A stretch of DNA of 64,000 nucleotides, taken from the NCBI GenBank assembly GCA_903874275.1, contig CAIQRS010000025.1, positions 1-64,000 of the forward strand, given 5' to 3'. A program made the position numbers and the translations under genes. Below the pieces are notes generated by a model. That model made no database searches. It saw only the letters and a program-made list of their open reading frames with translations, and was not told the DNA's origin. Origin of the DNA: an uncultured Anaeromyxobacter sp. Lineage in GTDB: Bacteria; Myxococcota; Myxococcia; Myxococcales; Anaeromyxobacteraceae. Positions 1-64,000 of the stretch are shown here, piece after piece. Every line of letters starts with the position of its first letter. Positions within the stretch are counted from its first letter, which is position 1.

Positions 1-10
1 GGTCCGATCC

Positions 11-28
11 CGTCCTACCGGTAGGACG
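11..28. repeat. 18-bp perfect palindrome, copy 1
   Basis: CGTCCTACCGGTAGGACG is its own reverse complement. It is preceded by GGTCCGATCC and lies 46 nt past the stop codon of the minus-strand antidote gene at 74-385. The same palindrome occurs at 718-735 and 3655-3672, each time just past the 3' end of a minus-strand antitoxin gene or remnant. It could act as a hairpin terminator or be a REP-like element. Confidence 0.8.
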
Positions 29-73
29 GCGGCCGTTGCTACCACTGCAGCACCACGGCCCTGATCGCCTCCG

Positions 74-385
74 TCACGCCACCCGCGCGGAGAGCCTGAG
101 CCCGAGGGCCCTCGCCACCTTGAGGATGGTGTCGAACCGCGGCTTCGCGCCCGGCGTCAGCGCCTTGTAGAGACTCTCCCGCCCCAGCCCCGTGTCCCGC
201 GCGACCTTCGCCATGCCCCGGACCCGGGCGATGTCCCCGAGCGCGCGCAGCAGCAGGTCGGAGTCGCCGGACTCGAGGACCGCGGTCATGTACTCGGCGA
301 CGGCGGCGTCGTCGGTCAGGTAGCGCGCGGCGTCGAGCGGCAGCAGCTTGCGGCGGGGCCGCGGCTTGGTGGGGCGACGGGTCAT
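74..385 (-). CDS. HTH addiction-module antidote protein (orphan)
   Basis: A 103-residue protein with a basic N-terminus (RRPTKPRPRRK) and a C-terminal Xre-like helix-turn-helix. The stretch from about residue 50 (LGDIARVRGMAKVARDTGLGRESLYKALT, shortened here to its register) matches the DNA-binding antidotes of COG3636/HigA-type modules. Members of that family normally lie just downstream of a RelE/HigB-like killer gene. Here the upstream neighbour on the same strand is a degenerate gene (426-661), and a good promoter sits directly before the ATG, so the gene looks solitary. A role in autoregulation is inferred from the palindrome in its promoter. Confidence 0.8.
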   Translation of the reverse strand: MTRRPTKPRPRRKLLPLDAARYLTDDAAVAEYMTAVLESGDSDLLLRALGDIARVRGMAKVARDTGLGRESLYKALTPGAKPRFDTILKVARALGLRLSARVA

Positions 386-401
386 GAGTGTGCTCAGGCC
401 A

Positions 402-429
402 AGTGTATCTAAAAGGATACGATTGTCAA
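402..429 (-). promoter_or_regulatory. sigma70-like promoter with overlapping palindromic operator
   Basis: Read on the minus strand, TTGACA (429-424) and TACACT (407-402) are 16 nt apart, giving a start site about 10 nt before the antidote ATG at 385. The palindrome GTATCTAAAAGGATAC (405-420; 5-bp arms, 6-nt centre) lies across the spacer and -10 box, a classic position for autorepression by the HTH antidote. Confidence 0.6.
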
Positions 430-661
430 GGCCAGCGCCCCGCGCCTACCCCGAGCCGCTCCTGGATCTCCAGTGCGATCAGCCAGCTCCCGATCTCCGC
501 AGTCTCGGGGAGGACGCCCTCCGCGACCCGCGACCGCATCTGATCAGAGGTCAGTTCGTACCGGACCTCGAAGGCGCGGATGCGGGCCTCGAGGTCCCCG
601 TAGATGTCTTCGCGGGGATTTCATCGGCCAGGCGCCGGAGGTCCCGTGGCGAGCGCGCCAT
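426..661 (-). pseudogene. frameshifted paralogue of the TumE-associated small protein
   Basis: Reading minus from an ATG at 661 gives a sensible N-terminus (MARSPRDLRRLADEIP) that breaks frame near 612-620. After a one-base shift it continues as EDIYGDLEARIRAFEVRYEL and closely matches the last ~55 residues of the protein at 2590-2880 (shared RIRAFE, YELTS, QMRSRVAEGVLPETAEI, LIALEIQERL). The stop codon at 426-428 overlaps the -35 box of the downstream antidote gene. It is a dead copy of the putative TumE antitoxin, without a toxin beside it. Confidence 0.7.
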
Positions 662-717
662 GAGGAAAATGTATCACCACCGCCGCAGCCACGTCCCCGC
701 CGGGGTGGGTCCGATCC

Positions 718-735
718 CGTCCTACCGGTAGGACG
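718..735. repeat. 18-bp perfect palindrome, copy 2
   Basis: Identical to the palindrome at 11-28. It lies 8 nt past the stop of the higA remnant at 743-883 (minus strand), inside a longer repeated block whose flanks are shared with 3030-3080 and 3645-3700. Confidence 0.8.
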
Positions 736-742
736 CCGGCGC

Positions 743-883
743 CTACCCCGCCCCGCGCCCTCGCCCTCGCTGCGGCGGGCCGCCGGCTCGCGCCCGCCCG
801 CGTCTCCGGATGGCGCGGCGGGCCGCCGCCATCTCCGGCCGCTCCTCGGCGAGGCGAAGCTGATGGCCTGCTGCGGGCGTCCC
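743..883 (-). pseudogene. higA remnant A (internal deletion)
   Basis: On the minus strand this reads from the HTH motif GRPQQ straight into HQLRLAEERPEMAAARRAIR and on to a TAG at 743-745. It matches the intact antitoxin at 3680-4030 on both sides of a missing internal part. The joint falls at GCTGATGGCC (859-868), a 10-mer present twice in the intact gene (3790-3799 and 3899-3908), so the copy arose by deletion between short direct repeats. The N-terminal third is also absent. Confidence 0.7.
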
Positions 884-892
884 GAGCTTGCC

Positions 893-926
893 TATCCTGC
901 TCAGGAAAGCTATCCTGCTCAGGAAA
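893..926. promoter_or_regulatory. two tandem palindromic operators
   Basis: The 16-mer TATCCTGCTCAGGAAA occurs at 893-908 and 911-926, period 18 bp. Each copy contains the dyad TCCTG-CT-CAGGA. The second copy ends on the first base of the ATG at 926. AbiEi-type antitoxins are known to repress their own operon cooperatively through repeated sites, so these are likely binding sites for the protein encoded just downstream. Confidence 0.6.
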
Positions 927-2083
927 TGCCGCCTTCCCCGCCCAGCCCCCCTCGGGAAAGCCCGAACCCGCTCGCCCTGGAACTGCGCAACGCGCTGGGC
1001 GACGCGGGGTGGTCCACCCGCCCGCCGGCGAACAACGCCCCCTGGGCGTTCGTGGCGCGGAAGGCTTCCAGGCGGTACCCCGTTCTCCTCAACCAGGCAG
1101 GCGTGCCCAGGCTATCGACGCTCCGGGGTCTTCTCGCCGACGGCATCCTGAGAGGGCGCGCGGCAGCCGGGCCCGACGTCCGGTTCCTCGCGGTGGTGGG
1201 AGCGCCGGCCATCTCCCGGGCCATGGCCGCAGCCATCGAGGCGTACGCGAGGGAGGTCGCGCCCGACCAGCCATTCGGGTACGTGGACGAGCGCGGCCTC
1301 GTGCGCCTGTTCGGTCCCGGGCTCGACGGCGTGCAAAAGGTCCAGGGCTTCCGCTCCGGAGTCGGAAGGATCGCCGGGCAGCCCCGCGATCTCTTCTCCG
1401 ACCTCAACCAGTGGATGCTCAAGGTACTCGTCGGCGGGAAGCTCCCTGCTGGGATGAGCGCCGTGCCCCCGGGGCTGGCCCGTTCCGCGCCGGAACTGGC
1501 TGCGAAGGCAGGGGTGTCCGCGCCTGCAGCCTGGAGGCTGTTCGCGGCGCTCAAGGCGGCCGGGTACATGGACGTGGACGGACAGCTGGTCCGGACTCGA
1601 GACCTCCTCGCGCGATGGCGCGCCGCCTCGCTCCGACCCCAGCGCCAGGTCGACGCGGCCTGGATCATGCCCGGGCGCGACCCCGTGGAGCGGCTGCGTA
1701 CCCGCCTCGCCGAGGTCGCAGGCGGGGAGGAGTCGCCTTCGGCATGCCTCGGCCTGTTCGCCGCCTGCGACGCCCTCGGCGTCGGACACGTCCGCGGCGC
1801 GCCAGTCCACCTCTACGTCCGGAAGGTCGATCCGCCACGTCTCGAGGCTCTCGGGCTGGCGCTCTCCAGGCCTGGCCAGCAGGGAGACGTGGTGGTGCGG
1901 GTGGCGCGCTGGCCGGAGTCGGTATTTCGCGGCGCGGTTGGCGTTCACGGGGTGCCGGTGGCCGACATCATCCAGTGCTGGCTCGACGTCTCGGCGGAGC
2001 CTTCACGCGGCGCCGAGCAATCCGCCTTCATCTGGCGAAAGGTGCTTGGCCCCGCCATCGAGGGTGGGGGGGCAGAGCCGTGA
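926..2083 (+). CDS. AbiEi-like type IV antitoxin / transcriptional regulator (orphan)
   Basis: About 385 residues from the ATG at 926. The open frame reaches further upstream but runs there through repeat and higA debris, so I start after the operators. The central part (MSAVPPGLARSAPELAAKAGVSAPAAW register, near residues 175-200) looks like a winged-helix segment. The C-terminus, with VHLYVRKVDPPRLEALGL and ADIIQCWLDVSAEPSRGAEQ, resembles the AbiEi antitoxin family (AbiEi_2 type). An AbiEii nucleotidyltransferase partner is expected downstream. A GTG at 2080 overlaps the stop (GTGA) and opens a frame beginning VNEARRLPAVW, but this runs into the oppositely oriented TumE-like gene at 2148, so the partner seems lost. 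Confidence 0.6.
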   Translation: MPPSPPSPPRESPNPLALELRNALGDAGWSTRPPANNAPWAFVARKASRRYPVLLNQAGVPRLSTLRGLLADGILRGRAAAGPDVRFLAVVGAPAISRAMAAAIEAYAREVAPDQPFGYVDERGLVRLFGPGLDGVQKVQGFRSGVGRIAGQPRDLFSDLNQWMLKVLVGGKLPAGMSAVPPGLARSAPELAAKAGVSAPAAWRLFAALKAAGYMDVDGQLVRTRDLLARWRAASLRPQRQVDAAWIMPGRDPVERLRTRLAEVAGGEESPSACLGLFAACDALGVGHVRGAPVHLYVRKVDPPRLEALGLALSRPGQQGDVVVRVARWPESVFRGAVGVHGVPVADIIQCWLDVSAEPSRGAEQSAFIWRKVLGPAIEGGGAEP

Positions 2084-2147
2084 ACGAGGCGCGCCGCCTG
2101 CCCGCCGTCTGGCCCCTGGGTTCCCCAGCCGGCCACTCCCTCTCCGG

Positions 2148-2612
2148 TCAGTGCTGGTGGTCCCAGTACCAGTCGCTCATCTCGCGAAGAACCTCACCCA
2201 GCGTCGGCCAGCGGGCCTCGCCGATCCACTCGGGCGACCCGGGCATCTGCGCGCCGGTCACCGGGTCAAAGGCGTGGCGATGGTGCGAGTCCTCATGTCC
2301 GTGATGGTCGGCATTATCGTAGCGAAACAGGTTGTGCATCCCTGCGACGCTCACGTTGTAGCTGTACCGGAAGGTCTGGATGCGGGGGTTGTCCCGGTCA
2401 GGAGCGCCCACCGTCTCCATCAACTTCTCCACGGTGCAGACCAGACCGCCCTTGCACGAGATCACTCCCTGCATCAGAAACACGCCGTTGCCCGCAGATA
2501 CGAGTTCCAGCGCGTCCGACTCCACGAAACCCTCACGGAAGAACTGCTCCATGATGGTCTCGTGAGTGGAGACGTAGTTGCGGAGGGTGTTAGGTCCGTG
2601 CCTTGGGGGCAC
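2148..2612 (-). CDS. TumE-like toxin (DUF6516-type)
   Basis: A 154-residue protein. The core TFRYSYNVSVAGMHNLFRYD, followed by NADHHGHEDSHHRHAF, corresponds to the YSYHW...RWDN-H-H-H signature of TumE-family toxins, and the C-terminal TLGEVLREMSDWYW is the usual end helix. The start at 2612 overlaps the 3' end of the small gene at 2590-2880 by 23 nt; an ATG at 2555 is the alternative. The antitoxin-then-toxin order with overlap is typical of such pairs. Function is inferred from the family; the catalytic activity is not evident from sequence. Confidence 0.7.
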   Translation of the reverse strand: MPPRHGPNTLRNYVSTHETIMEQFFREGFVESDALELVSAGNGVFLMQGVISCKGGLVCTVEKLMETVGAPDRDNPRIQTFRYSYNVSVAGMHNLFRYDNADHHGHEDSHHRHAFDPVTGAQMPGSPEWIGEARWPTLGEVLREMSDWYWDHQH

Positions 2613-2880
2613 GGAGCCGCTCCTGGATCTCCAGTGCGATCAGCCAGCTCGCGATCTCCGCAGTCTCGGGGAGGACGCCCTCCGCGACACGCGACCGCAT
2701 CTGTTCCGAGGTCAGTTCATACCGGGCCTCGAAAGCTCGGATGCGGGCCTCGAGCAGCGCCAACTCGCCGTTGGCCCCACCGTGCGAAGCGATGGCGAGT
2801 TCGCGGAGAGCGGCGGTCTTCTCCGCCTCGTTCAGTTGACGGAATTCGCTGAGGCGAATGCTCTTTGGCACCGTCGACAT
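2590..2880 (-). CDS. small helical protein, putative antitoxin of the TumE-like toxin
   Basis: 96 residues from the ATG at 2880: MSTVPKSIRLSEFRQLNEAE, then a long helical stretch with alternating charges (LALLEARIRAFEARYEL) and a conserved end (LIALEIQERL). It is not a recognised HTH, RHH or Phd fold. The C-terminal half has a degenerate paralogue at 426-661. GGAGG lies about 18 nt before the ATG, rather far for a ribosome-binding site. Its place immediately upstream of, and overlapping, the TumE-like toxin makes it the likely antitoxin; that is inference from context. Confidence 0.65.
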   Translation of the reverse strand: MSTVPKSIRLSEFRQLNEAEKTAALRELAIASHGGANGELALLEARIRAFEARYELTSEQMRSRVAEGVLPETAEIASWLIALEIQERLRAPKART

Positions 2881-2996
2881 GGATTCACGCACTCCGTTTC
2901 CTCCAGGTGATTGTACCACGGCCGGCTGGGTCCGTCGTCCGGCCCCTGGGTCTGCTGTTCGGCCTTGCTGTGCACCCAGAACTGCGTCACGTCGGC

Positions 2997-3345
2997 TCAT
3001 GACCGCTCCCTTCGCAAGAACCATTCCCGGAGCCGCCACAGCCACGTCCCCGCCGGGGTGGGTCCGATCCCGCGCCTACCTCGCCCCGCGCCCTCGCCCA
3101 CGCTGCAACGGGCCGCCGGCTCGCGCCCGGCTGCGTCTCCGGATGGCGCGGCGGCCAGCTCGAGGTCCGTCTCCGCGGTGATGCGCTTGCTCCCCCGGAC
3201 GATCTCGCTGATGGCCTGCTGCGGGCGTCCCATGACCTCGGCCAGGTCGCGCTGGGTCCAGCCCCGGGCCGCGAGCTCGCGGCGGAGGATGGCTGCGGCG
3301 GAAGTGATGCGAGCGGGACGGAGGGTAGAGGACTGCTCGCCATCG
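2997..3345 (-). pseudogene. higA remnant B (internal deletion, no start codon)
   Basis: Minus-strand reading gives LRPARITSAAAILRRELAAR followed by the same HTH as the intact HigA (WTQRDLAEVMGRPQQAISEI) up to LELAA. It then jumps into out-of-frame higA 3' sequence. The joint lies at about 3152 in a short GCGGC repeat, so most of the segment after the HTH is missing. No start codon precedes it in a sensible place. The block also contains a fourth copy of the palindrome's flanks (3061-3080) from which the palindrome itself has been cut out. Confidence 0.7.
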
Positions 3346-3383
3346 CCCGACCCCGGCGGTACGATCGCCGCCGGCTCCTCGCC

Positions 3384-3614
3384 ATGACGACCGACCGAAT
3401 CGAGTTCAACCCCGCCGTCCTCCACGGCAAGCCCGTCGTGCGTGGAACGCGCATCCCGGTCGAGGGCATCCTCCGCAAGTTGTCCGAGGGCACCACGGAG
3501 GCGGACCTCCTCGCCGCATACCCTCGCCTCACGCGCGACGACATCCACGCCGTCCTGCGGTACGCAGCAGACCTGGTCGCCCACGAACTGATCGTGCTCC
3601 CGAACGCTGGGTAG
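3384..3614 (+). CDS. DUF433 domain protein (putative antitoxin)
   Basis: 76 residues. LHGKPVVRGTRIPVEGILRK followed by LLAAYPRLTRDDIHAVLRYA is the diagnostic DUF433 pattern, a small winged-helix fold often encoded next to DUF5615 PIN-like toxins. The start ATG fits the usual family length. No DUF5615 gene follows; instead there are a palindrome copy and the converging higA gene. It is therefore another orphan half of a module. Confidence 0.85.
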   Translation: MTTDRIEFNPAVLHGKPVVRGTRIPVEGILRKLSEGTTEADLLAAYPRLTRDDIHAVLRYAADLVAHELIVLPNAG

Positions 3615-3654
3615 CCGGACCCGCGCGCTTCCTGGAGGTTCACCCGGCCGATCC

Positions 3655-3672
3655 CGTCCTACCGGTAGGACG
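3655..3672. repeat. 18-bp perfect palindrome, copy 3
   Basis: Same 18-mer as at 11-28 and 718-735. It lies 8 nt past the higA stop (3680, minus strand) and 41 nt past the DUF433 gene on the plus strand, so it could terminate both converging transcripts. Confidence 0.8.
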
Positions 3673-3679
3673 CCCGCGC

Positions 3680-4030
3680 CTACCCCGCCCCGCGCCCCCG
3701 CTGCGGCGGGCCGCCGGCCCGCGCCTGGCTGCGTCTCCGGATGGCGCGGCGGGCCGCCGCCACCTCCGGCCGCTCCTCCGCCACTCGAAGCTGATGGCCC
3801 GCGTCCAGCCGAAGCCAGACCTCCGCCGACGTCCCAAGCGCCGCGGCCAGCTCGAGCGCCGTCTCAGCCGTGATGCGCTTGCTCCCCCGCACGATCTCGC
3901 TGATGGCCTGCTGCGGGCGTCCCATGACCTCGGCCAGGTCGCGCTGCGTCCAGCCTCGGGCCGCGAGCTCGCGGCGGAGGATGGCTCCGGCGGAAGTGAT
4001 GCGAGCAGGGCGGAGGGGAGGGGGGGTCAT
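3680..4030 (-). CDS. higA: HigA-family antitoxin
   Basis: 116 residues from the ATG at 4030. ITSAGAILRRELAARGWTQR opens an Xre helix-turn-helix at about residues 11-65 with the HigA signature QAISEIVRGSKRITAETALE, then VWLRLDAGHQLRVAE. It binds and neutralises the HigB mRNA interferase and represses the operon. It lies 8 nt downstream of higB. The Arg/Gly/Pro-rich tail (RRRSQARAGGPPQRGRGAG) is unusual and overlaps the repeated block that is also found in the two higA remnants at 743-883 and 2997-3345. Confidence 0.9.
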   Translation of the reverse strand: MTPPPLRPARITSAGAILRRELAARGWTQRDLAEVMGRPQQAISEIVRGSKRITAETALELAAALGTSAEVWLRLDAGHQLRVAEERPEVAAARRAIRRRSQARAGGPPQRGRGAG

Positions 4031-4038
4031 GGTTGTCC

Positions 4039-4335
4039 TCAGTGGTAGTCGACGATTTCCTGGACCACGACCTCGGGCTGGGCGAGCTCGACGTCGACAG
4101 TCACGATGAGTCGCCATCGACGATCCAGGCGAAGCGACCTCTGCCCACTTCTATCCCCCGACAACTTTTCGAAGTGCAAGCTCTTGAACGCGTACAGATC
4201 ACCCACACCGGCAGCGGCATCGACGATCTTCAGGACCTCGAAGAACCCATCCACGACCGACGCGGGATACCTCCGTGCTCCCACCCCGGACGTGTAGAGG
4301 GCCTGTAGCCTCCGGGAGGCGAACCGGAACTTCAT
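4039..4335 (-). CDS. higB: HigB-type RelE/ParE-superfamily toxin
   Basis: 98 residues. LYAFKSLHFEKLSGDRSGQR followed by SLRLDRRWRLIVTVD is the core of HigB killer proteins, ribosome-dependent mRNA endonucleases. It is first in the two-gene operon, toxin before antitoxin, as is normal for higBA. The ATG at 4335 lies 12 nt from a perfect 17-bp operator and lacks a clear Shine-Dalgarno, which suggests a very short leader. Confidence 0.88.
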   Translation of the reverse strand: MKFRFASRRLQALYTSGVGARRYPASVVDGFFEVLKIVDAAAGVGDLYAFKSLHFEKLSGDRSGQRSLRLDRRWRLIVTVDVELAQPEVVVQEIVDYH

Positions 4336-4346
4336 GGCCAGACTCG

Positions 4347-4389
4347 TTCACCCAAAGGGTGAATAGCGCATTTCCCCTCGCTCGCGCAA
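4347..4389 (-). promoter_or_regulatory. higBA promoter with palindromic operator
   Basis: TTCACCC-AAA-GGGTGAA (4347-4363) is a perfect dyad with 7-bp arms just before higB. On the minus strand TTGCGC (4389-4384) and TATTCA (4365-4360) are 18 nt apart, a plausible -35/-10 pair with the operator covering the -10 box and start point. Autorepression by HigA or HigBA is the expected mode. Confidence 0.55.
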
Positions 4390-4565
4390 GAGGTCCGCCG
4401 TTCGGTCCCGTGGTCCATGAATCGGACCAGCGTCGCGGCAACGAGGGAATTGGCTTGCGACATGTGCACGGGCACTGCAAGAAGCCGTCCTGTCCGCCCG
4501 GAGATCCACCCGCCTCGCCCGACCGAGAGGTCGACACCCGTCCATACGACGTAGTACCCTCCCCC

Positions 4566-4832
4566 ATGGCCAAGCAAGAAATCATCCCCATCCGGGTCAC
4601 CCGCGCGGAGCGGGCCGCCCTCCGGTCCGCGGCTTCCGCCGCCGGCGACAAGCCCGTCTCCACCTGGCTCCGGGAACTGGGTCTCCAGGAGGCCCGCCGC
4701 CGCTCCTCGGTGCGCACCGTCGCCCGCCTCATGGAAGAAGCCCGCTCACGCGGACCCGAACTCGACGAGGAAGAAGCCAACCTCCTGGCCGACGAGGCGA
4801 CGCACGCAAGCCGTGAGGCCAGGAGAAGGTGA
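4566..4832 (+). CDS. RHH-like antitoxin partner of the PIN toxin
   Basis: 88 residues. MAKQEIIPIRVTRAERAALR resembles the beta-strand and first helix of ribbon-helix-helix or BrnA/RelB-like antitoxins. The middle helix SAASAAGDKPVSTWLRELGL and an acidic C-terminal helix (ELDEEEANLLADEA) follow, suited to binding a toxin. The stop overlaps the GTG of the PIN gene (GTGA at 4829-4832), so translation is coupled. Function is assigned from this linkage and from the common RHH-PIN pairing. Confidence 0.75.
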   Translation: MAKQEIIPIRVTRAERAALRSAASAAGDKPVSTWLRELGLQEARRRSSVRTVARLMEEARSRGPELDEEEANLLADEATHASREARRR

Positions 4833-5728
4833 CCATCCGGGCGGTCATCGATACCAACGTCGTCATCTCCGGCCTGCTCTCGCCCTCGGGAACACCTGCG
4901 AAGGTCATCCAGGCCGCGGGGGTCTCGTTCCAGCTCGTGTGGTCCCCCGGCATCGTCGCCGAATGCCTGCGCGTCATCGATCACCCCCGGATCGCCAGGG
5001 CTCTGAAGCCACCCGGGCGCGCCGCGCAGGCTCGCGAAGTCGTGCTCGCTCTCGCCGCCGGCGCCGACATGGTCGCCCACGAGATGCTCCCCCGCCTGGC
5101 CGTGGTGAAGGCCGACCCCGAGGACGACCTGTTCCTGGCCACCGCGCTGGCCGGCGGCGCCTCCGTCGTGGTGAGCGGCGACCGTCGCCACCTCCTCCCC
5201 CTCGGCGAGTTCGGCGGCGTCCGGATCACCGACCCGGCAAACTTCCTCGTGGACCTCGATCGCCTCGCCTCCAGCGTCCGGGAGGCGGCAGCCGCCTACA
5301 CTCCGACGCGCTCGTCACGCATCCCTCCGCCCCCAGCCCCCTCCCTTCACGATCCCCGGACCCACCGCATCGACGCCAGGCGCCTCGCCACCTACCTCGA
5401 CGTCCCGCTCCGCGCACTCGCCCGCGCCGTCGGCAATGACTACAAGGCCGTGTTCAAGAGCCCGGCCAGCGCGCCCCTGCAGCCCCGCCTCGCGCCCATC
5501 CACCGCACGGTGGTCGCGCTCGACCGTACCCTCGGCGGCCGCCGCGACGCCCTCGCCTGGCTGAACAGCCCGCACGGAGAACTCAACGGCAAGCCCCCCC
5601 TCTCGCTCGTCATGGCCGGCAGGGCGCAGGCCGTCGCCGACCTCGTCGTGGCAACCCTTGCCGCCACCCTCGCCGCCGCTGGAACCGCCGCCCCGGCACC
5701 CCGACGACCCCAGGCAGACAACAGGTAG
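4829..5728 (+). CDS. PIN-domain toxin fused to an MbcA/ParS-type antitoxin domain
   Basis: 299 residues in two parts. Residues 1-140 form a PIN RNase domain of the COG1569 type, with acidic residues D8 (VIDTN), E45 (IVAEC), D96/D99/D100 (ADPEDDLF) and D118 (VVSGD). Residues about 145-290 closely match the second antitoxin at 5761-6339, including DRLASSVREA, FKSPASAPLQPRLAPIHRTV and the DUF2384-like end (AWLNSPHGELNGKPPLSLVM). Standard PIN toxins stop near residue 140. The GTG start has AGGAG 3 nt upstream and overlaps the antitoxin stop. The fusion probably arose by duplication of the downstream antitoxin gene. Whether the appended domain inhibits the PIN part or binds the RES toxin is unknown. 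Confidence 0.85.
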   Translation: MTIRAVIDTNVVISGLLSPSGTPAKVIQAAGVSFQLVWSPGIVAECLRVIDHPRIARALKPPGRAAQAREVVLALAAGADMVAHEMLPRLAVVKADPEDDLFLATALAGGASVVVSGDRRHLLPLGEFGGVRITDPANFLVDLDRLASSVREAAAAYTPTRSSRIPPPPAPSLHDPRTHRIDARRLATYLDVPLRALARAVGNDYKAVFKSPASAPLQPRLAPIHRTVVALDRTLGGRRDALAWLNSPHGELNGKPPLSLVMAGRAQAVADLVVATLAATLAAAGTAAPAPRRPQADNR

Positions 5729-5760
5729 ACATCAGGCAGATACGAGAGTACGATCCCGGC

Positions 5761-6339
5761 ATGCCAAAACCGATCCAGGTCGTCCTCGCCGGAGCGAAGG
5801 GGGTCCGCCTGCGGACCGCGAAGGCCCTCTCCGCCACCGGCCGCTCCGACGTCATCGTCGTACGCGGCAACAAGGTCGAGGTGATCCTGGGGACCGCCTC
5901 GGCCCGACCTGCCGAAGTGGAGGCGACCATCGATCGCCTCGCCTCCAGCGTCCGGGAAGCCATGGCGGCCTACGCTCCGGCGCGCTCGTCGATGGTCCCG
6001 GCGCTCCACGACCCCCGCAGCGGTCGCATCGACGCCAAGCTGGTGGCCGCCTACCTCGACGTCCCGCTTTCCGCGCTCGCCCGCGCCGTCGGCAAGGAAT
6101 ACAAGGCCGTGTTCAAGAGCCCGGCCAGCGCGCCACTCCAGCCTCGCCTCGCGCCCATCCACCGCACGGTGGTCGCGGCGGAGCGAATCTTCAGCGGCAG
6201 CCGCAGCCGCGTCGTTGCCTGGATGAACAGCCCGAACGGAGAACTGGACGGCAGGACACCCCTCTCGGTCGTCATGGCCGGCAGGGCAGAGGTGGTCGCC
6301 GACATGCTGGATGGACTCCTGGCAGGCGTCATCGGGTGA
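5761..6339 (+). CDS. Xre/MbcA/ParS-type antitoxin of an Xre-RES module
   Basis: 192 residues. A short N-terminal module (LAGAKGVRLRTAKALSATG) is followed by the all-helical region and the DUF2384-like toxin-binding end AWMNSPNGELDGRTPLSVVM. Its stop overlaps the ATG of the RES toxin gene (TGATG at 6337-6341), the usual antitoxin-then-toxin arrangement. Residues from about 58 on are nearly duplicated in the PIN fusion upstream, with only a few base changes across 6103-6178 versus 5443-5518. Confidence 0.8.
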   Translation: MPKPIQVVLAGAKGVRLRTAKALSATGRSDVIVVRGNKVEVILGTASARPAEVEATIDRLASSVREAMAAYAPARSSMVPALHDPRSGRIDAKLVAAYLDVPLSALARAVGKEYKAVFKSPASAPLQPRLAPIHRTVVAAERIFSGSRSRVVAWMNSPNGELDGRTPLSVVMAGRAEVVADMLDGLLAGVIG

Positions 6340-6950
6340 TGGTCCGCGATGAGGAGCTTCGAGGCGCGCTCGGGTCGATTCCCGCGGTAGCCATCGACGG
6401 CCCCTGGCTGCGTGCGGTTGACACACGCCTCCTGCTCCCCGGGCCTGCAGGCTCACCCGAAGGAACCACGTTGGGGCCCCTGTGGGGTGGCGGCGCCCGC
6501 CTCCACGGTGCCCGCTACACGCCCCCGGGTTCATTCGACACGCTCTACTTGGCGTCAGACCTCGAGACCCTGGGCGCGGAAATCGGAGTTGTCGCTGGAG
6601 CGAGCCACCGGGTCTCGCCGAGCAAGGACCCCTTCACGGTCGTGCACGTCCGAGGCCGCCTCACCCACGTGCTCGATCTCCGCGACCCGGCCGTCCGGGA
6701 CGCGCTCGCCACGACCAGGGAGGAACTTGCCGCGCCATGGCGATTCGAGCCGTCCCCACCAACTCAACGTCTCGGGGACGCAACTCATGAGAGCAAGAGG
6801 TTCGTCGCCCTCGTCGCTCCTTCGGCCCGAGGCCGTGGCCGTGCCCGGGGGTTCGTTCTCGCCGTCTTCACCGAACGCCTCGGCCAGTTCCCACCCAGCT
6901 TCCTCCAAGCCGTGGACGCGTCCGGCGCCCTCCGCCGCCGACTCCCCTGA
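6339..6950 (+). CDS. RES-domain toxin (NAD+-degrading type)
   Basis: 203 residues. The core GPLWGGGARLHGARYTPPGS is followed by FDTLYLASDLETLGAE, which supplies the Arg, Tyr and Glu of the RES signature; SKRFVALVAPSA probably supplies the conserved Ser region. RES toxins of Xre-RES modules deplete NAD+ by phosphorolysis or hydrolysis. The start codon overlaps the antitoxin stop. The protein is slightly longer than typical RES toxins (about 150-180 residues) because of an N-terminal extension. Confidence 0.82.
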   Translation: MVRDEELRGALGSIPAVAIDGPWLRAVDTRLLLPGPAGSPEGTTLGPLWGGGARLHGARYTPPGSFDTLYLASDLETLGAEIGVVAGASHRVSPSKDPFTVVHVRGRLTHVLDLRDPAVRDALATTREELAAPWRFEPSPPTQRLGDATHESKRFVALVAPSARGRGRARGFVLAVFTERLGQFPPSFLQAVDASGALRRRLP

Positions 6951-7030
6951 GGGGTGGGCAGTCAACCCCCCGATATCCACTCGCAATTCTTTACTCCCTC
7001 TCCCACACCGGCGTACAACGGTCCCTCGGT

Positions 7031-7495
7031 ATGATCGACCGGGTCCTCGTCGTCTGCGTCGGCAACATCTGCCGGAGCCCCATGGCGGAGGCGCTGCTCC
7101 GAGCCCGTCTCGGACGGCGCCCCCGCTTCACGGTCTCCTCGGCGGGAGTCTCTGCCCTCGTCGGCTTCGGGGCCGACCCGGCGGCGCTGGAGCTGATGCG
7201 GGAACGGAACATCGACATCTCCGGCCACCGGGCCCGGCAGGTCACGCCCGAGCTGGTCGCCGCCCACGACCTGGTGCTGGTCATGGAGCGGGGCCACGAG
7301 GCGGCGGTCCTCTCCATCGCCCCCCAGGCCCGCGGCAAGGTCCACTCCATCGGCAAGTTCGGCAGCTTCGATGTTCCCGACCCCTACCGCCAGCCCCGCG
7401 CCGCCTTCGAGGAGGCGCTCCGGCTGGTCGAGCGCGGGATCGACGACTACGAGCGGGCCTTCTGGCCGCCAGCATTGAGGAAGGTGCACGGATGA
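7031..7495 (+). CDS. wzb: low-molecular-weight protein-tyrosine phosphatase (Wzb-type)
   Basis: 154 residues, full family length. The P-loop CVGNICRS (C9 to S16, CX5RS) and the general-acid motif DPYR (D117) are intact. In capsule and exopolysaccharide systems this enzyme dephosphorylates the tyrosine tail of the Wzc kinase. It is first in a wzb-wza-wzc operon; its stop overlaps the wza ATG (ATGA at 7492-7495). No convincing promoter boxes are seen in the 80 nt upstream. Confidence 0.92.
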   Translation: MIDRVLVVCVGNICRSPMAEALLRARLGRRPRFTVSSAGVSALVGFGADPAALELMRERNIDISGHRARQVTPELVAAHDLVLVMERGHEAAVLSIAPQARGKVHSIGKFGSFDVPDPYRQPRAAFEEALRLVERGIDDYERAFWPPALRKVHG

Positions 7496-8613
7496 CGCAG
7501 AGGAACACCTTCGCCCTCTTGCTCGCCGCGTCGCTCAGCACGGCCTGCTCGCTCGCCCCCGGCGTCCACATGAAGGACTCGGAGGTCACCGACCGGGCCC
7601 ACGAGCAGCAGGGCAACGACGAGTTCCAGATCCAGGTGGTCTCCCCCTTCCTGATCCAGAGGTTCGCCAAGGAGTACAAGGCCGAGGTGGCGGCGCGGCA
7701 GCCGGACCCCAACGCGGCGCTGCTCAAGGACTACCAGTACAAGGTGGCCCCCCACGACATCCTCTCGGTCATTGTCTGGGATCACCCGGAGCTGACCTCC
7801 CCCACCGGCCAGTACCGCAGCCCCGAGGAGAACGGGCAACTCGTCTACGCGGACGGCACCATGTTCTACCCGTTCGTGGGGTACCTGCACGTGGCCGGAA
7901 AGACGGTCATCGAGATCCAGCGGGAGTTGACGGGCCGGCTCAAGCACGCCATCAAGGACCCGCAGGTCTCGGTGCGGGTGGCCAAGTTCTTGGGACGGCG
8001 CGTGGAGATGGCTGGCGAGGTGCGGAGCCCCCAGACGCTCTACCTCGACAACATTCCGCTGCGGATCTCCGACGCGCTGGTGAAGTGCGGCGGGTTCGTG
8101 AAGGACTCGAACCCCGCCGAGGTGACCCTCATCCGGGGCGGCAAGGCCACTCTCCTCAACCTCATGTCCTACTACGAGGAGGGCGATCTCAAGTCGAACT
8201 GGCTGCTCCTCGACGGCGACGCCGTCCACGTGGGAAGCATGTCGCTCAGCCAGGTGTTCGTCTTCGGAGAGGTGAAGAGCATGGGCACGCGCCCCATGTT
8301 CCGCGGACGCCTCTCGCTCGCGGCCGCCCTCGGGGACAGCAGCGGCTTCGACTACACCACCATGCGCCCCGCCGTATACGTGCTCCGCCAGGAGCCAAAC
8401 GGAAAGCCGGAGATCTTCCGCCTGGACGTGGCCGAGGCCGACTCGCTCATCCTGGCCGCCCAGTTCCCGCTCAAGCCGCGCGACGTGGTCTTCGTGGCCA
8501 CCAACGACCTCGCCCGCATGAACCGGGTCATCAGCCAGATCCTGCCGCTGGTGAACACCATCTGGCAGACCTGGAGCATGATCTACACGACGAAGACCCA
8601 GATCGGATTCTGA
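7492..8613 (+). CDS. wza: polysaccharide export lipoprotein (Wza-like)
   Basis: 373 residues. The N-terminus NTFALLLAASLSTAC is a lipoprotein signal with Cys19 as the predicted lipidation site. The export domain (YQYKVAPHDILSVIVWDHPE) and SLBB-type repeats (VEMAGEVRSPQTLYL; VFVFGEVKSMGTRPM) follow. It would form the outer-membrane channel for the polysaccharide. It is coupled to wzb by an ATGA overlap and followed by wzc after 7 nt. Confidence 0.92.
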   Translation: MTQRNTFALLLAASLSTACSLAPGVHMKDSEVTDRAHEQQGNDEFQIQVVSPFLIQRFAKEYKAEVAARQPDPNAALLKDYQYKVAPHDILSVIVWDHPELTSPTGQYRSPEENGQLVYADGTMFYPFVGYLHVAGKTVIEIQRELTGRLKHAIKDPQVSVRVAKFLGRRVEMAGEVRSPQTLYLDNIPLRISDALVKCGGFVKDSNPAEVTLIRGGKATLLNLMSYYEEGDLKSNWLLLDGDAVHVGSMSLSQVFVFGEVKSMGTRPMFRGRLSLAAALGDSSGFDYTTMRPAVYVLRQEPNGKPEIFRLDVAEADSLILAAQFPLKPRDVVFVATNDLARMNRVISQILPLVNTIWQTWSMIYTTKTQIGF

Positions 8614-8620
8614 CCCAGCC

Positions 8621-10957
8621 ATGCCCCTTCCCGGAGAGAAGCCCGACCTCAACGTGGTGGCCCCGCATCCGCAGCAGCCGCTTCCGCCACCGCCGGGCGC
8701 CGCGTCGTCCGCCCACGACACGGGGTCAGCATCGCTCTCCTTCTACCTGGAGGCCATCAGCGAGGGGAAGTGGCTCATCCTCGGGGCGCTTGGGGTGGCC
8801 ATGGTCGGCCTGGCCTGGGTGCTGGGAAACCAGGCCCCGGCCTACGAGGCCGACGTCATTCTCCAGATCGAGTCCCAAAAGCAAGGAGCCGGGGTGGGGA
8901 TCCCCAGCCTCGACGGTCCCGGAATGGGCTACGGCCAGCTGTTCCAGGTCGCCACCGAAATGGAGGTCATGCAGTCCCGGAGCCTCCTCGCAAGGGTGGT
9001 GGATGACCTGCACCTGGACGTGTGGGCGGCGCCCCGCTACTTCCCTCGGTTCGGCCGGCTCATCGCCCACTACCGGGACGGCAAGCAGCCCGCATCGCCC
9101 CTCTTCAGCGCCGCGAAATACGCATGGGGCGGGGAGCGCGTCCAGGTGTTGCGATTCGACGTCCCCCCCGAGCGGGACAACGACACCATCGTGCTGACCC
9201 TGGTGGCGGGTGACGGAGGGCAATTCACCATTCGGGATGGGACCGGGAAGCTGGTCGCCGGCGGCGAGGTCGGCAAGCCCGTCTCCTGGACCATGCCTGG
9301 GCCGAGCGGGGAGGGAACGGCCACGGTGTTCGTCCAGGAGTTGCGGGCCCGGCCCGGGACCGAGTTCCACCTGGTGAAGACCTCGCGCGCGCAGGCGGCC
9401 AGGGGGCTGGCCGGCTCACTCAAGATCGGCGAAAAGGGCAAGTACACCGGGGTGATCCGCGTCTCGACGATCGCATCCACTCCCTCGCATGCTGTTGCCG
9501 TGCTCAACTCCTTCGCCGGGCACTACCTGCGCCAGAATGTGGAGAAGAAATCGCTCGAGGCCGAGAGAACCCTCCAGTTCCTGGACTCCCAGATCCCCCT
9601 TCTTCGCGAGAAGGTCGATGCCGCCGAAACGGCGTTCGAGAAGTACAAGTCCAGCGAGGGAACGGCGGGTGTGGATCTCACGCTCGCCACGACCTCCACG
9701 CTGCAACGGTCGGTGGAACTGGAGCGCCGCCTCTCCGAGATGGAACTGCAGCGCAAGGAGATGCTGTACCGGTTCATGCCCACCCATCCCGCGGTGCAGG
9801 CGCTCAACGAGAAGGTGGCTTTTCTGGCGGCCGAGCGGGATTCGGTGGACACCCAGATCTCCCAGCTACCGGAGGCCGAATCGCGGTCGCTCCGGCTCAA
9901 GCGGGACGTCTCGGTCGCGAGCGGGATGTACCTCATGCTCCTCAACCGGGCCCAGGAGATCAAGATCGCCAAGAGCGGCCTGGTCGGCAACGTCCGGATC
10001 CTGGACCCGGCTGTGATGCCCAGCGGGCCAGTGAACCCCCGGCGCGACCAGAAGGTGGCGGTGGCGCTTGCCGCGGGCCTCCTCGGCGGCATCCTCATCG
10101 CCGTGGGCAAAAAGGTCCTCCACCAAGGGCTGAAGGACCCCTCCGAGGTCGAGCGGGCCTCCGGCCTCGTGGTCCGCGCCTCCATCCCCCACAGCGAGCG
10201 GCAGGCCGTCCTCGAGAAGGAGCGCAAGGCCCGCAAGGGCACCCGGCTCAAGGTCCTCGCCGAGTCCGACCCCACCGACATGGCGGCGGAGAGCGTCCGC
10301 TCGCTCCGCACCTCCCTCCAGTTCGCCCTCATGGACGCGCCCAACAAGGTCATCGCCATCGGCGGCCCCCGCCCCGGGGTGGGCAAGTCCTTCGTCACGG
10401 TGAACCTGGCCCGGGTCTTCGCCGACGCCGGCAAGCGGGTGCTGCTGCTCGACGCCGACCTGCGCAAGGGCTCCCTCCACGGCTACCTGGGCATCCACCG
10501 CACCCCCGGCCTGGCCGAGGCCATCGCCGGCGAGGTCTCCATCGCCGACGTCCTCCACAAGACCGATTTCCCGGGCATCGACTTCATCCCCCGCGGCTCC
10601 TCCCCCACCAACCCCTCCGAGCTGCTCGGCAGCGAGCGCTTCCGCCACATGGTGGAGGACCTCGCCTCCCGCTACGACCTGGTCCTCATCGACCTGCCGC
10701 CCATCCTGGCGGTCACCGACGCCGCCCTGGTCGGCCGCGTGGCCGGGGTGAACCTGCTCGTGCTCCGCGCCGGGTGGCACCCCATCCGCGAGCTGCAGCA
10801 GGCCGTGAAGGCCTACGCCGAGAACGGCGTGCGCCTCTCCGGCATCGTCTTCAACGACGTCCCCCCCAGGAAGGGCGGGGTGGGAAGCTACTCCTACGCG
10901 TACCAGTACCAGTATCACTACCAGTACGCGTACAAGCCCAAGAAGGACGAGAAGTAG
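8621..10957 (+). CDS. wzc: Wzc-type chain-length regulator and tyrosine autokinase
   Basis: 778 residues. An N-terminal Wzz-like domain is bounded by membrane segments at about 48-68 (WLILGALGVAMVGLAWVL) and 478-498 (VALAAGLLGGILIAVG). The periplasmic part is coiled-coil rich. The cytosolic BY-kinase has Walker A GGPRPGVGKS (581-590), Walker A' LLLDADLRKG and Walker B VLIDLPP. The tail holds eight alternating tyrosines (757-771, SYSYAYQYQYHYQYAY), the autophosphorylation cluster on which Wzb acts. It controls polymerisation and export by Wzx/Wzy. Confidence 0.95.
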   Translation: MPLPGEKPDLNVVAPHPQQPLPPPPGAASSAHDTGSASLSFYLEAISEGKWLILGALGVAMVGLAWVLGNQAPAYEADVILQIESQKQGAGVGIPSLDGPGMGYGQLFQVATEMEVMQSRSLLARVVDDLHLDVWAAPRYFPRFGRLIAHYRDGKQPASPLFSAAKYAWGGERVQVLRFDVPPERDNDTIVLTLVAGDGGQFTIRDGTGKLVAGGEVGKPVSWTMPGPSGEGTATVFVQELRARPGTEFHLVKTSRAQAARGLAGSLKIGEKGKYTGVIRVSTIASTPSHAVAVLNSFAGHYLRQNVEKKSLEAERTLQFLDSQIPLLREKVDAAETAFEKYKSSEGTAGVDLTLATTSTLQRSVELERRLSEMELQRKEMLYRFMPTHPAVQALNEKVAFLAAERDSVDTQISQLPEAESRSLRLKRDVSVASGMYLMLLNRAQEIKIAKSGLVGNVRILDPAVMPSGPVNPRRDQKVAVALAAGLLGGILIAVGKKVLHQGLKDPSEVERASGLVVRASIPHSERQAVLEKERKARKGTRLKVLAESDPTDMAAESVRSLRTSLQFALMDAPNKVIAIGGPRPGVGKSFVTVNLARVFADAGKRVLLLDADLRKGSLHGYLGIHRTPGLAEAIAGEVSIADVLHKTDFPGIDFIPRGSSPTNPSELLGSERFRHMVEDLASRYDLVLIDLPPILAVTDAALVGRVAGVNLLVLRAGWHPIRELQQAVKAYAENGVRLSGIVFNDVPPRKGGVGSYSYAYQYQYHYQYAYKPKKDEK

Positions 10958-10974
10958 CCCCCGGCTCCGCCGCG

Positions 10975-11550
10975 CTACTCCGGCCTCATCCCCAGCACCA
11001 CCTGCAGGACGAACCGCTCGCCCTCCTCGGCGCCCGGCGCGTTCACCAGTTGCCCCCGCAGCGCCATCTGTGCGCAGGCCACCAGCGACTGGCGCATGTT
11101 CCCGGGCGACTGGAGGCGGCTCTGGCCGAGCTTCACCTTTCCCCCCTCGGGCTCCACGTCGAAGAGCAGGATGGCCTGCCCGGTGATCTGGGCCCCGTCC
11201 TTGCGCATCTCGTCGCCGAGCCGCACCTGCATCCTCCCGCAACGCCCGGAGACGATGGCCTCCAGGGCCGGCGCCTCCCGGGCCAGGTCCACCGGCGGCG
11301 GCGGGGCAGGGGGTGCGGGCACCGCCTTCGGAGCGGGGTTCTTGAACTCCTCGACCTCGCGCGTGGTGGCCCGGGGAGGCGGCGGGACGATCACCGACGG
11401 CCGCCTCTCCGGCTGCACGGAAGCCGCGGCTGGAGCGGGTTCCGGCCCCGGTGCGTCGGGGCCGCCATCGGTCATCCAGAGGATGACGCCCAGGCTCCCG
11501 GCGAGGAGAAGGGCGATGCCGAGGAGCGAGAGGAGGACGAAACGCTGCAC
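10975..11550 (-). CDS. membrane-anchored protein with AgmX/PglI-like C-terminal domain
   Basis: 191 residues from a GTG at 11550 with AGGA 8 nt upstream; a TTG at 11604 would add 18 residues. One membrane segment (RFVLLSLLGIALLLAGSLGV) is followed by a long Pro/Ala linker (PAPPAPPPP) and a C-terminal domain with paired cysteines and the pattern GQAILLFDVEPEGGKVKLGQ, then LVACAQMALRGQ. That layout matches the AgmX/PglI or TonB-like C-terminal domains common in myxobacteria. It converges on wzc with an 18-nt gap. The specific role is unknown. Confidence 0.55.
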   Translation of the reverse strand: MQRFVLLSLLGIALLLAGSLGVILWMTDGGPDAPGPEPAPAAASVQPERRPSVIVPPPPRATTREVEEFKNPAPKAVPAPPAPPPPVDLAREAPALEAIVSGRCGRMQVRLGDEMRKDGAQITGQAILLFDVEPEGGKVKLGQSRLQSPGNMRQSLVACAQMALRGQLVNAPGAEEGERFVLQVVLGMRPE

Positions 11551-11994
11551 CGGATCATCCTGCCACGGGGGGAGGGCTCGGTCGATCGCGCAATCCCGCG
11601 CCAATCATTGCCAAGATGAACACTTTCACATGGAGGCGAATGGCAATCGCGGGAATATTTGTGACCTTCAGTGACAACCCCCCTTCGGCGGCAGCCGCGT
11701 CCGCCCGGCCCGGATCGCCGGACCGATCGTCCGTCGTCGCTCCGGGCGGCGTACCCTCCCGGGATTCTTCGTATAAGTAAATGTAGGCATCGGCGCACAC
11801 GACCCGGGCCGTGTCCGTGATTCGAGGTACAAACCCCTTGATCCAGGACACGATTGGCCCGCAATGGTCCATTTACTCGTAGCTATCTTGGGTGACACCC
11901 GATCGCGCCGCGTCTCCTACATTGCCACTGCGGCAATTTGCCCCTACTCATTACCGACGATGCGTGCGGCATATCGCCGCGTGGGGAGAAACCG
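11551..11994. promoter_or_regulatory. divergent intergenic region upstream of the multicopper oxidase
   Basis: The region separates the minus-strand membrane protein from the plus-strand multicopper oxidase. It contains AT-rich stretches near 11640-11665 and 11768-11785. A perfect dyad ATTGCC-ACTGC-GGCAAT lies at 11921-11937, 57 nt before the oxidase ATG, and may be a regulator site. No clear -35/-10 pair is seen. Open frames here are short and overlap on the minus strand, so I call no gene. Confidence 0.35.
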
Positions 11995-14900
11995 ATGAGA
12001 GGGCAGCAGATGATCCGGAAGGCCATTCGTTCCAGCGTGACCGCGCTCGCGGTCGCTTTCTTCGCCGTCCCCCAGATTTCCCTCGCGCAGGCCGCGAACG
12101 ACCAGGTCCAGGTCGATCCGCTGATGCAGAAGGCGGCGCGCATCAAGAACATGAACTCGCAGATGCGCATCACCCAGGCGCAGCGGGTCGAGGCCGCCAA
12201 GGAGCAGAAGGCCAACGTGGAGCGCGTGAAGGCCGCCAAGGCCGCCGCCCGCGCCAAGGGCATCGAGGTTCCGGAGATCGGAATCCGCGGCGTGAAGGCC
12301 GAGAGGATGTCCCCGAGCATCAAGACCATGCGCGCCGGCGCGCCGCGGTCCACCTCGGCGTCGGCGCTGCCCTCGCCGCAGCTGAACGGGCTGACCGTCG
12401 GACCGCTCGACACGCCCGACTACTTCACGACGGCCAACTGGGCCTTCAGCCCCATGCTGCGCAAGTTCGTGGACACGCTGCCGGGTCTCGGCTCGGGCGC
12501 CCCGAACAATATCGGGAACTACGTCCCGCTCGCGCATCCGGACACGCGCACCTATCCGGGCTCCGACTACTACGAGATCTCCCTCAAGCTCTACGAGCAC
12601 CGGTTCCACAGCGACCTGCCGGCCACCAAGGTGCGCGGCTACGTCCAGACCAACCTGGGCACCAACGCCGGCGGCACCCTCAACAACGTGACCCCCGATC
12701 CGATCAACTGGCTCGGACCGGTCATCGTGGCCGTGAAGGACCGCCCCATCCGCATCAAGTTCAAGAACGAGCTCCCCGGCGCCGCCTCCGGCGGCAACCT
12801 GGCGGTTCCGGTGGACGAGTCGATCCAGGGCTCCGGCCGCGGCGCCATGTGGCCCGACGGCACCGAGTGCAACCCCTCGCCCATGGCCATTGGCGACCCC
12901 GGCCTGCCCTGCGCCGTGTATCCCCAGACCCGCGCCGCCATCCACCTGCACGGCGGCCGCACCCCGTGGATCAGCGACGGCACCCCGTTCCAGTGGATCC
13001 TGCCGCTCGCCGACTACGACGACGGGGCGAACCCCTACAAGAAGGGCGTCAGCCTCTACAACGTGCCGGACATGCCGGTTCCGGCCACCAATGACGAGAC
13101 CACCTACTACTGGTCGAACCAGCAGAGCTCGCGCCTCATGTTCTACCACGACCACGCCTGGGGCATCACCCGCCTGAACGTGCTCGCGGGCGAGGCGGCC
13201 GGCCTGCTCATCAACGACAGGACCGAGAACGACCTCATCGCCGAGGGCATCCTCCCCGACCTCGGCATCCCGCTCGTCATCCAGGACCGCACCTTCGTGG
13301 ACGCGAACGTGAACATCCGCACGGGCAAGACCTTCGTCCGCGACACCGACCCCACCTGGAACTGGGGCACGGGCGCCGTGGACGACACCGGCGTCGTCGC
13401 CCCGGTCACCGGCGACTTCTGGATCCCGCACGTGTACGTGCCGGCCCAGAACCCCTACACCCCGAGCGGCGTGAACGCCTTCGGCCGCTGGGTCTACGGC
13501 CCCTGGTTCTTCCCGCCCACCGCGAACCTCATCTACCCGCCGACCGCGAACCCGTACTTCGACGCGAACTGCGGCGATCCCGATCCGGCGGTGCTGGCCT
13601 TCTGCACCACGCCGAACCAGCCGCCGGTCATCCCGGGCACGCCCACCCCGTCGGTGGGCGCCGAGACCTTCTTCGACACCGCCATGGTGAACGGGCAGGC
13701 CTTCCCGGTGCTCGACCTGCAGCCCAAGCCCTACCGCTTCCGCATCCTGAACGCGGCCAACGACCGCTTCCAGAACCTGAACATCTACAAGGCCGACCCG
13801 CTGCAGGTCACCCACCCGCACTGGGGTGGGCTGCCGGTCGCGCAGAACACCGAGGTGGAGATGTGCGCCATCCCGGGCGCGGCGGGAATCCCGGGGACGG
13901 TCTGCTGGGACCAGAACCTCTACCCGAACTGGCCGAACGACGGCCGCACGGAAGGCGTTCCGAACCCCACCAAGCTCGGACCTGACATCATCTACCTGGG
14001 CACCGAGGGCGGCTTCCTCCCGAAGCCGGTGGTCCTCACGGGCCAGCCCATCACCTTCGTCACCGACCCGACGGCCTTCAACGTCGGCAACGTGAAGGAC
14101 TTCAACCTCTTCATGGGCCCGGCCGAGCGCGCCGACGTCATCATCGACTTCTCGAACTTTGGCGGCGAGGAGCTCATCCTCTACAACGACGCCCCGGCGG
14201 CAGTGCCGGCGTTCGACCCCCGGTTCGACTACATCACCGGCGCCCCCGACCTCTCGGCGAACGGCGGCTACGGCCGCGTCCCGCCCTGGAACGAGGCCGA
14301 TCCGGCCGCACAGCTCGAAGGCCCGCAGGCCGGCTACGGCCCGAACACCCGCACGGTCATGAAGTTCCGCATCGCCGCGGGCACCGGCCCCGGCTACGAC
14401 CTGGCCGCGCTCAACGCCCGCTGGCTGCCGGGTCTCACCCCGGCCGGCCGCCGCACCCCGCTGGGCGTCTTCGAGGAGAGCCAGGACCAGATCATCGTCG
14501 GCCAGTCGGCCGGATACGACGGCGTCTACACCAGCAACCCGAGCTTCCCGTCGGTGTGGCCGGCCTGGGGCATCTCGCGCATCGAGGACAACTCCCTCAT
14601 GTTCGAGACGGTCTCGGGAACCATCGTGACCTTCCCCATGGAGCCGAAGGCGATGCACGACGAGATGGGCGCCTCCTTTGACAAGGAGTACGCCCGCATG
14701 TCCACCAACCTCGGCACGCAGCTCAACCCGCCCAAGACCAACGCGGCCAACATGACGCCGTACATGTACACCGACCCGGCCACCGAGTTCATGAACGCGG
14801 CCGCGACGCCGGTCTCGGCGGTGCTCGGCGACGGCACGCAGCTGTGGAAGATCAGCCACAACGGCGTGGACATGCACCCCATCCACTTCCACATCTTCGA

Positions 14901-17900
14901 CGTGCAGGTCATCAACCGCGTCGGCTGGGACGGCCAGATCCGCCTTCCCGCCGAGCAGGAGTACGGCTGGAAGGACACCGTCCGCATCGCGCCCCTCGAG
15001 GACACGATCGTGGCGATGCGCCCCTGGACGCCGCCCATCCCGTTCAACGTGCCGTTCAGCCTCCGTGCGCTGAACCCGGCCATCCCCATCGGCTCGGGCT
15101 ACGGGTTCACCAACATCGACCCCATCACGCAGGCGCCGCTCGTCCCGCCCACCACCAACGCCTACACCAGCTTCGCCTGGGAGTACGTGTGGCACTGCCA
15201 CATCCTCAGCCACGAAGAGAACGACATGATGCGCCCCATCGTCCTCAACGTGCCCTCGGTCATCCCGCCCGCCATCGCCCCCATCTCGGTCGTCGCCACG
15301 GCCGGCACCAACACGGTCAGCTGGACCGACCCGACGCCGGTGAACTACCTCACCCAGACCGGGTTCAAGAACGCCAACAATGACAACGAGATCGGGTTCC
15401 GCATCGAGCGCGCCACCAGCGTGAACTCGGGCTGGGAGGTGCGCGGGACGGCACGCGCCAACGCCACGTCCTGGGCGGAAGCGGTGGCGAACCCCACCCC
15501 GTACTACCGGTACCGCGTGGTCGCGTTCAACGAGGCCGGAACCTCCACCTCGCCGTTCGCCCAGATCGGCACGGCGCCCGTGGTGACCCGCCTCACCAGC
15601 GTCAGCCTGGCGATCTCGAACGCCGGCACCCAGGGCGCAGGCATCGTGGTGACCGCCAACTCCAACACCTGGACGAAGAACCTCACCAGCCTGGTCAGCC
15701 CCAACTTCCGGGCGGCCGGCTCGGGCGGCAATCCCGCCGCGTACGAGTACCAGTTCTCGATGCGGCTCGGAGCGGCCCAGTACGGGGTCGTCCAGAGCTG
15801 GTCGCCGTCCGCCAACTGGGTCATGCCCCTCGGCACGGCCCCCGGCGTCTACACGGTGCAGGTCGAGGCCCGCAACGGCCCGACGATCGGTCCGCGCACG
15901 CGCACCCTGATCTTGACGGTTGCGGTCCCGGCCGCCGTCACCGGGCTCGCCCTCAACCCCAGCATCGTCAGCCCGGCCACGGTGGGCAACGCCGTGAACT
16001 TCACGGCGGTCGCCACCGGCGGCGCAGCGACGAAGCAGTACCAGTACTCGCTGGCCACCGGCCAGGGCGTCGGCCTCACCTACGTGGTCCAGTCGGCCTG
16101 GAGCGCTGCCACCACGTGGCTCCTCCCGGCCACGACCCCGGTCGGTCTCTACACGGTCATGGCCGAGGTCCGCACCAACACGGGCTCCGTTGACCGCACG
16201 GCCACGGTTGCCTACGAGATCGTCAACCCGCCGGCGACCGGCGTGACGATCGTGGCCGAGAAGGCGAGCCCGGGCACTGCCCCGGTGAGCTTCCTCGCCA
16301 CGGGCGAGGGGCCGGCCCCGCTCACCACCGGGACGGGCGGCGGCTACTACTTCAAGTTCACGGTCTCGAACAACGGCGGCTCGACCTTCACCTACGCGAC
16401 CCGGCCGTACGGGACGAGCCGGGTGTACACGCTGCCGCTCGGCACGCCTCCTGGCAGCTACATCGTGAGGGTGCAGACGGCCACCAGGGCCATCGAGCCG
16501 GCCACCTTCGACGGAGCCGCCCAGATCACGTACGTGGTGAACACGTTCCCCACGGTCACCCTGACCTCCGCCCAGAACCCGTCGGCCAAGGGCGCAACGG
16601 TGCTGTTCACGGCCGTCGGCACGGGCCCGGGGACGCACCAGTACCGGTTCTCGCTGGACGGCACCCCGGTCTCGGTCCCGGAATGGGGCCCGACGAACAC
16701 CTGGACGATGCCCGGCACAACGCTGGGCGGAAGCCACGCGGTCCTCGTGGAGATCTCCGACGCGCCGCCCACGGCACAGTCGTCGGCGACCGTGACGCAG
16801 TTCGTGACCTTCCCGCCGGCGACGCTCGTCACCCTCACTCCGTCGGTGGCCAGCCCGCAGATCGTCGGTACGCCGGTCACCCTGACGGCGGCCGGCTCGG
16901 GTTCCGATCCGGGCGCGGTGTACTCGTACCGGTTCAGGGTTGACGGGGCGGATGCCACCGGCTGGCAGACCGAGCCGACGTTCCTCCTGCCCACCTCGAC
17001 GGTCGGCACCTACTCGCTGACGGTGGACACCACCACCGTGGCCAGCCCGACCCTAGCGACGCCGGCCGACGTGACGTCCACGCCTGCGCTGTCGTACGTG
17101 ATCCGTGACTGGGCGCCGCCTACGAGCGTCCAGTTCCAGACCATCAGCCCGGCCAGTCCGTCACCGGCCGGCACGGCAGTCACCTTCGTGGCGGTGGCCC
17201 TCGGCTCCACCGACGTCGCCGCTCCCTACCAGTACCGCTTCTCGAGGGACGGTGGCACCAACTGGACGGCATGGAGCGCCACGAGCTCCTACTCGCTCGA
17301 CGCTGCAGCCGCGGCGGCGACGTACACGATCGCCGTGCAGGCGACGACCAGCTCGCTCACGCCTCCCACTCCGACGGTCGCCAACTCGGTGTCGCACGTG
17401 CTGTACGCGACTCCGGCGGTCACCCTCGTGGCCAACCCCACGAGCGGGCGGCTGTGGGGAACCTCGGTGACGTTCACCGCGTCGGGCAGTGGCGGCATGC
17501 CGCCCGTCACGAGCCAGTACCGGTTCTCGCTAAACGGTGTCGTGGACCAGGGCTGGTCCGCCTCGCCGACATACATCACCACCGCGCTGCCGGTGCGGAG
17601 CAATACCGTGCTGGTCGAGTACTCGACGACAGCAACTCCGGCAGTAGCGGCGTCGGCGAGCACGACGTTCGTCATCACCGGGTACCCGGCGGCGACGGCG
17701 GTGACCATCGACAACGGCAGCCCGGCGAGCCCGCAGAAGCCGGGAACGGCGATTACGTTCACTGCCTCCGGGGTGGTCCCGGCTGGACTGCCCACAGGGG
17801 CGGTCAAGTACCGGTTCAAGGTTGACAGCGGGACGGCGGGGGCGTGGAGCAGCACGACGCCTACGTTCGCGCTGCCCCTGGCCACCGCGGCAGGCAACCA

Positions 17901-18324
17901 CACGGTCACCGTCGACGTGACGACGGCGAACAACCCGACGGCTGGAACCAACCCCGACATCTCTGCAACGTCGGCGACGTACGTGCTCGCCAACCCGACG
18001 ACGGCAACCGGAGTCAGAGCGACCTTCTCGCCTGCATCTCCGCGGGTCGTCAACACCCCTATCACCCTGACGCTCACTGGATCGGGTTCAACGATCGGTG
18101 TCGGGGGCCCGGTGTCGCCGCAGTCGGCGTACCAGTTCCAGGTCGGGACCTACCGTGGCCCGGGATATGCGTGGGTCTGGAGTGCCTGGGTCAGCGGTCC
18201 CACCTATACCTGGACGCCGGCAACTGCGGGCGCCTGGACCGTCGTCGTGCGCGCCAGGACCAATCCGGCATCCACCCCGTACGAGGCGCTCAGTCCGTAC
18301 TACGGGTACACTGTAAGCCCCTAG
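11995..18324 (+). CDS. giant secreted multicopper oxidase with FN3 and about nine Ig-like repeats
   Basis: 2109 residues from the ATG at 11995 (GGGGAG 7 nt upstream). A signal peptide ends near AQA33. The oxidase part (about 100-1095) has all four copper signatures: HLHGG (H317, H319), HDHAWG (H385, H387), HPIHFH (H961, H964, H966) and HCHILSHEENDMM (H1067, C1068, H1069, H1073, axial M1078), so T1 and T2/T3 sites look complete. The order resembles CotA/bilirubin-oxidase-like laccases but with long insertions. An FN3-like domain (about 1100-1190) and nine repeats of 90-120 residues follow, with YRFSLDG/W-like motifs (starts near 15570, 15931, 16231, 16546, 16813, 17111, 17410, 17684, 17996). 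There is no PEP-CTERM or LPxTG. A strong hairpin follows. Substrate (Mn(II), Fe(II), phenolics) cannot be read from sequence. Confidence 0.93.
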   Translation: MRGQQMIRKAIRSSVTALAVAFFAVPQISLAQAANDQVQVDPLMQKAARIKNMNSQMRITQAQRVEAAKEQKANVERVKAAKAAARAKGIEVPEIGIRGVKAERMSPSIKTMRAGAPRSTSASALPSPQLNGLTVGPLDTPDYFTTANWAFSPMLRKFVDTLPGLGSGAPNNIGNYVPLAHPDTRTYPGSDYYEISLKLYEHRFHSDLPATKVRGYVQTNLGTNAGGTLNNVTPDPINWLGPVIVAVKDRPIRIKFKNELPGAASGGNLAVPVDESIQGSGRGAMWPDGTECNPSPMAIGDPGLPCAVYPQTRAAIHLHGGRTPWISDGTPFQWILPLADYDDGANPYKKGVSLYNVPDMPVPATNDETTYYWSNQQSSRLMFYHDHAWGITRLNVLAGEAAGLLINDRTENDLIAEGILPDLGIPLVIQDRTFVDANVNIRTGKTFVRDTDPTWNWGTGAVDDTGVVAPVTGDFWIPHVYVPAQNPYTPSGVNAFGRWVYGPWFFPPTANLIYPPTANPYFDANCGDPDPAVLAFCTTPNQPPVIPGTPTPSVGAETFFDTAMVNGQAFPVLDLQPKPYRFRILNAANDRFQNLNIYKADPLQVTHPHWGGLPVAQNTEVEMCAIPGAAGIPGTVCWDQNLYPNWPNDGRTEGVPNPTKLGPDIIYLGTEGGFLPKPVVLTGQPITFVTDPTAFNVGNVKDFNLFMGPAERADVIIDFSNFGGEELILYNDAPAAVPAFDPRFDYITGAPDLSANGGYGRVPPWNEADPAAQLEGPQAGYGPNTRTVMKFRIAAGTGPGYDLAALNARWLPGLTPAGRRTPLGVFEESQDQIIVGQSAGYDGVYTSNPSFPSVWPAWGISRIEDNSLMFETVSGTIVTFPMEPKAMHDEMGASFDKEYARMSTNLGTQLNPPKTNAANMTPYMYTDPATEFMNAAATPVSAVLGDGTQLWKISHNGVDMHPIHFHIFDVQVINRVGWDGQIRLPAEQEYGWKDTVRIAPLEDTIVAMRPWTPPIPFNVPFSLRALNPAIPIGSGYGFTNIDPITQAPLVPPTTNAYTSFAWEYVWHCHILSHEENDMMRPIVLNVPSVIPPAIAPISVVATAGTNTVSWTDPTPVNYLTQTGFKNANNDNEIGFRIERATSVNSGWEVRGTARANATSWAEAVANPTPYYRYRVVAFNEAGTSTSPFAQIGTAPVVTRLTSVSLAISNAGTQGAGIVVTANSNTWTKNLTSLVSPNFRAAGSGGNPAAYEYQFSMRLGAAQYGVVQSWSPSANWVMPLGTAPGVYTVQVEARNGPTIGPRTRTLILTVAVPAAVTGLALNPSIVSPATVGNAVNFTAVATGGAATKQYQYSLATGQGVGLTYVVQSAWSAATTWLLPATTPVGLYTVMAEVRTNTGSVDRTATVAYEIVNPPATGVTIVAEKASPGTAPVSFLATGEGPAPLTTGTGGGYYFKFTVSNNGGSTFTYATRPYGTSRVYTLPLGTPPGSYIVRVQTATRAIEPATFDGAAQITYVVNTFPTVTLTSAQNPSAKGATVLFTAVGTGPGTHQYRFSLDGTPVSVPEWGPTNTWTMPGTTLGGSHAVLVEISDAPPTAQSSATVTQFVTFPPATLVTLTPSVASPQIVGTPVTLTAAGSGSDPGAVYSYRFRVDGADATGWQTEPTFLLPTSTVGTYSLTVDTTTVASPTLATPADVTSTPALSYVIRDWAPPTSVQFQTISPASPSPAGTAVTFVAVALGSTDVAAPYQYRFSRDGGTNWTAWSATSSYSLDAAAAAATYTIAVQATTSSLTPPTPTVANSVSHVLYATPAVTLVANPTSGRLWGTSVTFTASGSGGMPPVTSQYRFSLNGVVDQGWSASPTYITTALPVRSNTVLVEYSTTATPAVAASASTTFVITGYPAATAVTIDNGSPASPQKPGTAITFTASGVVPAGLPTGAVKYRFKVDSGTAGAWSSTTPTFALPLATAAGNHTVTVDVTTANNPTAGTNPDISATSATYVLANPTTATGVRATFSPASPRVVNTPITLTLTGSGSTIGVGGPVSPQSAYQFQVGTYRGPGYAWVWSAWVSGPTYTWTPATAGAWTVVVRARTNPASTPYEALSPYYGYTVSP

Positions 18325-18357
18325 GTACTTCCTGGAGGCGATGGAGTTGGATAGGCT

Positions 18358-18392
18358 GGCCGCCGGGTTCCGACCCGGCGGCCATCTTCATT
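18358..18392 (+). terminator. hairpin terminator of the multicopper oxidase gene
   Basis: GGCCGCCGGGT-TCCG-ACCCGGCGGCC (18358-18383) is a perfect 11-bp stem with a 4-nt loop, 33 nt past the stop, followed by the T-containing ATCTTCATT. Confidence 0.75.
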
Positions 18393-18673
18393 GGTGTCCC
18401 GCCGTAGGCGTTCCTTCCCGCGGCCGGGGGGGCGTCGTCTTGCTCCCCTCGCTGTTCGTGTTCTCATGCCCCCCCGATCGTGACGGCACCGGGACCATTC
18501 GAGCAACGTAGATTCGACCCGACCGTGCCGACCGGGTAGTTTCGGACACGACGACTTGCGCGTGACAGGTGGATGGGAAGAGGGGTCCCCCGGCCAGTTG
18601 AAACTTCAATAACTCGGGGCCGAGCGATGATTGATGGCAAGATCCAGAGGGCGCTGATGCGGGAGACCAGGGA
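18384..18673. other. intergenic region before the pseudaminic acid operon
   Basis: No convincing gene. It must hold the promoter of the pse operon; a small dyad TTGAA-AC-TTCAA lies near 18597-18608 and an AT-rich stretch follows it. A GGGAG/AGGGA purine run lies directly before the pseB ATG. Base composition falls in this stretch compared with the oxidase gene. Confidence 0.3.
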
Positions 18674-19681
18674 ATGACCCCAGACGGTTCGATTCTCGTA
18701 ACGGGAGCAACTGGCTCGTTCGGAAGAGCATTCGTCGGGACGGTCCTGCGCCGATTCCCACGTATCCGCAGAATGGTCGTCTACTCACGGGACGAGTTGA
18801 AGCAGTTCGAGATGTCGCAACGCTGGTCCGATACAGATCACCCCGGACTTCGCTATTTCATCGGGGATGTTCGTGACCTGTCGCGCCTCACCCGTGCGAT
18901 GGAGGGGGTAGATACCGTCGTGCACGCCGCTGCCCTCAAGCAAGTCGTCGCGGCGGAATACAACCCGTTCGAGTTCATCCAGACGAACGTGATCGGCGCA
19001 AACAACGTCGTCACGGCTGCCCTTCAGGCAGGCGTCCGACGCGTCATCGCACTGTCAACCGACAAGGCCGCCGCCCCCGTCAACCTCTACGGGGCCACGA
19101 AGCTCTGCTCCGACAAGATCTTCGTCGCCGCAAACAACATTCGCGGGTCGCGGGACGTCCGATTCAGCGTGGTGCGGTACGGTAACGTTCTGGGAAGCAG
19201 GGGGTCGGTGATCCCGTACTTTCTGAAGCGGCGCAACACCGGTGTGCTCCCCATTACTCATCCGGATATGACGCGGTTTAACATCCTGCTTGACGAGGGC
19301 GTGGAGATGGTTCTTTGGGCCCTCACCCACGGTGATGGCGGGGAAGTCTTTGTGCCCAAGATCCCCTCCTATCGGATCATGGACGTCGCACGCGCCATCG
19401 GTCCCGACTGCGAGTACCCGGTCGTGGGCATCCGGCCTGGCGAGAAGGTACACGAAGAGATGATCACCTCCAGCGACAGCCACAACACGGTGGACCTCGG
19501 GGCGTACTTTGCCATCCTTTCCGGCGCCGGACGGGACGTGGCGGCCTACGCTGAGCGAACCGGCGCCCGGTTCGTCGAACCGGGCTTCGCCTACAACAGC
19601 GGGACCAATGACACATTCCTTTCCATCGAACAGATCCGCAAGCTCGTGCAGATGCACGTAGAGGCACAGGCTGAGGGGTGA
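18674..19681 (+). CDS. pseB: UDP-GlcNAc 4,6-dehydratase (inverting), PseB
   Basis: 335 residues. Extended SDR fold with GATGSFG (residues 11-17) for NADP binding and the active-site region STDKAAAPVNLYGATK with D130, K131, Y139 and K143. This is the family that makes UDP-2-acetamido-2,6-dideoxy-beta-L-arabino-hexos-4-ulose, the first step to pseudaminic acid, and not the retaining PglF/FlaA1 long form. Its stop overlaps the pseC GTG (GTGA at 19678-19681). Confidence 0.93.
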   Translation: MTPDGSILVTGATGSFGRAFVGTVLRRFPRIRRMVVYSRDELKQFEMSQRWSDTDHPGLRYFIGDVRDLSRLTRAMEGVDTVVHAAALKQVVAAEYNPFEFIQTNVIGANNVVTAALQAGVRRVIALSTDKAAAPVNLYGATKLCSDKIFVAANNIRGSRDVRFSVVRYGNVLGSRGSVIPYFLKRRNTGVLPITHPDMTRFNILLDEGVEMVLWALTHGDGGEVFVPKIPSYRIMDVARAIGPDCEYPVVGIRPGEKVHEEMITSSDSHNTVDLGAYFAILSGAGRDVAAYAERTGARFVEPGFAYNSGTNDTFLSIEQIRKLVQMHVEAQAEG

Positions 19682-20847
19682 GCAACAGCATGTACATCCC
19701 CTACGGCCGCCAGCAGATCAACGACGAGGACACTCAGGCAGTAGTCGACGTACTTCGCTCGGACTTCCTAACCCAGGGGCCAGCGGTACCCGCCTTCGAG
19801 AAGGCTGTCGCATCCGCCTGCGGCTCGGCCCATGCCGTCGCGGTGAACAGCGCCACCTCCGCCCTGCACCTTGCCTGCCTGGCCCTGGAAGTGGCGCCCG
19901 GTGACAGGGTCTGGACCTCCCCCATCACCTTCGTCGCGAGCGCCAACTGCGCCCGCTATTGCGGTGCGTCGGTGGACTTCGTGGACATCGACCCGCGGAC
20001 CTACAACATGAGTCCGGGAGCCCTTGCGGAAAAGCTTCAGTCTGCGGAAGCGTCGGGAACCCTACCCAAGGTCGTCGTCCCCGTTCACTTCGGTGGCCAG
20101 TCCTGTGACATGGAGGCGATCGGCAAGCTGTCGCGACGCTACGGGTTCAAGATTCTCGAGGACGCATCTCACGCCATCGGCGGGAGCTTCGGCGGGCGCC
20201 CGATCGGCAGTTGCGCTCATTCGGATATCGCCGTCTTCAGCTTCCACCCGGTGAAGATCGTCACGACAGGGGAGGGCGGAGTAGCGGTGACGAACGACGG
20301 GGCGATCGCCCGCCGGATGGAGCTCCTCCGGAGTCACGGTATCTCCCGCGATGCCAGGGAGATGACCCGAGCCGACGAGGGCGGTTGGTACTACGAGCAG
20401 CTGGCACTCGGGTTCAACTACAGGATGACGGACATGCAGGCCGCCTTGGGACGGTCACAGATCGGACGACTCCAGACGTGGGTAGCCCGGCGGAACGAGA
20501 TCGCCGACGCCTACGATCAGGAACTCGCAGGCTTGCCTCTCACGACACCGCACAGGGACCGGAACAACCGATCGGCCATGCACCTCTACGTCGTGCTCTT
20601 CCAGGACGACTCGGGGAGGGCGAGGAGGGAAGCCTTCGATGCCATGCGAGGGGCCGGGGTCGGCGTCAACGTCCATTACATCCCGGTGCACCTCCAGCCG
20701 GACTATGCGCGGTTCGGCTTTCGCCTAGGATCGCTTCCGGTGGCCGAGAGTTACTATCGACGAACGTTGAGCGTGCCCATGTTCCCCGGGCTGACAGACG
20801 AGCAGCGATGCTTCGTTGTCGAGAAGTTGCGAGGAACTGTCTCGTGA
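19678..20847 (+). CDS. pseC: UDP-4-amino-4,6-dideoxy-AltNAc transaminase, PseC
   Basis: 389 residues, DegT/DnrJ/EryC1/StrS aminotransferase. The start IPYGRQQINDEDTQAVVDVL, the PLP-lysine K193 in FSFHPVKIVTTGEGG and the SHGISRD motif are those of PseC. It converts the PseB product to UDP-4-amino-4,6-dideoxy-beta-L-AltNAc with glutamate. It is translationally coupled on both sides (GTGA with pseB, GTGA with pseF). Confidence 0.93.
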   Translation: MSNSMYIPYGRQQINDEDTQAVVDVLRSDFLTQGPAVPAFEKAVASACGSAHAVAVNSATSALHLACLALEVAPGDRVWTSPITFVASANCARYCGASVDFVDIDPRTYNMSPGALAEKLQSAEASGTLPKVVVPVHFGGQSCDMEAIGKLSRRYGFKILEDASHAIGGSFGGRPIGSCAHSDIAVFSFHPVKIVTTGEGGVAVTNDGAIARRMELLRSHGISRDAREMTRADEGGWYYEQLALGFNYRMTDMQAALGRSQIGRLQTWVARRNEIADAYDQELAGLPLTTPHRDRNNRSAMHLYVVLFQDDSGRARREAFDAMRGAGVGVNVHYIPVHLQPDYARFGFRLGSLPVAESYYRRTLSVPMFPGLTDEQRCFVVEKLRGTVS

Positions 20848-21554
20848 TCGTCGCCGTGATACCGGCCCGAGGCGGGAGCAAGCGTATTCCTCGCAAGAAT
20901 GTTCGTCCCTTCAGGGGGAAGCCAATGCTAGCGTGGTCTGTAGAGGCGGCCAGGGCAGCTGGGTGCTTCGACCGGATCCTAGTCTCCACAGACGACGACG
21001 AAATCGCTAGCGTTGCCCAAGCCTACGGCGCAGAGGTTCCATTTCGCCGTCCAGATGCCCTCGCGAGCGACCACGCGACGACAGTTCCGGTAATCGCACA
21101 CGCATTGAACTGGTTGGTTGACTCAGGTGTCCAGCCTCACCTTGCGTGTTGCCTCTACGCCACTGCCCCGTTCATCCAGCCGAAAGAGTTGCTGGCAGCA
21201 CTTGGTCAACTTCGTTCGAGTGGCGCCGACTATGCGTTCACCTGCACCACATACTCCTACCCGATTCAGCGTGCACTCCGCATCGACGCCGGACGTATCG
21301 CCATGGTCAATCCGGAGCATGTAACAACTCGCTCGCAGGATCTGGAAGCGACGATTCACGACGCGGGCCAGTTCTACTGGGGCCGAATGGAAGCTTGGAC
21401 GACGCAAGTTCCCCTGCTTGGTCGAGGGTCGGTGCCATTCATGATTCCGCGGTACCGTGTTCAAGACATTGATACCGAGGAAGATTGGGTGCGGGCCGAG
21501 TTGATGCACTCGGCCCTCGACGAATGGTCCGGAAACGGCGTCGACGTGGGTTGA
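20844..21554 (+). CDS. pseF: pseudaminic acid cytidylyltransferase, PseF
   Basis: 236 residues from the GTG at 20844 that overlaps the pseC stop. The nucleotide-binding start IVAVIPARGGSKRIPRKN, the STDDDEIA motif and the C-terminal QDIDTEEDWVRAELM are typical of CMP-NeuA/PseF enzymes. The product is CMP-pseudaminic acid, the donor for a NulO transferase. It lies within the pse operon, and the reading frame upstream of 20844 is only a shadow of pseC. Confidence 0.92.
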   Translation: MIVAVIPARGGSKRIPRKNVRPFRGKPMLAWSVEAARAAGCFDRILVSTDDDEIASVAQAYGAEVPFRRPDALASDHATTVPVIAHALNWLVDSGVQPHLACCLYATAPFIQPKELLAALGQLRSSGADYAFTCTTYSYPIQRALRIDAGRIAMVNPEHVTTRSQDLEATIHDAGQFYWGRMEAWTTQVPLLGRGSVPFMIPRYRVQDIDTEEDWVRAELMHSALDEWSGNGVDVG

Positions 21555-21585
21555 ACGAACCCGAGCAGGATCGACGAGTGATGTC

Positions 21586-22287
21586 ATGAAAACGGTTGTA
21601 ATTGCTACAATCCGGCCCTGGAATATTCGCAGGGCACGACGATGGCGGCCGCCGGACGGGTGGGCCGTGAAACTCATCACAACCCCTGAAGAGTTCACAG
21701 CGAAGGCGCTTCGCCGGTTACGGCCGGAGGTCATCTTCTTCCCGCACTGGTCGCATATCATCCCAGCGGAGATCTTCAACCGTTGGGAGTGCATCGTCTT
21801 TCACATGACGGACCTACCCTATGGACGGGGAGGGAGTCCTCTCCAGAACCTGATCGCCAGTGGCGTTCGAAACACGCAAGTGTGTGCTCTTCGTGTGGAG
21901 GAGGGACTGGATACGGGTCCCGTGTACATGCGCCGACCGCTGTATATTGGCGATGGTTCCGCGGCAGATATCTTCAATGCAGCATCGCGACTTTGCTTCT
22001 CCATGATCCGCGAAATTCTAGCCGGTCAACCGTCGCCCGTTCCCCAGGTGGGTGCTGTCGTGCAATTTCGACGTAGGCGCCCGGAGGAAAGCCGGATCCA
22101 TCCGTCTCTGCATGGTCGACATCTTTACGACTTCATTCGGATGCTCGATGCCCCGGAGTACCCCCCGGCATTCCTGGAAGTGGACGGAAGACGCATCGAG
22201 TTTCGAGATGCGAAGATGGGGCACGACGAAAGTGTTAGCGCTCGTGTAACGTTCCTGCCCAAGCTGGACGGAGGTATCCACAAGTGA
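21586..22287 (+). CDS. formyltransferase-fold protein 1 (sugar N-formyltransferase candidate)
   Basis: 233 residues. IIPAEIFNRWECIVFHMTDL followed by PYGRGGSPLQNLI corresponds to the N...HxSLLPxYRG core of N10-formyltetrahydrofolate transferases, with E/D residues in EEGLDTGPVY as the third active-site element. Methionyl-tRNA formyltransferase is ruled out by the short length and missing C-terminal domain. It lies between pseF and a PIG-L gene and may formylate the 4-amino group that PseH would normally acetylate. Codon use is visibly less GC-rich than in pseB/C. Confidence 0.8.
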   Translation: MKTVVIATIRPWNIRRARRWRPPDGWAVKLITTPEEFTAKALRRLRPEVIFFPHWSHIIPAEIFNRWECIVFHMTDLPYGRGGSPLQNLIASGVRNTQVCALRVEEGLDTGPVYMRRPLYIGDGSAADIFNAASRLCFSMIREILAGQPSPVPQVGAVVQFRRRRPEESRIHPSLHGRHLYDFIRMLDAPEYPPAFLEVDGRRIEFRDAKMGHDESVSARVTFLPKLDGGIHK

Positions 22288-22530
22288 GCCGCTCCAGGAT
22301 GGAGGAGACGGGAACGGTTGCGGGGAAGTCGGACTCTGATGTGTCATAGCGATTGGCGACAGCACGGAAGCGTTTGAACGAATGGAACCCGCATACGAGC
22401 TTCTTCCGCAGGCCGTATAACTAGCGATTCAGAATTTCTTCGCTCAGTTCGTGTCAGTGCATGGAGTGGGGTGATCACTCAAGGTTCCACCTCGCAATCC
22501 CGAACAGAACCCCCTAGAGGATGCCGCAAC

Positions 22531-23229
22531 GTGACGACAAGGGCGAATCACCGTGTTCTGGTTGTAGCCGCTCATCCCGACGATGAGGTCTGCGGTTGTG
22601 GCGGAACGCTGGCAGTCCATGCGTCCCGCGGCGACGAAGTCAGAGTACTGGTTCTTGGCGAGGGCATCACCTCTCGACAAGGCGAAGTCAACGGCGAAGG
22701 GGCACTGGAGGCGTTGCGAGCGGAGGGTCGAGTGGCGTCGAAGGTGCTAGGAGTCCCGAGAATTGATTTCTCTCGATTCCCCGACAATCGATTCGACTCG
22801 GTCCCCCTGCTCGAGATTGTCCGCGACATTGAAAGTGTGGGGCGTGATTTCCAGCCGACGATTGTGTACTCGCACCATCACGGCGATGTCAACGTCGACC
22901 ACCGAAGGGTGGCCGATGCCGTCCAGGCCGCATTCCGGCCCCTTCCCGGTACGTCGGTCAAGCAGATGTTGGCTTTCGAGGTCGTATCATCGACGGAATG
23001 GAACTTCCGCCACGACGGAGCATTTCGTCCACAACGCTTCGTCGAACTAACGCCGATGGCGCTCCAGGCAAAATGCGATGCAATGAGAGCTTACGTCTCT
23101 GAACTTCGCCCATTCCCGCACCCAAGGTCGATCCAGAACCTGATGAACCTAGCCGCGATTCGTGGCGCTCAGGTCGGGGTTCCCGCAGCCGAAGCCTTTG
23201 CCCTTACATTTAATCGGGACGTGCTGTAG
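22531..23229 (+). CDS. PIG-L (LmbE) family N-deacetylase
   Basis: 232 residues from a GTG at 22531 (AGAGGA 10 nt upstream; no in-frame ATG). Zinc and catalytic motif AAHPDDE (H15, D17, D18) and the second site SHHHGDVNVDH (H115-H117, H124) are complete. PIG-L enzymes remove N-acetyl groups from GlcNAc-type sugars and conjugates. In this operon it may deacetylate an intermediate or the finished nonulosonate so that another acyl group can be placed. It is preceded by a 243-bp stretch without a gene. Confidence 0.88.
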   Translation: MTTRANHRVLVVAAHPDDEVCGCGGTLAVHASRGDEVRVLVLGEGITSRQGEVNGEGALEALRAEGRVASKVLGVPRIDFSRFPDNRFDSVPLLEIVRDIESVGRDFQPTIVYSHHHGDVNVDHRRVADAVQAAFRPLPGTSVKQMLAFEVVSSTEWNFRHDGAFRPQRFVELTPMALQAKCDAMRAYVSELRPFPHPRSIQNLMNLAAIRGAQVGVPAAEAFALTFNRDVL

Positions 23230-23339
23230 TTCGGTCGACGCTGTGCGATTCAAAGCCAATAGGGGGTCATCGCCCTGCCCTTCGCAATCCATGGCCTATC
23301 GAGAGCCGCCCGGAGGGAAGCGAGGACGCGGAGGTTGAA

Positions 23340-24383
23340 GTGCAATGCGAGATGGTCATCCGGGCTGATGCTGGCGAAGCAATGGGCTCCGGGCACGTCA
23401 TGCGGTGTTTGGCGCTCGCGCAGGCCTGGCAGGAGACAGGCGCAAGCGCCTGTTTCGTTTCAGCGGACCTGCCAGAGGGTCTCGAACGGCGACTTCAGGG
23501 AGCCGGGTTCCTTGTCCATCGGCTTGGATGCAAGGCGGGGAGCCTTGACGACGCAACGGCGACCGCGGGTATCGCGCAATCATTGGGAGCCGATTGGGTG
23601 GTCATTGACGGCTACCAATTTGTCGACGCCTACAGCCTAGAGCTTAAGAGAGCAGGGTTGGCGCTGCTCGCGATCGATGACTACGGGCACGCGGATTTTG
23701 GCGCGGCCGATGTGGTACTCAACCAAAATTTGTATGCTGATCGCTCCCGCTATCCTTCGGTGCCACCGGACACCAGGATTCTGACCGGACCGCGATATGT
23801 CCTTCTCCGGCGGGAGTTTCTCTGCTGGCGCGCCTGGAATCGCCCCGTCCCTCCCCACGCAAGGAAACTCCTCATCACGTTGGGGGGCGGGGATCCGGCC
23901 AATACGACGCTGAAAGTTGTCGAGGCAATCGCGGGAGCCCAGACGTTCTGGACCCAGATCCAGGTCGTTGTGGGGCCTAGTTATTCCCACGAGGCATCGC
24001 TCGCCAACGCCATCGGCCATATCAGAGTGCCGGTCAACGTACTCCGAAACACTCCGAGTATGCCCGATATCATGGCAGACGCCGACATGGGCATCGTCGC
24101 CGGTGGAAGTACCTGCTGGGAGACCGGCTTCATGGGTTTGCCGGTTGTGGTGATCGCAACGGCGATGAACCAGACGCCCATAGGCACTGCAATTGACAAC
24201 GCAGGTCTGGGGAAATACCTGGGATGGCACGCAAATGTTCATCCAAGGCTGGTGACGGAAACCCTAGACTCCATGGCCCGGGACCTCGGTTTCCGCGAGT
24301 GCGTGGCCAGAAGGGGGCCGGGGTTGATAGACGGGCAAGGAGCACGGCGGGTCGTCAACGCATTGCGTGGAGAACTCGAATGA
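23340..24383 (+). CDS. pseG: UDP-sugar hydrolase PseG
   Basis: 347 residues from a GTG at 23340; an ATG at 23352 is possible. MGSGHVMRCLALAQ with the presumed catalytic H19, and the C-terminal GT-B-like half with GGGDPANTT and VAGGSTCWET, are diagnostic for PseG, which removes UDP from UDP-2,4-diacylamido-2,4,6-trideoxy-L-altrose. The stop overlaps the ATG of the next gene (ATGA at 24380-24383). Confidence 0.9.
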   Translation: MQCEMVIRADAGEAMGSGHVMRCLALAQAWQETGASACFVSADLPEGLERRLQGAGFLVHRLGCKAGSLDDATATAGIAQSLGADWVVIDGYQFVDAYSLELKRAGLALLAIDDYGHADFGAADVVLNQNLYADRSRYPSVPPDTRILTGPRYVLLRREFLCWRAWNRPVPPHARKLLITLGGGDPANTTLKVVEAIAGAQTFWTQIQVVVGPSYSHEASLANAIGHIRVPVNVLRNTPSMPDIMADADMGIVAGGSTCWETGFMGLPVVVIATAMNQTPIGTAIDNAGLGKYLGWHANVHPRLVTETLDSMARDLGFRECVARRGPGLIDGQGARRVVNALRGELE

Positions 24384-25126
24384 CAGGATCAAGGGTTTAC
24401 AGAATTGCCATTCTCACGGATGGCGAGACATGGATGAACGAGTTCATGCCTGGGCTCGTGAACACGTGGGTTGCTCAGGGACACGAGGTTCAATGGACAC
24501 ACGAACTGACTGATCTGCAAGGAGGAGACTTTGCGTTTTTCCTAAGCGTGGAGAGGAAGGTACCCTCCAGTACCCGTGCCCTGTATCGGAACTGCCTCGT
24601 CGTTCATGAAAGTGACCTCCCTCGTGGGCGGGGATGGTCGCCAATGACGTGGCAGGTGCTTGAAGGGCAAAGCGAAATACCAATCGTCCTGTTCGAGGCG
24701 GTCGATGAAATTGATGCCGGAACTATCTATCTTTCCGACGTAATTGTGCTCGACGGGAGTGAACTGGTCGATGAACTCCGAGCAGCACAGGCGGCTAGCA
24801 CCATCGCACTTTGCTCGAACTTCGTAAGGCGCTTCCCGGCGGTCCTGGAAGGGGGGCGGCCGCAACGGGGCGAGGCATCACTCTATCGGAGGCGCCGCCC
24901 GATCGATAGCGAATTGGACCCGAATCGCACGATTTGTGAGCAGTTCAACCTGCTCCGAGTGGTGGACAACCAACGGTACCCTGCCTATGTGCGCATGGGT
25001 AAGTGTACATACGAACTGCAGATTCGAAAGCTCGAAGACGCCCCTGGCCGTTCAACCGCGACCAACGGAAAGACTGGTCCGGCGCCCGCGTGGGAGAAGC
25101 ATCTTGAACGGTCGGTAGACGATTGA
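24380..25126 (+). CDS. formyltransferase-fold protein 2
   Basis: 248 residues. RNCLVVHESDLPRGRGWSPM and EIDAGTIYLSD form the His/Asp core of the formyl-transferase fold, but the spacing and the residue in the Asn position differ from the canonical enzyme. The C-terminal RRRPIDSELDPNRTICEQFN and YPAYVRMGKCTYELQ resemble the accessory part of sugar formyltransferases. It is coupled to pseG by ATGA and followed by pseI after 10 nt, so it is a core part of the operon. It may be the step that replaces PseH, or a second formylation. Confidence 0.78.
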   Translation: MTGSRVYRIAILTDGETWMNEFMPGLVNTWVAQGHEVQWTHELTDLQGGDFAFFLSVERKVPSSTRALYRNCLVVHESDLPRGRGWSPMTWQVLEGQSEIPIVLFEAVDEIDAGTIYLSDVIVLDGSELVDELRAAQAASTIALCSNFVRRFPAVLEGGRPQRGEASLYRRRRPIDSELDPNRTICEQFNLLRVVDNQRYPAYVRMGKCTYELQIRKLEDAPGRSTATNGKTGPAPAWEKHLERSVDD

Positions 25127-25136
25127 CGAGGCCTAA

Positions 25137-26186
25137 ATGACAATCAGAATCGGGAACAGGGCAATCGGATCGAGTGAACATCCTTTCGTGATCGCGGAAA
25201 TGTCCGGGAATCACAACAGGTCGCTCGACCGAGCGATGGAGATCGTGGATGAGGCCGCAAGGGCTGGAGCACACGCATTGAAGCTCCAGACCTATACTGC
25301 CGACACGATGACGCTCGACATCCGAACAACCGAGTTCATCATTCAGGAACCGACCAGTCTGTGGAACGGTCGGTCCCTCTACGATCTATACGAGGAGGCG
25401 AGTACGCCCTGGGAGTGGCACCGGCCCCTATTCGAAAGGGCGCGCGAACTGGGAATGATCCCGCTCAGCACACCGTTCGACGCCAGCGCCGTGGACTTCC
25501 TCGAGGCCCTTGGATCGGATGCCTACAAGGTCGCCTCCTTCGAGATCACCGATCTGGCGTTGATCAGCAAGATCGGAAGAACCCACAAGCCCATGATCAT
25601 CTCCACCGGCATGGCCACCCCGGGCGAAATCTCGGAGGCCGTGGATGTTGCGCGTGAGGCGGGGTGTCCGGACCTGGTCCTGCTGAAGTGCACGAGCACC
25701 TATCCGGCGTCGCCCGAGGACAGCAACCTCGCAACGATTCCCCACATGCGGGAGATGTTTCACTGCGAGGTCGGAGTGTCCGATCACACGGTGGGGATCG
25801 GGGCTGCCGTGTGCGCGGTGGCGCTCGGGGCGACGGTCATCGAAAAGCACTTTACCCTCCGGCGTGCGGATGGGGGCGTCGACTCCGCGTTCTCGATCGA
25901 GCCTGGCGAGCTGGCGGCTCTGGTCGTCGAATCGAGGAGGGCCTGGCAGGCAGTCGGGAGCGTCTCCTACGGAACGATCGCTGCGGAAGTAGCTTCCCTT
26001 CAGTTTCGCCGGTCCATCTACTTCGTGAAGGACATCGGAAAGGGCGAACGAATCACGCCCGACGCGGTACGGGTCATCCGTCCCGGGCATGGGTTGGCCG
26101 CCAGGTTCCTGCAGACCATCATCGGGATGACGGTGTCCCGTGACGTGAAAAGAGGCTCTCCGGTGTCGTGGGATGTGGTGAAGTAG
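25137..26186 (+). CDS. pseI: pseudaminic acid synthase, PseI
   Basis: 349 residues. A NeuB-type TIM barrel (FVIAEMSGNHNRSLDRAMEI; KLQTYTADTMT; VGVSDHTVGIGAAV; VIEKHFTLRR) is followed by a C-terminal SAF/antifreeze-like domain (about 285-349, with RRSIYFVKDIGKGE). SGNHN and the DHT motif favour PseI over sialic acid synthase. It condenses the PseG product with phosphoenolpyruvate. Confidence 0.93.
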   Translation: MTIRIGNRAIGSSEHPFVIAEMSGNHNRSLDRAMEIVDEAARAGAHALKLQTYTADTMTLDIRTTEFIIQEPTSLWNGRSLYDLYEEASTPWEWHRPLFERARELGMIPLSTPFDASAVDFLEALGSDAYKVASFEITDLALISKIGRTHKPMIISTGMATPGEISEAVDVAREAGCPDLVLLKCTSTYPASPEDSNLATIPHMREMFHCEVGVSDHTVGIGAAVCAVALGATVIEKHFTLRRADGGVDSAFSIEPGELAALVVESRRAWQAVGSVSYGTIAAEVASLQFRRSIYFVKDIGKGERITPDAVRVIRPGHGLAARFLQTIIGMTVSRDVKRGSPVSWDVVK

Positions 26187-26233
26187 GGAAGCTCCGGCGC
26201 GGCCCGCGGGCCCGATACTGGATATCTGAGTCG

Positions 26234-27349
26234 ATGAATCGGCCACGAACTTGCATCGTCGTTCCCCGGCTCGTCGATGCGGAGAACAACAACGCCCAGT
26301 GCCTGAACGCGCGCGCCATGCTGTCGAGATTCGGAACGGAATCAGCTGCCTGGTATGCGGTGTACCACGGCAAGCCCGACCCGAAGGTCGTCGCGAACCC
26401 GCGGGTACACTTGAGCCGCCTCTGGCGCCGGCGTCTCTGGCAACCGGGCATGGTTCTGCACTACTTGCGACGCGCGGATGCACTTTTCTATCCGGGGATC
26501 GAGTGGATGGATGCAGCGGGGACCGCACTTGCGGCGCGCGTGTGGCGAAAGCGGCCCGTGATCGCCACGCTGGAGGGAATTGCCGGGACGGGGGACCGGG
26601 AGAAGGCCCTCTCCCGCTGGGCAGGGCACGATGTTCCCTGCCAACCCGTACCGCCCAGGGTCCAGGATAGAATCGACTCAATCTTGAAGCAGGCAGACCA
26701 TATCATCGCGATCAGCCAGTTCCTGGCACGAATGGGTCGACATCTGTACGGAGACAAGTTCTCGGTGCAGTCACTTGGGATCGACGCCGAGACCTTCTTC
26801 GCCGGTGGGGGAGATGGCCGACGCGCGAGGCCCCTCGTCCTTACCGTGGGAACGGTGACCGCCCGCAAGCGGCCCGAGGTCATGCTCGGGCTAGCAAGCG
26901 CGATTCCGGAGGCTGATTTCTTATGGCTGGGGGCAGGCCCATCGCTCGAGGAGATGCGCATTCGCGCACGGGAAAGCCCTGCACGGAACGTACACTTCCC
27001 GGGGCCGGCTTCACCGAGTGCCGTGGCCACGTGGATGCGAACGGCGACCGTCTTCGCGCTGCCGTCGCTTTCGGAAGGAGTCCCCAAGGTCGCTCAGGAA
27101 GCTGCCGCGTGCGGATTGCCAGTCGTCCTGTTCGGACAGTACGAGGCGCCAACTGTCGTGGACGATGAGAATGGCTTCGTCGTCTGGACCGACGAGGCGT
27201 TCCAGTCGAGGGTGCGGGAACTGGTCGAGGACGGAGACAAGGCACGGCGCCTCGGCGCCCGAGGAGCCGAGATGGCTCTAGAGTGGGCCTGGGACGTCGT
27301 CGCGCCCCGATGGGAACGGCTCGTCCTGGAACGGGCGAGGAGAACGTGA
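26234..27349 (+). CDS. GT4-family glycosyltransferase
   Basis: 371 residues from the ATG at 26234. GT-B fold with the C-terminal donor domain: LVLTVGTVTARKRPEVMLGL, LWLGAGPS and the E-x7-E region SLSEGVPKVAQEAAACGLPV. It lies just after pseI and overlaps the next gene by GTGA (27346-27349). Acceptor and donor sugars cannot be told. Confidence 0.85.
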   Translation: MNRPRTCIVVPRLVDAENNNAQCLNARAMLSRFGTESAAWYAVYHGKPDPKVVANPRVHLSRLWRRRLWQPGMVLHYLRRADALFYPGIEWMDAAGTALAARVWRKRPVIATLEGIAGTGDREKALSRWAGHDVPCQPVPPRVQDRIDSILKQADHIIAISQFLARMGRHLYGDKFSVQSLGIDAETFFAGGGDGRRARPLVLTVGTVTARKRPEVMLGLASAIPEADFLWLGAGPSLEEMRIRARESPARNVHFPGPASPSAVATWMRTATVFALPSLSEGVPKVAQEAAACGLPVVLFGQYEAPTVVDDENGFVVWTDEAFQSRVRELVEDGDKARRLGARGAEMALEWAWDVVAPRWERLVLERARRT

Positions 27350-28434
27350 GCCAAGCGCCCTCGCCACCCCGTGTCACCTTCGCCGTCCTCGCCTACAACC
27401 AGGCGCGGTTTTGCGAGTCGGCCGTTCAGGGGGCGTTGGAGCAGGAGTACCCTGACCTCGAGGTCATCGCGTCCGATGACTGTTCCACCGACGGGACGTT
27501 CGAGAGGATGAAAGCCCTGGTCGACGAATACTCCGGGCCGCACCGGGTCCGAACGTGCAGGACGGCCGCGAACCGGGGGATTGCCGAGCACATCAACGCG
27601 GTGCTGGATGCGGCGACCGGGGAACTGGTCGTGCTGGCTGCAGGGGACGACGTGTCGGAGCCCGACCGGACACGCTGTCTCGCCGATGCATGGCTGCGCG
27701 CGGGAAAGCCGCTCGTCGTGTATTCGGCGTTCTCCCTGATCGACGAGGAGGGCGGTCCCGTGAAGGGCTCGGATGTCACCCCCGTTGCCTGGCTGCCGGG
27801 GCTTGGCGAAGCCGACGAGAAGGGAATCGCGCGACTCCTCCTGCAGAACGCGCGGTGGGAACTCCCCGGGCTCTACGGGGCGACGGCCTGCTGGAACCGT
27901 GAAGTCGCCGCGAGGTTCGGACGGCTCGGTAGTGAAGTCTGGTACGAGGACGTCGCCATGACCTTCCGTGCACTCATGGAACGGCGCATCGGCTATGTAG
28001 ATCGCCCGTTGGTTCGATATCGACGCCATCGGGCGTCCTTCACCAATCTCGGGCCGGGGATGGAGGGGAATGCCGGGGATGTTGCCGCGGCAGAGCACGC
28101 CCTCGCCACGCGATGGAAGCGGCGTCTCGGGCACATCGAGCAGATGCTCGTCGATCTGGATACCGGATCGAAGTTGGGTCTGGTGAATGCCGAGACGCGG
28201 GACGAGGTATCGGCGGAGCTTCGACGGATTCAGAGGGTCACCTTGGCGCGCGCATGCTGGTGGGACGCCTCCCTGCTCGAAAGGGTTCGTGCGAGCTATC
28301 CGACGCTGCGGAAGTGGGGTACGGCTGAGGACGTCGCGTGGGGGGTACGGCGTTTGCTCCCCATGGGGGCGTTTGTCCTTGCGAAGCAGATGAAGGCGCT
28401 CCTCGGGCAAGGCAGTTCCACCGACCGGACGTGA
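27346..28434 (+). CDS. GT2-family glycosyltransferase
   Basis: 362 residues from the overlapping GTG. GT-A fold: VTFAVLAYNQARFCESAVQG, DLEVIASDDCSTDGTF and the metal-binding AAGDDVSEPDR. The C-terminal YEDVAMTFRALMERRIGYVD and VRYRRH are typical of inverting GT2 enzymes. No membrane segment is seen, so it works on the lipid-linked acceptor from the cytosol. Confidence 0.88.
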   Translation: MSQAPSPPRVTFAVLAYNQARFCESAVQGALEQEYPDLEVIASDDCSTDGTFERMKALVDEYSGPHRVRTCRTAANRGIAEHINAVLDAATGELVVLAAGDDVSEPDRTRCLADAWLRAGKPLVVYSAFSLIDEEGGPVKGSDVTPVAWLPGLGEADEKGIARLLLQNARWELPGLYGATACWNREVAARFGRLGSEVWYEDVAMTFRALMERRIGYVDRPLVRYRRHRASFTNLGPGMEGNAGDVAAAEHALATRWKRRLGHIEQMLVDLDTGSKLGLVNAETRDEVSAELRRIQRVTLARACWWDASLLERVRASYPTLRKWGTAEDVAWGVRRLLPMGAFVLAKQMKALLGQGSSTDRT

Positions 28435-28465
28435 CCGTTCCGGGCAAGTCCAGGGGCGAGGCCGG

Positions 28466-30232
28466 GTGACTTCCAGGGGCGCAGACTCCATCCACCTGCT
28501 CACCGGTTCCCGGGATGAGCCGTCCTGCTCCACGGTCGGTCTACTCTTCGAGTCGGCAGAGGACAGCGCGGCGCGGACCCTCCATCCGGAGTCACCGGGC
28601 CTTCTGGAACTGATCGGCGAACCCCGCCTGGCGAAGGAGGAAGCCTATCGGATAGCTCGGCTGCTGCTCGAGGACGAACCCCTTCTCCGAGGCGTGCCGC
28701 AGGTCTCGGTGTTCGAGGAGTTGGTCATCGGAGAATTGCAGGCCATCGTCCACGCGAGCCACCTCGTCGACTGGCTGGTTGCGAACGGGCTCCGCACCTG
28801 CAGCTTTACGCGGTCCACCAAGCTCCTGGAGTTCGCGAAGTGCATCTCGGAAGAGAGGAACGTCTCCGTCCGTTTCGACGCATCCGCCTGCTACCCGCCC
28901 GAGCCCTCGACCGCATCGGCGCTGAATCGAAGCTGGGGGCGTCTTACCAGCGCTCGCTTCGACCGAGTTGCACTGGAAGCGGAGGTCCACCAGGCGCTGT
29001 CCCGAGTCGACCGCTTTCAAAGACGGGCGCGAATCCTGCCCTCGAGGCGATTCGAACCGGGGCGGGTCTGGTTCTACACGACGGCGTATACTTACACCCT
29101 GGCGGGGCTGGCCATGGAGCCGTTCTCCCCCGACGGCTTCCTTTACCTGGTCGATAGTCCGCTCACGGGCGGGGTTCCCCTGAGCGCCGGCGGGCGAACT
29201 TTCTGGTCGCCCTACCAGTTCGGGCGCCGGGAGCACGAGCCGGCCGCGAACGAGGTCCGCGAGGGGATGAGGCAACTCGAAGCCCACATTGCGGGGATCT
29301 CCCTGTCGCCCGAACTGGACGCGATCCGCACGGTGCTCATGAACGGTCCGTTCTTCCGCAGCTTCCGGAAGCGCCTTTTCCCTGTGGGGCTCTTCATGAG
29401 CGGACTGGCTGATTCGTTCCTCGAGGAGGCTAGACCGAGGGCGATCGTCGTGGGAAACCCAGCTTTCGAAGGCTACCTGCTCCACCGCGCGCGGCACGCG
29501 GGGATCCCTACGGCCCTCGTCCAGCATGGCATCCTGGGCGACTACTGCCAGTTGCTCAATCCTCCAGTAGACCACTACCTCGTGCGCGGGCCCTTCTGGA
29601 GGGAGTTTCTTTCCCCACGGGCCAGGCAGCGGTCCAGGATTCTCAACCCCCACCGGCATCCCTCGAGATCCACCCCGCCACGGAAGAAGGCCGGGCGTCT
29701 GGTCTTCCTCACCGCGCCCTACCGGGAAGACTCGCCATGGGACGAGGGCGAGGTGGACGAGATCCTGCGCGTCCTGCTGGGCGCGGTCCGTGATTGCGGC
29801 GCGGAGTTGGTGGTCCGGGTTCATCCGCAGGAGCAAGTCGGGCCGTACAGGACCAGGGTTGGGCGGCTTCACGAGGGCGGGGACGTCCAGGGGCGCGTCT
29901 TGTTTAGCCAGGGAGGCGCCATGGGCGAAGTGCTCGGTGGGGCATCCGCGGTCGTCACCTACAGCTCGACAGCCTTCCTGGACTGCATCCGAAGAAGGGT
30001 CCCGGTCATCAGCTTCGGCTGGCACGACTTCGCATACCGAAGCCTCATCGAGCGACACGGGGTCTTCCAGCTCTGCTCGGGGTTCGCAGAACTCGAAAAG
30101 CTGGCGGTCATGGCGCTCCGCGAGGGGCTCCCGCCATTCTCGGGCGACATCGAGTTGATCGACGAGGAGACGCCAGACGAGGTTCTCCGGCGGGACCTGA
30201 GGCAGATCCTCGGGGCTGGGCCGACAACCTAG
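28466..30232 (+). CDS. GT-B-like surface carbohydrate transferase (TagB/F- or capsule-type)
   Basis: 588 residues from a GTG at 28466. I cannot place it in one family. The C-terminal half has IPTALVQHGILGDYCQLLNP, ELVVRVHPQEQVGPY and SAVVTYSSTAFLDCIRRRVP, the layout of CDP-glycerol glycerophosphotransferases and of capsule transferases of the KpsS or polysialyltransferase type. The N-terminal ~250 residues are unlike these. Its place right behind the pse genes makes it one candidate for transferring pseudaminic acid from CMP; this is inference only. Confidence 0.55.
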   Translation: MTSRGADSIHLLTGSRDEPSCSTVGLLFESAEDSAARTLHPESPGLLELIGEPRLAKEEAYRIARLLLEDEPLLRGVPQVSVFEELVIGELQAIVHASHLVDWLVANGLRTCSFTRSTKLLEFAKCISEERNVSVRFDASACYPPEPSTASALNRSWGRLTSARFDRVALEAEVHQALSRVDRFQRRARILPSRRFEPGRVWFYTTAYTYTLAGLAMEPFSPDGFLYLVDSPLTGGVPLSAGGRTFWSPYQFGRREHEPAANEVREGMRQLEAHIAGISLSPELDAIRTVLMNGPFFRSFRKRLFPVGLFMSGLADSFLEEARPRAIVVGNPAFEGYLLHRARHAGIPTALVQHGILGDYCQLLNPPVDHYLVRGPFWREFLSPRARQRSRILNPHRHPSRSTPPRKKAGRLVFLTAPYREDSPWDEGEVDEILRVLLGAVRDCGAELVVRVHPQEQVGPYRTRVGRLHEGGDVQGRVLFSQGGAMGEVLGGASAVVTYSSTAFLDCIRRRVPVISFGWHDFAYRSLIERHGVFQLCSGFAELEKLAVMALREGLPPFSGDIELIDEETPDEVLRRDLRQILGAGPTT

Positions 30233-30331
30233 CCGTGGATGAAATGGCTTTGGAACGGTACCATGCAGGCCCTTTGGGGCAGGGTGAGGTATCGTGCGTT
30301 GCGGGGAACTGGGACGACGGAGTCACCGAAA

Positions 30332-30802
30332 ATGAGCCATTTTCAGCATGCACTTGCCGACGTCCAGAGCGCGCGGATTGGTGACAATACCCGCATCTGG
30401 CAGTTCGTGGTCGTGCTGCCAGGCGCGCGGATCGGGGCCGACTGCAACATCTGCTCGCACTGCTTCATCGAGAACGACGTGACGGTGGGGGACCGCGTCA
30501 CGGTCAAGTGCGGTGTCCAGCTCTGGGACGGTGTACGCATCGGCAACGACGTCTTCGTCGGCCCCAACGTCACCTTCACGAATGACATGCATCCAGCCAG
30601 CGGAAACAAGGACTTCAAGCTTCTGGAGACATTCATTGACGACGGTGCATCGATCGGTGCCGGAGCCATCATCCTGCCGGGCCTGCGAATCGGGGCGAGG
30701 GCCTTCGTCGGCGCCGGCGCCCTTGTCACGCGGGATGTCCCTGCGGGAGCCAAGGTGAAGGGATTCCCCGCGCGAGCTTTCGGAACTGGCGGGGTCGGCT
30801 AG
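30332..30802 (+). CDS. hexapeptide acetyltransferase for a dTDP-3-amino-3,6-dideoxyhexose
   Basis: 156 residues from the ATG at 30332. Left-handed beta-helix repeats with the signature [20 protein letters not shown] and [20 protein letters not shown] then FTNDMHP, which is that of FdtC/QdtC/WlbB enzymes (3-N-acetylation of dTDP-Fuc3N or Qui3N). The matching ketoisomerase and aminotransferase are at 38780-40375, about 8 kb away. Confidence 0.82.
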
Positions 30803-30804
30803 AG

Positions 30805-32076
30805 ATGGCGGCGAGGAACTTCGGTCTCAACCAGGACCACCTCCATGCCGGACTGATTCGTCTGTCCGAGGCCACGGGGAGAGCCTTCAGTCCGTTGCTT
30901 CGACCGGTGCTGAGTGCTCGGGACATCCATGTCGGTCGGGTCGTCGACCCTGTCGAACACCTTCGCGTCCATGCCGGAGCGGGAGAGGTCCTGCACCACG
31001 AGCATGCGGTCCTGGTGCATGCGCCCCCACGTTTCTCGGAGAGACCAGACGGGAACGGGCCTCACGAACACGGTCGCCTGCTCGACGAATACGTTGCCCT
31101 CTTCCGCGACGGCATGGTCGTCGGAAGTTCCAACGTCATCACGCTCCGCGACGGAGCGTTGGTCTACGACCTCGCCAGGTGGGATAGAGAGCGCCGATTC
31201 AGGTACACCGACCCTGCCATCATGAAACACGCCCGTGACACCATGGTGGTGAAAGGCCGGAAGACGGCATCGACGCTGAAGCGAGCAGTCTGGATGGGAG
31301 GCAACTTTTCCTGGAACTACTACCACCTCATGTTCGAGTACCTGGTGAAATTCCAGGCGCTCGAGCGGGGGCAGATCCCCGTAGAGGTCCCCGTCTTGAT
31401 CGACCAGGTATGCCTGGAGACTCCTCAGTTCGAGGAACTCCTCCGGATGGTAAACTCGGAGAAGCGAGACATCATCCCCGTCGCGTCCGGGAAGCCCTGC
31501 AGCGTCGAGTCCCTTTACTACGTCAGAACGCCAGCCATCATTCCTCCGAACTTCGTGGATGATTCACGCATTCGCTCAGAAGACGTCCTTTTCGACCCAC
31601 GATGGTTGCGGGTACTGCGCGAGCGATTCCTGCCCTTCGGTTCCGGACGGCGCTTCCCACGTCGGATCTTCATCTCCCGGGATGGCGCCAGCGCCCGCCG
31701 AAAGTTCAACGAGGACGAGGTAGCGAGCGCCCTCTCGGGATGTGGCTACGAAAGAGTGCAGCCCGAGCGCCTGACGGTCGCGGACCAGATCTCGATGTTT
31801 GCGGGAGCGGAAGCGATAGCAGGAGGCTCGGGTGCCGCGTTCACCAATCTGCTGTTTTGCTCACCCGGGTGCAGGGCGATGATCTTCGCCAAGAACCCGG
31901 TCCAGTTCTCAGGGTTCTCTACGATTGCATGTCTCCTGGGCGTCGATGCGACATATGTCTGCGAGGAGGCGGGCCGAAAAGGACCACGAGGCGGTTTCGA
32001 CATTCAGGCCAGCTTCCACCTCGACCAGGGCGCGGTATTACATTTCGAAGAACTTGCGAACTCTCCGCAGGCGTGA
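30805..32076 (+). CDS. GT61-family glycosyltransferase (DUF563)
   Basis: 423 residues, start 2 nt after the acetyltransferase stop. The C-terminal GT61 domain shows FPRRIFISRDGASARRKFNE and GAEAIAGGSGAAFTNLLFCS, the conserved DUF563 pattern of capsular polysaccharide enzymes. An upstream WNYYHLMFEYLVKF gives the usual His/Glu site. No membrane segment is seen. Confidence 0.88.
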   Translation: MAARNFGLNQDHLHAGLIRLSEATGRAFSPLLRPVLSARDIHVGRVVDPVEHLRVHAGAGEVLHHEHAVLVHAPPRFSERPDGNGPHEHGRLLDEYVALFRDGMVVGSSNVITLRDGALVYDLARWDRERRFRYTDPAIMKHARDTMVVKGRKTASTLKRAVWMGGNFSWNYYHLMFEYLVKFQALERGQIPVEVPVLIDQVCLETPQFEELLRMVNSEKRDIIPVASGKPCSVESLYYVRTPAIIPPNFVDDSRIRSEDVLFDPRWLRVLRERFLPFGSGRRFPRRIFISRDGASARRKFNEDEVASALSGCGYERVQPERLTVADQISMFAGAEAIAGGSGAAFTNLLFCSPGCRAMIFAKNPVQFSGFSTIACLLGVDATYVCEEAGRKGPRGGFDIQASFHLDQGAVLHFEELANSPQA

Positions 32077-32127
32077 ATCCGAGAGCCCCGGGGCACCTGA
32101 TATAGTCTCCGCCGTCGTGAGAGACCC

Positions 32128-33579
32128 GTGAGCAAGCCCCGATCCGTCCGGCACGCCTTCCTGTGGGCGGGTGTCGAGAGTCTCGCTCCGCAGGCGATCA
32201 CCTTTGGAACGTCCATCGTCCTCGCTCGCCTCCTGACCCCGAGCGACTACGGGCTCGTCGGGATGCTCACGCTATTCACCGGACTGGCCGGTGTCTTCGT
32301 GAACCTCGGGTTCGCAGCCTCGATCGTCCAGAAGAAGGACGTCACCGCCGATGACGAGACGAGTGTCTTTGCGCTGAACTGCGTCGCCGGGGTCGGCCTG
32401 GCCGGGCTGCTGACCGCCGCGGCACCATCGATCGCTTTGTTCTACGGGCAACCCAAGCTCACCGGGCTCCTTCGCCTGGAATCGGTGTCCCTCGTCGTCT
32501 CGGCGCTGGCCATCGTGCCGGGAACCCTGCTCTCCAGGAGAATGGATTTCCAAAAGACCGCGGGAGTTGCAGCGGTCACTGCCGTGGCGTCGGGTGCCTC
32601 CGGCGTGCTGGCTGCACTGAGCGGCTTCGGACCCTGGAGCCTGATCATCGCTAGCCTTACGGCGGGAGCGATTCGTACGGCTCTGCTCTGGGCGACGAGC
32701 GGCTGGAGACCCACAGGGCGGGTACGCGTGTCGTGCATCCGGGAGTCGTGGAAGTTCAGCTCCTACCTGCTGTACTGCCAGTTGATCGGCGTCTTGTACC
32801 CGAACCTGTATTCCGTAGCCATCGGGAAGCTCTACTCGCCGGCGGCACTGGGGTTCTACGACCGCGCGAACTCGCTCAGGATGCTGCCCGCGGGGCTCAT
32901 CGCGTCGGTCGTGGGACGTGTCACGTTCCCTCTCTTTTCGAGGCATCAGGACGACGACGCGCGCCTACTCGCGCAATTGAGGGCCATCGTCCGGAGCGGC
33001 ACCTTGCTGTCGGGCGGGGGACTGGCACTTCTTGCCGTGCTGTCGCCCACCCTGGTCCCCCTGCTGCTCGGTCCAAAGTGGGCTCCAAGCGTCCCTTTGT
33101 TGCAGATTCTGTGCGTGGGAGTCGTGCTCTACCCGGTGAGCACCGCGTACCTGCTCATGCTCCAGGCGAAGGGCCACTCGAATCTCAATTTCAAACTCGA
33201 GAGCATCAAGATGGTCAACGGGTTGGTCGGCGTCCTTCTCGCCTATCGATTCGGGGTGGTGGCGCTGGCCTGGACCGCGGCGGGACTAGGAATCGTGGCG
33301 TATTTCATCAACGCCTGGTACGTGACCGCCTTGATGCGGTACCGCTGGAGCCAGCAGGCTCAGGACATCCTTCCCACGCTCGGAGTGATCGCGGTGGCGG
33401 TTGGTGCGGCGAGGGGAGTGGAGCGCGTCTTGGAGCCTGGGACGGTGCGCGTTCTTCTAGCACAAACTGCGATGTTTATCGCAATCCTCGGTGCAGGCCT
33501 CGGATTCTTTAGGCCTGACATCCCACGCGAGATCTATCTGCAGATGCGGAGAAAGGGCGCGCATCCGGCGCAGCGCTGA
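32128..33579 (+). CDS. wzx: lipid-linked oligosaccharide flippase (WzxC-like, MOP superfamily)
   Basis: 483 residues from a GTG at 32128. About 12-14 hydrophobic segments over the whole length. The start RHAFLWAGVESLAPQAITFG and VLARLLTPSDYGLVGMLTLF is typical of the WzxC/lipopolysaccharide biosynthesis flippases. It moves the undecaprenyl-linked repeat unit to the periplasm for the polymerase at 44507-45781. It converges on the TagB/F-like gene; the 83-nt gap holds inverted ATTGGG/CCCAAT repeats. Confidence 0.92.
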   Translation: MSKPRSVRHAFLWAGVESLAPQAITFGTSIVLARLLTPSDYGLVGMLTLFTGLAGVFVNLGFAASIVQKKDVTADDETSVFALNCVAGVGLAGLLTAAAPSIALFYGQPKLTGLLRLESVSLVVSALAIVPGTLLSRRMDFQKTAGVAAVTAVASGASGVLAALSGFGPWSLIIASLTAGAIRTALLWATSGWRPTGRVRVSCIRESWKFSSYLLYCQLIGVLYPNLYSVAIGKLYSPAALGFYDRANSLRMLPAGLIASVVGRVTFPLFSRHQDDDARLLAQLRAIVRSGTLLSGGGLALLAVLSPTLVPLLLGPKWAPSVPLLQILCVGVVLYPVSTAYLLMLQAKGHSNLNFKLESIKMVNGLVGVLLAYRFGVVALAWTAAGLGIVAYFINAWYVTALMRYRWSQQAQDILPTLGVIAVAVGAARGVERVLEPGTVRVLLAQTAMFIAILGAGLGFFRPDIPREIYLQMRRKGAHPAQR

Positions 33580-33662
33580 AGTGTCGGCGAAGTTGGTACA
33601 TTGGGGGCCCAATCGATGGCCCAATGCCAGGCCAGATTTCGCCCCCTAACGCCACTCGAAGT

Positions 33663-34970
33663 TCAGATGCCCTTGGAGTTGGGATGCCGTCGACCACGGA
33701 TCGAACTCACCAGGTCGTCCAGGATGTTCTCGGTAGCGCTTCGTCCATTTGGCGGCGTCAGTTGCTGCTCGAAGAATCGCTGCCGGTCACCCTGCTTCGG
33801 GTCGCGCCCCAGCAGGACAACGTCGTTGATGAACGTCGCAATCTCTTCCGGAGTTCTGGCCTTGTAGGCCGCGTCAAGTGCCATGACACCGAACTCGTTA
33901 AATTTTCGTGGGATCGTCTCGTCCCGCACCAAGAATAGACTCGGCTTGAGCGTGTAGCCGTATTCCGCGATGAAAGAGATGCTGTCGTGGACAAGTGCAT
34001 CCGAAGCGAGGAATAGGTCGACGTAGTCGCCCTCGACCACTTGACCGTTCTCGAACTTGTCCCAACTTGCGAAATAGGCGTTCGTCCGGTCCACTCCCCA
34101 GTTCGGATGGGCTTCGAGCTTTGGCCTGAGCATCGGATGCGGTTTGAACGCTATTTGAATGTCTTTCTGATGAGTCGTCGCCAGATCCATGAAGAACTGG
34201 TGCAATTCCAGGAAGGTACTGTATGCGAGTTTCTCCCTGTCGTCCTCGATCGTATGATGCGGAGCCCAGATGATGCGGCGGGGGGTGCCCTGCGCCTTCT
34301 TCCAAGGGTCCGATCGCGCTCGCGCGGGCGGGTGTAGCGCATCACCTTGCGGGTAACCAGTCACCACGACATTCCGGCCTCTGGCCCGGCCATAGCGTTG
34401 TGCCATCGCCGCATGCGTAGGAGTCTCGACATAGTGCCTCCAAAGAAGGCCATGAAAGTCGAGGTCGTACTGCATCTTCTGGATGTTGGCGCACATGATG
34501 CCGTACGGGACGTAGCATGCCAGGCTCCCGCCAAAAGCTGCAATAGAGCAATCCGGAGATGTTATCGAATGCGGATTCGTGAAGAACACGACATCCGGCT
34601 TAAGAATGCCGATCACGGACGTGGACAACCCTGTGGATGGGTCCGCGGCTGGAAAGGTCTGGAATCCCTTCCCGCTGACTGCCGCCGTCGCCCTTCTCAT
34701 GACCTCGCGCATATGCTCCAATCCGAACGTGGTCACGGGGCAGATCACGACAATTGGCTCGAAGTCTGGACGGGCTAGCATTGCCTTGAACAGGTCGTCC
34801 AGTTTCCATACGTCATCGTGGATGACGAGAAACGCGACGCGGATTGACTCCTTGCCAGCCAGCCTCCGAAGTATGTGCTGGGCGCGGACTCTCTGAGCGA
34901 GCATTCGGAACTGGAAAAGGACGGCTCGCCATGTGCCTTCCAGTTGCCTCCTAAGCGCACGCGCCACCAT
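33663..34970 (-). CDS. CDP-glycerol:glycerophosphotransferase-like protein (TagB/TagF type)
   Basis: 435 residues from the ATG at 34970. It has the features of this family: RRIIWAPHHTIEDDRE, IQIAFKPHPMLRPKLE and DLFLASDALVHDSISFIAEY. Such enzymes transfer polyol-phosphate or phospho-substituents from CDP donors onto surface glycans. The LicC-like cytidylyltransferase at 37720 could supply a CDP donor. It is the only transferase of the central locus on the minus strand; codon use is less GC-rich than the flippase gene. Confidence 0.8.
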   Translation of the reverse strand: MVARALRRQLEGTWRAVLFQFRMLAQRVRAQHILRRLAGKESIRVAFLVIHDDVWKLDDLFKAMLARPDFEPIVVICPVTTFGLEHMREVMRRATAAVSGKGFQTFPAADPSTGLSTSVIGILKPDVVFFTNPHSITSPDCSIAAFGGSLACYVPYGIMCANIQKMQYDLDFHGLLWRHYVETPTHAAMAQRYGRARGRNVVVTGYPQGDALHPPARARSDPWKKAQGTPRRIIWAPHHTIEDDREKLAYSTFLELHQFFMDLATTHQKDIQIAFKPHPMLRPKLEAHPNWGVDRTNAYFASWDKFENGQVVEGDYVDLFLASDALVHDSISFIAEYGYTLKPSLFLVRDETIPRKFNEFGVMALDAAYKARTPEEIATFINDVVLLGRDPKQGDRQRFFEQQLTPPNGRSATENILDDLVSSIRGRRHPNSKGI

Positions 34971-35067
34971 TAGACACCTGCCTTTAGTGCAGCCAACCCA
35001 TTGTTGCCACCGGTAAGTTTGGGTCCCTTTCCCACCGGAACCAGCGGGGCCCGGGTCCGCCGTCATA

Positions 35068-36107
35068 GCGCCCCTCGCTTGCCGTGATCCCGGAAGTTTG
35101 ATCTGCTGCGCCCGTTGATGAACCAACGGGAGGCGGCGATGGGGTGGTCGTATTCGTTGGACCTTCGGGAGCGGGTGGTCGGCGCATTCAAGGCCGGCGG
35201 CAAGACCGACGAGGAGGTCGCCGAGCTGTTCCAGATCGGCGAGGCCACGGTGCACCGGTGGAAGCGGCTCAAGCGGGAGACCGGCTCGCTGGTCCCGAAG
35301 CCGCGCCAGGGCGGGGGGATGCCGCCGCGGGTGGCGCCCGAACAGTACGGCCTGGTGAGGGAGATCCTGAAGAAGGAGCCCGACCTGACCATCCCGGAGA
35401 CGGCCTGGGAGTTCCATCGGCGCACGGGGCGGAGCGTGAGCCCGGCATCGATGGGGAGAACGCTCAAGAAGCTCGGGTTGACTCGAAAAAAATGACTCTG
35501 ATCGCCACCGAGCAGGAAACGCCACGAATTCAGGAATGGCGGCGCAGGTTCGTCGAACTCGCGAAGAGCCTGGACCCGCGAAGGCTCGTCTTCGTGGACG
35601 AGGCCGGCAGCAACATCGGGATGACCCGCGACTACGCACGGGCGCCGCGCGGCGATCGGGCACCCGGCAGCGTGCCGCGTAACCGAGGCACGGGGACGAC
35701 GATGCTGGGCGCCCTGGATATCCGAGGGGTCCGAGCGCTGATGACGATCGAAGGCGGAACCGACGCCGACGTGTTCGAAGCGTTCCTCGAGCGTGTCCTT
35801 GTTCCAAAGCTGAAGCCCGGCGACATCGTCATCCTCGACAACGTCGGAGCCCACAAGCCGGAGTTGATGCGGAAGCTCATCGCCCAGGCCGGTGCCTCGA
35901 TGATCTTCCTGCCTGCGTACTCGCCGGACATGAACCCCATCGAGCTCTGCTGGAGCAAGCTGAAGGCCGCCCTCAAGGACTTCGGCGCACGCACCGTCGA
36001 TGACCTCCACCAGGCCATTCGACGAGCCATGGACCTCATTTGTGCCGACGACGCTGCGGGCTGGTTCAAGCATTGCGGCTACGGGGCTCCGGGAAAGTGA
36101 TCGGCGC
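35068..36107 (+). mobile_element. IS630-family insertion sequence, intact
   Basis: 1040 bp. Imperfect terminal inverted repeats: left GCGCCCCTCGCTTGCC (from 35068), right, read inward, GCGCCGATCACTTTCC (from 36107). TA dinucleotides flank both ends (35066-35067 and 36108-36109), the target duplication made by IS630/Tc1 elements. It carries one transposase in two overlapping frames. It sits between the TagB/F-like gene and a methyltransferase gene and breaks no recognisable gene. Confidence 0.85.
35115..36100 (+). CDS. IS630-type transposase made by -1 frameshifting
   Basis: Frame 1 (35115-35495; real start may be the ATG at 35139, MGWSYSLDLRERVVGAFKAG) holds the HTH part. Frame 2 (to 36100) holds the catalytic DDE core: D at 35597 (FVDEAG), D at 35837 (ILDNVGAHK) and E at 35942 (PIELCW), a DD34E spacing. 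The frames join at A7 (35486-35492), where A_AAA_AAA would allow a -1 slip from frame 1 to frame 2; an ATGA (35492-35495) could instead allow restart. No other damage is visible, so the element is probably active. Confidence 0.88.
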
Positions 36108-36392
36108 TATCAGTCGTCGGTCATGACCTTGCAGGACCACTAACTCCCGGACCGCGTCGATGTAGGCCCAGTTGTGGTCTCGGCACTCTGCCATCCAAGG
36201 GGCCGGTGTCTGATGACCCAGGAACCACCTACCCAGTTAGTCGAGACTTTCGTTTGCCGAACATGCCAGACCGATCAAGAATCCTTGCAGATGTAGACCT
36301 CGCGACCTTCGAAGCGTCCGCGTCTTCTTGCGTTGCTCGATTCACAGGCTTCTCGCAGTAGGGGTCACGTCGGGACAGGTGGGGAGGTTCGC

Positions 36393-37148
36393 TTGAGTGA
36401 AGATCAACGGATAAGAAGCAGGCAAGTGGACGTGGATGCCACTGATGTGAAGGCCTTCTTCGAGGATCGGGCTCGCCGGTTCGATGATAGTCATCCACTG
36501 GTATCGGTCCTGTATCAGGATTCCAACCCGGGGCTCGCCGAGGCTCGCGACCGGCACGAGAAGGAAACGCTGGTGCCTCTCCTAGGGCTCAAGCCGACCG
36601 ACCGAGTCCTCGACATCGGCTGCGGAATCGGAAGGTGGGCCGAACGGATTGCGCCCGAAGTCGCTCAGTATCACGGCACAGACCTCGTTTCGAGTTTGGT
36701 AGATCTCGCGCGGACGCGGTTTCGAAAATACGCAAACGTCTCGTTCCAGACTCTCGGAGCACAAGACCACACACCGGAGGCCCTCTCGTGTCCTCCTCCC
36801 TTCGACTTGGCAATAGTCGCGGGGGTCCTTGTTTACGTCAATGATGCCGATTGCTTCAGCGTCCTAAGAGGGTTGGCCAGCTGCTGCGGCCCAAGCGGAC
36901 GAGTGCTTATTCGAGAACCGGTGGGAGTCCTGGATCGGCTGACCCTCAAGGGGGTATGGTCGGAGGAACTGCGCCATAGTTACAGCGCAATTTACCGAAC
37001 CATCGAAGAGTACATTGCCCTCTTCGAAAAGACGCTCCTTCTCGATGGCTTCGTTCTTTTGAAGCAGGCGCGCCTCTTGCCCCCGGGTCTCTCCAATCGG
37101 ACAGAAACCACCCAGCACTATTTCCTTCTCGCGCGGGACGGTCAATGA
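36393..37148 (+). CDS. class I SAM-dependent methyltransferase
   Basis: 251 residues from a TTG at 36393 with a perfect GGAGG 5 nt upstream; a GTG at 36426 is the alternative. Motif I is DRVLDIGCGIGRWAERIAP, and motif II/III regions follow (FDLAIVAGVLVYVND). It probably methylates a sugar or the glycan end. Its stop overlaps the next ATG (ATGA at 37145-37148), so it is in one operon with the HAD phosphatase and the cytidylyltransferase. This trio has lower GC than the neighbours. Confidence 0.82.
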   Translation: MSEDQRIRSRQVDVDATDVKAFFEDRARRFDDSHPLVSVLYQDSNPGLAEARDRHEKETLVPLLGLKPTDRVLDIGCGIGRWAERIAPEVAQYHGTDLVSSLVDLARTRFRKYANVSFQTLGAQDHTPEALSCPPPFDLAIVAGVLVYVNDADCFSVLRGLASCCGPSGRVLIREPVGVLDRLTLKGVWSEELRHSYSAIYRTIEEYIALFEKTLLLDGFVLLKQARLLPPGLSNRTETTQHYFLLARDGQ

Positions 37149-37744
37149 CGACAGCGTATTGCTTTGACCTGGACGGGACAGTGACTCGCGAGGAGATTCT
37201 CCCAGTCCTATCCCGCAGGGTTGGCCTCTACGAGGAGATCAGCGCCCTGACAGAGGCCACTCTGAAGGGACTCATTCCCTTCCGAAAATCCTTTCTGCTC
37301 AGGTGTCGACTCCTCCGAGACCTTCCCATATCGGAGGTACAAGCGACGATTGCAAACATCCCCCTGCACCAGAACATCGTCGACTTCATTCGCGCTCGAC
37401 GCGACGTCTGTTACATCGTGACGGGAAACCTCGACGTCTGGGTGCGCCCCCTTCAGGAGTTGTTAGGCTGTCGGTTCCACTGGTCTTCCGCATCCGTCGT
37501 CGACGACAGATTGCAGTCGGTCGATCATGTTCTCCACAAGGGCGACGCCGTGAAGAGCCTAAGGCGCGACTTCGATCGGATCGTCGCCGTGGGGGACGGA
37601 ATGGGAGACGTCCCCATGTTCGAGGAGGCGGACGTCCGAATTGCGTTCGGAGGCACGCATACCCCGATCCAGTCACTGATCGAGTACACGGACTACGTGA
37701 CGTTTGACGACAAGGCACTATGCACCCTGTTAAGTACGCAGTAA
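37145..37744 (+). CDS. HAD-superfamily (SerB-like) phosphatase
   Basis: 199 residues. Motif I FDLDGTVT (D8, D10), motif II IVTGN, a lysine in LHKGDAVK and motif IV VAVGDGMGDVPMF are all present; the cap is the helical type of HAD-IB enzymes. It overlaps the downstream nucleotidyltransferase gene by 25 nt. The pairing suggests that it dephosphorylates or prepares the substrate activated by that enzyme. Confidence 0.87.
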   Translation: MTTAYCFDLDGTVTREEILPVLSRRVGLYEEISALTEATLKGLIPFRKSFLLRCRLLRDLPISEVQATIANIPLHQNIVDFIRARRDVCYIVTGNLDVWVRPLQELLGCRFHWSSASVVDDRLQSVDHVLHKGDAVKSLRRDFDRIVAVGDGMGDVPMFEEADVRIAFGGTHTPIQSLIEYTDYVTFDDKALCTLLSTQ

Positions 37745-38370
37745 TCAGTGCTGCTGGGATGGGTTCCCGGCTGGAATTGAACATGCCGAAGTGCCTCGTC
37801 GAGGTGGGCGGCAGGCGGATAATTGACTACCAACTGGAACTGCTCCACTCGATCGAGAGTGTTCGGATCGTCGTAGGATTCATGGAGGAACAGGTCATCG
37901 AGCACGTGCGCCGGATCAGGAGCGACGTCGTGTTCGTGCGCAATCCCGAGTTTCGAACGACGTCCAACACGCACAGTCTCTTCCTGGCGACCCGCGATCT
38001 TCGAGAGGCATATTTCTCGATCGACGGAGACTTGCTCATCGATCCGGCCAGTTTTCGGGCGTTTCTTGACGCGTGCGACGGATCGCGCACGGTGGTGGGC
38101 ATCACCGCCAGCAAGACGGAGGAGGCGGTCTTCGTGAACCTCACGCCCGATGGTCGGTCGGTCGCCCGGTTCGCTCGGTCACCTCGAACCACCCATGAAT
38201 GGTGCGGCATCGCTTGTATGAGTCGTGTGAAGATGCCCGAGCGGCAATCGACCTTCGTGTATCAGGTTCTTGAACAAGACCTGCCACTCGCCGCCCAAGA
38301 CATTCTCTGTTACGAGGTCGATACCCCAGACGACCTCGAGTTCGCGCGGAAGCACTTCAGGCCGTGTTAG
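37720..38370 (+). CDS. LicC-like nucleotidyltransferase (phosphocholine/AEP cytidylyltransferase type)
   Basis: 216 residues. KYAVISAAGMGSRLELNMPK is the GxGxR-K nucleotide-binding start, followed by TTSNTHSLFLA and YFSIDGDLLID (metal-binding Asp). Short length and these motifs place it with LicC/PntC enzymes that activate phosphocholine or aminoethylphosphonate with CTP, not with RmlA. The product could feed the TagB/F-like transferases at 33663 and 28466. The exact substrate is unknown. Confidence 0.75.
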   Translation: MHPVKYAVISAAGMGSRLELNMPKCLVEVGGRRIIDYQLELLHSIESVRIVVGFMEEQVIEHVRRIRSDVVFVRNPEFRTTSNTHSLFLATRDLREAYFSIDGDLLIDPASFRAFLDACDGSRTVVGITASKTEEAVFVNLTPDGRSVARFARSPRTTHEWCGIACMSRVKMPERQSTFVYQVLEQDLPLAAQDILCYEVDTPDDLEFARKHFRPC

Positions 38371-38779
38371 ACGCACGTCGTCAGCGGACTTTGCGCCCGC
38401 AAAGCGAGTACGCCACAGATTCTGACGGTGCTATGTTATGCGGCGAGAAGAGTTCGACGCTGACTCCGGTGACCCTGCCGAGCGGAAGCGCAATTCGTCC
38501 AAGCGCGAACTTGTCGAGTTCCGACGGTCTGCGTGGCGGGGTTTCATGCGGCTACGCTGCAACGTCGAACCGCTCGCCTGCGCGGCCATGGTCGTTGCAA
38601 GCGTGGAATCATGCCCAACTGGAGATTGACGCTGACAGGCGGCTAGTACGGTGGGCCGTCTGGGAGAACGACTCCGTCGCGGGTATCGAGAAGTGCAGTC
38701 CATGATCGCTCCTTACTAGAAGGTGAATCGCTTCGACCAGTCGATCGATGGCGCAAGCCAATGAGAGTGGTGATATCCA
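38371..38779. other. 409-bp stretch without a supported gene
   Basis: Just past the cytidylyltransferase stop there is a perfect dyad CTTTGCG-CC-CGCAAAG (38389-38404) without a T-run. The remainder has short frames with no family resemblance and no Shine-Dalgarno in good position. It may hold the promoter of the aminotransferase gene; I see no clear boxes. Confidence 0.4.
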
Positions 38780-39928
38780 ATGCAGACGGGCTTGCAGCGC
38801 GGGAAGCACGTAGAGCCATCCGAGTCTGAATTGCCGATACCACTCATCGACATCCGGGCGGCAACTCTCGAGTTGAAACGGGAAATCGACGACTCGATCT
38901 CCGCGGTGCTCGACCGATCCCATTTCATTCTCGGCCCTGAAGTTGAAGAGTTCGACCGCGCGTTTGCGTCCTACGCGGGAGCGAGCCACTCGGTGAGCGT
39001 GGGCTCTGGACTCTCGGCACTGCATCTGGGCCTTTCCGCAGCCGGCATCGGTCCCGGCGACGACGTTCTCGTTCCAGCGAATACGTTCATCGCCACATGG
39101 CTCGCGGTATCGGAGGTGGGAGCCCGCCCCGTACCCGTGGACCCCGACGCCACGACGTGCAACGTGACGGCGGCGGCACTCGAATCCGCCATGACGCCGA
39201 CAACCAGGGCCATCATCCCTGTCCACCTGTACGGGCTCCCGGCGGAGATGGACCCGATCATGGAGATGGCCGGGCGCCGCGGGCTGTTCATCCTGGAGGA
39301 CGCGGCCCAGGCCCATGGTGCCGAATACCGGGGGCGTCGTGTCGGCTCGCTGGGCAACGCGGCCGCGTGGTCCTTCTACCCGACCAAGAATCTGGGCGCA
39401 CTTGGCGATGGAGGCGCAGTCACGACCAACGACGTAGCCCTCGCGGAACGCATCCGACTACTGCGCAACTACGGATCACCGACGAAGTACGTTCACACCC
39501 TGAAGGGGACGAACAGCCGGCTCGACGAGATCCAGGCAGCCGTACTTCGCGTCAAGCTGCGACACCTCGACGAATGGAATGCGAGACGGAAGACCGTGGC
39601 GGAGAGATACCTCCGCCAGATTCAAAACCCGCTCATCCGCCTCCCGGTGGCTCCATCCTGGGCATCGCCTTCCTGGTACGTGTTCGTGGTCCGATGCCCA
39701 CGTCGAGACGACTTGCAGGCGCACCTGAAGGCGAGGGGCGTCGACTCCATGATTCACTACCCGGTGCCGCCCCACCGGCAGGGGGCGTACACCGACCTCG
39801 GCCACGCGGAAGGAGCGTTCCCGGTGGCCGAACGACTGAGCGCGGAGGTGCTCAGCATCCCCATGGGCCCCCACCTTTCGGACGAGCAAGTTCAGTTCGT
39901 CGTCGATTCGGTCAATGCCTTCGGCTAG
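38780..39928 (+). CDS. dTDP-3-oxo-6-deoxyhexose aminotransferase (FdtB/QdtB-like)
   Basis: 382 residues. DegT/DnrJ aminotransferase with PLP lysine K203 in [18 protein letters not shown] and the FdtB/QdtB-type start [20 protein letters not shown]. With the ketoisomerase next to it, it makes a dTDP-3-amino-3,6-dideoxyhexose. It is a separate lineage from PseC at 19678. dTDP-glucose synthase and dehydratase genes are not in the window. Confidence 0.88.
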
Positions 39929-39946
39929 GGTCTTCGACGAGACGCC

Positions 39947-40375
39947 ATGCCGATATCCGACTGCAAGATCATCCAGCTACCCAAGATCGCGGACCCGCGG
40001 GGGAATCTCACTTTCATCGAGGGAGGGCGCCACGTCCCGTTCGAGATCCAGCGCGTGTACTATCTCTATGACGTGCCCGGCGGATCCGAGCGCGGAGGAC
40101 ATGCGCACAGGGACCTGCACCAGTTCATCATCGCCATGTCCGGGAGCTTCGACATCGCGCTCGACGACGGCGTGGAGAAGAAGCGATTCCACCTGGCCCG
40201 CTCTTACTACGGTCTGTACGTTTGTCCGATGATCTGGCGTGAACTCGACAACTTCTCGTCGGGATCGGTGTGCATGGTGCTCGCCTCCAATCGATACTCC
40301 GAAGCCGACTACATCCGGGATCACGCGGAGTTCGTGCGTGTTGCGGGCGAGCAGGCAAGGAACTCCGGGCCATGA
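39947..40375 (+). CDS. dTDP-4-oxo-6-deoxyglucose 3,4-ketoisomerase (FdtA/QdtA-like)
   Basis: 142 residues, cupin fold (WxcM-like). DPRGNLTFIEGGRHVPFEIQ opens the family signature and GGHAHRDLHQF provides the catalytic histidines H52 and H54. It shifts the keto group from C4 to C3, feeding the aminotransferase 18 nt upstream. FdtA (galacto) and QdtA (gluco) products cannot be told apart by eye. Confidence 0.9.
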   Translation: MPISDCKIIQLPKIADPRGNLTFIEGGRHVPFEIQRVYYLYDVPGGSERGGHAHRDLHQFIIAMSGSFDIALDDGVEKKRFHLARSYYGLYVCPMIWRELDNFSSGSVCMVLASNRYSEADYIRDHAEFVRVAGEQARNSGP

Positions 40376-40414
40376 ACCGTCCCGATCGTTCCGACCGGTT
40401 ACCCCACTGACCTC

Positions 40415-41233
40415 GTGATGGACACGTCGGGGATCAAGCGCATTACATTTCGGTTCCTGCGCCCGAGGGGCGCGGAACGATCGAGGCGGGCAATTCTCAC
40501 CTACCATTCCGTCGGGGGAGGGCCGCTCTCCCTCCCTGCAGGCCAATTCGAGGCCCAGATGCGATTGGTTTCCGGCGAGGCTCGGGTCGTCTCGCTTGAA
40601 GCCCTTCTCGATTCGGAGCCATCCGGCGAGTCGTGTGTCGCCATCACGTTTGATGACGGCTACGCGACCGTCGTTGAACGGGCGGCGCCAGCCATGAACA
40701 CCTTGGGGTTCGTTGGGACAGTCTTTGTCACGGCAGGCTGGGTAGGAACCGCATCGAGGCGTGCGTCGGATCCGGACAAGGGTCATTATCCGGGCGAGCG
40801 ATTCATGACCTGGGAGGACCTGCAGGCGCTCCGTGCGCAAGGGTGGACGATTGGATCGCACGGAGTCGAGCATGATGACCTGACGGCCGTTTCGACCGGA
40901 AGGTTGGAGGAGGAACTGGCGATCTCCCGGACCTCGATTGCGGAGAACGTCGGGGCGCCCTGTGAACATTATGCGTATACTTGGGGCTTGAATGACGCGC
41001 GTGTGAGAAAGGCCGTTCGACGGGCAGGGTATGCGTCGGCGGCCACGACTATCCATGGGCCCGTGACCGAGGGGGCGGACAGGTTCGCCCTGCCGCGAAT
41101 GGACGTGACTCCCCATTGCACATTGTCCGATTTCGCGGCCATCGTCAGGGGTGAGTGGGACTATCTGGGGGTCTACCAGCGCGCTCGTTCGTTCGCCCGG
41201 AGCATTCGCCTCGGGGGCAAGCGTTCATCGTGA
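40415..41233 (+). CDS. polysaccharide deacetylase (NodB domain)
   Basis: 272 residues (GTG 40415 or ATG 40418). NodB motifs: TFDDGY (catalytic and metal Asp) and SHGVEHDDL (metal His pair), with the later AYTWGLNDARVRKAV. It has no signal peptide, so it should act on a cytosolic or lipid-linked substrate. Its stop overlaps the next GTG (GTGA at 41230-41233). NodB plus FemAB pairs occur in exosortase-linked polysaccharide loci, but no exosortase is seen here. Confidence 0.88.
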   Translation: MMDTSGIKRITFRFLRPRGAERSRRAILTYHSVGGGPLSLPAGQFEAQMRLVSGEARVVSLEALLDSEPSGESCVAITFDDGYATVVERAAPAMNTLGFVGTVFVTAGWVGTASRRASDPDKGHYPGERFMTWEDLQALRAQGWTIGSHGVEHDDLTAVSTGRLEEELAISRTSIAENVGAPCEHYAYTWGLNDARVRKAVRRAGYASAATTIHGPVTEGADRFALPRMDVTPHCTLSDFAAIVRGEWDYLGVYQRARSFARSIRLGGKRSS

Positions 41234-42180
41234 GCCAGTGGGTCGTGAATTCCACCGACGATGTCTGGGACGATTCGCTCGCCAAGCTGGGTGGGCATCC
41301 GCTCCAGTCGACGCTCTGGGGTAGTGCGAGACGCGAGATCGACGGAATCGTCGATCATCGGTTCCTGCTTGTCGAGAAGGACCAGGTCAAGTTCATGGCG
41401 CGCGTCGAGGAGCGCGGAATCGCTGGGCTGGGACGGGTGGCCTGGATCCCGAAGGGACCGGCCGCCACCGAGAGCGGCCCACCGGTGCTGGGAGAGGGAT
41501 TCACCGAGATACTGAGGGCCCGGGGCTTCGACCTGGTGGTTGCCGACCGCTGGGCTCGTTCGGATGGGGAGGCCACCACGACCGTTGGCCGGCCGCGAAC
41601 GATCTTCATCGATCTCACCTTGGGTTCCGAAGCGCTTTGGAAGCGACTCGACTCTAAGGCGCGTTCGAGCGTCTCGCGGGCACGCCGCGAGTGCGTCGAG
41701 TGCGAGCAAACGAGGGACCCGGCCGACCTCGCCTGGTTTACCGATCTGTGCCGGCGGACGGAGGCCGAGAAGGGCTTTCGCGGCCCCGGATCGCCAGCCC
41801 TGATGGACAGGATCGTCCACGGGGGGAATGCCGCAGTCGGCGGGAAGCTATTCGTCGCGCGGGTCGGCTCGACGAGAGCGTCGGGAGCGATCGTGATCCG
41901 CTGCGGAATGAGCCTGCACTACTTCTGGGGGGCGAGCGACCGAAGTCACGCCAGGCTGCAGGCGGGCGAGGCACTTCAGTGGGCGATCATCGAGTGGGGC
42001 CATTCACAAGGGCTTTCCCTTTACGACATGGAAGGGGTCGATCCCGAAGGCAACCCAGGGGTCTTCCAGTTCAAGAAGAAATTCGGCGGGAACGTGGTCG
42101 AACTCGAGGGGCAGACCTCCGTGACTTTGTCGTGGAAGGGGCAGTTGATCGATCGGGTCCGGAGAGTGAAGGGGCCGTGA
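41230..42180 (+). CDS. FemAB-family aminoacyl/acyltransferase-like protein
   Basis: 316 residues from the overlapping GTG. Double-GNAT FemAB/FemX layout: HPLQSTLWGSARREIDGIVD at the start, KARSSVSRARRECVECE in the middle, and the C-terminal signature LHYFWGASDRSHARLQAGEA, then YDMEGVDPEGNPGVFQFKKK. In polysaccharide loci these proteins probably put an amino acid or acyl group on the glycan. It is followed by a GT4 gene without any gap. Confidence 0.82.
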   Translation: MSQWVVNSTDDVWDDSLAKLGGHPLQSTLWGSARREIDGIVDHRFLLVEKDQVKFMARVEERGIAGLGRVAWIPKGPAATESGPPVLGEGFTEILRARGFDLVVADRWARSDGEATTTVGRPRTIFIDLTLGSEALWKRLDSKARSSVSRARRECVECEQTRDPADLAWFTDLCRRTEAEKGFRGPGSPALMDRIVHGGNAAVGGKLFVARVGSTRASGAIVIRCGMSLHYFWGASDRSHARLQAGEALQWAIIEWGHSQGLSLYDMEGVDPEGNPGVFQFKKKFGGNVVELEGQTSVTLSWKGQLIDRVRRVKGP

Positions 42181-43398
42181 ATGCCAGGAATCCGGCCAAG
42201 GTCCATCCTCTCCGTCACGACGACCTTTCCTAGTCACCCTGGCGACCGGGAAGGCAACTTCGTCCACGACTCCGTCGAGGGGCTCGTCGAGGCCGGAACA
42301 GACGTCAGCATCTTGGTCACCCGTCCGTTCATTCCATGGCCGGTGGCGGGATGGCTCGGGCGGTCCGCTTCCGCCATCCGAGCGGCGGCCTTTCCAGGGA
42401 TGCGGACCATCGAAACTGTGTCGAGACTGAGCCTGCCGCGCCACGCCCTCAAGACCGTCAGCAACGCATCGCTCGATGACTCTGTCTTGCGGGGAGCTGA
42501 GCGACTTTCGAAGCAGGGAAGTTTCGACCTCGTTCACGGCCACGGGGAGGAACTGGCGTGGCCGGTCGCTGCGGTTGCTCGGCGGATGGGAATCGCCTCG
42601 GTGGTGACCATCCACGGGCAAGATACGGCGATGGGTACGATGGGATCCCGTGCGCAGCGAGGGCGCTACGGGCGGGCGCTGTCCGCCGTCGATCGGGTCG
42701 TGCTCGTCGGAGAGCCGCTGAGAGCGGTGTTCCGGGAACTCGCCGGCCGGGATGAGCATTTCCGCGTCGTGCCGAACGGGTTCAGGCCTCCACCCCCGGG
42801 CATGATCCATGCGCGCGCCCGGTCGCCCGGAGCCGTGGAACGGATGCGGTTCATCAGCGTGTCCAATCTGAACGAGGGCAAGGGCATCGACGTCTCCCTG
42901 GAGGCGCTCTCCCGGCTATGGAGAGATGGATTCCGGAACTGGTCGCTCGACGTCGTAGGCGACGGAGGCCAGCGCAGATCTTTGCAGGAGCAGGCCAAGC
43001 ACCTTGGGATCGCCGATCGCGTGCAGTTCCTCGGGGCGAGGCCCCATGCAGAGGTGTACGGCATTCTCGGCCGATCGCACGTCTTCGTCCTTCCGTCATA
43101 CCGGGAGGCCTTTGGGATCGCCTATCTGGAGGCCATGGCCATGGGCCTCCTTGCCATCGGCGTGCGTGGCCAAGGCCCCGAGGCGTTCATTCGCGATGGC
43201 TCGACGGGCCTCCTGGTCCCGCCTCGTGACCCTGTCGCGCTCGCAGCCGTCCTAAAAGGGGTGTTGGCCGGTCCAGACACTTGGCGGACCATTGCGAACA
43301 GGGGTCGCGACGAGGTCTGGGGAAAGTGGACCTGGGCCGCGCACGCTCAAGCCTTGCTCGCCGTCTACGACGAAGCGATCCGGGAGCACCCGAGATGA
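42181..43398 (+). CDS. GT4-family glycosyltransferase
   Basis: 405 residues; ATG follows the previous stop directly. GT-B fold with VTTFPSHPGDREGNFVHDSV near the N-terminus (acceptor domain) and a donor domain with RFISVSNLNEGKGIDVSLEA, DVVGDGGQRRSL and SYREAFGIAYLEAMAMGLLA (E-x7-E). It overlaps the next gene by ATGA. Confidence 0.88.
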   Translation: MPGIRPRSILSVTTTFPSHPGDREGNFVHDSVEGLVEAGTDVSILVTRPFIPWPVAGWLGRSASAIRAAAFPGMRTIETVSRLSLPRHALKTVSNASLDDSVLRGAERLSKQGSFDLVHGHGEELAWPVAAVARRMGIASVVTIHGQDTAMGTMGSRAQRGRYGRALSAVDRVVLVGEPLRAVFRELAGRDEHFRVVPNGFRPPPPGMIHARARSPGAVERMRFISVSNLNEGKGIDVSLEALSRLWRDGFRNWSLDVVGDGGQRRSLQEQAKHLGIADRVQFLGARPHAEVYGILGRSHVFVLPSYREAFGIAYLEAMAMGLLAIGVRGQGPEAFIRDGSTGLLVPPRDPVALAAVLKGVLAGPDTWRTIANRGRDEVWGKWTWAAHAQALLAVYDEAIREHPR

Positions 43399-44510
43399 CG
43401 CCGCGGGCGCTCATGGTGATGATGGAGCCGACGCCGTACGTGGATGGCCTGGTTGTCCAGTTGAGGTCGACCTGGGCGGGTGCACTGGAGTGCGTTTTCC
43501 TTGGAAAGGATCTGTCGCAGAGGTGGAGCGAGGTGGGGACGGAGCAGCGAACACTGGCGCCGGGGATGCTCCCGGGGGCACGGGAACTGGCGAGGATGCT
43601 ACGGTCTGGCGACTATGACCTCGTTCACACTGCGGGCTGGGGCCACCCGTTGCTCGCACTCGCAATCCTGCTCGGTAGCGCTCTCGGTGTTCCGGTCACG
43701 GTGGAATCCGACACGCCGCTGCGGCCCAATCGCGGCTGGTTGCGACGCGCAGTCAGGCGCTTGGCGTACCCGACCTTCTTCCGCGTGCCACGGCTCTTCC
43801 TGCCAGCGGGTTCGCGCCAGGCAGACTACCTGCGTCGCTACGGGGTGGGACCGGGTCGAATCAGGATTGCCCAGATGACGGTGGATACGGAGGCGATCCG
43901 GGCCCACCGGGCTCGGATGTCCAAGGATTCCCGGCGCATGGTGCGCGAACACATGGGGCTCTCCAGCGGGCAGGTGACATTTCTCTTCGTGGGGCGGCTG
44001 GAGCCCCACAAGGGATTGCGAGAGCTCCTACAGGCCTACGAACGCCTGCGCGGACAGGTTGGGCCCGCCGTGGCGTTGGTGGTCGTCGGGGACGGCTCCA
44101 TGGCCGGGGAGGTTCGTTCGGAGGCCAGGCGGATCCCGGGGCTGATAGCGACTGGGCGCCTGGCGGGAGAAGGGTTGCGCGACGCATATTGCGCAGCCGA
44201 CGTGTTCGTCCTTCCTTCCACGGACGAGCCATGGGGACTCGTCGTGAACGAGGCGATGGCGGCGGGCTTGCCGGCAATCCTCACGGACGCAGTCGGGTGC
44301 GTCGATGACCTTCTGGTGTCCGGGACGACGGGGATCATAGTCGGGGTAGGTCGCGTTCCGGAACTCGAGGAGGCAATGCATACCCTGGTGGACGAACGGG
44401 ACTTGAGGGAGGCGATGGGCCGTGCGGCGGAGATTCACATCAGGCCGTGGACCCTCCGGAACGAGGCCGTGCGCATCGTGAGCGCCTGGAGCGAGGCTCT
44501 CGAACCATGA
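43395..44510 (+). CDS. GT4-family glycosyltransferase
   Basis: 371 residues from the overlapping ATG. GT-B donor domain: VTFLFVGRLEPHKGLRELLQ, LVVVGDGSMAGE and STDEPWGLVVNEAMAAGLPA. The N-terminal MEPTPYVDGLVVQL and YDLVHTAGWGHPLLALAI are the acceptor half. The stop overlaps the polymerase ATG (ATGA at 44507-44510). Confidence 0.88.
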   Translation: MTPRALMVMMEPTPYVDGLVVQLRSTWAGALECVFLGKDLSQRWSEVGTEQRTLAPGMLPGARELARMLRSGDYDLVHTAGWGHPLLALAILLGSALGVPVTVESDTPLRPNRGWLRRAVRRLAYPTFFRVPRLFLPAGSRQADYLRRYGVGPGRIRIAQMTVDTEAIRAHRARMSKDSRRMVREHMGLSSGQVTFLFVGRLEPHKGLRELLQAYERLRGQVGPAVALVVVGDGSMAGEVRSEARRIPGLIATGRLAGEGLRDAYCAADVFVLPSTDEPWGLVVNEAMAAGLPAILTDAVGCVDDLLVSGTTGIIVGVGRVPELEEAMHTLVDERDLREAMGRAAEIHIRPWTLRNEAVRIVSAWSEALEP

Positions 44511-45781
44511 ACGGTGGTGGCCTAGCGCGGTGGTCAGGCCCTCTCCTGATCCTGGCGTTTGCCGCGGTCGGAGTGAGCCGGGTCAACGCCGTCTTCAGCG
44601 GTCCAGCTCGCTGGGTCGTCCTCGCAGGGTGCGCGGTCCTCGTTCTTCCGCACGGGTTCCCAAGGGGCCTGTACGGCACCCGCTTCATGCTGGCGAGCAT
44701 GATCTATGCGGGTTATGCCGCCCTTTCGTCCATCTGGTCGGAGGCTCCGCAACTATCCGCCCTGAAAGGGGGGGCGTTCCTCGTCGTGATGACGACAGGC
44801 GCGACCGCGGGGTATCTCTGGGTCCGGTATTCGCGGGTCGACCGTGCACTCGATCTGCTCGGGCCCCTTCTGGTGCTTGCGGTCGGGGCAGGGGTGCTGG
44901 GAACGGAGGGGGCATCGATAAAAACCGGAGAAGGGGTCGACCTGTATCAGGGAGCGACCAGTAACCCCAATTACCTGGGCGCCCTCTGCGCGATGGCCTT
45001 GCCCCTCCCAGCGTGGAAGTGGATGAGCGGGGGTCGCGGGGGACCCCGCATGGGGTGGATGGCACTGTGCGCCGTGCTCGTCGTCGCGGTCATCTTTTCG
45101 CGGTCCCGGGCAGCGATGCTCATCCTCCTCTGCATCGGGGCTGGCGTGTGGAGCGTCCTGGGACTTCGCCGCAAGCGGCTGGCGGGAGTTCCGATCTTCC
45201 TTGGGGCCGCTCTCGCGCTCCTGTTGGCTCCCGGGCTACGCGACATGGCGACCGACGACCTTGTCTTCAAGGGCAACCGGGGGGCGGGTGTCCTCGCTTC
45301 TCGCCAGGGGACGTGGGGAGAGTCGTGGGATGCAGCCGTCCAGGGAGCGGTCTGGGGCCTGGGTTATGGCGTCAGCGCAGGCGCGGACGCGTCCTCGGTC
45401 GGCATGACATCCACGCTGGGTTACGGCCGCGAGAAGGGAAATACGCAACTGGGAATCGTGGAGGAACTGGGAATCGTCGGCCTGTTGCTGTACCTGGCAT
45501 CGACGGTCGCGCTCTTCTCGGCAACGCGCAGGGCGGCCGTCCAGGCTGGGTCGTCCACAGGTGCCTCGGTGCTGCGCATGGTGATAGCCGCCCTCGTCGG
45601 CATTACGCTGCACTCCGTCTTCGAGGCCTGGTACAACGCCCCTGGGGCCATGGAGTCCATGTACTACTGGGTGCTCGCAGGTGTCGCGATGGGGCTTGCG
45701 ACCGATCCCCGGCTGTGCCTTCCAGTGGCCGATGCGATGCCGACCGGGTTTCAACCCGTGGGGCAAGGGAGGACCGCATGA
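44507..45781 (+). CDS. wzy: O-antigen ligase/polymerase-type membrane protein (Wzy candidate)
   Basis: 424 residues with about ten hydrophobic segments and a large periplasmic loop. The loop motif LASRQGTWGESWDAAVQGAV with GYGVSAG and a following TQLGIVEELGIVGLLLYLAS is the Wzy_C/O-antigen-ligase signature. It is the only polymerase-like protein in the locus, so it most likely joins repeat units flipped by Wzx, under control of Wzc. It is coupled to genes on both sides by ATGA overlaps. Confidence 0.85.
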   Translation: MNGGGLARWSGPLLILAFAAVGVSRVNAVFSGPARWVVLAGCAVLVLPHGFPRGLYGTRFMLASMIYAGYAALSSIWSEAPQLSALKGGAFLVVMTTGATAGYLWVRYSRVDRALDLLGPLLVLAVGAGVLGTEGASIKTGEGVDLYQGATSNPNYLGALCAMALPLPAWKWMSGGRGGPRMGWMALCAVLVVAVIFSRSRAAMLILLCIGAGVWSVLGLRRKRLAGVPIFLGAALALLLAPGLRDMATDDLVFKGNRGAGVLASRQGTWGESWDAAVQGAVWGLGYGVSAGADASSVGMTSTLGYGREKGNTQLGIVEELGIVGLLLYLASTVALFSATRRAAVQAGSSTGASVLRMVIAALVGITLHSVFEAWYNAPGAMESMYYWVLAGVAMGLATDPRLCLPVADAMPTGFQPVGQGRTA

Positions 45782-46806
45782 TCTCCGATGCCCTTCTCGA
45801 TATTCTTGCATGCCCAAGGGATCGGCTTCCGCTCGAGCGCGCCGGAGCGACTCGGCTGGTCTGCACCGACGGGCACGAGTTCCCTGTCGTCGACGGGATA
45901 CCCGTGCTGCTTGCGAACGAGCTTCCCCCGACCCACCCGAGCCTTCGCGACACCATGGCCATCGTGGGGGATGGGCACGCGGGGCGGCTGATGGACGTAG
46001 CCCCCGAGAGCGCCGTGGATCCGTATGTCCAGTCGGAGATCCTAAAGACGAACGGGCAGCTGTATCGCCACCTCGTCGGATCGCTCAGCCGCTATCCGAT
46101 CCCGGAGATTCGCCTCCCGCCGGGGGATGGAGAGAAACTGCTCGATGTCGGATGCAACTGGGGCCGGTGGACCTTCGCCGCCGCCCGCGCCGGCTACCGT
46201 GCGGTGGGAATCGACCCCTGGATCGAAGGTACGCGGGCCGGAAAGAGAGTCGCGCGGCAACTGGGTCTCGAGGCCGACTTCGTCGTGGGCGATGCGCGCC
46301 AGCTTCCGTTTCGAGACGGCGCATTCGACGTGGCGTACTCGTACTCGGTCCTGCAGCACTTCTCGAAGAGCAATGCCCGGACCGCGTGGACGCAGATGGC
46401 CCGGGTCACGGCGGTCGACGGGACCGTCCTCGTGCAGATGCCGAATATCTTCGGCCTGAGGCAGGCGTACAACCGGCTCTTCAGAACCGCGGCTACAGCC
46501 GCCGATCCATTTCGCGTGCGCTACTGGACTCCGCGGGAGCTCCGGCGCACGGGCCGCGATGTAGTGGGCCCGACGGAGACGTTCGTCGATGGCTTCTTCT
46601 CCTTGAATCCACAGGTCACCGACCTGGATCTCATGCCCCCTCACCTCGGCGCCATCATCCGTTGTTCGGATCTCCTTCGCCGCGCTTCGACGATTTTGCC
46701 GTGGATCGGGTCGATGGCCGACAGCCTCTACGTCCGGTCGGCCCGTGCCGCGGGTCCGGCGTCCGCGATTTCGGGCCAGAGGCTCACCGGCACGGAGACG
46801 TCCTGA
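45778..46806 (+). CDS. SAM methyltransferase with N-terminal Trm112-like domain
   Basis: 342 residues from the overlapping ATG. Residues 1-50 (LLDILACPRDRLPLE...RLVCTDGHEFPVVDGIPVLL) form a Trm112-like zinc-ribbon with only two of the usual four cysteines. The methyltransferase part has KLLDVGCNWGRWTFAAARAG and FDVAYSYSVLQHF. Such fusions are common in glycan loci; substrate unknown. Confidence 0.85.
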   Translation: MISDALLDILACPRDRLPLERAGATRLVCTDGHEFPVVDGIPVLLANELPPTHPSLRDTMAIVGDGHAGRLMDVAPESAVDPYVQSEILKTNGQLYRHLVGSLSRYPIPEIRLPPGDGEKLLDVGCNWGRWTFAAARAGYRAVGIDPWIEGTRAGKRVARQLGLEADFVVGDARQLPFRDGAFDVAYSYSVLQHFSKSNARTAWTQMARVTAVDGTVLVQMPNIFGLRQAYNRLFRTAATAADPFRVRYWTPRELRRTGRDVVGPTETFVDGFFSLNPQVTDLDLMPPHLGAIIRCSDLLRRASTILPWIGSMADSLYVRSARAAGPASAISGQRLTGTETS

Positions 46807-46807
46807 G

Positions 46808-47962
46808 GTGCGAAGCCTTCACGTGACGGCCGAGGCGGGAGGAACGGATGGACTGAGCGCGGCCACGCTCGGATTGTGCCGGCAGCTGGGTGCGATGGGC
46901 TACCGGTCCCAGCTCGTGACCGTCGGCGAGCGCGAGTTGGCGACGTCCACCGGGTTCGACCACGCCAGCGTCGCCGAGGCGAGATGGTTGCCTCACGGCG
47001 CCAGGGCGCCCGGCATCGGAGCCGTGCTGGAGGAGAAGGCGCTATCGAGCGACGTCATTCATGTTCACGGCCTCTGGCGATTCCCAGGTCTCGAGGCCGT
47101 TCGAGTCGCCAAGGGCTTGGGAATGCCCTTCATCGTCTCCGTTCACGGGATGCTCAGTCCAGAAGCACTCCGGATCTCGCGATGGCAGAAGCGCATCTTC
47201 TGGCGGACGCACCAGAGAGCCGCGCTTGCAGGCGCATCGCTCGTTCATGCGACGTCCGAAAGGGAGTACGAGGCCATCCGCGCGAGCGGAATCGAGGCCC
47301 CGGTGGCAATCGTGCCGTTCGGCGTAGACCTCTGGCCGCCGGGAATCACCACGCCGAATCGAGGGAGGACGGTGCTCTTTCTCGGACGGCTTCATCCGAT
47401 CAAAGGGCTCGACCTGCTGCTCGACGCGTGGCACACGGTCAAGCGCAATGGTTTCAGGGATTGGAGGCTGCGGATCGTGGGTCCCGAGGGCGTTTCCGGG
47501 TACAGGAGGGAACTTGAACGAGTCGTCCACCGCCGAACCATCCCCGACGTGGAGTTCGGCGCTGAGGTGACCGGCGATGCAAAATGGATGGAACTGGGAA
47601 CTGCGGCACTCACCGTCCTTCCCTCGAGGTCCGAGAATTTCGGCCTGACGGTGGTGGAGAGCCTTGTGGCCGCGACTCCGGTGATCGTCACGGATCGCGC
47701 GCCGTGGTCAGAACTCCCCGCAGTGGGCGCGGGGTGGTACGTGAACTGCGAGGCAGGGAGCATCGCACTGGCGCTGGGGCAGGGGATGTCCCTTGATGCG
47801 GCGGACAGGCAAGCGATGGGCGAGAGGGGACGTGCTTGGGTCACGAATCGCTTCTCTTGGACGGCGGCGGCAACCGAGATGGCGCACGCTTACGCGTGGT
47901 TGCTGTCACGGGCGGCCCCGCCGGAATTCGTCAGGCTCGGAGCAACTCATCGATCGAGGTGA
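46808..47962 (+). CDS. GT4-family glycosyltransferase
   Basis: 384 residues from a GTG 1 nt after the previous stop. Acceptor half: HVTAEAGGTDGLSAATLGLC and VIHVHGLWRFPGLEAVRVAK. Donor half: TVLFLGRLHPIKGLDLLLDA and PSRSENFGLTVVESLVAATP. It ends 11 nt before the converging carbamoyltransferase gene and is probably last in the operon that starts at 38780. Confidence 0.88.
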   Translation: MRSLHVTAEAGGTDGLSAATLGLCRQLGAMGYRSQLVTVGERELATSTGFDHASVAEARWLPHGARAPGIGAVLEEKALSSDVIHVHGLWRFPGLEAVRVAKGLGMPFIVSVHGMLSPEALRISRWQKRIFWRTHQRAALAGASLVHATSEREYEAIRASGIEAPVAIVPFGVDLWPPGITTPNRGRTVLFLGRLHPIKGLDLLLDAWHTVKRNGFRDWRLRIVGPEGVSGYRRELERVVHRRTIPDVEFGAEVTGDAKWMELGTAALTVLPSRSENFGLTVVESLVAATPVIVTDRAPWSELPAVGAGWYVNCEAGSIALALGQGMSLDAADRQAMGERGRAWVTNRFSWTAAATEMAHAYAWLLSRAAPPEFVRLGATHRSR

Positions 47963-47973
47963 ATCCGCGCAGT

Positions 47974-49719
47974 TCACCTCCTGTGCAACACCCAGTTCCC
48001 CATCGCCAGAACGTCCATCCTCGTCCGGAGGTAACAATTGATGGCGTCCCTCGGGCTCGCCACCACCGGTTCGTGCTCGTTGAAGCTGGTATTGAGCACC
48101 ATCCCCACGCCGGTCTGCCGCTCGAACTCGGAGATGAGGGCATGGTACCGCGGGTTCGCCTTGGCGCTAACGGTCTGGAGGCGCCCCGACCCGTCCACGT
48201 GGGTTATGGCCGGCACGTTGGCCCGCTCTTCCGGCTTCACCTGGTACACCATCAGCATGAACGGTGAGGGCTCGGTCCGCTCGAAGTACTTGCCCACTCG
48301 CTCCTCGAGCACGCTGGGAGCGAACGGTCGGTAGGTCTCCCGGTGCTTGATTCGGGTGTTGAGCATGTCCTTCATGTCGGTCCGGCGGGGGTCAGCGACG
48401 ATGGACCGATTTCCCAGCGCGCGGGGCCCGAACTCCATGCCTCCCTGGAACCAGCCCACCACGTTGCCTTGGGCGATCGCGCTAGCGACATGCGAGAAGA
48501 GCGCGGCGTCGTCGAGGTGCATCACCTCGATCCCCGCATCCCAGGTAGGCGTGCTCCTCGCCTCGTCGATGGCTGCCTTCACCGCGTCGTCCCCGTAAGC
48601 TGGACCGGTATAGGCGTGCTCCATCACGAAGCGGCGGGGTCGCCTCAGCACGGCGTGCTCGACCCAGAGCGCCGCCCCGATGGCTGTGCCGTCGTCGCCT
48701 GACGCCGGTTGGACGAACACCTCCTGGAAGCGCGTGCGCTCGAAGATCTTCCCGTTCGCCACCGAGTTGAGCGCGCAACCGCCGGCGAGACACAGCCGCG
48801 GCAGCTTCGTCCGATCCCAGAGATCCGAGAGGACGTGGAAGAAGATCTCCTCGTAGACCACCTGGGCCGACGCAGCGATGTCGGCCCACTTACCGAAGAA
48901 TTCGGGGTCCTCGGGGTCGCGCGCCGGCCCGAGCAACTCGACCATCTTGTCCGACCACACGCGTCCGAGGTGCGGGCTGCCCTCTCGCCAAGACATGTCG
49001 ATGCCAGCGGTGGCATGCACGAAGTAGGAGGTGTCGAGCTCGTACCTCCCACCTGGCACCGGCCGGATCAGGTTCCGCAACTTCTCGACGTAGGTTGGCT
49101 TCCCGTACGGGGCGAGCCCCATCATCTTCCACTCCTCGCCAAACTTGTTGAACCCGAGGAACTGGGTGACGGCCGTGAAAAAAAGACCGGCCGAGTGCGG
49201 GAAGGTGACCTCGTCGATGGGCTCGAGGTCGATCCCCCTTCCGACCGCGCGCATCGCGGAGAGGAAGTCCCCGAATCCATCCATGGAGAGGACGGCCGCT
49301 TCCTCGAAGCCGGAGGGGTAGAAGGCGCTCGCCACGTGGGAGCGGTGGTGTCCCACGTTGTGGATGGTTGCCTTCAGCGGGCCGCCGAGGGCCTTCGCGA
49401 GGTCGTCCGACGCGCCGCTGGCCTTCGCGAGGTTTACCGCCCGGTCGAGCGCCTTGCCGAGGAAGCCGGGGCGCTGCAGGGCGTTCCAGACCTTCTTCAG
49501 GAGGAAGGCGTTCGGGTCCCGGGAGAGGGCGACGTGCTCGACCTCGTCCGTCCGGACGCCGGCCTGCTCGAGGGCCGCCCGCACGGCCAGGGTGGGGAAC
49601 CCGGCGCAGTGCTTCTGGCGGTTGAGCCGTTCCTCCTCGATGGCGGAGACGAGCACCCCATCCTTCAGGAGGGCAACCGAGGCGTCGGCGTGGTACGCGT
49701 TGAGTCCGAGGATGGCCAT
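47974..49719 (-). CDS. carbamoyltransferase (NodU/CmcH/TobZ family)
   Basis: 581 residues from the ATG at 49719. N-terminal kinase-like domain: ILGLNAYHADASVALLKDG, NVGHHRSHVASAFY and VLSMDGFGD. C-terminal YrdC-like part: MEFGPRALGNRSIVADPR and VLNTSFNEHEPVVASPRDAI. It makes O-carbamoyl adenylate and transfers the carbamoyl group to a sugar hydroxyl. It forms a minus-strand pair with the gene at 49743-50729 (23-nt gap), so both may modify one sugar. Confidence 0.93.
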   Translation of the reverse strand: MAILGLNAYHADASVALLKDGVLVSAIEEERLNRQKHCAGFPTLAVRAALEQAGVRTDEVEHVALSRDPNAFLLKKVWNALQRPGFLGKALDRAVNLAKASGASDDLAKALGGPLKATIHNVGHHRSHVASAFYPSGFEEAAVLSMDGFGDFLSAMRAVGRGIDLEPIDEVTFPHSAGLFFTAVTQFLGFNKFGEEWKMMGLAPYGKPTYVEKLRNLIRPVPGGRYELDTSYFVHATAGIDMSWREGSPHLGRVWSDKMVELLGPARDPEDPEFFGKWADIAASAQVVYEEIFFHVLSDLWDRTKLPRLCLAGGCALNSVANGKIFERTRFQEVFVQPASGDDGTAIGAALWVEHAVLRRPRRFVMEHAYTGPAYGDDAVKAAIDEARSTPTWDAGIEVMHLDDAALFSHVASAIAQGNVVGWFQGGMEFGPRALGNRSIVADPRRTDMKDMLNTRIKHRETYRPFAPSVLEERVGKYFERTEPSPFMLMVYQVKPEERANVPAITHVDGSGRLQTVSAKANPRYHALISEFERQTGVGMVLNTSFNEHEPVVASPRDAINCYLRTRMDVLAMGNWVLHRR

Positions 49720-49742
49720 GGATTCTCGTGGTTGGGATGGCA

Positions 49743-50729
49743 TCAGGCGTAGGCGCTCAGTTCCCCACGCCAGTGCTTCCTGGCCACCCGCAGGAAGTTC
49801 TTCAGCAAGGCTGCGGCGGCTTGAAGGGGCCCGGCGAGGCGCCCGTGGCGATCGAACTGGACTACCCCCCGGGCGTGCCCCCGGAACAAGCAGATCCACG
49901 CTGCCATGTTTCCGCAATGGTTGACGATCCCGTCGCAGCGGGAGATCAGCAGCGTGACAGCCAGGAGGGTCCTCGCAAAGTCCTCCTTGCGTGCTCCGAG
50001 GGTCTGGCTGTCCAGCAGGTGCAGAGCCTTCGCCCCGCCAGTGGTCGGCATCTCCTCGATTGCGAAGGCGCCCGGAATCTGGCCGAGGAGCAGGGCCTTG
50101 GCTTGCGCCTGGTCAGTCTGGATCAGGACCCTTCCACGCCCACCCATGACCGCGGATGCAGCTTGCACGTACTGCGAGGGGCTCGCGAGCTTCAACTCGG
50201 TGCCCTTGTCGGAACCCCGATAGACGACGGCGAGGGTATTGGAACAGTCGATCCGGTACTTCTCCTGAAGAGCATTCGCCAGCCGCTCGATTTCGTAGCT
50301 TGGACGAAAGTATGCGTCCATGAACAGGTTAAACTGGCCATAGGGGTAGATCGAGTAGATGCCGTGATGGTCAGGACACTTCAGTGAACGCGAGTGGGCG
50401 CAAGCACTCGCCAACCGCGCAACGGCGTCGTCCGAGGTGCGAAACAGAGCGGGGTACAGGTCGGTCGGTTCCTCGTTGTCCCGATAGGCGAGGAACGAAC
50501 GGGAGAAGTCGATCCTGCGGGGGAAGTAGCCCAGCGCAGCAAGGTCGATCAGGCAGCACAGGGCATGCGTGCAGTTCGAGAAGAGGCCCGTGTTGGTGAT
50601 GGTGTACAGGACGCCGGATTCTGGATCGAGCTCGTGTTTGTGGCGGCGAGATGTGGCCTGAAGGCGCCCCAGGTGCGTGCCATCCTTGAACGTATCGGAC
50701 CTGGGTGCACTGGACTGGACCGCGTTCAC
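49743..50729 (-). CDS. putative fucosyltransferase-like (GT23/NodZ-superfamily) protein
   Basis: 328 residues. I do not recognise it firmly. TLAVVYRGSDKGTELKLASP resembles the HxRxGDK/E donor-binding motif of NodZ/GT23 and O-fucosyltransferases, with VLIQTDQAQAKALL and LISRCDGIVNHCGNMAAWIC in the positions of the D-x-D/S-x-S-N motifs of those folds. It has no signal peptide. Being paired with a carbamoyltransferase as in rhizobial Nod-factor genes (nodZ, nodU-type) fits a decorating fucosyltransferase. Alternative: a GT family without a name. Confidence 0.4.
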   Translation of the reverse strand: MNAVQSSAPRSDTFKDGTHLGRLQATSRRHKHELDPESGVLYTITNTGLFSNCTHALCCLIDLAALGYFPRRIDFSRSFLAYRDNEEPTDLYPALFRTSDDAVARLASACAHSRSLKCPDHHGIYSIYPYGQFNLFMDAYFRPSYEIERLANALQEKYRIDCSNTLAVVYRGSDKGTELKLASPSQYVQAASAVMGGRGRVLIQTDQAQAKALLLGQIPGAFAIEEMPTTGGAKALHLLDSQTLGARKEDFARTLLAVTLLISRCDGIVNHCGNMAAWICLFRGHARGVVQFDRHGRLAGPLQAAAALLKNFLRVARKHWRGELSAYA

Positions 50730-50915
50730 GGTGCTCCGATTCCGTGGGTGGCGACACGAACGGGCATTGTTGAAAGACGAATCGAAACCTTACAATACGG
50801 CGACAAAAAGTCCACGAGCGTTCGCACGGGTCGGCGTGGCTTGGCGGGTCGCGCAGGCTCCCCGCTTGGCGCGATACCCTGACGCTCTCATGAGTCACGG
50901 AAGGCACGATACGCC

Positions 50916-51545
50916 ATGTCAGAATCGGTGAGGCGAGCGGTGAAGTGGGTGCTGCGCGCGGCGCTCCTGCGGGCCCCGCAACGTTCGGAGGCCTGGCTGG
51001 ATCGACTGTATGCCAGGCATTCGCTTCAGGCGGTTCCGGGAGCGACCGCCGTCGACCTGGGCTCCGGAAGCAGGCCACGAAACCCCTTCCAGGCCGGAAC
51101 GGTTCGCGGAGCAGACCTCGAAGCCTCCGCCGGGGTCGATGCCTGCGATCTTGCGGGTGGATGCCTTCCGTATCCGAGCAACAGCATCGATTGTTTCACC
51201 GCATTCGACGTATTCGAGCACATCCCCCGTGTCTGGCCGATGGCCACGGATGGCCGGCAATCCGTGGCCATCACGAGGTTTCCGTTCGTGGGCCTGATGA
51301 GCGGATTGCACGATGCACTCAAGCCAGGAGGCATGGTCTTCGCGAAGTACCCCGCCTATCCTTGGGCCATCGCATTTCAAGACCCGACGCACGTGAACAT
51401 CATGACGGAAGAGACCATGGCCGCGTACTTCTGCGGGACCTCCCCGTGGGCACACATCTACGGGTTCTCCGGCCGATTCGAACTCATCGACCAGGGATGG
51501 GTAGAATCACACCACGTCGTGCTCCTGAGTAAGCCGGTCGGGTGA
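50916..51545 (+). CDS. class I SAM-dependent methyltransferase
   Basis: 209 residues. ATAVDLGSGSRPRNPFQAGT is a shortened motif I and DCFTAFDVFEHIPRVWP gives the substrate-side acidic motif; then ALKPGGMVFAKYPAYPW and FQDPTHVNIMTEETM, a pattern of glycan-locus methyltransferases. It is divergent from the minus-strand pair, with 186 nt between that must carry both promoters; no clear boxes are seen. Confidence 0.78.
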   Translation: MSESVRRAVKWVLRAALLRAPQRSEAWLDRLYARHSLQAVPGATAVDLGSGSRPRNPFQAGTVRGADLEASAGVDACDLAGGCLPYPSNSIDCFTAFDVFEHIPRVWPMATDGRQSVAITRFPFVGLMSGLHDALKPGGMVFAKYPAYPWAIAFQDPTHVNIMTEETMAAYFCGTSPWAHIYGFSGRFELIDQGWVESHHVVLLSKPVG

Positions 51546-51647
51546 CCCGGCCGGGGTCACTCCTTCGTCCTAAGAGGTGATCGGTCAGCCTATGATACCC
51601 AACGAGTCGGGCAGCAAGCATGCTGCCTTTTCCCAACGGGGGATCAA

Positions 51648-52379
51648 GTGGCAGAAGACCTGGCAGGGAAGAAGTTCTGGAACGAAAGTTGGAGCCATCT
51701 TCCTCCGATCGGGCCTTACGAGGGGCCCGTCTTCGAGCAGCACCCCGTGCTCAAGCCGTTTCTCGAAGCCGCTGGTGGGGGGGACGCCATCGAAATCGGG
51801 TGTGTACCTGGCAACTGGTTAGTGTATCTCGCCAAGGAGTACGGCTATCGGGTCCACGGAATCGACTACTCAGAGCACCTTGGCTACGTCCGCGAGAATC
51901 TGATCCGAAACGGGATCAATCCGGTCAGTCTCGTCCAGGGGGACTTCTTCTCCTATGCTCCACACGAGCGGTTTGACCTCGTGTTTTCGTCCGGGTTCGT
52001 CGAGCATTTTGACGATTACAATGGCGTCGTCGCGCGCCACGTAGGATTGGCCAAGATAGGTGGGCTTATCGTCATCATGGTTCCTAACCTGCGATGGATA
52101 CACTGGGTACTCTCGCGTACGTTCGCGCCCGACATCCTGCGGGTCCATCGTCTTGAACTCATGAAGCGCGGTCCGTTGAGACGTGCTCTCGAGTTCGCTG
52201 GAAGCACCGTGCTGCACTGTGGGTTCCAAAAGACGTTTCGTCCCGTTTATCCGTTGCCAGTTCCCGTCGACCTTTGCGTTCGCGCGTTCCGGAAGGGATT
52301 GCGAATGCTGGCGCTGGATGACATCGGCAACCCACTGGGTAGTCCCTACCTGATAGCTGTCGCTCGCCGGGTGCGGTAG
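51648..52379 (+). CDS. class I SAM-dependent methyltransferase
   Basis: 243 residues from a GTG at 51648 preceded by GGGGGA. DAIEIGCVPGNWLVYLAKEY is motif I, then GIDYSEHLGYVRENLIRNGI and FDLVFSSGFVEHFDDYNGVV. The C-terminal third (VPNLRWIHWVLSRTFAPDIL) is typical of methyltransferases of O-antigen loci. It is separated by 8 nt from the aldo/keto reductase gene. Confidence 0.82.
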   Translation: MAEDLAGKKFWNESWSHLPPIGPYEGPVFEQHPVLKPFLEAAGGGDAIEIGCVPGNWLVYLAKEYGYRVHGIDYSEHLGYVRENLIRNGINPVSLVQGDFFSYAPHERFDLVFSSGFVEHFDDYNGVVARHVGLAKIGGLIVIMVPNLRWIHWVLSRTFAPDILRVHRLELMKRGPLRRALEFAGSTVLHCGFQKTFRPVYPLPVPVDLCVRAFRKGLRMLALDDIGNPLGSPYLIAVARRVR

Positions 52380-52387
52380 TTCTGGTC

Positions 52388-53422
52388 GTGACTCACCACG
52401 GCAGGAGTCGGCGGCCGCCGAAGGGGGCGTTCACACTGAAGAGACTCCTGGTTCGGGCGCTGGGGCGGGAGACGAGTCCCCTTGGTTACGGCTGCGCCGC
52501 ATTGACCGCGGCCGGGTCGCGACGTGACGCCATCCGCGTGCTAGAGGCAGCCTTCGACGCAGGGATCCGTCACTTCGACGTGGCCCGCCTGTACGGCCAG
52601 GGAGTGGCAGAGGAAATCCTGGGAGAGTTCCTCGCCGGGAAGCGAGCCGAGGTGACCATCACGTCCAAGTTCGGGCTCGAGCCGGCCCCGGTCGTCGCCC
52701 GGGTTCCCTTCCTGCCCACCGTGAAGCGACTGCTCAAGTTGATCCCGGCAATCGATCGGAGGGTGCGCCGGACGGTATCTTCGATGACCGCCGCCGGCAG
52801 CTTCGACGTGGAGTCGGCACGGAGGAGCCTCGAGACCAGTCTTCGCATGCTGCGCACGGACTACCTCGACTGCTGGCTACTGCACGAGGCCGATGCGGAT
52901 GAGGCGAACAGGCCCGAACTCGTGGAGTTCCTGCTCGAGCGCCAGCGCGCCGGTCAGGTGCGTGCCTTCGGGCTGGGGAGCGCCTTCCAACGACTGGGTG
53001 GAGACTGCAGCCGCTTCCCCGGGTGCTTCCAGGTCTTCCAATTTGAGAACTCCGTGCTAGGGCGAGAACGGCGTCGCCTCGGGGGAGTGTTGGGAAGGGC
53101 CCTCATCACGCACAGTGCCCTGGCTCCGATGCCCCGCGCGCTGGAACACCTTGGGCGAAGCCCCGGCGCGGTGTCCAGATTCAACGGGGAGCACGGATTC
53201 GATCTCCGGTCGCCTCGGGATGTCGCCGCTCTCATGCTCGCGTGGGCCGTTCGGGACAATCCAGAGGGCGTCGTCCTGTTCGGATCCGGGTCCCCACACC
53301 ACGTTCGCGAGAACGTCGCGTTGCTGGACGACCCCCGCGTGACTCCCGCGGCGCTGTGGGGGTTTGAGGCCCTCTTCACTCCGGAAGCGGAGCCGAACCG
53401 CTCTTCCCCAGCTTCGCCTTGA
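52388..53422 (+). CDS. aldo/keto reductase
   Basis: 344 residues from a GTG. TIM-barrel AKR with the catalytic set D and Y in FDVARLYGQG, K in TITSKFGLE and H in CWLLHEADADE. The C-terminal NADP-binding part is LFGSGSPHHVRENVALL. It converges on the GMC gene and overlaps its 3' end by 47 nt. Possible role: reduction of a keto sugar or of an aldehyde made by that oxidase. Confidence 0.85.
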   Translation: MTHHGRSRRPPKGAFTLKRLLVRALGRETSPLGYGCAALTAAGSRRDAIRVLEAAFDAGIRHFDVARLYGQGVAEEILGEFLAGKRAEVTITSKFGLEPAPVVARVPFLPTVKRLLKLIPAIDRRVRRTVSSMTAAGSFDVESARRSLETSLRMLRTDYLDCWLLHEADADEANRPELVEFLLERQRAGQVRAFGLGSAFQRLGGDCSRFPGCFQVFQFENSVLGRERRRLGGVLGRALITHSALAPMPRALEHLGRSPGAVSRFNGEHGFDLRSPRDVAALMLAWAVRDNPEGVVLFGSGSPHHVRENVALLDDPRVTPAALWGFEALFTPEAEPNRSSPASP

Positions 53423-54980
53423 GGTGATCGGCGAGACGGATGGCGAGCGCCGTCATCGTGAAGACCGGGTTGGAGTGGCCGGAGGTCGGGAAGACGGAAG
53501 TGCTTGCCACGAACACGTTTTCGGCCTCGTGGAGCTTGCAATCGGAGTCGACGACGCCGGAAGCCGGGTCGGAGGACATGCGCGTCGTGCCGGCGGCGTG
53601 AAGGATGTCCCGGACCTGGGTCTTCCACGAGTCGTCGGTCGACTCCAGCCATGCGTGGTCGATGGAATGGTCCAGCCCGAGACGGGAGAACTCCGCGCGG
53701 CAAGCCCGAGAGATGGCCAGGAGGGAGCCCCGCTCAAGGTCGGTCAGCCTCCAGTCGACCCGGGCTCGGGGCATCCCGAGCCGGTCGACCTCATTGGTGA
53801 GCGTGACCCTGCTGTCGGGGTTGGGGGCCTGTTCCGAGATGACGCTCAGGCGGATCGCCGTGGGACGCATGAAGGCGGGGAGCGTGTAGCCCATGTGCCG
53901 TGCCCCGAAGCCCAGCACCTTGAACGGGTGGGCGGCGACATGCGCGACATCGGCCGCCCGAAGCTCCTTCCAGTCGCGGCTGGCCATGGCCCGGTACACG
54001 CGCACGATGCTGTCGACGACCGCGCCGTCGTCGTAGTCGTACACGATGCTCGCCGTCGCGTTGAGAGTGGCCTGGAGGCGCTGCTCATCTTCGGCGAGGC
54101 GGAACTTCTGGGCCCACCGCAAGGCCCCCACGTGGACGAGCTGCTCCAGCGCACCCATGGTGCCCTGGTGGGTCGCGCCGGGCATTTGGCAGCTCCCGAT
54201 CACGTGGTCCTGAAGGCATCGCCCGACCTGGTCGAATCCGTTTCCGAGGCCCCGCGGGTGGTGATTGCTCGACGCGAGCAGGAGGCGGGCGTTCTCGATC
54301 GCGCCGCCCGCGAGCACGACCGCCCTGGCGCGAAAGGAAAGCCTCTTGCCGGAGCGGGTGCGCGCCTCCACGGCCGCGACGGCGCGGCCGCTCGGCGAGC
54401 TGCACAGTTCGGTAACGGTCGCGCCGACGACCGCACGAACGCGATCCGACGTCGCGACCCGGTCGCGGTGCTCGCGGCCGACGAAGCGCTTTGGGCTGAA
54501 CACCGACAGCTGCGGCACGAGAAGCGCCGGGTCGAGGCCCAGGCCGTCGATGGTGAACGACCGCCTGTTCGACTCGTCGAATGCATCGACGGGTAGCCCG
54601 AAGAATTCCGACGCCCTGCGGTGGTAGGGGTCGAGCGCAGCGAAGGAGATCGGCCAGCCACTCAGGGGAACCCACCCCCGTCTCGCGAAGTCGCAGGCAT
54701 TGAGAGGGGTGCATTGACCAGCCCAGAGCTCGGAGGTGCCGCCGAATCCGCGCGTGCGCCCGAGCGAAGGGCTCAGGTATGGCAGGCCGGCGTTCTCCGT
54801 CTCGTTGAACTGGTTGGCTCCGCCGTCCCCGGACGCGGCGCCGCTCTCGAGGAGGAGGACGGACTGTCCGCCGTCGAGGAATTCGCGAACGACGGCGAGC
54901 CCTGCGATGCCGGCGCCAACGATGCAGATGTCCGCCTCGAGGTGTTCGCTCTCCTGAAGGCTTTCTGCTTCGATCAGCAT
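53376..54980 (-). CDS. GMC-family FAD oxidoreductase
   Basis: 534 residues from the ATG at 54980. FAD-binding ADICIVGAGIAGLAVVREFL, the GMC region TRGFGGTSELWAGQCTPLN, VVLAGGAIENARLLLAS, and the C-terminal HAAGTTRMSSDPASGVVD with FPTSGHSNPVFTMTALAIRL. No Tat or Sec signal is seen, so it is likely cytosolic. It resembles the sugar/polyol dehydrogenases found in polysaccharide loci. Tail-to-tail overlap with the aldo/keto reductase. Confidence 0.9.
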   Translation of the reverse strand: MLIEAESLQESEHLEADICIVGAGIAGLAVVREFLDGGQSVLLLESGAASGDGGANQFNETENAGLPYLSPSLGRTRGFGGTSELWAGQCTPLNACDFARRGWVPLSGWPISFAALDPYHRRASEFFGLPVDAFDESNRRSFTIDGLGLDPALLVPQLSVFSPKRFVGREHRDRVATSDRVRAVVGATVTELCSSPSGRAVAAVEARTRSGKRLSFRARAVVLAGGAIENARLLLASSNHHPRGLGNGFDQVGRCLQDHVIGSCQMPGATHQGTMGALEQLVHVGALRWAQKFRLAEDEQRLQATLNATASIVYDYDDGAVVDSIVRVYRAMASRDWKELRAADVAHVAAHPFKVLGFGARHMGYTLPAFMRPTAIRLSVISEQAPNPDSRVTLTNEVDRLGMPRARVDWRLTDLERGSLLAISRACRAEFSRLGLDHSIDHAWLESTDDSWKTQVRDILHAAGTTRMSSDPASGVVDSDCKLHEAENVFVASTSVFPTSGHSNPVFTMTALAIRLADHLKAKLGKSGSAPLPE

Positions 54981-55052
54981 CGGGGTGGGGCCTCCGGTGC
55001 AAGGGAACTGCGATTCAGAAAGCAGATGATACGATGGCCCGCGCACTCGCCG

Positions 55053-56249
55053 ATGAAGATCCTCCTCCTCAACCAGTTCTTCCCCCCCGACCTCGCCCCC
55101 ACCGGGCAGATGGCGGCCGATCTGGCGGAGGACCTGATAGCCACCGGCCACTCCGTCACCGTCGTCACCAGCCGTGGCGACTACCTCGGCGGAGAGAAGC
55201 GCGACGCCCGTTCCACCTGGCGTGGCATCGAGGTCCACCGGGTCGCGGCGACCTCCCTCGGCAAGAGCACCCTCGCCCACCGCGCCCTCGACTACGGCAG
55301 CTTCTACGCCTCCGCCGGCTGGGTGCTCCGCCGCCTCCCCCCGCCCGACGTCATCGTCGCCATGACCACGCCGCCCCTCATCGCGGCCGCGGCCCTGGGA
55401 GCACGCCGCAAGGGCACGAAGCTCGTCTACTGGGTGCAGGACCTCTACCCGGAGATCGCCGTCGCCTTCGGCGCCATCGGGGAGTCGGCCCTCCATACCC
55501 GGGCCATGGCCGCGGTCTCCCGCCGGGTCATGCAGGCCTCCGCCCAGGTCGTGGTCCTAGGCGAGGCTATGAAGGAGATGGCTGTCAACGCCGGGGCTGG
55601 CCGGGACCGGGTATCGGTCGTCCCCAACTGGGCAGACGGGAAGGTGGTCCGCTCGATCCCGCACGAGTCGAACCCCCTCCGCGAAGACCTGGCCCGGGGC
55701 GCCCGATTCGTCGTCCTCTACTCGGGCAACATCGGCCGGGCCCACGACGTGAGCACGATGGTCGGCGCCGCGCGAAAGCTCGCCGACCGCACCGACATCG
55801 CCTTCGTCTTCCAGGGGGAGGGGAACAAGCGGGCGGAACTGGAACTGGGCACCCGCGGTCTCCCCAACGTCCGCTTCGCGCCTTACCAGCCCCGGGAGCG
55901 GCTGGCCGAGTCCCTCTCGGCGGCCGACGTGCACCTGATAACGCTCTCACCCAACGTCCTGGGGCTGCTCGAGCCGTCCAAACTCTACGGCGTCATGGCG
56001 GCAGGGCGGGCGGCGCTCTACGTGGGTCCGGACCGGGCGGAGGTGGCGAAGACCATCGCGGCCGAGCGGGTGGGCGCCTGCGTGGCCAACGGCGACGTGG
56101 ACGGGCTCGTGGAGGCCATCACCCGCCGTGCGGCCGAGCCTGCCCTCTGCCTCGAAGAGGGGGCCCGGGCCCGCCAGGCCTTCGACCGCTCCTACTCCCG
56201 CCCCCACCGCACCGCCCATTTCGCCACGATTCTCGCGTCACTTTCCTGA
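55053..56249 (+). CDS. GT4-family glycosyltransferase (WbuB-like)
   Basis: 398 residues from the ATG at 55053. KILLLNQFFPPDLAPTGQMA is the typical WbuB-type start; the linker VYWVQDLYPEIAVAFGAIG and donor-domain motifs FVVLYSGNIGRAHDVSTMV and LLEPSKLYGVMAAGRAALYV (E-P-S-K) follow. WbuB enzymes add the second sugar to a lipid-linked GlcNAc/FucNAc, which suits the WecA-like gene next to it. Confidence 0.9.
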   Translation: MKILLLNQFFPPDLAPTGQMAADLAEDLIATGHSVTVVTSRGDYLGGEKRDARSTWRGIEVHRVAATSLGKSTLAHRALDYGSFYASAGWVLRRLPPPDVIVAMTTPPLIAAAALGARRKGTKLVYWVQDLYPEIAVAFGAIGESALHTRAMAAVSRRVMQASAQVVVLGEAMKEMAVNAGAGRDRVSVVPNWADGKVVRSIPHESNPLREDLARGARFVVLYSGNIGRAHDVSTMVGAARKLADRTDIAFVFQGEGNKRAELELGTRGLPNVRFAPYQPRERLAESLSAADVHLITLSPNVLGLLEPSKLYGVMAAGRAALYVGPDRAEVAKTIAAERVGACVANGDVDGLVEAITRRAAEPALCLEEGARARQAFDRSYSRPHRTAHFATILASLS

Positions 56250-56372
56250 CCGTCTCTCGTCCACTGCCCCCGTCCACGTCCCTATCGGGTGACACCCGCG
56301 CAAGGGATCTGGCCCCCGTCCCCCCCCGTGCCATACTCTTCCCTCAACCCCGGGGGGGGAGGTCGCACACAC

Positions 56373-57857
56373 TTGCAGACGGTCGTCGTCGCATTTTTCA
56401 TCTCGCTCACCGTCGCGCTCCTGCTCACCCCCCTCGTCCGTGGTGCGGCCGTCCGCTTCGGCGTGCTCGACCACGCCCTCACCTCCCGGAAGATCCACGG
56501 CAGGCCCGTCCCCCGCCTGGGCGGGGTGGCCATCGTGGTCGCCTTCTTCACCCCCCTCGTCGCCCTCTTCTTCTTCGACACCGGGGTGGGGCGGCTCCTC
56601 TGGGGCCAGCCGCAGCGGGCCCTGGCCCTCATCCTGGGCGGCCTCGCCATCGCGGCGCTGGGCACCTTCGACGACCTGAAGGGCTCCGGCGCGCGCATCA
56701 AGTTCTCCGTCCAACTCCTGGTCGCGGCACTCATGTGGTTCGCCGATTACCGGGCCGACACCATCGCCACCCCCTTCGGCACCTTCGGCCTGGGGGTCTT
56801 CGGCTTCCCGCTCACCGTCCTCTGGATCGTGGGGGTCACGAACGCCCTCAACCTCATCGACGGGCTCGACGGGCTCGCCACCGGCATCGCGCTCGCCGCC
56901 ACGGGGACCATCTTCTGGGTGGCCTTGAACAACGGCCGCCCGCTCATGGCCCTCTTCATGGCCTGCCTGGCGGGCGGGCTGCTCGGCTTCCTGCGCTACA
57001 ACTTCCACCCGGCGTCGATCTTCATGGGGGACTCGGGGAGCCTCTTCGTGGGGTTCATCCTGGCCACCACGGCGCTCGAGACCCACGAGAAGACCACCAC
57101 GGCGGTCTCCCTGCTCGTCCCCATCGTGGCGCTGGGGCTCCCCATCGGCGACACGCTGCTCGCCATGACCCGGCGGATGGTCCGTGGGCAGCCGATCTTC
57201 TCCTCCGACGCGGGCCACATCCACCACCGGCTCATGGCCCGCGGCCTCTCCCACCGGGCCACCGTGCTCGCCCTCTACGGCATCGCCATCGTGCTGGGCG
57301 GGGTGGCGGTAGCGCTCTTCCACTCCGACGCCGAGCAGACCATCGCCTACGCGGGAGCGGTCGTCGCCATCGCGGTCATGCTGCTCGTGACCGCGGGGTA
57401 CGTGCCGTTCAACCGGACGCGGCAGCTCTTCTCCGACCGCAAGAACAACCTGGCCATGCGGGCGACGGTGCGGCGGGCGGGCGAGCTGCTCCGCCACGCC
57501 GAGGACCCGCAGGGCATCTGGAACGTGGTCCAGGGGGCCGTGCCTGCCCTTCAGGCGAGTTGCGCGGCGCTCAAGGTGGTGGCGCGCAACGGAACCGTGA
57601 AGACCTGCGAGTTCTCCTGGGGGTTCGACGAGGCGCCGGTGACGGTGCTGCGGGTCCGCTTCAGCCTGCTCGGGGAGAGGCCGGACGACGGGGGGCTCGA
57701 GCTGGGGTTCACGGACGGCCGGCGCACCGTGGACCGGGACACGGAGATCGCGGTGGAGTTGCTCTGCGAGCACGTGTACGCGGCGGTGCAGAGGATCGCC
57801 GCGAAGCACGAGGCGGAGACGACGGGGAGCAGGAAGCTCTTGCAGTTCAGGAGGTAG
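56373..57857 (+). CDS. WecA/MraY-family initiating glycosyl-1-phosphate transferase with C-terminal extension
   Basis: 494 residues from a TTG at 56373 with GGAGGT 10 nt upstream; an ATG at 56289 would add an unlikely Pro-rich leader. About ten membrane segments. Conserved sites: GTFDDLKG (DD motif), NALNLIDGLDGLATG, FMGDSGSLFVGF and AGHIHHRLMARG. It should start the repeat unit on undecaprenyl phosphate. The last ~130 residues (TRQLFSDRKNNLAMRATVRR on) are soluble and absent from standard WecA; they may bind a regulator. Confidence 0.9.
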   Translation: MQTVVVAFFISLTVALLLTPLVRGAAVRFGVLDHALTSRKIHGRPVPRLGGVAIVVAFFTPLVALFFFDTGVGRLLWGQPQRALALILGGLAIAALGTFDDLKGSGARIKFSVQLLVAALMWFADYRADTIATPFGTFGLGVFGFPLTVLWIVGVTNALNLIDGLDGLATGIALAATGTIFWVALNNGRPLMALFMACLAGGLLGFLRYNFHPASIFMGDSGSLFVGFILATTALETHEKTTTAVSLLVPIVALGLPIGDTLLAMTRRMVRGQPIFSSDAGHIHHRLMARGLSHRATVLALYGIAIVLGGVAVALFHSDAEQTIAYAGAVVAIAVMLLVTAGYVPFNRTRQLFSDRKNNLAMRATVRRAGELLRHAEDPQGIWNVVQGAVPALQASCAALKVVARNGTVKTCEFSWGFDEAPVTVLRVRFSLLGERPDDGGLELGFTDGRRTVDRDTEIAVELLCEHVYAAVQRIAAKHEAETTGSRKLLQFRR

Positions 57858-57868
57858 GGGGGCGGGAG

Positions 57869-57940
57869 ATGCGGGGCCACAAGATGGAGGCCACCCCCGG
57901 CGCGCTCTGTGCAATTCTGATCGGCCCCGCGAGCGGGTGA
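57869..57940 (+). CDS. possible 23-codon peptide upstream of the HprK-like kinase
   Basis: An ATG at 57869 opens 23 codons (MRGHKMEATPGALCAILIGP..., ending at TGA 57938-57940) 4 nt before the kinase start. A GGGAG run touches the ATG. With one cysteine and a hydrophobic end it could be a leader peptide or a small substrate, but it may also be chance. No homology is recognised. Confidence 0.2.
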   Translation: MRGHKMEATPGALCAILIGPASG

Positions 57941-57944
57941 GCGG

Positions 57945-58913
57945 TTGCGCTTCCGGTTTCACCACCTCCACGTCGAGCTGAGAGGCGCCGGTCCGGCGCT
58001 GGACGCCGCCCGCACCCTTTTTGGCGGATTCCCCTCGATCGACGCATCCGGGGAGGCCGACCTCGTCGTGAACCTTCGCCCGGCCGCGGCGACGCCGCGC
58101 CTTCCTTCACCGTCCGACTTCTTCCACGGGACGATCGACTGCCACGCAGTTGGGGACGATGTGATCCTCTCCGATGGATTCTCCCGATCCCGCGTCCACG
58201 GAGGCGGACGACTCGTCGAAATCGATGTGGCCGACGAGTCCCTGGGCGATCTCCACATGTTCGCGCAGGTCTTCCTCCTCATCTCGATCGTCCTGGCGCT
58301 CCGGTGGAGGCACCTCTTCCACGTACATGCCGGGGCCCTCGTCTCGCCGAGCGGCGCGGGGATCCTCGTGACAGGCACGGCCGGGGCGGGCAAGAGCACG
58401 CTCTCCTTGGCCCTGCTGGAGGCTGGATGCTCCTACCTGGGCGACGACGCGGTGTTCCTCACGGTCCGCGACGACGGACCTGTTGTCCTCTCCCTCCCGC
58501 GGCCCTTCCACGTCGCGCCCCAGACCATTGCCGCCTTCCCGCGGATCGCCCCCTTCGTCGGGTCGATCCTGCCCAACGGGAAGAAGTGGAACCTCGACGC
58601 CCGCGCGACCTGGCCTGGCCGGGAGCGGGAGGAGATCGTCGCGCCCGACGTGCTCCTCCTCCCGGAGGTGGCCGATCGCGAAGAGACGGAGGTGCAGCCA
58701 CTCGGAGCATCGGTGGGGCTGGGCGCACTCCTCGAGTCGAGCACCTACGTCGTCGTCGACGACCTGCCGGCCCGCAGCGCCCACCTGGATGCCCTGCGAC
58801 GACTGGCCGACGGAGCAAAGGCCTACCGGGTCAAACTCGGGGCCGACCTCCTCCATGCTCCGGTGCGGACCGCGAACCGGATCCTCTCGGCCGTCGGGGC
58901 CGAAACGGGATAG
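57945..58913 (+). CDS. HPr kinase-like (HprK-related) P-loop kinase
   Basis: 322 residues from a TTG at 57945. The C-terminal kinase core has LRWRHLFHVHAGALVSPSGA, Walker A GTAGAGKST (144-152, K150) and CSYLGDDAVFLTV, the pattern of HprK-related kinases, including those linked to RiPP clusters (lasso peptide modifying kinases, PqqD-associated kinases). It lacks the HPr-kinase N-terminal domain, and no HPr gene is near. The next gene, a radical SAM enzyme, starts 42 nt downstream after a small hairpin (58920-58934). Confidence 0.8.
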   Translation: MRFRFHHLHVELRGAGPALDAARTLFGGFPSIDASGEADLVVNLRPAAATPRLPSPSDFFHGTIDCHAVGDDVILSDGFSRSRVHGGGRLVEIDVADESLGDLHMFAQVFLLISIVLALRWRHLFHVHAGALVSPSGAGILVTGTAGAGKSTLSLALLEAGCSYLGDDAVFLTVRDDGPVVLSLPRPFHVAPQTIAAFPRIAPFVGSILPNGKKWNLDARATWPGREREEIVAPDVLLLPEVADREETEVQPLGASVGLGALLESSTYVVVDDLPARSAHLDALRRLADGAKAYRVKLGADLLHAPVRTANRILSAVGAETG

Positions 58914-58955
58914 CATCCTCGGCTCGCCGAGCCGCACCTCCCTGGGGGAACCCCG

Positions 58956-59972
58956 TTGTCCACCTGGATCGCCTTCCACGTCACCGAACGCTGCGGGCTC
59001 ACCTGCCTGCACTGTCTGCGCGACCCCGGGAAGGTTCCCTCCGAGCTCCCCCTCGACCTCGTGGAGCGGCTCCTGGACGAGGCGCGCGCGCTCCATGGCA
59101 TCCGGCATGCCGGCTTCACGGGCGGTGACCCGCTGCTCTGGCCGCATCTCCAGGGCGCGATCGACGCCGTCGTGAAGCGCTCCTTCACCTGGCACCTGGT
59201 CTCGAGCGGGATGGGGTTCGAGCGGCTGCTCGCCATGCTCGACGCGGATCCGGCTCGCCAGGCGGCGCTGCGGACCGTGGACTTCTCGCTGGACGGTGCG
59301 ACGGAGGCGAGCCACGACGCCATCCGGGGGAAGGGGAGCTGGCGGGCGCTCATGACGGCGGTGGCGGGCTGCACGGCTCGCGGGATCCCCTTCGAGCTGC
59401 AGGCCACCCTGCACGCGCGCAACCAGGCCGAGCTGGAGGCCATCGGGCTGCTCGCTGGAGAGCTGGGAGCAAAGAAGGTCGGGCTGGCGATGATGAGCGC
59501 GACGGGGAATCCCGGGGACCGGGAGCTCTACCTGGCGCCGGATGCCTGGGACCGGATCGCCGACCGCATCGAGAGGCTCTCCACGCTTCTCACCACGACG
59601 GTGGTCTCGTTCGACGGTTTCCGGCGCGGCGACCGGTTCCACGTCTGCGAGCCCTTCCGGAGCGTCGTGCTCCACGTGACGCCGGAGGGGAAGCTGAACC
59701 TGTGCTGCAACCACTCCGGGATCGCGGGGCGTGACGAGGACGTCGTGGCCGACCTGCGGACCACGAGCCTCGTCGATGCGCACCGGGCCCTCCTCGGATT
59801 GATCCATCGGCTGGAGCGCGAGCGGCTCGACGAGATCGCCGCTTCACCCGGCGCGTCTCCCGGCTGGGACGACTTCCCGTGCAACCGTTGCCTGAAGCGT
59901 CTCGGAAAGCCTTACTGGATCGAGGGCGGGAGCGCAGGGCCCCGGCCGGGAGGGGCGGCCGGCGGTGGGTGA
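58956..59972 (+). CDS. radical SAM protein with C-terminal auxiliary cysteines (copy 1)
   Basis: 338 residues from a TTG at 58956. The radical SAM motif is C13-x3-C17-x2-C20 (RCGLTCLHC), then HAGFTGGDPLLW (GGDP in the place of GGE). The C-terminal part has C231, C250-C251 (LNLCCNHSG), C309 and C312 (PCNRC), which look like ligands for a SPASM/twitch-type auxiliary Fe-S cluster. It overlaps the acyltransferase gene by 8 nt. A close paralogue begins at 63137. Substrate unknown; peptide modification is inferred from neighbours. Confidence 0.85.
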   Translation: MSTWIAFHVTERCGLTCLHCLRDPGKVPSELPLDLVERLLDEARALHGIRHAGFTGGDPLLWPHLQGAIDAVVKRSFTWHLVSSGMGFERLLAMLDADPARQAALRTVDFSLDGATEASHDAIRGKGSWRALMTAVAGCTARGIPFELQATLHARNQAELEAIGLLAGELGAKKVGLAMMSATGNPGDRELYLAPDAWDRIADRIERLSTLLTTTVVSFDGFRRGDRFHVCEPFRSVVLHVTPEGKLNLCCNHSGIAGRDEDVVADLRTTSLVDAHRALLGLIHRLERERLDEIAASPGASPGWDDFPCNRCLKRLGKPYWIEGGSAGPRPGGAAGGG

Positions 59973-61065
59973 GGGGGCGCCGCGCGCGCCCGTGCACTTC
60001 CCCGGCCTGAACGAGATCCGGGGCATCACGGCGCTCGCCATCGTCGTCTCGCACGTGAACGCCAGCATGGGGCTCTTCGGCCTCGAGTCGCGGGCGTACG
60101 GCATGGTCGGGATGGCCGGATTCCGGGTGTGGGTCTTCTTCGCGCTGAGCGGATTCCTCAACACCTACTTCCTGCTCGCCGAGAAGGAGCGATCCGGAAG
60201 CGTCGATCTCCGCCGGTTCCACGTTCGCCGCGCCCTGCGGATCTGGCCGGTCTACTTCCTGGCCATCGGTGTCGCGGTGTTGCTTGCCGTCGTCGGGGTC
60301 GAGCCGATCCCGGAACCGGTTCCGATCACGCTGGCCAGCTACGGACTCATGGTTCCGAACCTGGCCTATGCCCTGGGACTGAAATGGTGGCCGGTGGCCC
60401 AGCTCTGGGCGGTCGGCGTCCTGGAGCAGTTCTCCTGGTTCTGGCCAGGGGTCGTGAAGCGGAGCGGGAACGTCCTCCGCGCGGCTCTGGTCGTGGTCGT
60501 CGTCTACCTCGTCGTGAAGGCGCTGGCCTGGAGGTCGGGTTCGAGCGAGGCCTATCAACTCGTCCGCATGGCTGGCTTCGACGCCATGGCGCTGGGAGCG
60601 ATCGGGGCGGTGCTGGTCCGGAGGCAGAGTCCTGCCCTTCGCCTGGTATTCTCGAAGCCGGTCCAGGTCGCTGCCTGGGCCTTCGTCGCCTGGGGGATCC
60701 TGGTCGGGCCGCTTCACCTGGCGTCGGTGGTGGATGCCGAGATCCACGCACTGGTCGTGACCGTCCTGATCCTGAACGTCGCGTGCAACCCTCGGGCGAT
60801 CGTCACCATCCGGAGCCGGGTTCTCGACCGACTGGGGCGGGTTTCGTACGAACTCTATGGGTTTCACATGATCGTCGTGTTCCTCGTCGCGCGGGGCGGA
60901 GGGGGGCTCTTCGGAAAACTGGGCGGGGGGGGGCTTGCCCACCTCGCTGTCCAGGCCGCGTGCCTCGTGGCGTCGGTGCTCGTGGCCGCGGCGGCCCGGC
61001 GCCTCCTCGCGGGGCCAATCGGCAGGATCCGGGCGCGGCTGGAGCGCGTTCCGCTGCCGACTTGA
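59965..61065 (+). CDS. membrane acyltransferase (acyltransferase 3 / OafA type)
   Basis: 366 residues from a GTG at 59965. About ten membrane segments. GLNEIRGITALAIVVSHVNA (HxN variant of the usual H), FFALSGFLNTYFLLAEKE and LRRFHVRRALRIWPVYFLAI are the AT3 family marks. Such enzymes O-acylate surface glycans or small molecules. Coupled by overlap to the radical SAM gene, so its target may be that system's product or the polysaccharide. Confidence 0.85.
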   Translation: MGEGAPRAPVHFPGLNEIRGITALAIVVSHVNASMGLFGLESRAYGMVGMAGFRVWVFFALSGFLNTYFLLAEKERSGSVDLRRFHVRRALRIWPVYFLAIGVAVLLAVVGVEPIPEPVPITLASYGLMVPNLAYALGLKWWPVAQLWAVGVLEQFSWFWPGVVKRSGNVLRAALVVVVVYLVVKALAWRSGSSEAYQLVRMAGFDAMALGAIGAVLVRRQSPALRLVFSKPVQVAAWAFVAWGILVGPLHLASVVDAEIHALVVTVLILNVACNPRAIVTIRSRVLDRLGRVSYELYGFHMIVVFLVARGGGGLFGKLGGGGLAHLAVQAACLVASVLVAAAARRLLAGPIGRIRARLERVPLPT

Positions 61066-61262
61066 TCTGGCGAGAGCAAGATCGAGCAGTCCACTCCAGT
61101 TTGCCCTGTGGTCCGCGACCGACCTGCCCCGACAGGGCCGAATCGAACTTCGTGGAACTGCCGGGTGGTGTGCTAATGGTTGACTCCGGGGTGCCTCTGC
61201 TTTTCACAGGGCAGTGGGCCCAATTGAACAGGGTCGGCTGTCGGCCGAAGGGGTGTGCAGAG

Positions 61263-61445
61263 ATGAACGACGCAGCGAAGAAGCCTTCCGAAGGGCAGCC
61301 CGATTCCCGCTCGACCGGGTGTCGTCCAGCCTACGAGCCGCCGCGACTCGAGAAGCGCCGCGCCCTGGTCCGGGCCACGCTGTTCTCGGGGCAGTCGTCC
61401 CAGACGAACGCGGGTGGCTTGATCGCCAACCAAGCCGGGACCTAG
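61263..61445 (+). CDS. 60-residue peptide with YxxPxL leader motif, candidate RiPP precursor
   Basis: 60 residues from the ATG at 61263 (AAGGGG 10 nt upstream). The N-terminal half is charged and polar and ends in AYEPPRLEKRRALVRAT; YEPPRL fits the YxxPxL motif by which RiPP leaders bind their recognition elements. The C-terminal 21 residues (LFSGQSSQTNAGGLIANQAG then T) are rich in Ser, Gly, Asn, Gln and Thr. The one Cys is in the leader part. It lies between an acyltransferase and a lipoprotein gene and between two radical SAM genes. No strict match to a known precursor class is seen. Confidence 0.5.
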   Translation: MNDAAKKPSEGQPDSRSTGCRPAYEPPRLEKRRALVRATLFSGQSSQTNAGGLIANQAGT

Positions 61446-61494
61446 CCCTCCAGGCTTGGCCGTCGCACCGTTCACTCAGCATCGGAGTCTTGCC

Positions 61495-63069
61495 ATGAAG
61501 AAGATCGCACTTTCCTTGATGGTCGTTGCGCTCGCTGGATGTGGGGCGCAGAAGCTTTCCGACCCAGCGAACGAGCCGGTTCCCCCCGGCTTTGCTCTCC
61601 TCGGCACGTTCGAGGGCGAGGTTGATTCCGCGAAGGGCATCTTCAACGTCCGGATAAAGCCGAACGAGGCCGGGACGGCCGCGGGAATGCGGAGCGTGAG
61701 GATCACTCCGGGGATTTCCACGGTGAGCATCGCGAACGACGCGGCATGCCCAGAGATCGACCCAATAACGGAATTGCCCGTCTGTAGTTGGAACAACGCG
61801 GCGCGAGCAGAGTGCAACGGGGAAAACGGGACGGGTGGCTACGTCAAGATCACGAGTAACTACGCCGCAACCACGATACCGGGTGCGCTCTACGCAAAGA
61901 TCACGGCGGTGAGCGCCGCCGGCGTGACGCCCTGCAATAGTGCTCCAGCGCCGTCCGGGATGACGGATCTTGCAGGGCTTTGGTCGTACGGGACCATCGG
62001 CCCAGGGCTCTACACCTCGAAGGCATGGAGTTTTTCCAATGCCTCCACGACCAACTTCCAATTCGTCGGCGCGATCTATGGAGTCCTTGCCGTGGAATCA
62101 ACAAGTCCGGTTCCCCAAACCACCGTTTCGGGTCTCGGAACAAAAATTACGTTTGGGATCAACAACACGTCGACAGTCGCTACGATGAACTCCAGCTTTG
62201 TTGAGGAGTCTGCGACGGTTGGAGGGGGCGCGAGAGGGACTGTGGTCAATTCGGTGGCAGGCGATCTTGTAAACTCCCGAATCTGGTACGCAACTACTGG
62301 AGGTGCCGATTCCCCTTACCCGAACTACGTTGGATACATCGGGAGCGATCTGACCGGTGGTTCTTATGCGACCGTGGAAGGTACCTCCCAGAGTAACCTC
62401 CTCTTCAGAAACGTGGTTCCGGACCCGCACGTGGCCGCAAGGGCGTGGTTCATCCAGAACACCACGGCTGGGAGTACAACATATCGTCTCCGTTCGGCCA
62501 GTGGGACGACGGTCGCCGTCGATGCAACGAACCTCTTGATCAGTACCACACTAAGCCCTTCGTCTATGGCCATCGATTCGGGTTCGGGCAAGCGCCTCGT
62601 ACTTGTGAACCCAGGCGGAAACAGCACCGCCACTGGAACGTTTTGGTGGGTGAATACCACCACTCCCACGGTTGTAAACGCCTATGCGATTACTCCGATG
62701 GGCAATTGTCGCAGGCCCAGAGTCATCGTGAATAGTGGAGCCGGCACTTTCCTGTACGGTACCGAATGGGGTTCCGTATGCTCATTTGCGGCATCGAACG
62801 GCGCGATCACGAAGATCTGGGACGCAGGGATGGGCGCGGTGACGGGAATTGCCTTCGATGGCAACGGTGATTTCTGGGTCTCGACGGCGGCTGGAATCGT
62901 GGCTCGATACAATCAGTTGGATGTCGATCATGGCATTGACTATTCGACCAGCGTGCCCGAAGGGACGCCGTCGGCGCTTGTGGCAGCGGATGGTTATCTA
63001 TGGACGATGATCCAAGACCTCATCACCGAGGGGACCCCCATCCTGGGCACCGTACGCGTCCAGCCCTGA
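61495..63069 (+). CDS. secreted lipoprotein, possible beta-propeller
   Basis: 524 residues from the ATG at 61495. MKKIALSLMVVALAGCGAQK is a lipoprotein signal with Cys16 at the lipobox LAGC. The rest is Thr/Ser/Gly-rich beta structure with weakly repeated blades (SSMAIDSGSGKRLVLVNPGG; VTGIAFDGNGDFWVSTAAGI; PSALVAADGYLWTMI), like Vgb/SMP-type propellers. It starts 49 nt after the small peptide gene. Function unknown. GC is lower than in the surrounding genes. Confidence 0.75.
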   Translation: MKKIALSLMVVALAGCGAQKLSDPANEPVPPGFALLGTFEGEVDSAKGIFNVRIKPNEAGTAAGMRSVRITPGISTVSIANDAACPEIDPITELPVCSWNNAARAECNGENGTGGYVKITSNYAATTIPGALYAKITAVSAAGVTPCNSAPAPSGMTDLAGLWSYGTIGPGLYTSKAWSFSNASTTNFQFVGAIYGVLAVESTSPVPQTTVSGLGTKITFGINNTSTVATMNSSFVEESATVGGGARGTVVNSVAGDLVNSRIWYATTGGADSPYPNYVGYIGSDLTGGSYATVEGTSQSNLLFRNVVPDPHVAARAWFIQNTTAGSTTYRLRSASGTTVAVDATNLLISTTLSPSSMAIDSGSGKRLVLVNPGGNSTATGTFWWVNTTTPTVVNAYAITPMGNCRRPRVIVNSGAGTFLYGTEWGSVCSFAASNGAITKIWDAGMGAVTGIAFDGNGDFWVSTAAGIVARYNQLDVDHGIDYSTSVPEGTPSALVAADGYLWTMIQDLITEGTPILGTVRVQP

Positions 63070-63085
63070 CGGTTGCCGAAGGAGT

Positions 63086-63103
63086 GGCGGGCCCGGTCCC
63101 GCC
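63086..63103 (+). terminator. hairpin after the lipoprotein gene
   Basis: GGCGGG-CCCGGT-CCCGCC, 6-bp stem and 6-nt loop, 16 nt past the stop; no T-run follows. It could be a weak terminator or processing site before the second radical SAM gene. Confidence 0.3.
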
Positions 63104-63136
63104 CATGCCGCGCCTCTGAGTTCTTGAGGCATATCC

Positions 63137-64000
63137 ATGTCCCGCTCGGTCGTCTTCCACGTCACCGACCGCTGCGGACTCGGGTGCCGCCACTGCCTCC
63201 GTGATCCCGGGAGCCACGCCACCGACCTCCCGACGTCGGTCGTCGCCCGCGTTCTCGACGAGGTCTCCCGGGTCCACGGCATCCGCCACGCCGGGTTCAC
63301 CGGCGGCGATCCGCTCCTCTGGCCCGGCCTCGCCGAGGCCCTCGACGAGGTGGTCCGGCGCGGGTTCACCTGGCACCTCGTGACAAGCGGGCAGGGCTTC
63401 CAACGCCTCACCGACCTGCTCGACGAGCAATCCGCCCGGGGCACGGGGCTGAAGAGCATCGACGTTTCGCTCGATGGAGCCCGCGAGGGAACCCACGACA
63501 GCATCCGCGGCGAAGGCGCCTGGCGCGGCGCCATGGCCGCCATCGCGGCTTGCACCGCGCGCTCCATCCCGTTCACCATCGCCTGCACGGTGAACCGCCT
63601 GAACGTGGGAGAGCTCGAGGAGCTGGGGTTGCTCGCTGCGCAGCTCGGCGCCGTCGCGCTCGGCTTCGCGATGACCCAGGCCACGGGCACCCCTGAGGAC
63701 GAGCAGATGTACCTCTCGCCCCAGGAACTGGACCGGGTCTTCCATCGGGCCGAGAGGCTCTCGACCCTCCTCCACATCCCGGTCACGGTTGGCGAAGGCT
63801 TCCGCCGCCCGTCTCGGTTCCACGTGTGCGGGTCGTTCGCGGGCGACGTCCTCCACGTCACACCCCGGGGCGAGCTCAACCTTTGCTGCAACCACTCGGG
63901 TGTCCCGGGCGGGAACGAGGACGTCATGGCCGACCTCTCACGGGAGAACGTCGTCGACGGGCACCGCCGGTTGCTCGATCTCGTGGAGAGGCTGCAGCGT
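63137..64000 (+). CDS. radical SAM protein (copy 2), cut by the window end
   Basis: 288 codons from the ATG at 63137, no stop in the window. Same architecture as the protein at 58956: C13-x3-C17-x2-C20 (RCGLGCRHC), HAGFTGGDPLLWPGL, then RFHVCGSF and LNLCCNHSG. The two align along the whole visible length without large gaps, so they are paralogues of one system. The C-terminal CxxC pair expected from copy 1 would lie past the window edge. Confidence 0.85.
   Translation, partial: MSRSVVFHVTDRCGLGCRHCLRDPGSHATDLPTSVVARVLDEVSRVHGIRHAGFTGGDPLLWPGLAEALDEVVRRGFTWHLVTSGQGFQRLTDLLDEQSARGTGLKSIDVSLDGAREGTHDSIRGEGAWRGAMAAIAACTARSIPFTIACTVNRLNVGELEELGLLAAQLGAVALGFAMTQATGTPEDEQMYLSPQELDRVFHRAERLSTLLHIPVTVGEGFRRPSRFHVCGSFAGDVLHVTPRGELNLCCNHSGVPGGNEDVMADLSRENVVDGHRRLLDLVERLQR

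Follow-up and report, generated by a model that had tools for sequence, protein, structure and literature searches.

A putative cyclase-less peptide maturation cassette with a radical SAM enzyme and paired lipoproteins in an Anaeromyxobacter genome

The genome of an uncultured Anaeromyxobacter sp. carries a gene cassette that probably encodes a RiPP-type peptide maturation pathway. The predicted pathway stands close to those of the linear polyphosphorylated peptides (LPP; Nat Commun 2026, PMC13381572) and of phosphorylated lasso peptides, has no cyclase and includes a radical SAM maturase in addition. Established from the sequence are the gene content, intact catalytic residues, a conserved precursor peptide, the exclusive co-occurrence of the components and the pairing of peptide genes with lipoprotein genes. 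The cassette begins within the first 64000 bases (hereafter the window) of a contig of 72970 bases and continues beyond them.

Results

Gene content of the cassettes

All cassette genes of the window locus (57945-64147) have intact reading frames (Table 1), and the HprK-like kinase, the two radical SAM (rSAM) proteins, the 60-aa peptide with YEPPRL and the lipoprotein listed by a first-pass annotation of the window are all open and in place. That annotation also counted a membrane acyltransferase as part of the system. Among the cassettes compared, the acyltransferase-3 gene is present only at the window locus and does not accompany the other components elsewhere. As a core component it was rejected; because no copy occurs in the second cassette of the same genome (L020), in that of Anaeromyxobacter oryzae Red232 (L022) or at the other loci compared, it is probably a local gene outside the system. 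Two rSAM genes are likewise no defining trait, as one is the rule in the other cassettes compared. Immediately upstream of the window cassette lies a capsule/exopolysaccharide locus (8621-57857) with Wzc-like, flippase, Wzy-like ligase, sugar enzyme, glycosyltransferase and carbamoyltransferase genes. The window also holds an ORF of ~2128 codons with a signal-like N-terminus (11938-18324).

No PqqD gene had been seen inside the window; a PqqD/RRE domain, a B2 peptidase and an NTP_transf_5 protein were found farther on the contig (L009, contig positions 57001-72970); they had been missed because the window edge hid them. The search past position 64000 for PqqD/RRE, protease and transporter genes, which the annotation had suggested, thus yielded the RRE and the leader protease 4.4-5.1 kb beyond the window end, whereas the cassettes showed no exporter of their own. 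An MsbA-like ABC exporter that adjoins L020 was considered as a cassette member and is probably not one, since it also occurs at the syntenic site of G003 and G001, two genomes from which the cassette is missing at that place.

Table 1. Genes of the window cassette, its continuation on the same contig (L009) and the second cassette of the same genome (L020)
Locus	Feature	Position	Strand	Remarks
Window	Glycos_transf_4 (WecA/MraY-like)	56289..57857	+	PF00953 E 1e-38; end gene of the capsule/exopolysaccharide locus; context, not core
Window	HprK-like kinase	57945..58913	+	TTG start; P-loop GTAGAGKST; Hpr_kinase_C E 1e-7, just below the curated cut-off
Window	rSAM-1 (radical SAM)	58956..59972	+	TTG start; Radical_SAM E 1e-14; twitch-like C-terminus
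Window	Acyltransferase-3 membrane protein	59965..61065	+	PF01757 E 3e-18
Window	Precursor peptide, 60 aa	61263..61445	+	ATG 61263 to TAG 61445, read from the DNA
Window	Lipoprotein	61495..63069	+	ATG start; lipobox LAGC; conserved N-terminal domain, variable C-terminal part; begins 49 nt after the peptide gene
Window	rSAM-2 (radical SAM)	63137..64147	+	Cut by the window at 64000; 59% identical to rSAM-1
L009	NTP_transf_5 protein	about 64069-65256		Beyond the window
L009	GT87-like membrane protein			After NTP_transf_5
L009	PD40 propeller lipoprotein			After the GT87-like membrane protein
L009	B2-RRE fusion	from 68395	opposite	N-terminal Transglut_core3 (lasso B2 leader peptidase family), C-terminal PqqD/RRE
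L020	Propeller	6611-7807
L020	Peptide	7920-8096
L020	Lipoprotein	8153-9598
L020	rSAM	9636-10658
L020	B2-RRE	10655-11353
L020	NTP_transf_5	11350-12435
L020	HprK	12440-13393

Three cassettes have the same parts: the window locus with its continuation, L020, which is compact and complete and lies elsewhere in the window's genome (G000), and L022 of A. oryzae Red232 (G022), where lipoprotein, peptide, propeller, rSAM, B2-RRE, NTP_transf_5 and HprK follow each other in a single run. G001 has its cassette split across contig ends (L023, L024). The genome of uncultured Anaeromyxobacter bin-406 (G003) contains peptide, rSAM, RRE, NTP_transf_5 and kinase; a single operon there comprises propeller, NTP_transf_5 and HprK, the rSAM and RRE genes lie on other contigs, and of the B2-RRE fusion only the PqqD part was detected. 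On the rSAM contig of G003 (L021, G003:C113, 6358-7182) a stand-alone PqqD/RRE gene adjoins a signal-peptidase-I-like (SpI-like) gene of archaeal type (TIGR02228 49.5 bits, cut-off 51.85). Such a pair near an rSAM gene was seen in G003 only; it resembles the RRE and SpI pair of the LPPs, in this case within a myxobacterium, and might stand in for the absent B2.

Enzymes

The P-loop, H126/H128, K150, D167 and D168 of the HprK-like kinase are invariant among four homologues, and lasso kinases have been shown to depend on residues of these types (PMC9266682). The B2 domain scores 53.9 bits with NF033537 (lasso_biosyn_B2; cut-off 33) and E 1e-16 with PF13471, its residues C68, H102 and D117 are invariant, and the PqqD-like RRE fused to its C-terminus is above the cut-off of PF05402.

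Alignment confirmed the motifs shared by rSAM-1 and rSAM-2, namely C13-x3-C17-x2-C20, GGDP and the C-terminal cysteines C231, C250, C251, C309 and C312, which are invariant. The arrangement C231-x13-G-x4-C250 together with C309-x2-C312 fits a single predicted auxiliary-cluster (twitch-like) domain. The closest solved sequences are the peptide maturases PqqE (E 6e-17) and SkfB, and the closest folds BlsE, SkfB, PqqE and SuiB, the latter from a model of moderate confidence (pLDDT 70.5) whose weakness at the cluster sites prevents conclusions on the active site. A viperin-type defence enzyme was considered and rejected (NF038283 29 vs 180 bits; PADLOC pVip E 6e-9 only).

Precursor peptides and paired lipoproteins

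The four genomes with the peptide hold 7, 5, 2 and 1 copies, 15 in total, of 54-63 aa. The window precursor has a leader with YEPPRLEKRRALVRAT and a predicted core, from L/F onward, of (L)FSGQSSQTNAGGLIANQAGT; that of A. oryzae includes YEPPRIVKKRSVSRATLFSGSGAGPDPRGGLVGSG. All 15 match Y-x-P-P-R-[I/L]-x-K-[K/R]-R-x-[V/L]-x-R-A-T-L-F-[S/T]-G, and 11 of them were retrieved blind by a profile. For these 20 codons dN averages 0.095 and dS 0.78 (dN/dS ~0.12; the pairs are not independent); the number of homologues and this ratio led us to reject a chance ORF, and as judged from the sequences the family is under purifying selection. Residue 19 of the motif is Thr in 11 peptides and Ser in four. Because it is always one of these two and Ser is encoded by codons of both families (TCG and AGC), the sequences indicate selection for a hydroxyl at this position. 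The predicted cores begin with Phe (or Leu), and no precursor residue clearly diagnostic of one rSAM chemistry is evident.

Nearly all of the 15 peptide genes adjoin a gene for a lipoprotein of one family. Typically the peptide gene comes first and the lipoprotein gene follows, the spacing being commonly 49-56 nt and a GAAGGAGAAT ribosome site being conserved; exceptions are C109, where the lipoprotein precedes the peptide, and A. oryzae, with a lipoprotein before and a propeller after it. Across the alignment the lipoproteins have a common domain of ~180 residues at the N-terminus, where Cys147 is invariant and the lipobox Cys16 nearly so, and their C-terminal parts vary (Vgb-lyase propeller, RCC1-like repeats by inspection, others). 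Some lipoprotein genes without a visible peptide start at or near contig ends, and for some of these the peptide may be hidden at the contig edge.

Distribution, gain and loss

Profile searches across 145 genomes of the order placed the components in the same four genomes: the rSAM family (E <= 1e-90; next match 6e-26), the peptide (E <= 4e-18; next best anywhere 7e-4), the HprK family and the B2-PqqD fusion, the last with its PqqD part only in G003. The lipoprotein domain occurs in these four and one more. Apart from the acyltransferase, the co-conservation that the first-pass annotation had proposed as a check is thus borne out, and no relative that keeps the enzymes without the peptide was found among the 145 genomes. 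The proposal of a peptide-modification system with the 60-aa peptide as the likely substrate of the kinase and rSAM enzymes is thereby upheld as a prediction, peptide and enzymes co-occurring. Three of the four genomes belong to one genus, and A. oryzae is the sole positive among about ten genomes of its own; the four represent at least two lineages and not four independent events. A scan of the GTDB collection for the rSAM returned only two Anaeromyxobacter loci, with exact short patterns that may miss wider relatives. Since the search covered mainly the phylum and went beyond it to a limited extent, the distribution given here is a minimum.

L020 is flanked by citrate synthase on one side and an ABC transporter/aconitase pair on the other. 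At the equivalent site of G003 (L087) a WecA-like gene, homologous to the window's Glycos_transf_4 gene, precedes a lone PqqD gene. G001 has a scar there, in which part of a PD40 propeller is joined to an HprK with an internal deletion (L118, G001:C179, 3358-4002). Because both genomes lack the cassette at this site and G001 retains a deletion scar, the cassette seems to be gained and lost as a unit. A phylum-wide profile search found a distant rSAM of 39% identity in another Myxococcota family (L089, G194:C89, 1-7846). On its contig, which breaks off inside the rSAM gene, there are also an HprK-like gene and a large lipoprotein whose N-terminus shows weak similarity, but a matching peptide was not seen.

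Discussion

The first-pass annotation knew no class that this combination of genes would match. Close relatives exist in the lasso/LPP-type RiPP machinery. Our literature searches found no published description of this gene set. The LPP pathway works without a cyclase: its RRE recognises YxxP leaders, its HprK-like kinase places several phosphates on core Ser3 and its SpI-like peptidase takes off the leader, with an NTP transferase as a further conserved component (PMC13381572). The cassettes described here share with it the RRE, the HprK-like kinase, the NTP transferase, the YxxPx[V/I/L] and T-x-x-S spacing and the lack of a macrolactam cyclase. Against the LPP precursor motif YxxPxVLxHQxIxFETxxS, in which S19 is the proven HprK phosphosite (PMC13381572), all 15 peptides match the spacing of Y1, P4, hydrophobic 6, hydrophobic 12, T16 and S/T19, with H9Q10 and F14E15 unmatched. 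Capsule genes adjoin the window cassette as they do LPP and paeninodin clusters. Unlike the present cassettes, LPP clusters are described from Bacillota and have a discrete RRE, an MsbA-like exporter, variable cores and an SpI-type leader peptidase, which is here replaced by B2; the radical SAM enzyme and the paired lipoprotein family are described for the cassettes only.

From the parallels with LPPs (PMC13381572) and with pseudomycoidin (PMC9266682) we infer the phosphorylation site, the role of NTP_transf_5, the cleavage site and the radical SAM change of the core in the following pathway, in which the surface role of the product is likewise conjectural. The Y-x-P-P-R-[I/L] leader motif would bring the precursor to the PqqD/RRE domain of the B2-RRE fusion. 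The kinase would then phosphorylate the hydroxyl of residue 19, three places past the invariant Thr in T-L-F-[S/T]-G. NTP_transf_5 may add a nucleotidyl or sugar group to this phosphate; in pseudomycoidin a nucleotidyltransferase homologue is required for hexose addition to the phosphate (PMC9266682). Thr at residue 19 of most precursors is a concern, because the LPP kinase LppK did not phosphorylate a Ser-to-Thr mutant (PMC13381572). The radical SAM enzyme is predicted to make a carbon-centred change in the conserved T-L-F-[S/T]-G...G-G core, standing in for the lasso cyclase. The B2 cysteine protease would cut after T16-L17 by the lasso B2 rule (Thr at -2) or after T16 by the LPP rule, and the released product would be a linear modified core of ~13-20 residues of the F-[S/T]-G-S-G-P-D-x-G-G-V-I type. 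Most likely, the mature peptide would act at the cell surface with the lipoprotein encoded beside its precursor.

The radical SAM enzyme might instead work on another substrate, for example a polysaccharide or the donor of NTP_transf_5, within an otherwise LPP-like pathway. All parts except the rSAM fit LPP logic, the capsule neighbour included, and the LPP enzyme LppN is suspected of needing an unidentified partner or donor (PMC13381572). We consider this unlikely, as the rSAM gene shares an operon with the peptide and B2-RRE genes in L020 and L022, is found in exactly the peptide-bearing genomes and has the peptide maturase PqqE as its best match of solved structure.

B2, RRE, HprK-like kinase and a nucleotidyltransferase-like enzyme also occur together in the phosphorylated lasso peptides paeninodin and pseudomycoidin (PMC9266682), so that the cassettes could be lasso-peptide clusters whose macrolactam cyclase has disappeared or operates from a distant locus of the genome. 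A true lasso cluster, L106 of another Myxococcota genome (G194:C83, 4595-7950), has B2, an Asn-synthase cyclase and an HprK-like kinase; its precursor, ...YEPPRLDCHGPIIAVTRGGGLFFGAD, has Gly1 and Asp at the ring position, and its YEPPRL leader is identical to that of the window peptide. This second reading is nonetheless quite improbable. No Asn_synthase gene lies near any cassette, and the four matches in the genome, all of them short and with low scores, lie on four other contigs. The predicted cores have no Gly1 and no consistent ring Asp/Glu, and do not conform to the lasso core rule (Gly/Ala/Ser/Cys first, Asp/Glu at position 7-9); in four of the 15, the window's included, Asp/Glu is absent from positions 7-9. 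Moreover, the kinase target in paeninodin and pseudomycoidin is the C-terminal Ser, whereas residue 19 is predicted here, and the cassettes differ by the C-terminal fusion of the RRE to B2 and by the added radical SAM enzyme. A further locus of the window's own genome (L081, G000:C10, about 9912-11881) combines a B2 protein and a distinct HprK-like kinase with a small ORF for a W-x-A-P-V-I...T peptide and has no cyclase; it is possibly another cyclase-less lasso/LPP-like cluster.

A kinase-like protein, PqqD and radical SAM enzymes are also combined in the SynChlorMet cassette (models TIGR04248-TIGR04251: HprK-like ScmC, PqqD-like ScmD, radical SAMs ScmE and ScmF), whose layout includes a small peptide. 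To our knowledge B2, NTP_transf_5 and the lipoprotein do not occur there, and the scores stay far below the cut-offs (ScmF 58 vs 400, ScmE 47 vs 400, ScmC 21 vs 125), with no ScmD match of the fusion. A reading in which the radical SAM/PqqD pair excises a small redox cofactor from the peptide is very improbable: an rSAM with auxiliary cluster, an RRE and a small precursor recall PQQ and mycofactocin (PqqE-PqqD, MftC-MftB), and the PqqE and mycofactocin maturase models match at E 1e-16 to 1e-18, though far under their cut-offs (TIGR02109 61.6 vs 381, TIGR03962 64.7 vs 265), but here as many as seven nearly identical precursors are encoded at unlinked loci, most of them together with a lipoprotein, a kinase and a lasso-type B2 protease are also present, the precursors have no conserved Glu-Tyr or Val-Tyr pair and no downstream cofactor genes were seen.

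Returning to a cyclase-less RiPP-type pathway with a radical SAM maturase, it would join lasso/LPP-type leader recognition, kinase and B2 protease to radical SAM chemistry, a pairing absent from the literature that we found. The roles of LPPs and paeninodin have been called unknown, and no pairing of peptide and lipoprotein genes is reported for either (PMC13381572); the pairing seen here is therefore a concrete functional clue. We tentatively suggest, as one possibility, that a near-constant peptide, radical SAM-modified and phosphate-decorated, is made from many genomic copies, each with a different partner, and might be used in common by these modular surface lipoproteins as a prosthetic group, an anchor or an activator. 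With 15 natural precursor variants, a small operon and a named isolate, A. oryzae Red232, the radical SAM reaction is directly testable, and the role of NTP_transf_5 and the biology of LPP-like peptides are likewise approachable through the system of this strain.
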